NCBI GenBank assembly: GCA_022508605.1
Contig: JAFLUX010000014.1
Location: 1-44,221, forward strand
DNA: 44,221 bases
Origin: Bacteroidales bacterium
GTDB taxonomy: Bacteria; Bacteroidota; Bacteroidia; Bacteroidales; UBA932
Direction: 5' to 3'
In this document: piece after piece, positions 1 through 44,221 of the stretch
Position numbering within the stretch: the stretch's first letter is position 1
Layout: each line of letters begins with the position of its first letter
The notes under the pieces: model-generated
The model's input: the letters and a program-made list of their open reading frames with translations, nothing else
The model's database searches: none
Told to the model about the DNA's origin: nothing
Translations under genes and position numbers: made by a program

Positions 1-1
1 G

Positions 2-2605
2 AAGAACTACCAGCAGCGCTTTCAGGTGATTTCCGAGAAAGACTGGGACATCACCCAGGCTCCGGTGTGGATGGCCATCTACGACCGCAGCGGCAACGAG
101 GGCGTGAGCGGTGAGGCCGGCGTGGTGGAGCGTTTCGCGGTTGCGGACGATGAACTCCGTCCTTTCGAGGCATCTACCGAACAGCTGGTATTCACCGAGA
201 AGACGGACGCCAGCAACGCCGCCGTACTGGCCACGGTCGACGTCACCGTTCCCGGTTGCGGCGACTTCATCAGCGCCAGCTGGGCCGAAACGGCTCTTTT
301 CAATGCCAGCGGAGAATTCTACAATGAAAATTCCGGAGGCTTCACCTCTTATTCCGCAGTGGTCGTCAGGGCTCCCTACGGCAGCGAGGTCTTCTTCGCA
401 TCCGTGGGCGACTGGATCGGCTTTGCGCAGGAACTCGCCTGGCAGAAAGAAGACTGGAACGGAAACGATCTTACCGTCCGCGGCATCCAGATGCTGGTCG
501 GCGAGGTCTCCTGCGACTTCAACGGAGATGAGCCCCGCACCGCCTACCTCATAGGCATTCCTGTCAATCAGGTGAAGGCGGGTTACACTGCGGACAAGGC
601 CCTGAACGCGGACGGTACCGTGGCCAAGGGTTATGAGCAGTTCGTCCTCAGCACGATTACCCAGATTGCCGCGGCTCCCAGCGATGCCAATGCTTTGGTC
701 AAATGGGCATGGTCCGATGATGAGATAGGCGAGTATGACAGGGATGATTTCGCTACCCTGGAAACCATACGCCCGGCAGACGGCAAGGACGAACGGACGC
801 AGTTCTTCGCCAAGGACTGGGCGACGGCCCCCGTCGCGTATGCGGTCCATTACAAGAATCTCGAGGCATTTTCTGTCGCAGGACTCATCGTCCCCGAACA
901 TGCAAGCGTCGAGGTGTACGGTCCTGAAGGCCCCTGGGCCGAGGCTCCTCTGTCGCCCGAATGGGCTTTGTGGGATGCCACCACTCCGGTGATAGCCATC
1001 GACTACGATTTCGGCGCCGACAAGTGGAACACCGCCGTGCCGGATGACTTTACCGCCTTCTTCGTGTTCAAGGACAAGGACGGAAAGGTCATCACCTGGA
1101 TACTCTTCACCCTCGATCCCGTGCACTTCGTTCCCGGAGATCCCAAGGAACTCATTTCCGGCCCTTCATGCGACAAGGGCAGCGCGGCTCTTTTCAATCT
1201 CAACGCCGGAGAGCCCGGATACGACAGCAATTATTCCGGCATCCCTCAGTATAAGCTCGAGATGATAAACACCACTTCCGTCAGCTTCGAGACCGTTCCC
1301 GCAGGACGCGTGCAGGTATGGGGCGAAAAAGACGGTGCCGAGCACTCCGAATGGTTCCAGAGGATGGGCACATCCAACAGTTTCGTCGTGGAGACGGAGC
1401 AGGAAGATGCCGCCATGACCTTCTATGTCGTATTCCTGAACGGCACCGGTGCTCCCGTGGCTGTCCTGTACGTGGACTATCTTTACGGCAACCCCACGCT
1501 TCCTGCAGCCGGATTCGGCGGTGCGACGGCCATCAGCAACTCCGGCACCGAGCAGGGAAGCGCCACCCTTACGGAGCTCAAGGAAGGTGACCACGGATAC
1601 GACCCCGACACCACCGGTCCCCAGTATCTGCTCGAGGTCTCCGGAGCCAATTTCGTGCAGTTCGAGACCTTCCCTGAGGGAATCGACGATATCTGGAGCG
1701 ACGGCGACGAGGTTGAATATCAGGCCGGCATACTCTCATTCTTCCCCAAGGGTGATGAGGCTGAGTTCGATGTCATCTTCAAGAAGAACTATGCCAGCGT
1801 GGGCCTCATGCATGTCCATTACACCGGAGAGGGAGAACAGGGCGGCGACAAGCCTGCTGCCGCATTCGTTCTCGATGCCTCCAGCATATCCAACGGTGCG
1901 ACCGTCCGCCTGACCACTCCCGAAGACGAGTGGTACACCGCCTATGCGGGAGACGCGGAGCAGTGGACCCTCATAGTCAACCGTGAAGACCCCAAGGACG
2001 ACGGAGTCATTTTCCTCTCCTTCCCCAGCGTCGAGGACGAGCCCATGGTAATCGGAGACCACAATTACTTCGAACTGAATCCTCAGGGCAACAATATGAG
2101 CGTGATGCTGCTCGGAGACGCATGGGGCGTTGTCGAGAGCGCCGAATACAACGTGTTCTTCTATGATCCCCAGTGGCACGAGGTCGCTTACCGCCTGCAC
2201 GTGCGCTTCAATATGGACGCTGCCCCCGGTCCCGGCGGCAACGAGCCTGCCGGTGAACTCTTGGCTCTCGCGGAAGGCAACGCCGAAGGTGTTTCCCTCC
2301 GCAAGACCGCGGAGACCGACAGCTGGTTCATGAATACCATCGACTACGATCAGTGGACCCTCACCGTGAACGGGGCTTCCGACCTCGTGATGTTCTCGGC
2401 CGTCCCCAATCTCGACGGACTGCTCGTCCTTGAAGACCAGGACAACGAGAAAGGCTATTTCGAGGTGGAGAAGCAGGGTGCATCGTGGATTGTCTATCTG
2501 GCCGGTTCCGACTATGACGCCGGCAAGGCCGTGTATACCGTCGTGTTCTACGACCCTCAGTGGAGCGAGCCTTACTGCCGCCTGCACGTGGAGTGGAGCA
2601 AGTAA
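2..2605 (+). CDS. Secreted/surface protein with tandem beta-rich repeats (5' end outside window)
   Basis: ORF is open to the left window edge (AAG AAC TAC CAG CAG CGC TTT CAG GTG...; the listed start at 26 is an internal GTG). C-terminal half has repeated units, e.g. GSAALFNLNAGEPGYD..PQYKLE..SFETVPAG / GSATLTELKEGDHGYD..PQYLLE..QFETFPEG, and VFFYDPQWHEVAYRLHVRF / VVFYDPQWSEPYCRLHVEW. Confidence 0.8.
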   Translation, partial: KNYQQRFQVISEKDWDITQAPVWMAIYDRSGNEGVSGEAGVVERFAVADDELRPFEASTEQLVFTEKTDASNAAVLATVDVTVPGCGDFISASWAETALFNASGEFYNENSGGFTSYSAVVVRAPYGSEVFFASVGDWIGFAQELAWQKEDWNGNDLTVRGIQMLVGEVSCDFNGDEPRTAYLIGIPVNQVKAGYTADKALNADGTVAKGYEQFVLSTITQIAAAPSDANALVKWAWSDDEIGEYDRDDFATLETIRPADGKDERTQFFAKDWATAPVAYAVHYKNLEAFSVAGLIVPEHASVEVYGPEGPWAEAPLSPEWALWDATTPVIAIDYDFGADKWNTAVPDDFTAFFVFKDKDGKVITWILFTLDPVHFVPGDPKELISGPSCDKGSAALFNLNAGEPGYDSNYSGIPQYKLEMINTTSVSFETVPAGRVQVWGEKDGAEHSEWFQRMGTSNSFVVETEQEDAAMTFYVVFLNGTGAPVAVLYVDYLYGNPTLPAAGFGGATAISNSGTEQGSATLTELKEGDHGYDPDTTGPQYLLEVSGANFVQFETFPEGIDDIWSDGDEVEYQAGILSFFPKGDEAEFDVIFKKNYASVGLMHVHYTGEGEQGGDKPAAAFVLDASSISNGATVRLTTPEDEWYTAYAGDAEQWTLIVNREDPKDDGVIFLSFPSVEDEPMVIGDHNYFELNPQGNNMSVMLLGDAWGVVESAEYNVFFYDPQWHEVAYRLHVRFNMDAAPGPGGNEPAGELLALAEGNAEGVSLRKTAETDSWFMNTIDYDQWTLTVNGASDLVMFSAVPNLDGLLVLEDQDNEKGYFEVEKQGASWIVYLAGSDYDAGKAVYTVVFYDPQWSEPYCRLHVEWSK
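770..2602 (+). repeat. Degenerate protein-level tandem repeat, 4 clear units plus 1 possible, about 100-115 aa each
   Basis: Approximate units 770-1125 (weak), 1153-1494, 1529-1824, 1870-2217, 2260-2602. Shared pattern: acidic beta-strands then (V/F)(V/F)(F/Y)..(Y/L)(R/V)LHV(R/E)(F/W)-like end. Confidence 0.6.
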
Positions 2606-2617
2606 TACATCGTTTGC

Positions 2618-2653
2618 GCAAGTCCCCGCATGGGGCGGGGACTTGCTTTTTTT
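2618..2653 (+). terminator. Rho-independent terminator
   Basis: Perfect 12-bp stem GCAAGTCCCCGC / GCGGGGACTTGC, 5-nt loop ATGGG, followed by TTTTTTT. Confidence 0.9.
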
Positions 2654-2674
2654 ATTTTTACTGACTGCCTTTTT

Positions 2675-5341
2675 ATGAGCAACAGCAAACGCACAATACG
2701 CTTCGTCAATCTGATTTCCGCCGCCATGCTCTGCCTTTCCTCCTGCATGAAGGGCGAGATGCCGGACAATCGCGACCTCGATTACGGTTATGTACAATTC
2801 AAACTGTACAAGGAGGCCTCGTACGGGACTCGGGCCGTAGTGAGTCAGCTGGATTATCTGCATCTGGCGTCGAAGATTACCGTTAATCTGAATTACGGCG
2901 CATCCAGCATAGTGCAGACTCTGCCACTGTCCGCAGCGGACAATGAATCTGCGGAATTCGGCCTGCGCAGCGACAAGCTCAAGTTGCTCACCGGAGACTA
3001 CCGCGTAGTCTCATTCACTCTTTACGACGCCCTCGACGAGCCACTCTACATAGGGACCAACAGCAGTCCCGATTACCTGTCCGTCGTGGCCGGGGGGCTT
3101 TCTTCCTACGACCTTACGGTCGATGTGATTCCGCGCGGAAAGGCGCGATTCACCCTTTACAAGACCGGTGTAGAGAAATCCGTCCCGAAGACAAGGGCCG
3201 CTTCCGGAGAATATACGTTCGACGAGATAGCCCTGGCCGATATTTCAGTGCAGAACAAGGCCAACAACAGGACTTACAGCTTCAGGGGGCTCAAGATGGT
3301 TTTCTCCACCCATTTCGACGAAAACAACGAAGCCGACGGCACTTTCGGCTACATCACGTCTTCGAGCAGCTGCGATTCGCTGCTCTCCCTTCCCGCAAGC
3401 GACTACCGCATCAGTTCATACACTCTGTACAATTCGGGCCGCAGCGCGCTGGAGACCCGCACCGCCACAGAGGGAAGCCCCATACCGGGGGACTTCACCG
3501 TCGAGGACAACCGAACGACCGACGTGCGGGTGGGCGTGGACATACGCATGGGCGACGAATACATCAAAGACTACCTCGCCCTGAAAGAAATATGGGAGGC
3601 CCTCGGAGGACCCGGCTGGTATTATGCCGGAGAGATTTTCCCCCGTGGATGCAACTGGAATTTCAACAAGGACATAGACCTGTGGGGCGACCAGCCGGGA
3701 GTGCAGCTCCACTCGAACGGTCGTGTCGCGAGGATAGACCTGAGCGACTTCGGGGCGCACGGCGACATGCCCGAATCCCTCGGACAGCTGGACCAGCTCG
3801 TGGAACTTTATCTGGGCACGCACAACGATACGAATATCCTGGAATACGACCCGCTCGCCGACATGAGCCTTTCGGTGCAGCAGCGCTCTGCCGGACGCAT
3901 GGACAACCACAAACGCTACCTGTCCCTCCGTCATACCCCTCCGCAGATGTCCGAGCCCTGCGCCCGCGGACTCATGGAACACGGGATAGTGGTACCCGAA
4001 ACCTCTCTCTATGAACAGGGCTTTACCGAGGCCCAGATATTCGACCCCAAGACAGGCATTCAGAATACGGTGCGTCTGCATGACGTCGTCTCCGGCAAAC
4101 TCTGCAACGGCATCACCTCGCTGCCCGAATCCATAGGGAATCTTACGCATCTCGAATATCTTTATATCGCCAACGGCGAAATCGCGAGCCTCCCCGCATC
4201 CATTTCAAAACTCGAGTCCCTTACGGACCTGGAGCTTTACAACTGCCCGAAGATGCTCGAATTTCCGCTTCAGATAGGCGAGCTTCCTGAGCTGATATCG
4301 GTCAATATCTCCAACAACAGGCAGTGGAGCGCAGAAGAAATCTACAAGGGCGTGGATGCCCTTGCCCGGGGTGCATCGAACGGAAAGATACAGATTCTGT
4401 ATTGTACGGACAACAATCTGGAGGAGCTGCCGGAGTCCTGCCGCAACCTTACGAAAATAGGCCTCCTGGATTTGGAAAACAACAACATATCCGTGCTGCA
4501 CCCCTTCGGCTCCGGCGTCGCCCCGGTGCAGATATATCTTGGTTACAACAATATAGCTGAATTTCCGGTGGACGCGCAGGGGTATTTCTGCCAGATGAAC
4601 GACATGGAGACATTCTCCGCCCCCGGCAACCTCCTTACCGAATTTCCCAACATCTTCCGCACCAACGGATACACCATTTCCAGCATCGACCTCTCCCAGA
4701 ACCGGATTTCGAGCTTCCCGTCGAGGGACGAGTTCCGAGGAATACGGGTTACGACGCTGACCCTGAGCGTGAATCCCATCACGAAGTTTCCCTCTGTCCT
4801 TATCAACAACGACAAGGATTCGGCCATCGCATATATAGTCATACGCGGCTGCGCCCTCGACGGCTTCGAGGAAAACTCATTCGTGGGCAAGAACTCTGCG
4901 GCGCTGATGTCCCTCGACCTTTCCTACAACCATCTGAAAGAATTTCCGAAGGATTTCAGTGCCTCGAACATGCCCTACCTGTACGGCGTGGACGTGTCTT
5001 TCAATGCATTCTCCAAATTTCCTTACGAGCCCTTCGACGCCTATACCCTCACCATCTATGCCGTCCGCTCGCAGCGCGACGAAAACGGACGCCGCTGCCT
5101 GAGCGAATGGCCCACTGGCGTTTATCAGCACACCGGACTGAGGGCGCTGTATCTGGGCTCCAATGACATACGCAAGGTAAACGACCAGATTTCCTATCTC
5201 ATCTACTATCTCGACATCAGCGACAACCCCAACATCACTTTCGACGCCTCGGACATCTGCGCCTACTGGATGGCGGGATATTACTACCTGATTTACGACA
5301 AGACCCAGAATATTCTCAATTGCTCGGCAATGCTTCAATAG
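2675..5341 (+). CDS. Leucine-rich-repeat surface lipoprotein (DUF4458-like N-terminus suspected)
   Basis: MSNSKRTIRFVNLISAAMLCLSSC lipobox; many LRRs (LESLTDLELYNCPKMLEFPLQIGELPELISVNISNN; LRALYLGSNDIRKV). Listed ORF start 2630 lies in the terminator loop; ATG 2675 is the likely start. Confidence 0.85.
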   Translation: MSNSKRTIRFVNLISAAMLCLSSCMKGEMPDNRDLDYGYVQFKLYKEASYGTRAVVSQLDYLHLASKITVNLNYGASSIVQTLPLSAADNESAEFGLRSDKLKLLTGDYRVVSFTLYDALDEPLYIGTNSSPDYLSVVAGGLSSYDLTVDVIPRGKARFTLYKTGVEKSVPKTRAASGEYTFDEIALADISVQNKANNRTYSFRGLKMVFSTHFDENNEADGTFGYITSSSSCDSLLSLPASDYRISSYTLYNSGRSALETRTATEGSPIPGDFTVEDNRTTDVRVGVDIRMGDEYIKDYLALKEIWEALGGPGWYYAGEIFPRGCNWNFNKDIDLWGDQPGVQLHSNGRVARIDLSDFGAHGDMPESLGQLDQLVELYLGTHNDTNILEYDPLADMSLSVQQRSAGRMDNHKRYLSLRHTPPQMSEPCARGLMEHGIVVPETSLYEQGFTEAQIFDPKTGIQNTVRLHDVVSGKLCNGITSLPESIGNLTHLEYLYIANGEIASLPASISKLESLTDLELYNCPKMLEFPLQIGELPELISVNISNNRQWSAEEIYKGVDALARGASNGKIQILYCTDNNLEELPESCRNLTKIGLLDLENNNISVLHPFGSGVAPVQIYLGYNNIAEFPVDAQGYFCQMNDMETFSAPGNLLTEFPNIFRTNGYTISSIDLSQNRISSFPSRDEFRGIRVTTLTLSVNPITKFPSVLINNDKDSAIAYIVIRGCALDGFEENSFVGKNSAALMSLDLSYNHLKEFPKDFSASNMPYLYGVDVSFNAFSKFPYEPFDAYTLTIYAVRSQRDENGRRCLSEWPTGVYQHTGLRALYLGSNDIRKVNDQISYLIYYLDISDNPNITFDASDICAYWMAGYYYLIYDKTQNILNCSAMLQ

Positions 5342-5345
5342 ACTT

Positions 5346-7052
5346 ATGAGGACAAGGCTTTACATATCGCTGCTGCTTGGCATGCTGGCCGCGGCATCCT
5401 GCGTCAGGACGGAGGAGCCGGCAGGCTTCGGGGCGGATCTCGGAAAAATCGAAATCGGCGCTGACGGCGGGGCCCGTAAAATACGTATTTCTTCAAGCGG
5501 CGGCTGGATTGCGGTTACTGACAACCCGTGGATTTCCGTGTCTCCGGCTAATGGCCGCGGTTCTGCGGAGTGCCTCATCCAGATAGACTCCGCGCTGACG
5601 GGAGAGACGAGAAAAGGCCTCGTGAGTTTTCAGTCCCAGGGCGGATACGACAATATAGAAGTAGCGGTGGAACAGGAGGGTTATGCCTATCGCATTTCCC
5701 TTGAAAACAATACGGTGACAGTTCCCAATTACGCTGTCTACGGCAAGCGTTATTTCGAGGTGAAGGTGTCGGCCAATACGGAATTCGATGTGGAAATCCC
5801 CGATGATGCCTCTTGGCTGTCGGCGGAGCGTCCGGAGTTCGAGTTCAACCGGGGACTCAGGCCCCGCGAAGTGACCCTGCGTTTCGACTGGAAGATAAGT
5901 TCCCAGCCTGAGCGGCTGGCCCGGGTGCGCTTCGTACCGCGTTCTGCGGAGGTGTCGAATCCGGATATGCTGACCGTCATACAGATGGCGGCTCCGGAAA
6001 TAGAGGCTGAGACAAGACGGGGCGACTCCGTTGCCGTTCTCGGACTGGCCCGCTCCCTCGGGGCCTGGCAGGAGTGGGATGAGTCCGTGCCCATGGACCA
6101 GTGGGAAGGCGTGGTGCTGTGGGAAGAAGGCATGGACGGATATACCGAAGAAAAGGCCGGCCGCATCCGTAGTGCCGACATATACATGTTCGGCACTCGT
6201 GAAGGACTGCCCTATGAGGTGCAGTATCTGACGGCCGCGGAAGAACTCTCATTCAGGGGCAACGTCAATTCTTTCCTTTACAGTCTGAACCCAGGGGAGT
6301 ATATTACCAAGCTGACCGGCCTGAAGCGCCTGACGATGATGGGCTACGGCCTTACGGAAATAGGCGGGGACTTCATCGCCATGCAGGGACTGGAATACCT
6401 CGATATATCGGCCAACAATTTCGAGACCTTCCCCTCCGTCTTGAGAAAGGAGAATTTCCCCAATCTCAAGCATCTTGTCATGAATGCCAACCAGAGGGTC
6501 CTGGTGTACGACCTCAGCAATGCCAGTCTTTCCGACCTCGGAGGCTTCTACGCAGCCACGTCTCCGGACGGCGAGTTCCCCCGCTGGCTGCTCGAATGGG
6601 ACACCCTCGAGAGCCTGGTGCTCGGCGTGAATTATCTGCAGGGGCATCTGCCCTCGCTCGACGACGATGAATCCTGGACCTCGTTCTACACCGAAGCGGA
6701 TGTCGCCCGGGCGGATTCTCTGCCCTCCGGCAGTTTCCGCAGACTGAAGCCGGACGGAAGCCCTGAAGGCATAGTCGGACTTCCGAAGGTGTGGCCGCGC
6801 ATGAAAAGGTTCACCATCAACTACAACCGCATGACGGGCACGCTTCCGGACTGGCTGCTGTATCACCCCAATCTGGACTGGTGGGTGCCTTTCACCTTCG
6901 TTTTCAATCAGGAAGGCAAGGACGAGACCGGGCGCAACGCCGGTTTCGACAACGAGCCTCCCACTACGATGGAGTACTACTATAATTTCTATCCCAAAAA
7001 GCAGAATCCCTACGGCGATGAGGATGCCGTGGAAGACAAGCAGAAGAAATGA
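5346..7052 (+). CDS. BACON-domain, leucine-rich-repeat lipoprotein
   Basis: Lipobox LAAASC; BACON-like GGWIAVTDNPWISVSPANGRGSAECLIQIDS...GLVSFQS plus a second similar domain; LRR LKRLTMMGYGLTEIGGDFIAMQGLEYLDISANNFETFP. Confidence 0.85.
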   Translation: MRTRLYISLLLGMLAAASCVRTEEPAGFGADLGKIEIGADGGARKIRISSSGGWIAVTDNPWISVSPANGRGSAECLIQIDSALTGETRKGLVSFQSQGGYDNIEVAVEQEGYAYRISLENNTVTVPNYAVYGKRYFEVKVSANTEFDVEIPDDASWLSAERPEFEFNRGLRPREVTLRFDWKISSQPERLARVRFVPRSAEVSNPDMLTVIQMAAPEIEAETRRGDSVAVLGLARSLGAWQEWDESVPMDQWEGVVLWEEGMDGYTEEKAGRIRSADIYMFGTREGLPYEVQYLTAAEELSFRGNVNSFLYSLNPGEYITKLTGLKRLTMMGYGLTEIGGDFIAMQGLEYLDISANNFETFPSVLRKENFPNLKHLVMNANQRVLVYDLSNASLSDLGGFYAATSPDGEFPRWLLEWDTLESLVLGVNYLQGHLPSLDDDESWTSFYTEADVARADSLPSGSFRRLKPDGSPEGIVGLPKVWPRMKRFTINYNRMTGTLPDWLLYHPNLDWWVPFTFVFNQEGKDETGRNAGFDNEPPTTMEYYYNFYPKKQNPYGDEDAVEDKQKK

Positions 7053-9091
7053 TGGACAAAAGAAAAGACATACTGTGTTTTGCCGCACTGTCGCTGTGTG
7101 CGCTGCTGGCATTCTCCTCCTGTACGAAAGAGGAGCAGACGGCAGAGCCCGAAACGCCCCGCCAGCCTCTTACGGGCAGCGTCGCGCAGCAGGTCCTGGT
7201 GAAGTTCGAGCCGTATGTGGCCGATATGCTTGAAAAAAACGGACTCGTTTCCACCCGTTCGAGCATGCTTGGGCTGGATGAGGTGATGACCCTGATAGAA
7301 GGATGCAGCATAGAGCGTATTTTCCCCGTGGATGCCGCTTGCGAGGAGCGGACGCGGGAGGCCGGCCTGCACCTGTGGTATGTGGTCGGCTTCGATGCGG
7401 ATATTCCGGTGGAGGAGGCGGTGGAGCGCCTGTCCCGTATAGGGGAGGTGCAGGCGGCTTCTCCCAACCGCACCCTGAAGCGCTCTTACAACACGGACAG
7501 CAAGGCAGTGCCCCTTTCGGCGCAAGCCGTCCGGAAGATGATGGCCGTATCCATGGCCGGAGGCAGCGTGTTCAACGACCCCCTGCTGCCGCGCCAGTGG
7601 CACATCATCAACAGGGGAGACCTGCTCGACAAGTCGGTCGTCGGGTCAGATGTGCAATGCGAAAACGCATGGCAGATGTCCACGGGGGACCCCTCCATCA
7701 TCGTCGCCGTGCTCGATGAGGGCGTCTGTGTGGAGCATCCGGACCTTAAGGCCAACATGTGGCACAATGAGGGGGAAGTCTACCGCTCGCACGAAGACAA
7801 TGACGGCAATGGCTACAAGGGCGATTACTACGGATACAATTTCGTGTACGATACCGGCATCATATCCTGGGACCACATCTACGATTCGGGCCACGCCACC
7901 CATGTGGCAGGCGTGATAGCCGCGCAGAACAACAACGGGGAAGGCGTCAGCTCCATAGCCGGCGGGACCCCTTATGCGCCGGGAGTAAAAATCATGAGCT
8001 GCCAGATTTTCGCCGGCGGGGCCGCAGGCAACACCGTCATGATGGCCCGCGCCATCAAATATGCCACCGACAACGGGGCCGTGGTGCTCCAGTGCAGCTT
8101 CGGCTACACTTCAGGACGGGCCAATGCCTACGAATGGGGCGTGGACGGCTTCCGCGATCAGGAAGAGTGGGAGACATACTGCCCGCTGGAAAAAGAGGCC
8201 TTCGAGTATTTCTGCCACAATGCAGGTTCTCCCGACGGGCCTGTCTCCGGGGGTATAGCCGTATTCGCCTCCGGCAATGAGAGCGCTCCGGCGGCCGGCT
8301 TTCCCGGTGCCGCCTCCGCCCACGTTTCCGTGGCCGCCACGGCGGCAGACTATACTCCGGCGGTATACAGCAATTACGGGGACGGGACCACGATTTCGGC
8401 CCCTGGCGGCGACCAGAACTATTACTACGAATACGGCGGGCCGGGAGACCCGGACGGACTGGAGTACGGCGAGCTGGGATGCGTGTTGTCCACGCTGCCG
8501 TACAATATCAGCGAATCCGGTTACGGCTATATGGAGGGTACGTCCATGGCCTGTCCGCATGTTTCCGGCGTGGTGGCCCTCGGGCTTTCCTATGCCATGC
8601 AGTTGAGGAAGCATTTTACCGCAGATGAAATCAAGGAGCTGCTGTATGCCTCGGCCACTCCGATAGATGATTATTTCAGCGGCATAAAGCAGTACTACCG
8701 CTACGTGGCGGATGTGGGCAAGAACCAGATGATGCAGATGAGCCTGAGTGCCTACCGCAACAAGATGGGAGCCGGACAGGTGAACGCCGAAAGATTCCTC
8801 AAGGCGATAGAAGGCGGCGGACGCCCGGTGCAGTTCCCCAACCTGTATGTTAGCGAGGGCTGGGATGTCACGGTCGTTCCCGGCAACTATTTCCATAACG
8901 GAGAGAGTCTCACTTTCACCATGGACATTTCCGATGCGTCGGTGGCCTCGTGCACGTATGAAGGGAAACGCATCAGGGTGCACGGCATAAAGGAGGGCGC
9001 TACAGGAGCTCTCATACGCGCTTCCGACGGTACGAAACAGTCCTTTGTGATAACAGTGCGCAAGGGCGCTCATGACAGCGGTTGGCTGTAG
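7049..9091 (+). CDS. S8 family (subtilisin-like) serine protease lipoprotein
   Basis: Lipobox LLAFSSC; propeptide-like N-terminus; catalytic motifs VAVLDEGVCVEHPDL (Asp), SGHATHVAGVIA (His), GTSMACPHVSGVVAL (Ser). Confidence 0.93.
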   Translation: MMDKRKDILCFAALSLCALLAFSSCTKEEQTAEPETPRQPLTGSVAQQVLVKFEPYVADMLEKNGLVSTRSSMLGLDEVMTLIEGCSIERIFPVDAACEERTREAGLHLWYVVGFDADIPVEEAVERLSRIGEVQAASPNRTLKRSYNTDSKAVPLSAQAVRKMMAVSMAGGSVFNDPLLPRQWHIINRGDLLDKSVVGSDVQCENAWQMSTGDPSIIVAVLDEGVCVEHPDLKANMWHNEGEVYRSHEDNDGNGYKGDYYGYNFVYDTGIISWDHIYDSGHATHVAGVIAAQNNNGEGVSSIAGGTPYAPGVKIMSCQIFAGGAAGNTVMMARAIKYATDNGAVVLQCSFGYTSGRANAYEWGVDGFRDQEEWETYCPLEKEAFEYFCHNAGSPDGPVSGGIAVFASGNESAPAAGFPGAASAHVSVAATAADYTPAVYSNYGDGTTISAPGGDQNYYYEYGGPGDPDGLEYGELGCVLSTLPYNISESGYGYMEGTSMACPHVSGVVALGLSYAMQLRKHFTADEIKELLYASATPIDDYFSGIKQYYRYVADVGKNQMMQMSLSAYRNKMGAGQVNAERFLKAIEGGGRPVQFPNLYVSEGWDVTVVPGNYFHNGESLTFTMDISDASVASCTYEGKRIRVHGIKEGATGALIRASDGTKQSFVITVRKGAHDSGWL

Positions 9092-9095
9092 GGCT

Positions 9096-9890
9096 ATGCT
9101 GGGACGGGCCGTATCTTTCTTTGTCGTCATGCTTGTCGGCATACTGCCGCTGAGAGGCCAGACCATGCGCATAATTCCGCGGGAAGTGCTTGACAGCCTG
9201 GCCAATCCCCGTGCGGATGCGTGCAGCCCCATGCAGTTTGAGCAGACACGGATGGACATGGGTACGCTGAGTGAAGACGATGCTCCTGTTTCCGGCGTCT
9301 TCCGCTGGAAGAATACAGGCGGACAGCCTCTGCGCGTTTTGGAGGCCGCCACGGGATGCAGCTGCATTTCTGCGGAGTTCGACCGCAGCCCCGTGCCCGC
9401 CGGAGGAACGGGCAGCGTGACGCTCACCTGGCATCCTAAAGGACACCCTGGGCCTTTCCTCCGCAAGATTCCGGTCTATTGCGATTCCGGCGGCGCTCCG
9501 GCGGCCGTGCTCGAATTGACGGGAAAGGTGACTCCTTCCGTGAGGCCGGTGCACGATTATCCTTTCTCGCTCGGCCATTTGCTTCTGAAACGCACGCAGG
9601 TGTCCATGACAGGAAAGGAGCGCTGCATAGAAAGCATCGAGGTCATGAACGGGGGAGAGTCGCCGCTGCAGATTGAGGCGGATGAAAGGCTGCTTCCGCC
9701 GTTCATAAGCGTGGAGTGCCGCCCGCAGATCCTTCAGCCAGGGGACAAGGCGGATATAGAAGTGCGTTTCGACCCCGCCGGAGCGGCCCTCCTGCCGGAA
9801 CGGGTGCCTGTCCTGCTAAAGGGCTTGCCCGCGGGCCGGAACAAGATTTATGTTGTATTTGAAAAGGACATTCGATATGAAACTCAGTAG
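9096..9890 (+). CDS. DUF1573 domain-containing secreted protein
   Basis: Signal MLGRAVSFFVVMLVGILPLRGQ; FRWKNTGGQPLRVLEAATGCSCISAEFDRSPVPAGGTGSVTLTWHP is typical DUF1573. Listed start 9072 overlaps the S8 stop; ATG 9096 preferred. Confidence 0.8.
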   Translation: MLGRAVSFFVVMLVGILPLRGQTMRIIPREVLDSLANPRADACSPMQFEQTRMDMGTLSEDDAPVSGVFRWKNTGGQPLRVLEAATGCSCISAEFDRSPVPAGGTGSVTLTWHPKGHPGPFLRKIPVYCDSGGAPAAVLELTGKVTPSVRPVHDYPFSLGHLLLKRTQVSMTGKERCIESIEVMNGGESPLQIEADERLLPPFISVECRPQILQPGDKADIEVRFDPAGAALLPERVPVLLKGLPAGRNKIYVVFEKDIRYETQ

Positions 9891-10335
9891 ACTGACTATT
9901 CTGCTCACGCTCGCCCTGCTTGCCATTTCCTGCAGGAAAGAGCCTGCCGCGATGCCTGAACCGCTGCTCGATGTGAACGCGAACAACATATCCGGGGTGT
10001 GGAGGCTGGTGCAGTGGAACGGAAACGCCCCGGCGGAGGGGACTTATGTGTATATAGAGTTCACCAGACGCGACCAGCTCTTTACCATATACCAGAACCT
10101 CGATTCGGCCGGCGGAAGAAAGATTACCGGACGCTACAACATATACACGGATGATGAGTCCGGCGCAGTGATAAGGGGCCTGTACGACTACGGCAACGGC
10201 GACTGGGCCCACCGCTACGTCATAAGCGCACTGACACGCGTACGGATGACATGGACGGCAAAGGACGACCCTGACGACGTCTCCGTCTACGAACGCTGCG
10301 AAGAGATTCCCGCAGATATTCTTGAGGCCCTGTAG
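9877..10335 (+). CDS. Small lipocalin-like lipoprotein, function unknown
   Basis: MKLSRLTILLTLALLAISC lipobox; ISGVWRLVQWNGNAPAEGTYVYIEFTRRDQLFTIYQ lipocalin-like start. Overlaps the DUF1573 gene by 14 nt. Confidence 0.7.
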   Translation: MKLSRLTILLTLALLAISCRKEPAAMPEPLLDVNANNISGVWRLVQWNGNAPAEGTYVYIEFTRRDQLFTIYQNLDSAGGRKITGRYNIYTDDESGAVIRGLYDYGNGDWAHRYVISALTRVRMTWTAKDDPDDVSVYERCEEIPADILEAL

Positions 10336-10362
10336 ATTCCCGAAATCTGCGTGCGGCATGAA

Positions 10363-10394
10363 AAGGGGGCTGGCGAAGATTCGCCAGCCCCCTT
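10363..10394. terminator. Hairpin between convergent genes, probable (bidirectional) terminator
   Basis: Perfect 14-bp inverted repeat AAGGGGGCTGGCGA / TCGCCAGCCCCCTT with 4-nt loop AGAT; short T-run on the recA (minus) side. Confidence 0.75.
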
Positions 10395-10413
10395 ATGAAA
10401 TACAGATCCCGGA

Positions 10414-11442
<1,029 letters not shown>

Positions 11443-11467
11443 AACGTGTGGTTTTTGTATTTTCACA

Positions 11468-11475
11468 CAAATATA
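11468..11475 (-). promoter_or_regulatory. recA promoter -7 box (Bacteroidetes TAnnTTTG type)
   Basis: Minus strand TATATTTG, 25 nt before the recA ATG. Confidence 0.65.
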
Positions 11476-11488
11476 AGAGAAAAATCCT

Positions 11489-11496
11489 TATTTTTG
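11489..11496 (+). promoter_or_regulatory. rlmN promoter -7 box (TAnnTTTG)
   Basis: TATTTTTG, 5 nt before the GTG start at 11502. Confidence 0.55.
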
Positions 11497-11501
11497 TAAC
11501 G

Positions 11502-12518
11502 GTGAAAACGAAGTTGCTCGGAAAAACGCCGGCCGAACTTGCGGAGCTGGCGCGCTCGTGCGGGCTGAAGCCTTTCGTGGGGCGTCAGCTCGCCCTTTGG
11601 ATGTATGACGGCAAGGTCACGGACTGGGAGCGCATGACCAATATCTCCAAACAGTCCAAGGCCGCCCTGCAGGAGATTTCCGAACTCGGCACCTCCGGAC
11701 CAGTGGGGCGGGCCGAGTCTTCCGACGGCACGGTGAAATACCTTTTCCGGGTAGGGGAGGGCGAGGCCGTGGAGTCCGTGGTGATTCCGGACAACGGACG
11801 GAAAACCCTGTGCGTGAGTTCCCAAGCCGGCTGCCGCATGGGCTGCCGCTTCTGCATGACAGGACGCCAGGGCTGGCACGGCAACCTCGATGCGGCGGAC
11901 ATACTCAATCAGTTCGTCAGCATACCGGAGGCCTCCGAACTTACCAATGCGGTGTTCATGGGCATGGGCGAACCCTTCGACAACTATGATGCGGTGAGCC
12001 GGGCCATAGACATACTCACTTCGCCGGAAGGCTTCGGGTGGAGTCCCAAACGCATTACCGTCAGCACCATAGGCGTGCTGCCGGTGCTGAAACACTTCCT
12101 GGACGGGCAGCGCTGCCACCTGGCCGTGAGCCTTCACAATCCTTTCCCCGACGAGCGGCTTGAAATGATGCCCGTCCAGAAGGCGTGGCCTCTGGAAGAC
12201 ATAGTCGCTCTCATAAGGCGCTATGATTTTTCCGGACAGCGCCGGGTGAGCTTCGAATACACCATGTTCGCCGGATGGAACGACGACAAGCGCCATGCGG
12301 ATGCGCTCGTCCGCATGCTGCGGGGGTTGGAGTGCCGCGTCAATCTGATACGATTCCACAAGATACCGGATTTCCCCCATGCCTGTCCGCCGGACGCCGT
12401 AATGGAAGAGTTCAAGAACAGACTTAACAACCAAGGGATTGTATGCACTATAAGAGCTTCAAGAGGAGAGGATGTGCTGGCCGCCTGCGGAATGCTTGCA
12501 GGTCGGCATTCGCTCTGA
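11502..12518 (+). CDS. rlmN: 23S rRNA (adenine2503-C2)-methyltransferase RlmN
   Basis: SSQAGCRMGCRFCMTG radical-SAM CxxxCxxC; NAVFMGMGEPFDNYDAV; ITVSTIGVLPVLKHF; LAVSLHNPFP. GTG start at 11502 fits the RlmN N-terminus. Confidence 0.95.
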   Translation: MKTKLLGKTPAELAELARSCGLKPFVGRQLALWMYDGKVTDWERMTNISKQSKAALQEISELGTSGPVGRAESSDGTVKYLFRVGEGEAVESVVIPDNGRKTLCVSSQAGCRMGCRFCMTGRQGWHGNLDAADILNQFVSIPEASELTNAVFMGMGEPFDNYDAVSRAIDILTSPEGFGWSPKRITVSTIGVLPVLKHFLDGQRCHLAVSLHNPFPDERLEMMPVQKAWPLEDIVALIRRYDFSGQRRVSFEYTMFAGWNDDKRHADALVRMLRGLECRVNLIRFHKIPDFPHACPPDAVMEEFKNRLNNQGIVCTIRASRGEDVLAACGMLAGRHSL

Positions 12519-14929
12519 TACTGGCACTGCTTCCGTCTGCCGGGGCATCGGCGCAGGATTTCGGCAACGGGCTTTCCGCGGAAAGCGTGAATCCGCTCGC
12601 CGATGTCAGGATGATGGCCAGGATGCGGGAGAGGATGGATTCCATCCACAGGACCCAGAACCGTCCGACCGTGGGGCTCGTGCTCAGCGGCGGCGGTGCG
12701 AAAGGCGCGGCCCACGTCGGGGTCCTCCGCTATCTCGAAGAGCAGCAGATTCCCATAGACCTTATCTGCGGCACGAGCGTTGGCGGCCTTGTCGGCGGCT
12801 TCGCCGCATTGGGCTACAGTTCCGCGTACATGGATACCCTGCTGCGCTCCCTGGACTGGAGCAAGATGCTTTCGGACCGTATAGACGTGTCCTATTACAG
12901 CTATATACAGAAAAAGAACAGGGAAACATACAACCTGCTCATACCTTTCCACTATTCGGACAAGGATTTCCAGGAACGCATAGACGAACAGTTGCGCTAC
13001 GGCATGGGCGCCCAGCCTCTTGCGACGGGCAGCAACGACCTCCTCAGCTCGCTGCCGTCGGGATATGTGTACGGATTCAATGTGAACAACCTCCTGTCAT
13101 CCCTTTCGGTGGGATATCAGGACGACATATCCTTCGCCGATTTGCCCATACCCTTTTTCTGCGTGGCCACTGACATAGTGAGCTGCAAGGCCTACAACTG
13201 GTATTCCGGCTCCCTGAAGACGGCCATGCGCTCCACGATGAGCATCCCGGCCCTGTTCAAGCCCGTGCGCTACAACGGGACGATGCTTGTCGACGGCGGC
13301 ACCAGGAACAATTTTCCCGTGGACATAGCCCGTGCCATGGGCTGCGACATCGTAATCGGGGTCGACCTCTCCGACCATGCCAGGAATTATTCCCACGTGA
13401 ACAATCTGGCGGACATAGTCATGCAGTTCGTCACCATGCTCGGAAAAGACTCGTTCGACCGCAACGTGGGCGGCACGGACGTGTTCATAAAGCCGGACCT
13501 GGCCGGATACAATATGATGAGCTTCGAGCCCGTGGCCATAGATACCATGATGCACCGCGGATATGTGGCGGCAAAGGAGAAAGCTGCACAGATTGCCGAT
13601 GTGAAAACGCTCGTGAAAGGCGCCGCCCCCTCGCTGCAGGCCAGGCCCGCTACGGACATTCGGTCCGAACCTGTACAGGTCTATTCCGTCGTGTTCAACG
13701 GCCTTACGAATGCCGAATCCAGGTTCCTGCAGCGCAAGATAGGTTTCAGGGCGGGTTCTTATGTCGGCATGGAGGACATGGAGCGCATGATGTCCAGGAT
13801 ACAGGCCACCGAGTGCTTCTCCTCGCTCAGCTACAAGATCGGCGGCAGCGCCCCGCCGTACCGGCTGGAATTCGACTGCGAGAAAGGGCCGAGGCATCAG
13901 TTCGGCGTGGGAGTGCGCATGGACACGGAAGAATGGCCGTCTTTCCTTTTCAACGTGGGTCTCAACGCCTACAAGCTGAGCGGATTCAAACTGGACCTCA
14001 ATGCTCGGGTGGGCCGCAACCAGAGGCTCGGCGCCCGGGCCAAGCTCGACCTTGATTTCATGCCCACGCTGAATGCGGAGGTCCGCCTGTACAATATCTC
14101 CTCCACCCTCCAGACGAGTCTTTCGGAAGTGGGGCAGGAGGCCAGTTACTGGGGGCACACCGAGAGCGTGTATCTGTCGAACATCAGGTGGACGAACGTG
14201 GATTTTCAGCTCGGTGCCCGCAACCGCTACTTCTCGCTTTCAAGGGCCACGTCGTACGGAGCCTACATCGACTCCCGCGTTCCCGGACTCTCATCGGGAA
14301 ATTATGCCGGCCTCTTCGTGAAGGGAACCCTGTTCACGCAGGACAGCTTCCACTACCCGGAAAGCGGCACCAAACTGGATTTCGGCTATGATTTCGACCC
14401 CATCAAGAGCGGCTTCCACGATTTCAGGCCGCTCCATACCGCGTATCTGAACTGGAACTCCGTGATTCCTGCGGGTGTTTTCTCGATAGTCCCGGACCTG
14501 CATCTTAGGGCATTGGTCGGCAGCCCCGGGCTTGCCGTGCGCAAGGAAGACCAGGATTTGTCCTATTCCCTGGGGCACCAGAACTTCGTCGGGGGCTTCC
14601 TCGCCGACAGGTGCATAGAGGGGCAGATTCCTTTCGTGGGCTTCGGCGGGGTCTACATGGCGCGTCCTTATGTGGCCGTGCTCAACCTCGGTCTGCGCCT
14701 GAGGGCGGCGGAGCGGCTGTATTTCACTGCGAGCGGAGGCTATTTCAGGGAGGCCGACACTCCTGCCGAGTTCCTCAGCACCCCCTTGCCCACACTGTGG
14801 GGGGCCAGCCTCGAAGCAGCCTACAACAGCATAGGAGGTCCGGTGAGGCTGATAGTGAACTGGTCCGACCGCTTCAAGGACACGAATCGCAATTTCGGCG
14901 TATACCTGTCATTCGGTTTCGATTTTTGA
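12443..14929 (+). CDS. Patatin-like phospholipase with POTRA-like and BamA/Omp85-like beta-barrel region
   Basis: VGLVLSGGGAKGAAHVGVL oxyanion motif, GTSVGG nucleophile, DGGTRNNFPVDIA; then VYSVVFNGLTNAESRFLQRKIGFRAG POTRA-like and a strand-rich barrel ending FGVYLSFGFDF. Confidence 0.92.
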   Translation: MHYKSFKRRGCAGRLRNACRSAFALILALLPSAGASAQDFGNGLSAESVNPLADVRMMARMRERMDSIHRTQNRPTVGLVLSGGGAKGAAHVGVLRYLEEQQIPIDLICGTSVGGLVGGFAALGYSSAYMDTLLRSLDWSKMLSDRIDVSYYSYIQKKNRETYNLLIPFHYSDKDFQERIDEQLRYGMGAQPLATGSNDLLSSLPSGYVYGFNVNNLLSSLSVGYQDDISFADLPIPFFCVATDIVSCKAYNWYSGSLKTAMRSTMSIPALFKPVRYNGTMLVDGGTRNNFPVDIARAMGCDIVIGVDLSDHARNYSHVNNLADIVMQFVTMLGKDSFDRNVGGTDVFIKPDLAGYNMMSFEPVAIDTMMHRGYVAAKEKAAQIADVKTLVKGAAPSLQARPATDIRSEPVQVYSVVFNGLTNAESRFLQRKIGFRAGSYVGMEDMERMMSRIQATECFSSLSYKIGGSAPPYRLEFDCEKGPRHQFGVGVRMDTEEWPSFLFNVGLNAYKLSGFKLDLNARVGRNQRLGARAKLDLDFMPTLNAEVRLYNISSTLQTSLSEVGQEASYWGHTESVYLSNIRWTNVDFQLGARNRYFSLSRATSYGAYIDSRVPGLSSGNYAGLFVKGTLFTQDSFHYPESGTKLDFGYDFDPIKSGFHDFRPLHTAYLNWNSVIPAGVFSIVPDLHLRALVGSPGLAVRKEDQDLSYSLGHQNFVGGFLADRCIEGQIPFVGFGGVYMARPYVAVLNLGLRLRAAERLYFTASGGYFREADTPAEFLSTPLPTLWGASLEAAYNSIGGPVRLIVNWSDRFKDTNRNFGVYLSFGFDF

Positions 14930-14930
14930 T

Positions 14931-15383
14931 ATGGACGAAGAGCAGAAAAAAGTTCTCGGGAGGCTCGGGGCGGCATGTGCGCGGCGCGAGCATTGCGTAG
15001 GCGACGTGCGAGCCAAGGCCCTCAAGGCCCTCGGCGGAGATGCGCAGCGGGCCGCCGAAATCGTGGACAGCCTGATTGAAGACGGATTCGTGGACGACCT
15101 GCGCTATGCCTCCGCCTTTGCGAGGGAAAAGTCCGCGCTGAGCGGGTGGGGCCCTGTGAAGATACGTTTCGCCCTCAGAGCCAAAGGCATAGGGTCCTCG
15201 GAAATAGATGAGGCGATGGCCGGAATAGACGAAGACAAAGCGATGGAGCGGCTCGACAAAGTTTTGCGGACCAAGGCATCCGCACTGTCGGGAGATCCTC
15301 AGATTCGCATGAAATTGATTAAATTTGCACTTTCGCGAGGATATTCATACGAAGACGTGCGGAAACACATGGACAAGTACTGA
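14931..15383 (+). CDS. recX: Regulatory protein RecX
   Basis: [61 protein letters not shown]. Confidence 0.88.
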
Positions 15384-15835
15384 TGCAGCATAGTGATCCC
15401 ATATTCCTCTACACTGACGGCTCTTCGCGGGGCAATCCCGGCCCCGGCGGATGGGGGGCCGTGCTGAGCTGCGGGAGCCTGCGCAAGGAAATGAGCGGCG
15501 GATTCCGCCTGACCACCAACAACAGGATGGAGCTGCTGGCCGTGATAATGGGACTGGAAGCCATACGCTGGGACGGCGCGCAGGTCGAAGTGTGGAGCGA
15601 TTCGCAATATGTGGTGAACACAGTCACCAAGGGCTGGAAGCGGAAGAAGAATGCGGATTTGTGGGACCGCTTCGATGCGGTCTCCAGGCGTTTCAGACTC
15701 ACTTTCCACTGGCTCAAGGGACATGCCGGCCACCCCGAAAACGAAAGGTGCGACAGGCTTGCCGTAGAGGCGGCTTCCGCTCCCGTGCTGCCTGAAGACA
15801 AAGGATACGACGACAATAATACCATAGAAATATGA
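15383..15835 (+). CDS. rnhA: Ribonuclease HI
   Basis: [65 protein letters not shown]. Confidence 0.96.
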
Positions 15836-16923
15836 ACAAGAGAAAACCTATAGTAGCCATAACTCAGGGCGATTCCAACGGAATAGGATATGAGGTAATC
15901 ATCAAGGCCCTCTCGGATCCGAGGGTGCTCGACTTTTTCACTCCGATAGTGTACGGCTCATCGAAACTTTTCGGCTTTTACCGCAAGACCATACCTGAAA
16001 TCAGCCAGCTCGACACCAATGTCATCACCTCGGCATCGGAGGCCCGCCCCAAGCGCGTGAACATACTCAACTGCCTCCCCGACAACGTGTATGCCGAACC
16101 GGGGCAGGCCACTCCGGACTCTGCCCGCGCGGCCATTGCGGCGCTCGAATGCGCCGTGGCCGACATAAAGGCCGGACTGGCGGACGTGCTGGTCACGGGG
16201 CCTATCAACAAGAAGGCCATGAACGAGGAGGGCTTCGGCTTCTCCGGGCACACCGAATATCTGCACAGGGAGTTCGGCGTGAGCGACGTCACGATGCTGA
16301 TGACGAGCCACAGGCTGAAAATCGGAGTGGTCACCGGACATATACCGCTGAAAGATGTGCCCGGGGCCGTCACGGCGGACAAGATAGTCAGCAAACTGCG
16401 CCTCATGAGCAAGTCTCTCAAGGAGGACTTCCGCATAGACCAGCCGCGCATCGCCGTGCTGAGCCTGAATCCGCACAGCGGAGACGGCGGCCTGCTCGGC
16501 AGCGAGGAGCAGGATATCATCATTCCCGCCGTGTCAAGGGCGACGCAGGAGGGAATAATAGCATTCGGCCCCTTTTCTCCGGACGGATATTTCGGGCTCG
16601 GGCATTATGAGCGTTTCGATGCCACCCTCGCCATGTACCACGACCAGGGGCTTGCGCCATTCAAGGCCATATCTTTCGAGGACGGCGTGAATTACACCGC
16701 AGGACTTCCCATAGTGAGGACATCCCCGGATCACGGCACAGCCTATGAGATGGCCGGACGGGACCAGGCCGACCCCCATTCCATGCGCTCGGCGATTTTC
16801 ACGGCAATAGACATTTTCAACGCCAGGGCGGACTATGAGGAGCTGCAGGCCGGGAAGATGGAATACCGCCGGCTCGAAGGTCCGGAGCGCCGGGAACGCC
16901 CTGGTTTCCCGCAGATAGCCTGA
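15832..16923 (+). CDS. pdxA: 4-hydroxythreonine-4-phosphate dehydrogenase PdxA
   Basis: [68 protein letters not shown]. Confidence 0.95.
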
Positions 16924-16930
16924 GACGTTT

Positions 16931-16962
16931 TTTGCTTTATCCCATAATTATAGTTATCTTCG
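16931..16962 (+). promoter_or_regulatory. Promoter of the polysaccharide block (TTTG-N20-TATCTTCG)
   Basis: -33-like TTTG at 16931-16934 and near-consensus TAnnTTTG at 16955-16962 (one mismatch), 20-nt spacing, 25 nt before ATG 16988. Confidence 0.6.
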
Positions 16963-16987
16963 CAGGCTTAAAGTGTAAAATTTCGAT

Positions 16988-17800
16988 ATGAGGAGAAAGT
17001 TGTTGCTTTTTTCGATAGCGGGCCTTATGGCCGCATCGTGCGCTGCCCCCACGAACGTGACCTATTTTCAGGATTCGCAGGATCAGGAGATTTCCACCGA
17101 CGTGGCCACGGAGCAGATCCGTCTGCAGCCGGCGGACAAAATCGCCATAATACTGAACTGTCCTACCACGGAGCTGATGAACCAGTTCAACATGCCTTAT
17201 GTATCCCGTTACGTCGGCTCGGCCTCTGACGGCCCTACCCCCAACACCGGGGTGAGCGGCTATACCGTGGACGCGGACGGCAACATCGACTTCCCGGTCG
17301 TCGGAAAGATCCAAGTGGCCGGCCTGACACGTTCGGAGACAGCCGCAAGGATAAAGCATGAGCTTCAGGCCAGGGACCTGGTGAAGGACCCTGTCGTCAC
17401 GGTAGACTATATGAACCTCTACGTGTCCTTGATGGGCGAGGTCGCCAAGCCGGGACGTTATGCTATAACGCGGGATGCGTTCACGATACTCGACGCCATA
17501 GCCATGGCGGGGGACCTGACCATCTTCGGCCGTCGCGACAACGTGATGGTCATAAGGGACGAGAACGGAGTACAGAAAACCTATTTGGTGGATTTGCGCT
17601 CCGCGGAAAGCGTGGCCAAGTCCCCGGTATACTACATACGCCAGAACGACGTCGTCTATGTCTCGCCCAACGCGATGCGCACCAGGCAGTCCACGGTCAA
17701 CGGAAACACCGTGATGAGCACGTCTTTCTGGATTTCTATAGCGTCATTGGCTGCGACCATCACTTCCACGGTGGTCGTCGTGCTGGCGAGAACCCGATAG
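16988..17800 (+). CDS. Polysaccharide export lipoprotein (Wza/BexD-like, SLBB)
   Basis: Lipobox LMAASC; LQPADKIAIILN; GYTVDADGNIDFPVVGKIQVAGLTRSETAARI; VSLMGEVAKPGRYAITRDAFTILDAIAMAGDLTIFGRRDNVMVIR. Confidence 0.93.
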   Translation: MRRKLLLFSIAGLMAASCAAPTNVTYFQDSQDQEISTDVATEQIRLQPADKIAIILNCPTTELMNQFNMPYVSRYVGSASDGPTPNTGVSGYTVDADGNIDFPVVGKIQVAGLTRSETAARIKHELQARDLVKDPVVTVDYMNLYVSLMGEVAKPGRYAITRDAFTILDAIAMAGDLTIFGRRDNVMVIRDENGVQKTYLVDLRSAESVAKSPVYYIRQNDVVYVSPNAMRTRQSTVNGNTVMSTSFWISIASLAATITSTVVVVLARTR

Positions 17801-17810
17801 CTTTTACACT

Positions 17811-20180
17811 ATGGCTGAAGATATGAATACGAATCAGGCCGCCCGTTTCGACGGTGGCGGCGTAAATTTGAGGGAAATAGCGGGCAAGTGCATTTCGAAC
17901 TGGTACTGGTTCTTGATTTCGCTTGTCGTCTGCATAGGCCTCGCCGCGCTGTACATAGTAAAAACCCCGAAGATTTATACAAGGTCGGCCACCGTGCTCA
18001 TCAAGGAGACGGCTGTCCGCCGTACCTCCAACGACCTGGAGTCCATGCTCTCCGCCGGAGGCATGACGCAGCAGAGCTCGAAACTCTCCAACGAGATAAT
18101 AGCCCTGCAGTCTCCGGACCTCATGCGGGAAGTGGTGACGCGCATGGGCCTGGATTTCGACTACTTCGTTTCCGGCCGCGCCCGCAGGCATGTCATCTAC
18201 GGAGCGTCCCTCCCCATCAAGGCGGAGTTCCTCGAGCCTGCGCCGAGGGTGAGCATGGAGGTGATTCCGCTGTCCGCCTCCTCTTTCAAGATGGAAATGC
18301 ATTTCCAGGACACGAAGGAGAGCAAGAACTACAGAGGAAACTTCGGAGACACCCTGTCGACGGCAGTGGGCAGGCTGGTCATATCTTCATCTGGCACCGG
18401 CGCCGAGTTCGATACTCCCATATTCGTGGAGCATTATACGCTGCAGGCGGCAACCTCGTCCTATAACTCGCGTCTGAGCGCATCGGCGCTGAACGCTAAG
18501 AACTATTCTGACATCCTCTCGCTCACCATCACGGACCAGAGCCCGAGGCGGGCCGAGGACGTGCTGGACATGGTCATAAACGTCTACAACGAGAACTGGG
18601 TGGACGACCGCAACAAGATGGCTGTCAGCACCTCTCTGTTCATAGACGACCGTCTCAAGGCCATAGAGACCGACCTCGGGGCCGTAGATTCGGACATATC
18701 CTCCTTCAAGAGCCGCTATGTGGTCCCTGACGTCGCAGCCGCCGCCAGCATGTACATGTCGCAGACCCAGGAGGCCGGACGGCAGATACAAGACCTGGAC
18801 AATCAGCTTTATACCGCGCGCTACATACGCACGAGCATGAGCACTGCCGAAGACCTCTCAAAGCCGCTGCCCTCTCCTCCGGGACTTACCAATATCAATA
18901 TATCCACGCAGATAGGAAGATATAACGATATGGTAATCAAGCGCAACAACATCGTTGCCAATTCTTCTGACAAAAACCCTCTGGTGCAGGAGCTCGATAC
19001 CAATCTCCGCGATCTCAGGTCTTCCATATTCCTATCCATAGACGACCTCATCAATACCCTGCAAGCCCAGAAGGCGAACATAGAAAAGGCCGAACAGAAG
19101 GCCACCTCCCGCCTTGCGGACAACCCCAAGCAGACCAACTACCTGCTCAGCGTGGAGCGCCAGCAGAAGGTGAAGGAGGCCCTTTACATCTTCCTGCTCC
19201 AGAAGCGCGAGGAAAACGAGCTGTCCCAGGCCTTCACCGCCTACAACACCCGCGTGATTACCAAGCCTACCGGCTCTCCGTTCCCGACATCCCCCAATAC
19301 GAAGCAGATTCTCATGCTCGCGTTCATGATGGGAATCATGCTCCCGCTGATCTTGATTTATATATCCCTTGTCGCGGACACGAAAATACGCAACCGCAAG
19401 GACCTCGAAGTCCTTTCCGCCCCCTTCCTCGGGGAAGTGCCGCTCCACGGCAAGAAAAAGAGCCCTCGCAAGGACGGAGAAACCCCTGAACTGGTCGTCG
19501 AATCCGGAAAACGCGATGCCGTGAACGAAGCGTTCCGCGTGTGCCGCACCAATATAGAGTTCATCGCCAGAGGTTCGTACAGCAAGGTAATGATCGTGAC
19601 TTCCTTCAACCCCGGCAGCGGAAAGACTTTCGTCACTTCCAACCTCGGAGCGGCGCTTGCCATCAAGGGCAATAAAGTGCTGCTCATAGACGGAGACCTG
19701 AGGCACTGCTCCCTGTCGTCCGTATTCGGGCGTCCGAAAAATGGCCTGTCCGACTATCTGTCCATGGATGGAGTCGACCTGGAGTCCATCATCGTACACC
19801 CCCAGGGCTATGGGAACCTTTCCGTCCTGCCTGTAGGAACCGTGCCTCCGAATCCCAGCGAACTCGTGGGCAGCGAGAAATTCCAGGAACTGCTCGATGC
19901 AGTGAAGGATTCCTACGATTACGTCTTCGTAGACTGCCCTCCGTACAATGTGGTCGCCGACACGCAGATTATAGCCCAGTGGGCTGACCGGTCCATATTC
20001 GTCGTCCGCTCCGGCAGGCTCGAAAAGGACATGCTTGCCGAACTGGAGGGCCTTTGCGGCTCGAAGAAGCTGAAAGACCTTTCCGTGCTGCTGAATGCCA
20101 CCGAACTCAATGCCGGCCGCTCAGGCTACGGCTATGGTTACGGGTATCACGGCTACGACTACTATTCCCAGAAGAACTGA
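17811..20180 (+). CDS. Wzc-type polysaccharide co-polymerase / BY tyrosine kinase
   Basis: Wzz/GNVR-like N-terminus; Walker A NPGSGKTFVTSNLGAALA, LLIDGDLRHCSLS, FVDCPPYNVVAD; tyrosine-rich tail SGYGYGYGYHGYDYYSQKN. Confidence 0.95.
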   Translation: MAEDMNTNQAARFDGGGVNLREIAGKCISNWYWFLISLVVCIGLAALYIVKTPKIYTRSATVLIKETAVRRTSNDLESMLSAGGMTQQSSKLSNEIIALQSPDLMREVVTRMGLDFDYFVSGRARRHVIYGASLPIKAEFLEPAPRVSMEVIPLSASSFKMEMHFQDTKESKNYRGNFGDTLSTAVGRLVISSSGTGAEFDTPIFVEHYTLQAATSSYNSRLSASALNAKNYSDILSLTITDQSPRRAEDVLDMVINVYNENWVDDRNKMAVSTSLFIDDRLKAIETDLGAVDSDISSFKSRYVVPDVAAAASMYMSQTQEAGRQIQDLDNQLYTARYIRTSMSTAEDLSKPLPSPPGLTNINISTQIGRYNDMVIKRNNIVANSSDKNPLVQELDTNLRDLRSSIFLSIDDLINTLQAQKANIEKAEQKATSRLADNPKQTNYLLSVERQQKVKEALYIFLLQKREENELSQAFTAYNTRVITKPTGSPFPTSPNTKQILMLAFMMGIMLPLILIYISLVADTKIRNRKDLEVLSAPFLGEVPLHGKKKSPRKDGETPELVVESGKRDAVNEAFRVCRTNIEFIARGSYSKVMIVTSFNPGSGKTFVTSNLGAALAIKGNKVLLIDGDLRHCSLSSVFGRPKNGLSDYLSMDGVDLESIIVHPQGYGNLSVLPVGTVPPNPSELVGSEKFQELLDAVKDSYDYVFVDCPPYNVVADTQIIAQWADRSIFVVRSGRLEKDMLAELEGLCGSKKLKDLSVLLNATELNAGRSGYGYGYGYHGYDYYSQKN

Positions 20181-20184
20181 CCTG

Positions 20185-22131
20185 TTGTACCGCAGCGTTT
20201 TGAACTCCCGTATTTACAAGTATATAGGCAGAGCATCCGTAAAATATCTGGATGTACGCTTGGTGCTGGCAATGGATGTATTCCTGTCCGTGCTGGCATC
20301 ATGCGTCGTGTACGGTATCGCCGTCTTCATACTTGACTGGGACATACTGCTGCAGCTGAAGTTCCGGCTTGTCTGGCTCATATCTTCGGCAGTGGCCTCC
20401 GCCCTGTCGTTCCTGGTTATGCGGACATACACCATAATCATCCGCCACACCGAGTTCCGGGACATAATTAAGTTCCTGCTTGCGCTCGGCTTGAAGGCCG
20501 CGATGATGGCGGTGCTCATGCTGGCATTCCTGCCGTTCAGCTGGTGGATAGCCCTGATGCTGTTATTCGACGTGTTGTTTTCCATCCTGCTGCTTACAGC
20601 CATGCGCCTGCTGATGATGGTCTTCTACAACCTTTACAAGTCGAAGGTGAGGGAAATACAGAGGTGCCGCAGGGTGTTCCTGTACGGCGTCTCGGACAAG
20701 TCCGCCGCCGCCATATCGAGGTTCAAGGACTCTTCCCACTACAACATAGTCGGAGTCATAACCCCCAACCCATCCTTGCGCCATACGCGCTTTGCGGACA
20801 AGACCGTGTATTATTGCGATTCGGAAGCGGCACTCGACAGGCTTGCCATGACCTCGTCCAGCACCGGCATATTGTTTACCGCCCAGAATGACGTGAAACT
20901 TGAGAATAACCGCCTTCTCCGCTTTGCCGGCAACCTCGGACTGAAAACCTTCATCCTGCCGGAGGTGGGGGAGCTGGACGAGGTGCAGGCCGTCAGCAGC
21001 ATACGCAATGTCAGGATAGAAGATTTGCTCGCGCGCGATGAAATCCGCATTTCCATGCAGGAGGTGCTTTCCGGTTTTTCCGGAAAAACGGTTCTTGTGA
21101 CAGGCGCCGCAGGCTCCATAGGCTCGGAGCTGTGCCGCCAGCTTTCGACCTTCGGCATATCTAAGCTGATACTTTTCGACAATGCCGAGACCCCCATGCA
21201 CAACCTCCGTCTGGAGCTGGAAGACAGCTTCCCCGACCTCGATTTCGTCCCTGTCATAGGAGACGTGCGCCTGGAAAGACGTCTCGACTTCACGTTCAGA
21301 CATTACCGCCCGGACGTGGTGTTCCACGCCGCCGCCTACAAACATGTGCCGCTCATGGAGGAAAACCCCTGCGAGTCCGTGCTCGTGAATTTCGTAGGCA
21401 CTGGGTATGTGGCCGAAAAGTGCGTGGAGTACGGGGTGGAGAAGATGGTCATGATATCTACCGACAAGGCTGTCAATCCCACCAATATCATGGGGTGCAC
21501 CAAGCGTCTTGCTGAAATTTATGTCCAAAGTCTCGGCCTTGCCATTGAGAAAGGGGAAAGACAGGGAAAGACCAAGTTCGTCACCACCCGTTTCGGCAAT
21601 GTGCTCGGCTCGAACGGCTCCGTCATACCGCGCTTCCTGGAGCAGATTGCAAAGGGAGGTCCGCTTACAGTGACCCATCCCGAAATCACGCGCTTCTTCA
21701 TGACCATACCGGAGGCCTGCCGTCTTGTCATGGAGGCCGCAGTCATGGATACGGCCAACCGTATATGCGTTTTCGACATGGGCGAACCTGTCAGGATAGA
21801 TTCCCTGGCAAGGCGCATGATAGAGCTCTCCGGATTCAAGGTGGACAAGGACATCAGGATAGAATATACGGGCCTGAGGTCTGGAGAGAAACTTTTTGAA
21901 GAGGTGCTTTCCAACGAGGAAAATACGGACCCGACCATGCACGGGCGCATCCGTATCGCAAAAGTGCGCACCTATGCTTACTCGGAAGCGGTGGATGCGG
22001 TGGAGAGACTGGGAGATTATGCCCGCAATGTCAGGATTCCTGAAATGGTCAGGCTGATGAAACAAATCGTGCCTGAATTCATTTCCAAGAACTCCAAATT
22101 CTCCGAATATGATGAAGCGCCTCTCTCCTGA
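20185..22131 (+). CDS. CapD/FlaA1-like membrane nucleoside-diphosphate-sugar epimerase/dehydratase
   Basis: N-terminal TM helices; TVLVTGAAGSIGSELCRQL; FHAAAYKHVPLMEENP; STDKAVNPTNIMGCTKRLAEI. Listed start 20095 overlaps the Wzc tail; TTG 20185 or a later ATG is more likely. Confidence 0.9.
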   Translation: MYRSVLNSRIYKYIGRASVKYLDVRLVLAMDVFLSVLASCVVYGIAVFILDWDILLQLKFRLVWLISSAVASALSFLVMRTYTIIIRHTEFRDIIKFLLALGLKAAMMAVLMLAFLPFSWWIALMLLFDVLFSILLLTAMRLLMMVFYNLYKSKVREIQRCRRVFLYGVSDKSAAAISRFKDSSHYNIVGVITPNPSLRHTRFADKTVYYCDSEAALDRLAMTSSSTGILFTAQNDVKLENNRLLRFAGNLGLKTFILPEVGELDEVQAVSSIRNVRIEDLLARDEIRISMQEVLSGFSGKTVLVTGAAGSIGSELCRQLSTFGISKLILFDNAETPMHNLRLELEDSFPDLDFVPVIGDVRLERRLDFTFRHYRPDVVFHAAAYKHVPLMEENPCESVLVNFVGTGYVAEKCVEYGVEKMVMISTDKAVNPTNIMGCTKRLAEIYVQSLGLAIEKGERQGKTKFVTTRFGNVLGSNGSVIPRFLEQIAKGGPLTVTHPEITRFFMTIPEACRLVMEAAVMDTANRICVFDMGEPVRIDSLARRMIELSGFKVDKDIRIEYTGLRSGEKLFEEVLSNEENTDPTMHGRIRIAKVRTYAYSEAVDAVERLGDYARNVRIPEMVRLMKQIVPEFISKNSKFSEYDEAPLS

Positions 22132-22624
22132 TGCGCTGCACTGGTATGTAGGCTGCGTGCGGAGCTGCCAGGAAAAGAGGGTGGCATCCGCATTGCGCGG
22201 GCGCGGGCTCGTGTGCTATCTGCCGCTGAGGCGCGAAGTGCGCCGGTGGAGCGACCGCAGGAAGGTCGTCGAATCGCTGCTCATCCCGCGTTATGTCTTT
22301 CTCCGTTGCAATGAGACCCAGCGGGTGGCTGTGTTGAAGTCCGAGCCGCGAATATGGGGCTTCATGGCTTCGGAAGGGCGTCCCTCCGTGGTGGGGGACG
22401 AGGAGATGGAGGCTTTCATCAAGATGGTTGAGAACGGTCGTCCTGTGAGGCTCGCGGAGTCCGGCGCCGTGCCCGGGGACAGGGTGCGGGTCACCAGCGG
22501 CCCCCTTGCGGGCGTTGAATGCCAGCTGGTGGGCATGTCCGGAAATCGCTGCCTTGCAGTGCAGCTCGGCCAGCTCGGAACGGCTCTTATGGATTTGGAA
22601 CTGGATTCAGTGGAACTGATATGA
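22109..22624 (+). CDS. UpxY/NusG-like transcription antiterminator
   Basis: LHWYVGCVRSCQEKRVASALRGRGLVCYLPLRREVRRWSDRRKVVESLLIPRYVFLRC NusG N-terminal-like; KOW-like PGDRVRVTSGPLAGVECQLV. Confidence 0.88.
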   Translation: MMKRLSPDALHWYVGCVRSCQEKRVASALRGRGLVCYLPLRREVRRWSDRRKVVESLLIPRYVFLRCNETQRVAVLKSEPRIWGFMASEGRPSVVGDEEMEAFIKMVENGRPVRLAESGAVPGDRVRVTSGPLAGVECQLVGMSGNRCLAVQLGQLGTALMDLELDSVELI

Positions 22625-23490
22625 ATATTATAGTAACGGGAGCGGGCGGCCAGCTCGGGACGGCGCTGCGGCGCGTGGCATCCTCGGACGCCGCGGACCG
22701 ATATATATTTACGGATGTCGCCGAACTCGACATCACCTCCCGCGAGGCCGTTTTCTCCGCCGTGCGCAGGGAAAAGGCCGACGCGATAGTCAATTGTGCC
22801 GCATATACGAATGTCGAGAAGGCTGAAGACGACTATGAGGCGGCATCGCTGCTGAATGCAACTGCCCCCGGCATCCTGGCCGAGGCGATGCAGGCATCCG
22901 GCGGCCTGCTTGTGCACATAAGCACCGACTATGTGTTCGGGAAAGATTCATTCAACACCCCGTGTACCGAGGATCGCCCCTGCGCCCCTTCCGGGGTCTA
23001 CGGCCTGACCAAACTGCGCGGAGAACAGGCCGTGCAGGCATCCGGCTGCCGGCATCTGATAATACGCACCTCCTGGCTGTACAGCGAATACGGGAACAAT
23101 TTCGTAAAGACCATGCTGCGTCTCAGCGCGGAGAAGCCCTCCCTGAACGTGGTGTTCGACCAGGTGGGAACCCCCACCTATGCCCTGGATCTTGCCCGGG
23201 CCATCCATACCGTCATTCACGGGCGGCTGTACGAGGGGCACGAGGGCATCTACCACTACTCCGGCGAAGGCGTGTGCAGCTGGTACGATTTCGCGGAGGC
23301 GATAGCGTCCATGTCCGGCCACACCGGCTGCGAAATACATCCGTGCCGCAGCGCGGAATATCCGAGCAAGGTAGAAAGGCCGGCATACTCCGTACTCGAC
23401 AAGACAAAATTCAAGAAGACCTTCGGCATCCCTGTCCGGTATTGGCGTGACAGCCTCTCCGAATGTCTTTCAAACATGACCGAAATATGA
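22621..23490 (+). CDS. rfbD: dTDP-4-dehydrorhamnose reductase
   Basis: [61 protein letters not shown] overlap with the UpxY gene. Confidence 0.94.
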
Positions 23491-24365
23491 AAGGAATAGT
23501 TCTCGCGGGCGGTTCGGGAACCCGCCTTTATCCAATCACGAAGGGAGTGAGCAAACAGCTTCTCCCGGTGTATGACAAACCTATGGTGTACTATCCCGTC
23601 AGCGTTCTGATGCTTGCCGGGATACGGGAGATACTGATAATATCTACTCCTGAGGACCTTCCGTCGTTCCGCCGCCTTCTGGGCGACGGGAGCGACTACG
23701 GCGTGCACTTCGAATATGCCGAGCAGCCGTCTCCGGACGGACTCGCCCAGGCATTCATCATAGGGCGCGACTTCATCGGCGATGACAGCGTGTGCCTCGT
23801 GCTGGGCGACAACATCTTCTATGGCGAGAACTTCACCGGCAAGCTCAAGGAGGCGGTGCGTGCGGCGGAGGAAGATAGCCTCGCGACAGTCTTCGGCTAT
23901 TGGGTGAAAGACCCCGAGCGCTACGGAGTGGCGGAGTTCGATGCCTCGGGCCGGTGCCTGAGCATAGAGGAGAAGCCGTCGTCCCCGAAGTCGAACTATG
24001 CGGTGGTGGGGCTGTATTTCTATCCCAACGAGGTGGTGGACGTGGCTGCCCGCATCAAGCCGAGCGCGAGGGGAGAGCTCGAGATAACCACGGTGAACCA
24101 GGAATTTCTGCATTCCGACAAGCTGAAGGTGCAGACCCTGGGGCGCGGATTCGCGTGGCTGGACACTGGGACGTTCGACTCCCTCAGCGATGCGGGGACC
24201 TTCGTGGAGGTGATAGAGAAGCGCCAGGGCCTGAAGATAGCCTGCCTCGAGGACATAGCCTACAAGCGCGGCTGGATAAGCGCGGAGCGTCTGCGGGAGC
24301 TGGCGGCGCCGATGGCGAAGAATCAGTATGGTCAGTATCTACTTAAAATAGCGGAGAAGCAGTGA
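23487..24365 (+). CDS. rfbA: Glucose-1-phosphate thymidylyltransferase
   Basis: [68 protein letters not shown] overlap with rfbD. Confidence 0.97.
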
Positions 24366-25498
24366 AACGCAGCATAATCATAAGCGGCGGAGCCGGATTC
24401 ATAGGGTCTCACGTGGTGCGTCTGTTCGTGAACAAATACCCTGACTACAGGATAGTGAACCTCGACAAGCTGACGTATGCGGGGAACCTCGCGAACCTCA
24501 AGGACATAGAGGACAGACCCAACTATCGTTTCGTAAAAGGGGACATCTGCGACTTCGAGAGCGTCCTGTCCCTCATGCGCGAGGAGAGCGTCGACGGCAT
24601 CATACACCTTGCAGCGGAAAGCCATGTGGACCGCAGCATCAAGGATCCGTTCACATTCGCCAGGACCAATGTGCTGGGCACCCTGAGCCTCCTTCAGGCC
24701 GCGCGCCTGTACTGGGAGGGTCTTCCGGAGCGATACTCCGGCAAGCTGTTCTACCACATCAGTACGGATGAGGTGTACGGCGCTCTCGAGATGACCTGCC
24801 CGGAGGGCATGGAGGCCCCGTTCACGAGCGGGGCGAGCAGCGGGTCGCACCACCTGGCCTACGGCAGCGAGTTCTTCACTGAGGATAGGAAATACAGCCC
24901 CCACAGCCCCTACAGCGCGTCGAAGGCGTCCAGCGACCACTTCGTGCGTGCGTTCCACGACACCTACGGCATGCCCGTCGTGGTGACCAACTGTTCCAAC
25001 AACTACGGCCCGTATCAGTTTCCGGAGAAGCTCATCCCACTGTTCATAAACAATATAGTGCATCGCCGGAGCCTTCCTGTGTACGGACGCGGCGAGAATG
25101 TCCGCGACTGGCTGTATGTGGAGGACCATGCGAGGGCGATAGACACTATCTTCCATAGCGGCAAGGTCGCAGAGACGTACAACATAGGCGGATTCAACGA
25201 GTGGAAAAACATAGATGTAATCCGGCTTCTCATCAGGGCCGTGGACAGGCAGCTGGGACGCGCCGAGGGCGCGGATGACGACCTGGTGACCTTCGTCACG
25301 GACAGGGCCGGGCACGACCTGCGCTATGCCATAGACAGCCGGAAGCTGCGTAGCGAACTCGGGTGGGAGCCGTCGCTGCAGTTCGAAGAAGGCATCGAAA
25401 GGACGGTGCGGTGGTATCTCGACAATGCCGCCTGGATGGAGAACGTGACTTCGGGTGACTACCTGAAGTACTACGAGGACATGTACAAGGGGCGTTAG
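24362..25498 (+). CDS. rfbB: dTDP-glucose 4,6-dehydratase
   Basis: [71 protein letters not shown] start overlapping the rfbA stop. Confidence 0.96.
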
Positions 25499-26694
25499 AT
25501 TCCCAGGAGCTTCTTTCGCGCAAGCAGGCAGTCTCCGATGACTATTGCCTTGCGCCCGAGCGTGGACAGCCTTATCTTCGTGTCTGCGGCTACCCTTTCC
25601 ATGGACAGCCTGTTGACTGCCGTGCGTATGGGCAGGGTAAGGTGCTCTCCGCCCACGATGAGGCGCCCGCCTATGACCACGAGGCCCGGGTTGAAGATGT
25701 TGATGATTCCGGCTATCCCGCGTCCGAGGGTTTCTCCGATTTCTCCTATGCTTTGGATGGCGAGCACGTCGCCTTTGAGTATGGCATCCAGTATCTCGGA
25801 AAGCTCGATGTCGCCCTTGTCCCGGTATATCCTGTAGAGGGACGAACGGCGGCCCGACTTCAGTTTCTCCGTGAGTATGCGGTGCAGCGCCGAACCGGAT
25901 GCGCCGGTCTCCAGACAGCCCACCTTTCCGCAGCGGCACATGATGTCGTTGTCCAACAGGGGGAAATGTCCTATCTCCCCGGAAAATCCCGACTTGCCGT
26001 AGTACAGCTGCCCGTCGAGTATCATCCCCATGCCGAGGCCCCAGCTCAGGTTTATGGCAATCATGTTGCGGTCGGCATGCCTGCCGAGGCTCATATACTC
26101 TCCGTAAGTCAGGGCGCGGGAATCGTTTTCCACGTTGACCGGGACGTTCAGCTCCCTCTGGAATATATCCTTGAGAGGGATGTCGTCGCTGACGAAGTAG
26201 GTGAGCGAATAGCCCTGCTCCGGGTTGACCCTTCCGGTCAGGCTCACTCCCACGGCCAGCACCTTTATCCACGGGATGCCGGCTGCCATAACCCTGTCCT
26301 TTACCATCCTGCACATTTCCCTGAATGAGGCCCCGTCCGACTTGAGCACGAATTCGATGTCCTCCAAATAGTGGAGCAGATTGCCCTTGAAGTCGGTAAT
26401 CGCCACGTGGAAATGGTGTCTGGCTATGTCTATGCCCACGAAGAATCCGGCATTGGGGTCGAGCCCGTATATGCTCGGACGCCGTCCTCCGGACGTGCCT
26501 ATCTTGCCTTCGTCCAGGAGAAAGCCCTCATCCATCAGCTCGCCAATCAGCTTGGTGATGGTGGGCACGCTTATGCCGAGTTCCTTGCTGAAGTACGATA
26601 TGCTTGAATTGTCATGGTTGATGCAAAGTTTGAGAATGTCCCGTTTTATCAGGGCATTCTTTCCTGTGGCATCGTTTAGGAAGCTGCTCGGCAT
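25495..26694 (-). CDS. ROK family transcriptional regulator / sugar kinase-like
   Basis: N-terminal winged-helix LINHDNSSISYFSKELGISVPTITKLIGELMDEGFL; ROK CRCGKVGCLETGASG; FVGIDIARHHFHVAITDFKGN. Start MPSSFLNDATGKN at 26694. Confidence 0.92.
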   Translation of the reverse strand: MPSSFLNDATGKNALIKRDILKLCINHDNSSISYFSKELGISVPTITKLIGELMDEGFLLDEGKIGTSGGRRPSIYGLDPNAGFFVGIDIARHHFHVAITDFKGNLLHYLEDIEFVLKSDGASFREMCRMVKDRVMAAGIPWIKVLAVGVSLTGRVNPEQGYSLTYFVSDDIPLKDIFQRELNVPVNVENDSRALTYGEYMSLGRHADRNMIAINLSWGLGMGMILDGQLYYGKSGFSGEIGHFPLLDNDIMCRCGKVGCLETGASGSALHRILTEKLKSGRRSSLYRIYRDKGDIELSEILDAILKGDVLAIQSIGEIGETLGRGIAGIINIFNPGLVVIGGRLIVGGEHLTLPIRTAVNRLSMERVAADTKIRLSTLGRKAIVIGDCLLARKKLLGI

Positions 26695-26713
26695 GGCACA
26701 ATGAGTTCTTATG

Positions 26714-26721
26714 CAAAAATA
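26714..26721 (-). promoter_or_regulatory. ROK gene promoter -7 box (TAnnTTTG)
   Basis: Minus strand TATTTTTG, 19 nt before the ROK ATG. Confidence 0.55.
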
Positions 26722-26733
26722 CCAATTATTTCC

Positions 26734-26741
26734 TATATTTG
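26734..26741 (+). promoter_or_regulatory. Sensor-trkH promoter -7 box (TAnnTTTG)
   Basis: TATATTTG, 25 nt before ATG 26767. Confidence 0.65.
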
Positions 26742-26766
26742 TGCATATTTTGTAAAAAATTTTAAA

Positions 26767-27585
26767 ATGAAATTGTCGATAAGGACAAAGTTGACGCTTA
26801 GTCTCAGTGCGATTGCGGCAATACTGCTGATTTCTGCCACCATATCGGTTCTTGAATATGCCAAGATGAGCACTTATGTCTCCGACCTCATCGCCGATGA
26901 CATACAGAGCCTCAACACGGCCCACAAGCTCGCGGACATAAGCAGCCGCTACAACCTCGACATACTGGCGGCGATAGGGGACGACTCGGACGCGGAGATT
27001 CCGGTCTTCGACCAGGAGTACTTCCTGTCGCACTGCGATTCTTTGCGCACATCCCTTGAACTTAATGTCATACAGCCGCTTACCGATTCAGTGGTGTATT
27101 CCTGCTCGGCCTATGTCCTCACCTCGCTCGAGCTGGGCAACGTGCTCGACTCCTATTTCATAGACTCGCGCAGCTGGTACTTCAACAGGCTGCAACCCGG
27201 ATTCGCCCTGCTCTCATCCGACATAGACGCCCTTGAGACGGCCATCTACAACGACCTGGAAAAAAACTCCAAGACCTTCGAGCGGGGCTTCTACCGCAGC
27301 ATCATCCCCGGAGTGGTGGCCGTTGCCGTGGGGCTTCTCCTCGTGCTGATGCTGCTGCTCTTCATCCTGTCCTACTACGTGACCCCGCTCTACCGCATGC
27401 TCGACGCCCTGGACGGATACCGTTCATACAACAAGAAATACACCTATACATTTGAAGGGGACGACCAGCTGCTCAAGCTCAACGAGGGCATATCGGAGGT
27501 CGCCAATGAGAATCTTCAGCTCCGCAAACGCCTGAAAGACCTGAAATCGAGAATCTCAGATGAACTGGAAAGCAATCAGCCGTAA
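26767..27585 (+). CDS. Two-TM membrane sensor-like protein without an output domain
   Basis: TM1 LTLSLSAIAAILLISATISVL; periplasmic helical region; TM2 IIPGVVAVAVGLLLVLMLLLFILSYYV followed by HAMP-like/coiled coil TPLYRMLDALDGYRSYNKKY...ENLQLRKRLKDLKSRI; ends without HisKA, HATPase or MCP domain. Confidence 0.75.
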   Translation: MKLSIRTKLTLSLSAIAAILLISATISVLEYAKMSTYVSDLIADDIQSLNTAHKLADISSRYNLDILAAIGDDSDAEIPVFDQEYFLSHCDSLRTSLELNVIQPLTDSVVYSCSAYVLTSLELGNVLDSYFIDSRSWYFNRLQPGFALLSSDIDALETAIYNDLEKNSKTFERGFYRSIIPGVVAVAVGLLLVLMLLLFILSYYVTPLYRMLDALDGYRSYNKKYTYTFEGDDQLLKLNEGISEVANENLQLRKRLKDLKSRISDELESNQP

Positions 27586-29014
27586 CGTAGGGCTTGCCCT
27601 CCTCGTGAGCTCCCTGTTCATGTTCCTTTCGGTGCTGGTGTCGGTGCTGAACGGGAATGACAGTGCGCTGGCGGCTCTGATCATCAGCTTTACCATCACT
27701 TTCATAGTGGGTGTGTTCCCATTCATCTTCGTCAGGCGCACGAAGGAAATAAGCCTGAAGGAAGGCTATGTCACAATAGCCCTCTCGTGGCTTCTGTCCT
27801 TCATATTCGGCATGCTGCCATACGCCCTGTGGGGCGGTCCGTTCACCCTGCAGAATGCCTGGTTCGAGAGCGTGTCGGGCTTTACCACCACAGGGGCCAC
27901 CATACTCGACAATATAGAGGCGCTGCCCCGCAGCCTGCTGTTCTGGCGCAGCAGCACGCATTTCATCGGCGGACTCGGAGTAGTCGTGTTCCTGCTTCTG
28001 ATTATCCCTGATTCCAGCCCGGTGAAGCTGAGGCTGGTAAATATGGAGCTGACTTCGCTCTCCCGCGGTGCGTATTCCACCCGCACCAACAGGATAGTAT
28101 ACATCTTCGCATACGTTTACTTGGCCATATTCCTGCTCGCCCTGCTGCTTTACTTCCTGGCGGGCATGCCGGCATTCGACGCCGTATGCCATGCGATGAG
28201 CGTGTCCGCAACGGGCGGATTCAGCACCCGCAACGCCTCCATCGGGGCCTTCGGCTCCCGCTGGGTGGAAGCCGCCACGATGCTGTGCATGTACCTTTCG
28301 TCCCTGCATTTCGGCCTGCTTTTCCTCGTGGTGGCCCGCCGTTCCCTGAAACCGCTCAACAATCCTGTCGTAAAATACTACACAGCATTCGTGCTCGTGT
28401 TTTCGTTCATACTCGGCATATCCCTGAAGGCGGGCGGCTTCTTTGCGAGCACCGGAGAGGCCCTCTGGAACGGGCTCTTTGAAATCCTGTGCATCTCGAC
28501 CACGTCCGGTTTCGCCATCGCGGACAATGCGCACTGGCCTGCGGCACTCGGCGGCCTGCTGGTGATAGTGGCGGTGGTGTGCGGATGTGCCGGTTCCACG
28601 TCGGGCGGTCTCAAGATAGACAGGATAATACTGCTGTTCAAGTCCGTGGGACGCCAGCTGAACCGCACCCTGCATCCGTCCTCCATGAACGAGGTACGCC
28701 TCGGGGGGAGGATACTGCGAGACTCGGATGTGGCCCCGCACCTGCTGTACATAGCCCTGTACGTGGTGCTGATGTCTTTTTCCGCCCTTCTGTGCCTTGC
28801 CGCCGGGGTGGATTGGCAGAATTCCGTGGCCGCTTCGGTGACGAGCCTCAGCAATGTAGGACCGGCTCTCGGAGAAATGGGGTCGATGGGCTCGTTCAAC
28901 AGTGCCCCGGATGCCGCCAAATTCGTGTACACCGTGGATATGTTCCTCGGCCGCATAGAGATATATCCCGTATTGTCCGTGGTGGCGATGCTCTTCGAAC
29001 GGCGCAACCGCTGA
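27560..29014 (+). CDS. trkH: TrkH family potassium uptake protein
   Basis: Repeated selectivity-filter-like loops SGFTTTGATIL, SVSATGGFSTRN, STTSGFA, SLSNVGPALG; multi-TM. Confidence 0.93.
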   Translation: MNWKAISRNVGLALLVSSLFMFLSVLVSVLNGNDSALAALIISFTITFIVGVFPFIFVRRTKEISLKEGYVTIALSWLLSFIFGMLPYALWGGPFTLQNAWFESVSGFTTTGATILDNIEALPRSLLFWRSSTHFIGGLGVVVFLLLIIPDSSPVKLRLVNMELTSLSRGAYSTRTNRIVYIFAYVYLAIFLLALLLYFLAGMPAFDAVCHAMSVSATGGFSTRNASIGAFGSRWVEAATMLCMYLSSLHFGLLFLVVARRSLKPLNNPVVKYYTAFVLVFSFILGISLKAGGFFASTGEALWNGLFEILCISTTSGFAIADNAHWPAALGGLLVIVAVVCGCAGSTSGGLKIDRIILLFKSVGRQLNRTLHPSSMNEVRLGGRILRDSDVAPHLLYIALYVVLMSFSALLCLAAGVDWQNSVAASVTSLSNVGPALGEMGSMGSFNSAPDAAKFVYTVDMFLGRIEIYPVLSVVAMLFERRNR

Positions 29015-30441
29015 TGGACCCGAAACGCCTTTACGATGGATTCACGGAAGCGCTCGGGGCGGAGGCCACTCCGTGCCAGGACGCCCTTTTCCGTTCGCTC
29101 TCCGATTTTCTGTGCGGCGACGATGCGGACATTTTCGTAATAAACGGCTATGCCGGAACGGGCAAGACCACTGCCGTGTCGGCCGTAATCAACTATCTGC
29201 GCCTCGTCGGGATAAAGTCGGTGCTGCTCGCCCCCACCGGCAGGGCGGCGAAGGTCTTGTCTTCAGTGTCGGGCCGCCAGGCATATACGGTGCACAAGCA
29301 CATATACAGGCAGAAATCCGTCGGCAGCGACGGCTACGGACGCTTCAGCCTAAGCCCGAACAAGTCGAGGCACACGCTGTTCGTGGTGGATGAAGTGTCC
29401 CTTGTGGGCATAGACGGCATGCAGCAGGGACAGGCCGTGTTCGGCTCCGGGAATCTGCTGGAAGACCTCGTGTCTTTCGTGCGCTCGGGCGATGACTGCC
29501 GTCTTGTATTGCTCGGCGATGCGGCACAGCTGCCTCCCGTCGGTCTGGATGCTTCTCCAGCCCTCAGCCCTGAATACATGGACTCTTTCGGAGGCGTGCG
29601 CCGCGCTGAGCTGACGACCGTGGTGCGCCAGGCCTCCGATTCGGGCATATTGGCCAATGCGACGTCGCTGCGCTGCATGATACAGCAGTCCGGCAATGAC
29701 GAACTCTTCGACTCCCTCGGCCTGGAGGCTCCGGAGGGGGGCGATGTGGAACGCATAGGAGGCTCGGAGCTCATCGAGACGATAAGCGCCGCGTACGACC
29801 GCTACGGCCAGGACAATACGGTGGTGCTGTGCCGCTCCAACAAGCGCGCCATACGCTACAATCTCGGGATAAGGGCCAGCGTGCTTTTCAAGGAGGAGGA
29901 AATCTCCCGGGGGGACAGGTTCATGATAGTCAAGAACTGCTACCAGTTCGTGGAAGACCTGGAGCAGATGGATTACATAGCGAACGGCGATGTGGCCGAA
30001 CTTCAGAAAATATGGAACTACGAGGAGCGCTACGGACTCCGTTTCGCCGACGCGATATTGAGTTTCCCCGACTACGCGGATGCCGAAATCAGGGCCAAGG
30101 TGTGCCTCGACGTGCTGACTTCAGAAGCGGCTTCGCTGACTTATGAGCAGCAGAACGCCCTTTATGCCGGGGTGTCGGCGGATTATTCCGACAGGGGCTC
30201 GAAGAAGAAAATCTGGGAGGCCGTAAGGGAAGACCCGTACTTCAACGCCTTGCAGCTGAAATATGCGGATGCTATCACATGCCACAAGGCGCAGGGCGGA
30301 CAGTGGGACTGCGTGTTCATAGACAATCCTTTCTGGCAGGACGTGCAGACGACGGAAGACCTGAAGTGGCTGTACACAGCCCTTACCCGCGCCGTGAAAA
30401 AAGTATATCTTGTGAACTTCAGGGATTCTTTCTTCAGATGA
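29014..30441 (+). CDS. RecD-like superfamily 1 DNA helicase / AAA ATPase
   Basis: INGYAGTGKTTAVSAVINYLR Walker A, LLAPTGRAAKVLS, FVVDEVSLVG, ITCHKAQGGQWDCVFID, WLYTALTRAVKKVYLV. ATG 29014 overlaps the trkH stop. Confidence 0.92.
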   Translation: MDPKRLYDGFTEALGAEATPCQDALFRSLSDFLCGDDADIFVINGYAGTGKTTAVSAVINYLRLVGIKSVLLAPTGRAAKVLSSVSGRQAYTVHKHIYRQKSVGSDGYGRFSLSPNKSRHTLFVVDEVSLVGIDGMQQGQAVFGSGNLLEDLVSFVRSGDDCRLVLLGDAAQLPPVGLDASPALSPEYMDSFGGVRRAELTTVVRQASDSGILANATSLRCMIQQSGNDELFDSLGLEAPEGGDVERIGGSELIETISAAYDRYGQDNTVVLCRSNKRAIRYNLGIRASVLFKEEEISRGDRFMIVKNCYQFVEDLEQMDYIANGDVAELQKIWNYEERYGLRFADAILSFPDYADAEIRAKVCLDVLTSEAASLTYEQQNALYAGVSADYSDRGSKKKIWEAVREDPYFNALQLKYADAITCHKAQGGQWDCVFIDNPFWQDVQTTEDLKWLYTALTRAVKKVYLVNFRDSFFR

Positions 30442-31532
30442 AAACGGGCTTCAATGAAATGCTCCGCCGCCTGGAGGCGGAGGAGAGGAAAAAGCTCGAT
30501 GCGAAGATTCCGGCATGGAGCGGGCTCGGCATAGAGATTCCGTCGTCGCTGAACTTCCAGCAGTGTTCGGGACAGACGGCCGCTCTGTACAAGGCGTCCC
30601 TGATAGCCGAGGGGTCCCGCGTAGCGGACCTTACAGGAGGGCTCGGGGCCGACAGCTGGGCCTTTTCCCGAAGGGCCTCGGCGCTCTGGTACAATGAGCG
30701 CGATGCAGCGCTCGCGAATGCCGTGCGCCGCAATTTCGGGCTCCTCGGTGTCTCCAATGCGGAGTTCCACAACTTCGATATCGTCCCGTCAGGACATGAC
30801 TGGACGGCCTCTCTCGGGGCTTTCAGGCCGGATGTGATATATATAGACCCTTCTCGGCGCGACCGCTCCGGGCGGAAAGTGTTCCTGCTCGAAGATTGCA
30901 GCCCCGATGTGCAGGCCCTGATGCCCTTGCTGCACTCCTTCGCCCCTCTTGTCATGATAAAGGTCTCTCCTATGGCCGACATGACCATGCTCCGGCGCCG
31001 TCTTGCGGACAGCCTTGCCGAAATACACGTCGTGGGGGCCGGAGGGGAGTGCAAAGAACTCCTGTGCATATGCCGCCGCGGTGCCGGGCCAGTAAGGACG
31101 GTTCTCAGCGAAGACGGCAAGCTCTATCCCTGGGCGGATGGCGGCGGACCCGATGCGGAGAGGGGAGAACTGCTTTTCGTGCCCTCCGCGGCACTCGTCA
31201 AGTCGGCCCTTCCGCTCCCGCCGGGTGCGGAAGCGCTCGGGACGGGGTCCCGCATGTGCCGCTGCGGATGGAACGGCACTTTGTCTTCTTTCGGAAGTTT
31301 CTACAGGATACTGGAAGATGCGCCTTTCTCCAAAGGCGGCATCAGGGAGGTAGGCGCGAGGTACCCGAGGGCGGAGGTGAGTGTTCGGGGGATTCCTGTG
31401 TCGGCCGAGGAACTTCGGGCAAAATTAAAGACGGGACCCGGAGGACCCGTCCATATCTTTGCCTGCCTTTGCGGAGGTGAGCGGCGCCTACTTGTCACCG
31501 AGAAGGTGACGGCTCCAGAACAGCCGGTCTGA
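30438..31532 (+). CDS. Class I SAM-dependent methyltransferase (THUMP-like C-terminus)
   Basis: VADLTGGLGADSWAFSRRA motif I; DVIYIDPSRRD; FLLEDCSPDV; VMIKVSPMADM. ATGA overlap with helicase gene. Confidence 0.85.
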   Translation: MKTGFNEMLRRLEAEERKKLDAKIPAWSGLGIEIPSSLNFQQCSGQTAALYKASLIAEGSRVADLTGGLGADSWAFSRRASALWYNERDAALANAVRRNFGLLGVSNAEFHNFDIVPSGHDWTASLGAFRPDVIYIDPSRRDRSGRKVFLLEDCSPDVQALMPLLHSFAPLVMIKVSPMADMTMLRRRLADSLAEIHVVGAGGECKELLCICRRGAGPVRTVLSEDGKLYPWADGGGPDAERGELLFVPSAALVKSALPLPPGAEALGTGSRMCRCGWNGTLSSFGSFYRILEDAPFSKGGIREVGARYPRAEVSVRGIPVSAEELRAKLKTGPGGPVHIFACLCGGERRLLVTEKVTAPEQPV

Positions 31533-33320
31533 GGCCTTGTCGTGTTCTGCCTGGTGTCCGCGGTAGCCGTGCATCCCGTCGGGGTATATCATCAGCTCGA
31601 ACTGTATGCCTTCTTTCTGCAGCGCGTCGATAAGCTGCAGGCTGTTCTGGAAGTGCACGTTGTCGTCGCCGGTGCCGTGGGTGAGCTTGAGCGCGGGATA
31701 TCCGCGGTGCAGCCCGTCCGTGCCTTTCAGCGCGCAGGTCTCCACCCAGTTGAGCACGCCGGCCTCGGCATATCCCTCCGGATTGTCCTGAGGCGTGTCC
31801 ATGTAGCGCTCCGTATAGTGGGAGTCGTACAGTCTCCAGTCGTACACTCCGCCGCCGGCGATGCCGCAGCAGAAATATTCCGGGTAGCGCAGCACCAGCA
31901 TCGCCGTGGTGGTGCCTCCGAAAGAGAACCCCTGCACGCCTATGCGTGAGGCATCCACGCATGGCAGGCTTCCGAGCCACCTGGCCCACTGTATGTAGTC
32001 TCCGAGTTCCGTGACCGTCATGCGCCTGAAAGCCTCGTCCATGCCGGCCCTCCCGTTTTCTCCCGACGAGCGCGGGTCGACGACTATGTAGATGATGCCG
32101 TTTTCCCAGCACCAGAAATCCTGTGCGTCGCGGTTCCTCCAGCTGTCTCTAACATACGGGGTGCCGGGACCTCCGTAAAGCTGCATCACCACGGGATATT
32201 TCTTGCCGGGGTCGAAATCTTTCGGCATGCTCATCAGCCCGTAAAGCGTGAAACCGTCGTTCTCTATGGTCACGACTTCGGGATACGGACCTTCTTCACG
32301 GGGCGCGTCGGCCTTTGCGAAGCCCTTGGTCTGCCGGGTGCTGCCGCTCACCTCCATCCACGGGGTGCGGGCATTGGAGATTTTGGCCGAGAAGCTGCTG
32401 CAGTCGTCCGATATGCTGACGGAGCCTATGCTGTAGTCGGGGTCTGTCAGAGTATATATGCGCCCTTTCCTGTCCAGCCTGTACAGGGATGAGTGTATGC
32501 GGGAGTCCCTTTTGGCCGTAAACCATATGTCTCCCTTCGCGGGGTCGTGCCTTAGCAGCCTTATGTCCCAGTTGGGCCCGTCCGTAAGCCGCCTGAGGCT
32601 TCCGTCGTAGCCGAGGAAGTAGATTTGCTCCCAGCCGGTCTCGAAATTGCGGGCCATTATGAGGCCGTCGCGGGTGAAGAGCATGCCTTCTATCCATGTG
32701 ACCCAGGTGCCGTAGTCTTCACGGTAGACGCTGCGCCTGCTGCCGTCGGCGGCGCTTACGGCGAAAAGCTCAAGGGTGTTCTGGCGGCGGGGCATGCGGC
32801 TCACGAACAGCTCGTCCGAGCCGGGTCCCCAAAACGGGGTGCCGAAATACTGCTGCGGCGAGTCGCTGAAATCGGCCCACACCGTGCCGCTCCCGTCGGC
32901 CTGCGCCATGCCTATCCTGACGGACGGGTTCTGCTCCCCGGCCTTGGGGTAGCGCGTCAGCGACAGTGTGCCGTCCTGGCCGAAAGGGGAGTATATCGGG
33001 AATACCGGGACTCCGGAATTGTCGAAACGGTAGAAGGCCAGCCTGCGGGAATCCGGACTCCACCAGAAAGCGCGGTAGCGGGACTGGCGACCGAATATTT
33101 CTTCATAATATACCCAGGAGGCATATCCGTTGAGTATGTCTTCGCTCCCGTCGTCCGTCAGGCGAATCTCTGCGCCTGTGGATATGTCCCTGACCCATAA
33201 ATCATTGTTTCTGGTGAATGCCACCTTCGAAGAGTCGGGAGAGACGGTGGGGTTGACCTCCTGCGCATGAGAGAACCATGACGGCAGTACGGACAGAAAT
33301 AGCAGTACGATACGTTTCAT
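31488..33320 (-). CDS. S9 family peptidase (dipeptidyl-peptidase IV-like)
   Basis: Signal MKRIVLLFLSVLPSWFSHAQ; DPP4-type YYEEIFGRQSRYRAFWWSPDSRRLAFYRFD; nucleophile GVQGFSFGGTTTAML; C-terminal DGMHGYRG. Listed ORF start 34238 is a spurious extension antisense to the ABC ATPase gene. Confidence 0.93.
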   Translation of the reverse strand: MKRIVLLFLSVLPSWFSHAQEVNPTVSPDSSKVAFTRNNDLWVRDISTGAEIRLTDDGSEDILNGYASWVYYEEIFGRQSRYRAFWWSPDSRRLAFYRFDNSGVPVFPIYSPFGQDGTLSLTRYPKAGEQNPSVRIGMAQADGSGTVWADFSDSPQQYFGTPFWGPGSDELFVSRMPRRQNTLELFAVSAADGSRRSVYREDYGTWVTWIEGMLFTRDGLIMARNFETGWEQIYFLGYDGSLRRLTDGPNWDIRLLRHDPAKGDIWFTAKRDSRIHSSLYRLDRKGRIYTLTDPDYSIGSVSISDDCSSFSAKISNARTPWMEVSGSTRQTKGFAKADAPREEGPYPEVVTIENDGFTLYGLMSMPKDFDPGKKYPVVMQLYGGPGTPYVRDSWRNRDAQDFWCWENGIIYIVVDPRSSGENGRAGMDEAFRRMTVTELGDYIQWARWLGSLPCVDASRIGVQGFSFGGTTTAMLVLRYPEYFCCGIAGGGVYDWRLYDSHYTERYMDTPQDNPEGYAEAGVLNWVETCALKGTDGLHRGYPALKLTHGTGDDNVHFQNSLQLIDALQKEGIQFELMIYPDGMHGYRGHQAEHDKASDRLFWSRHLLGDK

Positions 33321-33325
33321 GGCTG

Positions 33326-33333
33326 CAAAAATA
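33326..33333 (-). promoter_or_regulatory. S9 peptidase promoter -7 box (TAnnTTTG)
   Basis: Minus strand TATTTTTG, 5 nt before ATG. Confidence 0.55.
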
Positions 33334-33355
33334 AATATTATCCGAAGAAAAATCG

Positions 33356-33363
33356 TATATTTG
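33356..33363 (+). promoter_or_regulatory. ABC transporter operon promoter -7 box (TAnnTTTG)
   Basis: TATATTTG, 23 nt before ATG 33387. Confidence 0.65.
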
Positions 33364-33386
33364 GAGGTTAAAACAAGATTTCTGAA

Positions 33387-34241
33387 ATGGCGATTATCGA
33401 ATGCAGGGACGTCAGCAAAAGTTTCGGGGAAAAACTCGCCCTGGACCGTATCAGTCTTGACGTCCCGGAAGGCCGCATCTTCGGCCTGCTCGGACCCAAC
33501 GGGGCCGGAAAGACGACTCTCATACGCATCATAAACCGTATCACGATTCCCGATTCGGGCGAGGTGCTTTTCAACGGGCGCCCCATCACCCAGCGTGATG
33601 TGGAGCGGATAGGCTACATGCCGGAGGAAAGGGGGCTTTACCGCAAGATGAAGGTGGGCGAGCAGGCGATATACCTTGCGCGCCTGAAGGGGATGAGTGC
33701 ATCCGAGGCCAGGAACGGACTGAAAGAGTGGTTCCTGCGCTTCGGCATCCAGGACTGGTGGGACAAGAAGGTCGAGGAACTCTCCAAGGGCATGGCCCAG
33801 AAGATACAGTTCATCACCACCGTCGTGCACAAGCCCTCGCTGATGATTCTCGACGAGCCTTTTTCGGGCTTCGACCCGGTGAACGCCGAGATTATACGCC
33901 GCGAGATTCTTCGTCTCAAGGAGGAAGGGGCCACCATCATACTCTCCACCCACAACATGGAGTCCGTGGAAGAGCTGTGCGACAATATCGCGCTCATCAA
34001 CAAGTCCCGTCTTGTCGTAAGCGGCGGAGTGGAGCAGATAAGGCGCGAATACGGCAACAACAATGTGGAGCTGGTCTATACCGATGCCGACGGATGCCAT
34101 ACCGAAGTCCTTCCGCGCGAGACCGACGGCACGTCCACTCTCCAGAATTTCCTGTCGAAGGGAGTGACCGTCAATTCCTACAGGGAGCTTATGCCCCGAA
34201 TGAACGACATTTTCATCAAACTCGTAACTGAAAAGCAATGA
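33387..34241 (+). CDS. ABC transporter ATP-binding protein (NatA-like, DUF4162-type C-terminus)
   Basis: LLGPNGAGKTTLIRIINRI, ELSKGMAQKIQFITTVVHKPSLMILDEPFSGFDPVN, STHNMESVEELCD. Confidence 0.95.
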   Translation: MAIIECRDVSKSFGEKLALDRISLDVPEGRIFGLLGPNGAGKTTLIRIINRITIPDSGEVLFNGRPITQRDVERIGYMPEERGLYRKMKVGEQAIYLARLKGMSASEARNGLKEWFLRFGIQDWWDKKVEELSKGMAQKIQFITTVVHKPSLMILDEPFSGFDPVNAEIIRREILRLKEEGATIILSTHNMESVEELCDNIALINKSRLVVSGGVEQIRREYGNNNVELVYTDADGCHTEVLPRETDGTSTLQNFLSKGVTVNSYRELMPRMNDIFIKLVTEKQ

Positions 34242-35593
34242 ACCTGAATACTACCGGCATAATCATAGGCAGGGAATACCTGACCAGGGTCAAGAAGAAG
34301 AGTTTCCTTCTTACCACGTTCGTCGTGCCCGTGCTGTTCGCGGTACTGTGCATACTTCCCTCGGTCATCATGATGGGCGTCAGGGAGGAATCGAAGGAGA
34401 TAGCCGTGCTGGACGGGTCGGGAATAGTGGCCGGGCAGCTCCAGAGCGGGGAGTCCGCGAATTTCACCTTCCTCGACGGCGGTGACGTGGAGACGCTGAA
34501 ATCCTCCCTCAAGGAACTCGGATACGATGCCCTCCTGTACGTCAGTCCCATAGATTCGCTGTCGCGTTCGGTAACGGCCGACATCTATTCCGTAAAGCCT
34601 ATAGGCATGGACCTCGGCGAGAACATCAACTCCCGCATAGACGCCGCCGTGGAGAACTGGCGCATAGAGCAGTCCGGGGTCGCCAACCTCAAGGACCTGA
34701 TGCAGGAAGTCAAGACCCATGTCCGTATGAAGTCCTATACCGTGGATGAGGACGGACGGGAAAAAATCTCTGAGTCTGGGGTCTATATGGCCGTATCCAT
34801 GATACTCGGCATGATAATATACATGTTCATCGCCGTGTTCGGGAGCATGGTCATGTCGTCCGTGATAGAAGAGAAGTCCAGCCGTGTCGTGGAGGTGCTC
34901 GTCAGCTCCGTCAAGGCCACTGAACTCATGTTCGGGAAAATAATAGGCATAGCCCTCGTGGCGCTTACGCAGTTCGTGCTCTGGATAGTGCTCACATTCG
35001 CGATAGTGGGAATAGGGGGAGCGTTCATAGGACCGCGCCTTGCCGGAGAGGCCGATGCCGCGCAGCTCATGCAGGCGATGGGCGGGGTAGGCGCCGAACA
35101 GGCGGAGGCCGTATCGGAAGCCGTTTCAGACCCCGACAGCCTGTCAGTCATACTCGGCACCGTGAGCAACCTGCCTTTCGGGACCATCATCGTCTGCTTC
35201 ATGATTTTCTTCCTTTTCGGATACATGCTCTATGCCTCCATGTTCGCGGCCATAGGCTCCGCAGTGGAGAACGAGGGAGATTCCGCGCAGCTCCAGCTGC
35301 CTGTGACCGTGCCGCTGCTGCTGGCCTTCTTCATCGCCATATACGCTTTCAAGGCGCCCGGCAGTTCCATCGTATTCTGGGGCTCGATGATACCCTTCAC
35401 CTCGCCCATAGTGATGCTCGCCAGACTGCCGTTCGGCGTGCCTTTCTGGGAAATCGCGCTTTCGGTGGTGCTGCTCGTTGCGGCATTCATCGTATTCGCG
35501 TGGCTTTCCGCCAGGATTTACAGGGTCGGAATACTGATGTTCGGCAAGAAATCCGGATGGAAAAATCTTTGGCAATGGTTGAAACAAAAATAA
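34238..35593 (+). CDS. ABC-2 type transporter permease (NatB-like)
   Basis: IIGREYLTRVKKKSFLLTTFVVPVLFA; MVMSSVIEEKSSRVVEVLVSSVKATELMFGKIIGIALVALTQFVLWIVL; ATGA overlap with ATPase gene. Confidence 0.92.
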   Translation: MNLNTTGIIIGREYLTRVKKKSFLLTTFVVPVLFAVLCILPSVIMMGVREESKEIAVLDGSGIVAGQLQSGESANFTFLDGGDVETLKSSLKELGYDALLYVSPIDSLSRSVTADIYSVKPIGMDLGENINSRIDAAVENWRIEQSGVANLKDLMQEVKTHVRMKSYTVDEDGREKISESGVYMAVSMILGMIIYMFIAVFGSMVMSSVIEEKSSRVVEVLVSSVKATELMFGKIIGIALVALTQFVLWIVLTFAIVGIGGAFIGPRLAGEADAAQLMQAMGGVGAEQAEAVSEAVSDPDSLSVILGTVSNLPFGTIIVCFMIFFLFGYMLYASMFAAIGSAVENEGDSAQLQLPVTVPLLLAFFIAIYAFKAPGSSIVFWGSMIPFTSPIVMLARLPFGVPFWEIALSVVLLVAAFIVFAWLSARIYRVGILMFGKKSGWKNLWQWLKQK

Positions 35594-35595
35594 TT

Positions 35596-36423
35596 ATGAA
35601 AAAATTCATGTCTGCGGTACTGGCCCTGCCGCTACTGTTTTCCTGCAAATCCTGGATGACATGGGAAAAGTTCCCGATGGACGGACACCGCACCGGAGTC
35701 ACCGTGCCGTCGGCGGACAACGTTCCGGAGGCCATAGGGAGGGTGGATTCGCTGACTCTCACTTACTACGCTCCGAACTCGGCAGTATTCAGCGGCGGAT
35801 GCACCCCGGAGGTGGCGGCGCTTCTCATCGGGGCGCAGCCTGCCATGGCCGAGGTGAAGGAGGTCATAGCGTTCTCCACGAGCGAGATGTCCGCCCATGC
35901 CCCCGAATCGGAACTGAGCAATTTCGTGGCGGACCTGGTGAGAAGCGAGACCGAAAGGATAGTCGGGCGCAGGTGCGATGTAGGCATCACCAACTTCGGC
36001 GGGATAAGGGTCTCCATGCCCCAGGGGGATGTCATACTCGACGACATACGCTCCATGTTCCCGTTCGTCAACAAGCTCTGCTACGTCGAGCTTCCGGGTT
36101 CGGAGCTGATACGGCTCATGGATGATATGGCGGCAAACCGGGTGCAGTGCCTCAGCGGGGTGCGCCTCGTGATAAAGGACCGCAAGGTCAAGAGCCTGGA
36201 AGTGGGGGGCAAGGCGGTAGACCCGCGCAAGAAATACGGCGTGGCCACCATAGACTTCCTCCTCGACGGGGGCGACAACATCAGCGTGGCGCGCGGCGCA
36301 ACCGGGCTGATACGCACCGATGTCCTCATCGGAGAGGCCATCGAGGGCTATGTCCGCAAGCTTACGGCTGAAGGAAAGGCAATAGAATACCATACCGACG
36401 GGAGGGTCGTAATAGAGCAATGA
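35596..36423 (+). CDS. 5'-nucleotidase C-terminal domain lipoprotein
   Basis: Lipobox LLFSC; LSNFVADLVRSETE...VGITNFGGIRVSMPQGDVILDDIRSMFPFVNKLCYVELPGSELIRLMD; YGVATIDFLLDGGDNI. Confidence 0.88.
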   Translation: MKKFMSAVLALPLLFSCKSWMTWEKFPMDGHRTGVTVPSADNVPEAIGRVDSLTLTYYAPNSAVFSGGCTPEVAALLIGAQPAMAEVKEVIAFSTSEMSAHAPESELSNFVADLVRSETERIVGRRCDVGITNFGGIRVSMPQGDVILDDIRSMFPFVNKLCYVELPGSELIRLMDDMAANRVQCLSGVRLVIKDRKVKSLEVGGKAVDPRKKYGVATIDFLLDGGDNISVARGATGLIRTDVLIGEAIEGYVRKLTAEGKAIEYHTDGRVVIEQ

Positions 36424-37208
36424 AACGGATATTGACCATTTTGGCCGCGTCGGCGGCCCTTTGCGCCTGCGGACCCAGGCTCGTAATCCTGCACACCAAC
36501 GATACGCACTCCCACCTCGACCCCCTGAGGGACGGCACGGGCGGTGTCATAGAGCGGGCCGCCTTCGTGGATTCGGTCCGGAACGCGGAAGGCCCCGGCA
36601 AGGTGCTGCTTCTGCACGCCGGCGATTTCAATCAGGGGACTTCGTACTATACGCAGCTGCACGGCACCCTGGAGGTGGAGATGATAAATGCTCTGAAATA
36701 CGATGCCGTGACTCTCGGAAACCACGAATTCGACAATGGCATCGAAGATCTTACGGCGCGTGTGAAGAACATAAAGTGCCCTGTCGTATGCGCCAACCTC
36801 GACATCAGCTCTTTCGAGCTCGGAGAATATGTCAAACCCTGGTGCATAGTCAGGAAGGGCGGCATGAAAATAGGCATAATAGGACTCGAGGCGAACATAT
36901 CGGCCAATGTGGCGAGGACGATTTCCTCGCGCATCCCCCAGCTCGATCCCGTGGAGGCGGTCAACAAATGGTCCGACTATCTGCGGAATACCGAGAAATG
37001 CGACATGGTCATACTCCTTTCCCACCAGGGATACGGCGAAGACCAGAAGAACGTCGCTGGAATGAGGGGGATAGACTTGGTCATAGGTGGACACTCCCAC
37101 ACCTTCGTGGATGATTTCGTGTATTCCGAAGACCTTGACGGCAAGCCGGTTCCTATTATTACCGACGGATGCTGGGGAATTGAGATGGGCATGGTTAAAG
37201 TTTATTGA
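36420..37208 (+). CDS. Metallophosphatase / 5'-nucleotidase catalytic domain lipoprotein
   Basis: Lipobox ALCAC; LVILHTNDTHSHLDPL, LLLHAGDFNQGTSY, AVTLGNHEFDNG, ILLSHQGYGED, LVIGGHSHTF. Confidence 0.92.
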   Translation: MKRILTILAASAALCACGPRLVILHTNDTHSHLDPLRDGTGGVIERAAFVDSVRNAEGPGKVLLLHAGDFNQGTSYYTQLHGTLEVEMINALKYDAVTLGNHEFDNGIEDLTARVKNIKCPVVCANLDISSFELGEYVKPWCIVRKGGMKIGIIGLEANISANVARTISSRIPQLDPVEAVNKWSDYLRNTEKCDMVILLSHQGYGEDQKNVAGMRGIDLVIGGHSHTFVDDFVYSEDLDGKPVPIITDGCWGIEMGMVKVY

Positions 37209-37212
37209 TTTT

Positions 37213-38097
37213 ATGATTCAGTCGATGACAGGATACGGCCGGGCGGAGGTCCGGCTGGACAAAGGGAAACTCATAGTGGAATTCCGTTCCGTAAACGGGA
37301 AGAACGCCGACATTTCCGTCAAGGCCTGCCTGCTCCCGAAAGACAAGGAAATGCCTTTGCGGAAGCGGGTGGCGTCGCTCCTGCAGCGCGGCACGATAGA
37401 CATCTTCATGAGCTGGGAGCCCGACTCAGGCTCCGCCGCCCGCAAGATAGACAGGCCTCTCGCGCTCGAATACCTGAAGCAGATGAAGCTCCTGGCCTCG
37501 GAGGCCGGCGCCCCTGACCCGTCTTCATCGAGCTGCATAGTATCGGCTCTGCTGCACATGCCGGACGTGCTCGACAACGGAAGGGTGGACAAACTGATAG
37601 ACGATGGCAACTGGCCCTTGGTGGAAAAGGCCATAGACGAGGCCCTGGAGGCGATAGTTTGCTACCGCAGGCATGAGGGCGAGGCCCTGTATGCCGACGT
37701 GACCTCCCGGGTGCGCACCATACTCTCGCTTGTCGATGAGATAGAAGGTTTTGAGGCAGAACGCCTGTCCCTTGTGCGCGAACGCATACTCAAGGCCGCC
37801 GCGGAAGTCGGGATACGCCTTGACGGCGAGCGCTTTGAACAGGAGATGGTATACTATTTGGAGAAATACGACATCAATGAAGAAAAAGTTCGTCTGCGCC
37901 AGCACTGCAAGTATTTCATGGATACCATAGACAACGAGGAATATCCCGGCAAGAAACTGGGGTTCATCATTCAGGAAATGGGGCGTGAAATCAATACCAC
38001 AGGCTCCAAGGCCAATCATTCGGGTATACAGAAGGCCGTGGTCAGGATGAAGGACGAACTGGAAAAAATACGCGAACAGTCACTTAATATTCTCTGA
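37213..38097 (+). CDS. yicC: YicC family endoribonuclease
   Basis: MIQSMTGYGRAEVRLDKGKLIVEFRSVNGKNADISVK; C-terminal GKKLGFIIQEMGREINTTGSKANHSGIQKAVVRMKDELEKIREQ. Confidence 0.95.
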   Translation: MIQSMTGYGRAEVRLDKGKLIVEFRSVNGKNADISVKACLLPKDKEMPLRKRVASLLQRGTIDIFMSWEPDSGSAARKIDRPLALEYLKQMKLLASEAGAPDPSSSSCIVSALLHMPDVLDNGRVDKLIDDGNWPLVEKAIDEALEAIVCYRRHEGEALYADVTSRVRTILSLVDEIEGFEAERLSLVRERILKAAAEVGIRLDGERFEQEMVYYLEKYDINEEKVRLRQHCKYFMDTIDNEEYPGKKLGFIIQEMGREINTTGSKANHSGIQKAVVRMKDELEKIREQSLNIL

Positions 38098-38101
38098 AGC
38101 A

Positions 38102-40159
38102 ATGAAATTGTCAAAATTGTTTTATGCCCTCTGCCTTGCTGCGCTGCCGCTTTCCGCCGCGGCGCAGGTGCCGGACACCACCGGGATATACGGCGAGCGC
38201 CTCGACACTCTGGATGCGTCGGTGTTTTCGGCCAGGGGCAGCGGCAACTTCCTTTCCAAGGGCAAGGACATACGTACCGAGGTCATAACGGCTGCGGGGC
38301 TGTGCAAGATGGCCTGCTGCAACCTCGCGGAGAGCTTTGAAAATTCGGCCAGCGTGACGGTGGGATACAGCGATGCCGTCACCGGCGCAAGACAGATACG
38401 CCTGCTCGGCCAGAGCGGAATATACGTGCAGATGCTCGACGAGAACCGTCCGGTGATGCGCGGCCTTTCCGCCCCATGGGGCCTGAACTATGTGCCCTCG
38501 CAGTGGCTTGAAAGCATACAGGTAGCCAAGGGCGTCACCTCAGTCATCAACGGGGTGGAGTCCATGACCGGGCAGATAAACGTGGAACACCGCAAGCCCA
38601 CCGATGAAGTGCCCCTTTTTGTGCAGGCCTCAGTGATGAACGACACGAAGACGGATGTGAATCTCGCAAGCTCCCTTCAGCTCGACGAGGAAGGGAAGTG
38701 GAGCACGGTGATTCTTGCCCACGGAGACTTCGACGCCATGGGGATGGACAGCAACGGAGACAGTTTCGTGGACAGTCCCCTCGGCGGCATGGCAGGGCTT
38801 GCCAACCGCTGGCTCTATTACGATCCGAGCGGACTGCAGCTGCGTTTCGGGCTGAGCGGCACATATGACGGACGGAATTCCGGCCAGCAGCACGGCGGCA
38901 TGAATCCCTGGAAGGCCGACATCACCAACAAGGGCATAGACGCCTATGTGAAGCTCGGCGTCCCGCTCAATGAGGACAATACCCGCAACATCGCGGGCAT
39001 CATAGACCTGAACTACCAGGACGTGAACTCCATGTTCGGCAAGAATCCGTACATCGCCGACCAGCATTCGCTTTTCTTCAACCTGCTCTATCAGGACCAG
39101 CGTCTCGACGCCCACCATCTCACGCTCGGACTCAGCAACATGCTCGATGCCTACAGGGAATCCCTGACGCGAAAATACATGTTTCCGGGGGAGCAGCGCT
39201 CCGACACCTACATCTCTTCCCCGGTACTCAACGACCTCGGAGCCTTCGCCGAGTACACCTTCCGCGCGGAGGACAAGTTCTCCGCCATTACCAGCCTGCG
39301 TGCCGACTGGTATTACGGTTCCGGCATCCATGTCAGCCCCCGCCTCACCCTCAAGTGGACTCCGGAGGAGCACATAGTGCTGAGGGCCAACGGCGGCAGG
39401 GGACTTCGCTACAGCACGCCGCTCATAGACAACATCGGCGTCCTTTCCACGGGTAAGCTCCTGTCCGGAAATTTCATGGAGCATCCGCTCGAAGAATCCT
39501 GGACCTACGGGGGCAACGCCACATGGTATCTGCCTTTCGACGAGAGCGAAAAGACCTATCTGAGCTTCGACTACTTCGGCAGCACCTTCGTGAACCAGAT
39601 GCTGGTGGACTATACCGCAGACGCCATAGCTTTCTACGGACTCGGCCCTGACGACCATTCCTACACGCACAACTATCAGCTGGATTTCTCCTCGGAGCCT
39701 TTCCGCGGTTTCACCGTGACGCTTACCGGCCGTTATACCGACGCCCGCCAGAGCCTGCACTCCCAGGCGGATGACATAAGGCCCATGACGAGCCGCTACA
39801 AGGCCGTGCTGAATCTGCAGTATGCCACCAATCTCAACAAGTGGATTTTCGACTTCACGGCTTCTCTCAACGGCCCCTGCAAGGTCTGGGACTTCATGAA
39901 GGAGCTCGACCCCATGTACAGTGACGGATACACTCCTGCCTATCCCTTGCTCTATGCCCAGGTGACCAAGCGCTTCAAGGGCTTCGACATATACCTCGGC
40001 GGGGAGAATCTGACCGGATTCACGCAGCCCTCTCCCATCATCAGCGCCGACGCTCCCTGGACCACCGCATTCGATGCAAGCTGCATCTGGGGGCCTCTGA
40101 TGGGAGTCAGGGTGTATGCCGGAATAAGGATGACAATTTGGAAAACAGAAAAGATATGA
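38102..40159 (+). CDS. TonB-dependent receptor (probable metal-associated)
   Basis: Signal peptide; plug KMACCNLAESFENSASVTVGYSDAVTGARQIRLLGQSGIYVQMLDENRPVMRGLSAPWGLNYVPSQWLESIQVAKGVTSVINGVESMTGQINVEHRKP; long beta-barrel region. Confidence 0.93.
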   Translation: MKLSKLFYALCLAALPLSAAAQVPDTTGIYGERLDTLDASVFSARGSGNFLSKGKDIRTEVITAAGLCKMACCNLAESFENSASVTVGYSDAVTGARQIRLLGQSGIYVQMLDENRPVMRGLSAPWGLNYVPSQWLESIQVAKGVTSVINGVESMTGQINVEHRKPTDEVPLFVQASVMNDTKTDVNLASSLQLDEEGKWSTVILAHGDFDAMGMDSNGDSFVDSPLGGMAGLANRWLYYDPSGLQLRFGLSGTYDGRNSGQQHGGMNPWKADITNKGIDAYVKLGVPLNEDNTRNIAGIIDLNYQDVNSMFGKNPYIADQHSLFFNLLYQDQRLDAHHLTLGLSNMLDAYRESLTRKYMFPGEQRSDTYISSPVLNDLGAFAEYTFRAEDKFSAITSLRADWYYGSGIHVSPRLTLKWTPEEHIVLRANGGRGLRYSTPLIDNIGVLSTGKLLSGNFMEHPLEESWTYGGNATWYLPFDESEKTYLSFDYFGSTFVNQMLVDYTADAIAFYGLGPDDHSYTHNYQLDFSSEPFRGFTVTLTGRYTDARQSLHSQADDIRPMTSRYKAVLNLQYATNLNKWIFDFTASLNGPCKVWDFMKELDPMYSDGYTPAYPLLYAQVTKRFKGFDIYLGGENLTGFTQPSPIISADAPWTTAFDASCIWGPLMGVRVYAGIRMTIWKTEKI

Positions 40160-40410
40160 AACGTTTCATGATTTTGCTTGCATTCGTGCAAGTGGTGTTC
40201 GCGAGCAATCTGCATTGCGACAACTGCGCAAAGAAAGTAAAGGAGAACATCTCCTTCGAGAAGGGCGTGAAGGACCTGTCCGTGTCCGTGGAAGACAATA
40301 CGGTCACGGTGGTGTTCAACCCTTCCAAAACCGATACGCTCAAACTCAAGAAGGCCATCAACAAACTCGGATACAAAGCCGAAGTCGTTGAATACAAAAC
40401 CATAAAGTAA
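40156..40410 (+). CDS. Secreted heavy-metal-associated (HMA) domain protein
   Basis: MKRFMILLAFVQVVFASNLHCDNCAKKVKENISFEKGVKDLSVSVEDNTVTVVFNPSKTD: signal plus CxxC HMA fold; ATGA overlap with TonB receptor gene. Confidence 0.9.
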   Translation: MKRFMILLAFVQVVFASNLHCDNCAKKVKENISFEKGVKDLSVSVEDNTVTVVFNPSKTDTLKLKKAINKLGYKAEVVEYKTIK

Positions 40411-40411
40411 A

Positions 40412-42064
40412 GTGGAGGAAGAGCGCAAACTGAATTTTCTCGAAGAAATCATCGAGAACGACCTGAAGTCGGGCAAGGTGGACGGCATATTGACGCGCTT
40501 CCCCCCGGAACCCAACGGATATCTGCATCTGGGACACGCCAAGAGCCTCTGCATCAATTTCGGACTGGCGCAGAAATACGGCGGCGAGACCAACCTGCGC
40601 TACGATGACACTAACCCCACCAAAGAGGACACCGAATATGTGGAGTCCATCAAGGAGGACATCAAGTGGCTGGGTTTCCAGTGGGCCAGGGAGCTTTACG
40701 CATCCGACTATTTCGACCAGCTCTATGAGTGGGCCGAACAGCTTATAGAGCGCGGGCTTGCCTATGTGGACGACCAGACCCAGGAAGAAATCTCTAAGGG
40801 GCGCGGCACTGTGGAGACCCCCGGCACTGAAAGCCCGTGGAGAAACCGCAGCGTGGAAGAAAATCTGAGGATTTTCCGCGAGATGAAGGCGGGCAAGTAT
40901 GAAGACGGAGCTAAGGTGCTGAGAGCCAAGATAGACATGGCCCACCCCAACATGTTCTTCCGTGACCCCATACTGTACCGCATCAAGCATGCGGCGCATC
41001 ACCGCACGGGAGACAAGTGGTGCATCTATCCCATGTACGACTACACCCATGGGCAGTGCGACTCCATAGAACATATCACCCATTCCATCTGCACCCTCGA
41101 ATTCGATGTCCACAGACCCCTGTATGACTGGTTCATCGAGACCCTCGGCATATATCCGAGCCATCAGTACGAGTTCGCGCGGCTCAACCTCACCTACACG
41201 CTGATGAGCAAGCGCAAGCTGCTCGAACTGGTGCAGAAGGGACTTGTGGCGGGCTGGGACGACCCCCGCATGCCCACCCTGTGCGGAGTGCGCCGCCGCG
41301 GCTACACTCCGGAGGGCCTGAGACTATTCTGCGACAGGATAGGCGTGAGCAAGCGTGACCAGCTCATCGACATACAGTTGCTGGAGTGGTGCGTGAGGCA
41401 GGACCTGAACGCCCGTTCCAACCGTTATATGGTGGTGCAGGACCCTGTCCGTCTGACAATAGTGAACTATCCGGAGGACAAGGTGGAGTGGTTCGACTGT
41501 CCGCTCAACCCGGCAGAGCCTGACGGGCCCTGCCGCAAGGTGCCTTTCAGCCGCGAGCTGTATATAGAAAGGTCCGACTTCATGGAGGATGCGCCAAAGA
41601 AATTCTTCCGTCTCAAACCGGGCGGGGAGGTGCGCCTCAAGTACACCTATATCATAAAGTGCGAGGAAGTCGTCAAGGACGCTGACGGCAACGTGGTCGA
41701 ACTCAAGTGCAGCTATGACCCCGACACCCGTCCGGGAGGAGGCGAATGGCGTGCTGTGAAAGGAACCATACACTGGGTCGGCACCGGACACGCCAAAAAA
41801 CTGGAAATACGCAACTACGACCGTCTCTTTACCCTTGCCGACATGAGCCAGGTGCCGGAAGACAAGGACTATAAGGATTTCCTCAATCCGGAGTCCCTCG
41901 TGGTGACGGAGGGCTATTGCGAGCCTGCCCTGCTTGAGGACGCCTCCGGCATTGCGGTGCAGTTCGAGCGCTGCGGCTACTATGTGAAAGATGCCGACAG
42001 CACTTCGGAGAAGGCGGTTTATAACCGGACGGCCACGCTGAAGGATTCATACCGGCCCGAATGA
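40412..42064 (+). CDS. glnS: Glutamine--tRNA ligase
   Basis: ILTRFPPEPNGYLHLGHAKSLCINFGLA (HIGH), LRYDDTNPTKED, LTYTLMSKRKLLELV (KMSK), GWDDPRMPTLCGVRRRGYTPEGLR; GTG start. Confidence 0.97.
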   Translation: MEEERKLNFLEEIIENDLKSGKVDGILTRFPPEPNGYLHLGHAKSLCINFGLAQKYGGETNLRYDDTNPTKEDTEYVESIKEDIKWLGFQWARELYASDYFDQLYEWAEQLIERGLAYVDDQTQEEISKGRGTVETPGTESPWRNRSVEENLRIFREMKAGKYEDGAKVLRAKIDMAHPNMFFRDPILYRIKHAAHHRTGDKWCIYPMYDYTHGQCDSIEHITHSICTLEFDVHRPLYDWFIETLGIYPSHQYEFARLNLTYTLMSKRKLLELVQKGLVAGWDDPRMPTLCGVRRRGYTPEGLRLFCDRIGVSKRDQLIDIQLLEWCVRQDLNARSNRYMVVQDPVRLTIVNYPEDKVEWFDCPLNPAEPDGPCRKVPFSRELYIERSDFMEDAPKKFFRLKPGGEVRLKYTYIIKCEEVVKDADGNVVELKCSYDPDTRPGGGEWRAVKGTIHWVGTGHAKKLEIRNYDRLFTLADMSQVPEDKDYKDFLNPESLVVTEGYCEPALLEDASGIAVQFERCGYYVKDADSTSEKAVYNRTATLKDSYRPE

Positions 42065-43506
42065 ACGATTTCGTAGTCTCGATCATGCTTCTCGGGGCTC
42101 TCTCAAGCGGAGGGAGCCTGCCTTTCTGGGCAGTCTCCAACCAGGGAGGGCTGATGCCTGAGAGCAGCGGGGCTGCGGGAATAATCAGGGCGGCGAAGCC
42201 CTTTGCGGAGTCGGGCGATTTCCGCTGGAAGGCCGGGGCTTCGCTCGCCTTTGCCGCTCCATATTCTGTCGGGGATTACGGTATAGTGCCGGACGAACTT
42301 TATGCCGGCATGCGCTGGAAGTCCATAGGCGCGGATTTGGGCATGGTGCGCAGGGAAGCCGAATACATGGGGTCAGACCCCTCCCTCGGCTCGCTTTCCG
42401 TCACGGAGGGGCACATAGTGGAGAGCAACAATGCTCGCGCCATGCCGGGATACAGGCTTCTGCTCGACCGCTGGGCCATCCCTTTCACGGGCGGCCGTTT
42501 GCAGCTCTCCGGCTCCTGGGGCGACTATAAGACGCTCGACGAGCGCTACATGAACGGGGCCCTCGTGCATCGCCTGAGCGGATACCTGCGGTATGACGGC
42601 GGAAAGCACTTTTACGCGCAGCTCGGCATCGACCACTACGCCCAGTGGGGCGGAACCGGAATAGATGGAGTCTCCATGGACGTGAACTGGGGCAACTACT
42701 TCCGGGTGGCCACCGGGCGTCCGGCATCCGAGGGCGGCACCTTGAGCGACCGCATGAACGTGATAGGCTGCCACGGCGGTGCGGAGCAGCTGCGCATGGG
42801 CTGGAGGGAGAGCGCCTTTGCGGTGCATTTCCAGTACGAAAAGCCCTATGCCGACAAGTCCGGCATGCGCTTCAACAATATTCCGGACGGAGTGTACACC
42901 TTGGATTTCTCCCTTGCGGACAAGGATTCGTGGGTGAGCGACGCCCTGGTGGAATTCCATTACACAATGTGGCAGTCCGGCACCATTCACGACAAGGAAA
43001 CCGATGAGGACGGCAACCAGCTGAGCTGGTTCGAGGATCATACTCTCAACGTGTTCGGCGGAGACGACTACTTCAACAACAGCCGCTACAAGTCGGGCTG
43101 GACGCATTTCGGACGCAGCATATGCGCGCCGCTGTTTTTTGCGGCCCCTTACGGGGAGTATCCCGGCATAGTCAGCAACCGCTACAAGGCCCTGCACTTC
43201 GGGCTTTCCGGCAAGCTGTTCAGGAAGGCCCCGTATCGCCTGATGCTTACCGCGAGCGAGAACTACGGAACCTATCGGCGCCCTTTCATAAGTCCCTCTA
43301 CCTGGGATACGGGGTGGAACTGGTGGGAACCCAATACCATAGACAAAGGCCTGAAGCAGTTTTCGGCGGCCCTGAACGGCTATGTGCCCTTCCGCTTCGG
43401 GAAGAGGGTGTCGCTCGACCTGCTCTACGGCCTGTATGCCGATGCCGGACGCCTGCTTGAAGACAACTTCGGACTGACTGCCGGAGTTCGCATAAATATA
43501 GAATGA
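42061..43506 (+). CDS. Capsule assembly protein Wzi-family outer-membrane beta-barrel
   Basis: LPFWAVSNQGGLMPESS...GDFRWKAGASLAFA; strand-rich protein ending FGLTAGVRINIE; resembles the Bacteroidetes Wzi family. Confidence 0.8.
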   Translation: MNDFVVSIMLLGALSSGGSLPFWAVSNQGGLMPESSGAAGIIRAAKPFAESGDFRWKAGASLAFAAPYSVGDYGIVPDELYAGMRWKSIGADLGMVRREAEYMGSDPSLGSLSVTEGHIVESNNARAMPGYRLLLDRWAIPFTGGRLQLSGSWGDYKTLDERYMNGALVHRLSGYLRYDGGKHFYAQLGIDHYAQWGGTGIDGVSMDVNWGNYFRVATGRPASEGGTLSDRMNVIGCHGGAEQLRMGWRESAFAVHFQYEKPYADKSGMRFNNIPDGVYTLDFSLADKDSWVSDALVEFHYTMWQSGTIHDKETDEDGNQLSWFEDHTLNVFGGDDYFNNSRYKSGWTHFGRSICAPLFFAAPYGEYPGIVSNRYKALHFGLSGKLFRKAPYRLMLTASENYGTYRRPFISPSTWDTGWNWWEPNTIDKGLKQFSAALNGYVPFRFGKRVSLDLLYGLYADAGRLLEDNFGLTAGVRINIE

Positions 43507-44221
43507 TGATGGAACTGAGCCAAAGGGCAATGGATATGCCGAGTTCGCCGATACGGAAGCTCGCCCCCTATGCGGAGGCGGCGGTTCGCAACGGCGTGCA
43601 CGTGTATCATCTGAACATAGGCCAGCCCGATATCAAAACCCCGGAATGCGCCCTGGACGCCATACGCTCCATAGACCGCAAGATTCTGGAATACAGCCCG
43701 TCCGACGGATATCTGTCGCTGCGCACCAAGATGGTGAAGTATTATGCCGAGTACGGAATCTATCTGAGTCCGGACGAAATCATAATAACCACCGGAGGGT
43801 CGGAAGCCGTGCTTTTCGCGTTCCTGACCTGCCTCGGTCCGGGAGACGAAATCATAGTCACCGACCCGTTCTATGCCAATTATATGGCCTTTGCCATATC
43901 GGTGGGGGCGGTCATCAAGTCGGTCAAGACCACCATAGAGGACGGATTCAGGCTCCCTTCCGCAGAGGCTTTCGAGGAGCAGATAAGTCCGAGGACGAAA
44001 GCCATACTTATCTGCAATCCCAACAATCCTACGGGATATCTGTATACAGCCGCCGAGATGAACAGGCTGCGCGACATAGTGAAGAAGCACGGGCTTTTCC
44101 TGTTCAGCGACGAGGTGTACCGTGAATTTATCTATACCGGCATGCCCTATATCAGCGCATTCCACCTGGACGGGATATCGGAGAATGTGGTGCTGATAGA
44201 CTCCGTGTCGAAGCGCTATTC
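43503..44221 (+). CDS. Pyridoxal-phosphate aminotransferase class I/II (3' end outside window)
   Basis: Frame translated directly: MMMELSQRAMDMPSSPIRKLAPYAEAAVRNGVHVYHLNIGQPDIKTP...ILEYSPSDGYLSLRTKM...IIITTGGSEAVLFAF...ILICNPNNPTGYLY...DSVSKRYS. Absent from the ORF track because it has no stop in the window. Confidence 0.93.
   Translation, partial: MMMELSQRAMDMPSSPIRKLAPYAEAAVRNGVHVYHLNIGQPDIKTPECALDAIRSIDRKILEYSPSDGYLSLRTKMVKYYAEYGIYLSPDEIIITTGGSEAVLFAFLTCLGPGDEIIVTDPFYANYMAFAISVGAVIKSVKTTIEDGFRLPSAEAFEEQISPRTKAILICNPNNPTGYLYTAAEMNRLRDIVKKHGLFLFSDEVYREFIYTGMPYISAFHLDGISENVVLIDSVSKRY

What the first reader, a model, noticed from the sequence alone, without database searches (positions are those of the whole stretch)
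2..10335. Surface lipoprotein cluster: tandem-repeat protein + two LRR lipoproteins + S8 protease + DUF1573 + small lipoprotein
Six consecutive + strand secreted proteins, the last five nearly gapless. Four carry clear lipoboxes (LSSC, AASC, FSSC, AISC). At least two have acidic residues soon after the Cys (CVRTEE, CTKEE), like the surface lipoprotein export signal described in Bacteroidetes. A subtilisin-like protease co-encoded with binding-type LRR/BACON proteins suggests a coordinated cell-surface module for substrate capture and proteolysis, or protease-dependent processing of the repeat protein. The collective function is not obvious from any single family. This is the best candidate here for an undescribed system.
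Basis: partly seen in the sequence, partly recalled or inferred. Interest (0 to 1): 0.62.

Follow-up and report, generated by a model that had tools for sequence, protein, structure and literature searches.

The report
Half of a surface protein-feeding operon
These six genes are the far half of a conserved nine-gene cluster that gut Bacteroidales bacteria probably use to catch, cut and import protein at the cell surface, and its protease carries an unexplained tail and a partner that may keep it in check.

Summary
The six ORFs are real, tightly packed and co-directional. They are the distal part of a nine-gene SusC/SusD-type locus that the contig edge cuts. Order: SusC, SusD, DUF4984 lipoprotein, repeat/BACON lipoprotein (g1), DUF4458-LRR lipoprotein (g2), BACON-LRR lipoprotein (g3), S8 lipoprotease (g4), DUF1573 protein (g5), Lipocalin_4-like lipoprotein (g6). 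In 80 related loci every gene occurs wherever the contig leaves room (SusC 59/59, S8 69/69; one marginal exception). The genome's own SusC-SusD ends another contig. A published B. thetaiotaomicron table gives BT0207-08 and BT0211-13 as SusD, DUF4984, BACON, S8, DUF1573, so the locus is known as annotation, without assigned function. Best reading: surface proteolysis plus peptide import, RagAB-like; import itself is untested. Two extra findings: g6 is a predicted eight-stranded barrel resembling potempin E (inhibitor of another protease class), and g6 relatives sit almost only beside this protease class. These proteases, and no other ORF examined, end in an extreme C-terminal G-W-[LMF] motif. 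S8-less versions of the locus exist. New variant of a known kind.

The parts
2..2605 (+). g1: repeat / Ig-like (BACON-type) surface protein, N-terminus lost at contig edge; lipoprotein in relatives
   Evidence: Open frame, no Pfam hit; relatives at the same position carry BACON and a lipobox in 80/95; fastest-evolving member, 28% mean identity
1184..1855 (+). first pair of ~110-aa repeats in g1 (residues 395-618)
   Evidence: local alignment 104 versus shuffled 28 +/- 5.6
1856..2602 (+). second pair of ~115-aa repeats in g1 (residues 619-867)
   Evidence: local alignment 150 versus shuffled 30 +/- 5.6
2630..5341 (+). g2: DUF4458 + LRR_10 + LRR lipoprotein (likely start 2675)
   Evidence: Pfam; PDB 4ecn 2.3e-161 and 4eco; LSSC lipobox
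5346..7052 (+). g3: BACON + LRR lipoprotein
   Evidence: Pfam; AASC lipobox; 76/76 eligible loci
7049..9091 (+). g4: S8 subtilisin-like lipoprotease with S8_N propeptide
   Evidence: Pfam; FSSC lipobox; catalytic D/H/N/S invariant in 89/89 relatives
7193..7618 (+). Peptidase_S8_N propeptide-type domain of g4
9080..9088 (+). extreme C-terminal G-W-L tail of g4
   Evidence: GW[LM] ends 87 of 88 orthologous S8 (the other ends GWLR); no non-S8 ORF among 1514 complete ORFs ends GW[LMFIV]
9072..9890 (+). g5: secreted DUF1573 (Ig-like) protein, not a lipoprotein
   Evidence: Pfam DUF1573 6.4e-25; lipobox absent in relatives
9850..10335 (+). g6: small Lipocalin_4-like eight-stranded barrel lipoprotein (likely start 9877), candidate protease partner or inhibitor
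   Evidence: AISC lipobox; AF2 pLDDT 93; Foldseek to potempin E 8ehd/8ehc and 2mhd; S8-adjacent genome-wide
10414..11466 (-). convergent recA-like gene, marks the downstream end of the operon (not part of it)
   Evidence: genes downstream of g6 are not conserved between loci

Best explanation
The six genes are genes 4-9 of a nine-gene SusC/SusD-type nutrient-acquisition operon specialised, most likely, for protein or peptides. Shown: gene content, order, tight spacing, lipoboxes, intact S8 catalytic residues, linkage to SusC/SusD and DUF4984 in relatives, and a SusC-SusD pair of the same orthologous type at the end of another contig of this genome. Inferred: the variable g1 and the LRR/BACON lipoproteins g2 and g3 capture protein substrate at the cell surface; the anchored S8 protease g4 cuts it; the SusD lid and SusC barrel take fragments across the outer membrane, as RagAB does for gingipain-cut peptides; g5 (DUF1573) plays a structural or periplasmic role. 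The small barrel lipoprotein g6 is a dedicated partner of g4, perhaps a potempin-like guard against self-digestion, and the protease's G-W-[LM] tail may be a docking site for g6 or the transporter.
For: Nine-gene order conserved in 80 loci: SusC 59/59, SusD 66/66, DUF4984 69/70, g1 72/73, g3 76/76, S8 69/69, DUF1573 67/67, g6 65/65 of those with room; also the full locus in a genus of another family. Median gaps 11-33 nt. Own-genome SusC (67% identical to the locus type) and SusD run off the end of contig C71 (TIGR04056 750.9 bits, SusD Pfam). Published B. thetaiotaomicron table: BT0207-08 SusD, DUF4984; BT0211-13 BACON, S8, DUF1573. No carbohydrate-active enzyme among the nine genes. S8_N proteases of the genus lie near SusC/SusD in about 27 of 32 testable cases. 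Catalytic residues 89/89. RagAB as a peptide-importing SusCD relative. g6 fold and S8-specific placement.
Against: Substrate never tested; no SusD ligand can be read from sequence. Variants of the same SusCD-DUF4984-g1-g2-g3 core lack S8, DUF1573 and g6 and have another LRR plus a ~350-aa lipoprotein instead (L153, L154, L156, L178, L180), so the core may not need the protease. Four S8-g6 pairs are not beside SusC/SusD and some sit beside GH2 or GH53 genes. Deleting BT_0212 gave no phenotype in the one assay reported (EspB cleavage). The join C71-C6 is inferred across a contig gap. g6 resembles potempin E, whose listed partner forsilysin is a metalloprotease; the S8 enzyme mirolase is listed with potC.
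Confidence: 0.7

Rival explanations
1. A glycoprotein-targeting utilisation locus: the S8 protease only strips protein so that glycans (or glycopeptides) can be imported through SusCD, with glycosidases encoded elsewhere.
For: Most characterised SusCD pairs import glycans; S8-g6 pairs also occur beside GH2 (L045) and GH53 (L195) genes; BACON domains are common in glycan-utilisation proteins; about half of SusCD loci have no CAZyme and may rely on remote enzymes (PMC6499787).
Against: No CAZyme in the nine-gene unit in any locus examined; the only enzyme is an endopeptidase.
Confidence: 0.2
2. About g6 only: it is not an inhibitor but a generic ligand-binding or structural lipoprotein, or a chaperone or anchor that holds the protease by its GW[LM] tail.
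For: Lipocalin_4 small lipoproteins are a broad Bacteroidales group with unknown roles (2mhd is the best fold match); no sequence link to potempins; tail and barrel co-occur.
Against: Genome-wide restriction to S8 neighbours (21 of 22 hits), including protease-barrel-protease-barrel in L045, is what a protease-specific partner would show.
Confidence: 0.5
3. The protease matures or sheds the locus's own proteins, e.g. the repeat protein g1.
For: Tight linkage to a variable multidomain surface protein; S8 proteases can be processing enzymes.
Against: S8-less loci keep g1, g2 and g3; S8-g6 pairs occur without any g1-g3 relative (L189-L199); no conserved cleavage site was looked for.
Confidence: 0.07
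4. A host-interaction module: LRR adhesins plus a surface protease acting on host proteins, with nutrition secondary.
For: LRR lipoproteins such as BspA are adhesins; other Bacteroidales surface proteases act on host proteins (established knowledge, not tested here).
Against: Constant SusC/SusD linkage; present in many gut species of herbivores and birds; BT_0212 deletion had no effect on EspB cleavage.
Confidence: 0.08

Closest known systems
B. thetaiotaomicron BT0206-BT0214 (includes BT_0212, and BT_0210 which by memory is PDB 4ecn)
   Same: Published annotation gives SusD, DUF4984 at BT0207-08 and BACON, S8, DUF1573 at BT0211-13, matching this order; g2 matches 4ecn at 2.3e-161.
   Different: The B. 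thetaiotaomicron genes themselves were not compared here, apart from g2 with 4ecn. No function reported in the literature searched.
RagAB of Porphyromonas gingivalis and BT2263-64 (SusCD relatives that bind or import peptides)
   Same: SusC/RagA TonB-dependent barrel with SusD/RagB lid (TIGR04056); proposed to take up protease-cut peptides.
   Different: By established knowledge the gingipains are not encoded with ragAB; here a lipid-anchored S8 protease and LRR/BACON lipoproteins are in the same operon. Ligand unknown.
Glycan PULs (Sus paradigm)
   Same: SusC-SusD followed by surface lipoproteins and a surface hydrolase.
   Different: No CAZyme; the hydrolase is an endopeptidase. Belongs to the class of CAZyme-free SusCD loci with peptidases noted in PMC6499787.
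KLIKK protease / potempin pairs of Tannerella forsythia
   Same: Each protease gene sits next to a small lipoprotein; g6 has an eight-stranded barrel whose model matches potempin E (probability 1.0, TM by target 0.69-0.73).
   Different: No sequence similarity; g6 is downstream, not upstream; KLIKK proteases are secreted with a C-terminal domain, these are lipoproteins; potempin E is listed with the metalloprotease forsilysin; inhibition by g6 untested.
Dentilisin complex (PrtP with partner lipoproteins) of Treponema
   Same: Surface S8 protease in a complex; weak profile match (NF033595 8.9e-19, below its cut-off).
   Different: No SusCD in that system (memory); no dentilisin partner proteins seen here.

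Membership tests
SusCD-type (PUL-like) nutrient locus | adjacent SusC and SusD genes in the same operon as the surface lipoproteins | tested here: met
   59/59 and 66/66 loci with room; for this genome SusC-SusD lie at the end of contig C71 and the physical join to the window is not shown
SusCD-type (PUL-like) nutrient locus | uptake of a defined nutrient through the pair | not testable with these tools
   needs ligand binding or growth experiments
Polysaccharide utilisation locus (strict) | at least one carbohydrate-active enzyme | tested here: not met
   none among the nine genes by Pfam and NCBIfam
Peptidase family S8 with S8_N | S8 and S8_N domains and Asp/His/Ser catalytic residues with oxyanion Asn | tested here: met
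   (89/89)
RagAB-like peptide importer | SusC/RagA architecture | tested here: met
   TIGR04056 750.9 bits against cut-off 368.25
RagAB-like peptide importer | binds and imports peptides | not testable with these tools
   inferred only from the neighbouring endopeptidase
Potempin inhibitor | small outer-membrane lipoprotein encoded next to its protease | tested here: met
   lipobox 78/89; adjacency 21/22 genome-wide hits; outer-membrane location itself not tested
Potempin inhibitor | beta-barrel fold of potempin type | tested here: met
   8ehd E 1.1e-3, probability 1.0, but 2mhd and other lipocalin-like barrels score similarly
Potempin inhibitor | sequence relationship to known potempins | tested here: not met
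   profile search of PDB sequences finds no potempin; known potempins themselves share no significant similarity
Potempin inhibitor | inhibits the linked protease | not testable with these tools
   needs purified proteins
Surface lipoprotein with LES | acidic motif after the lipidated Cys beyond background | tested here: inconclusive
   g2 and g6 enriched, g3 and S8 not, SusD depleted; motif rule from Bacteroides (PMC6222051)
Lipocalin_4 (PF13648) | score above the Pfam cut-off | tested here: met
   relatives L155 33.3 bits and L044 27.8 bits; window copy 20.4, just below 22.4

The most novel reading that the evidence does not exclude
The lipid-anchored S8_N protease with an extreme C-terminal G-W-[LM] tail and the following eight-stranded barrel lipoprotein form a portable two-gene cassette (mostly in SusCD loci, sometimes in tandem or next to glycosidases): the barrel recognises the tail and/or active site and keeps the surface protease latent or held to the import complex, a new kind of self-protecting surface-feeding protease.
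Probability: 0.4. Interest if true: 0.65.

Novelty: new variant of a known kind. Interest (0 to 1): 0.52.

Why it matters
About half of SusC/SusD loci have no carbohydrate enzyme and no assigned substrate (PMC6499787). This one is a clearly bounded, widely conserved case whose only enzyme is a surface protease, with a counterpart in a tractable laboratory strain, so the idea that gut Bacteroidales run dedicated protein-feeding loci becomes directly testable. The protease-barrel pairing and the invariant GW[LM] tail offer a concrete handle, not found in the literature searched, on how a bacterium carries an active subtilisin on its own surface without harm.

Tried and rejected
Joining C71 to the window by overlap: not attempted, a gap of about 1 kb or more (SusD end, DUF4984, g1 start) is missing; the DUF4984 relative is not found in this assembly. 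A peptidase in the enzyme slot of S8-less loci: suspected M19 dipeptidase by eye, rejected by Pfam and NCBIfam (no peptidase family). Potempin E as inhibitor of the S8 enzyme mirolase: recalled from memory, contradicted by PMC7296668, which lists potE with forsilysin. LES as proof of surface exposure: rejected as non-discriminating. g1 fold: model too poor (pLDDT 65), matches only chains of Ig-like domains. First regex test of the S8 triad was too strict and was replaced by alignment. Rfam: nothing. No sigma-70-type promoter or terminator at 10200-10600 by the simple scan.
Full report
1. The observation. Six + strand ORFs occupy 2-10335 as stated. The window is a complete contig of a 99-contig, 1.94-Mb assembly, G000:C6, so the first ORF has no start and its secretion signal is not visible. 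Pfam gives DUF4458 and LRR for g2, BACON and weak LRR for g3, S8_N and S8 for g4, DUF1573 for g5 and a just sub-threshold Lipocalin_4 for g6. Four lipoboxes are confirmed. DUF1573 carries a hydrophobic Sec-type N-terminus without a lipobox. g1 has two pairs of ~110-aa repeats, not a DNA tandem repeat.

2. The unit is larger. S8 orthologues above 50% identity occur in eight genomes of the same genus. Around them the order g1-g2-g3-S8-DUF1573-g6 is kept (two of the eight loci are cut or had one ORF hidden by the ORF picker) and directly upstream lie SusC, SusD and a DUF4984 lipoprotein. A scan of named genomes with g2 returned 235 relatives; the best 80 are Alistipes, Tidjanibacter and other Rikenellaceae or Bacteroidales MAGs. 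With profiles built from these loci and six-frame search, each gene is found wherever the contig leaves room: SusC 59/59, SusD 66/66, DUF4984 69/70, g1 72/73, g3 76/76, S8 69/69, DUF1573 67/67, g6 65/65, all on one strand, with one local swap (L132). Gaps have medians of 11-33 nt. Genes outside SusC and g6 fall into 46 and 50 families among 75 loci, so conservation stops at these ends. In the window the next gene is a convergent recA-like gene.

3. This genome. Its SusC of the locus type (67% identity) and the matching SusD are on contig C71, and SusD runs off the contig end. The missing SusD end, DUF4984 gene and g1 start would fill the gap to the window. This join is inferred.

4. Wider distribution. 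g2 relatives occur in only 6 of 294 genomes drawn across the order. In the genus of G278, another family, 12 of 61 genomes have g2, mostly in the full nine-gene locus. A second type keeps SusC-SusD-DUF4984-g1-g2-g3 but has another LRR protein and a ~350-aa lipoprotein in place of S8-DUF1573-g6 (L153, L154, L156, L178, L180); one genome carries both types side by side (L178, L179). Published annotation of B. thetaiotaomicron lists BT0207-08 as SusD and DUF4984 and BT0211-13 as BACON, S8 and DUF1573 (PMC10434189); that paper reports lower expression in iron-depleted cells but with P 0.08-0.57, so nothing is concluded. BT_0212 was deleted in PMC6282197 and EspB cleavage was unchanged. I found no assigned function.

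5. The protease. Asp, His, oxyanion Asn and Ser are invariant in 89/89 relatives, so activity is likely. S8_N proteases in 16 genomes of the genus lie within reach of SusC/SusD in about 27 of 32 testable cases (hand tally). They fall in two classes: ~680 aa, lipid-anchored, and ~870 aa, one of which was scanned and ends in a T9SS sorting domain (L064).

6. The tail. 87 of 88 orthologous S8 proteins with a complete end finish in G-W-L or G-W-M; the other ends GWLR. All 18 distinct complete ~680-aa paralogues end in G-W-L or G-W-F. Most positions of the last nine residues are variable, but -3 and -2 are invariant. Among 1514 distinct complete ORFs in the held loci, 98 end in GW[LMFIV] and all are S8 (two of them identified by profile). 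The ~870-aa class lacks the tail. Its meaning is unknown.

7. The barrel. AlphaFold2 models g6 as an eight-stranded barrel (pLDDT 93). The best PDB folds are 2mhd and T. forsythia potempin E, 8ehd and 8ehc. Sequence profiles do not connect g6 to potempins. In 16 genomes, 21 of 22 g6-profile hits at E <= 1e-4 lie just downstream of an S8_N protease; the exception is a partial match. 22 of 24 ~680-aa S8 genes have a g6 relative downstream (the other two are a contig-truncated gene and one masked frame), none of twelve ~870-aa ones (hand tally). L045 shows S8-g6-S8-g6 without SusCD; L047 is a tailed S8 without a detected g6. T. forsythia KLIKK proteases are likewise each next to an inhibitor lipoprotein (PMC7296668, PMC4404884), but potE is listed with a metalloprotease. 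Inhibition by g6 is therefore a hypothesis, about 0.4.

8. Mechanism. Most likely a surface protein-feeding operon: capture by g1-g3, cleavage by g4, uptake by SusCD. g1 evolves fastest (28% mean identity against 58% for S8 and 70% for SusC), as expected of an exposed binding or target-facing part. Support for peptide import rests on the lone endopeptidase, absence of CAZymes, and the RagAB precedent. The S8-less variants and GH-linked S8-g6 pairs are the main cautions.

9. Verdict. Real, conserved and larger than reported; a new variant of SusCD-type loci rather than a new category; function inferred, not shown.

Noticed in passing
window 9080-9088 and all ~680-aa S8_N relatives: Invariant extreme C-terminal G-W-[LM] motif on these S8 lipoproteases, found on no other ORF examined.
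   Followed up: partly
L178 and L179 (G355:C2): An S8-less and an S8-bearing version of the same SusCD locus lie side by side in one genome.
   Followed up: partly
L045:7711-12539: S8-barrel-S8-barrel tandem next to a GH2 glycosidase gene, without SusC/SusD; L195 has GH53-S8-barrel.
   Followed up: partly
L186:195-12526: SusCD locus with an Mx1-type putative metallopeptidase plus a tailed S8 and barrel, in another family.
   Followed up: partly
G000:C48 (L044:908-10774): Second SusC-SusD-lipoprotein-S8-Lipocalin_4 locus in the window's own genome.
   Followed up: yes
window 31491-34238 (-): Dipeptidyl peptidase IV family gene (DPPIV_N and Peptidase_S9) on the same contig, possibly useful for imported peptides but not linked.
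   Followed up: no
window 16988-22128 (+): Polysaccharide export and synthesis genes (Poly_export, Wzz/AAA_31, Polysacc_synt_2), start of a surface polysaccharide cluster.
   Followed up: no
INPHARED records MT838017, MT837220, MT836477, MT836364, MT836370: Unannotated 'Bacteriophage sp.' records from faeces encode near full-length relatives of this S8 protease; they may be bacterial fragments filed as phage.
   Followed up: no
upstream of SusC in 13 of 75 loci (e.g. L100, L051:9852-12956): A large lipoprotein-like gene upstream of SusC; the one scanned (L051) weakly matches DUF4906, a fimbrillin-like family.
   Followed up: no
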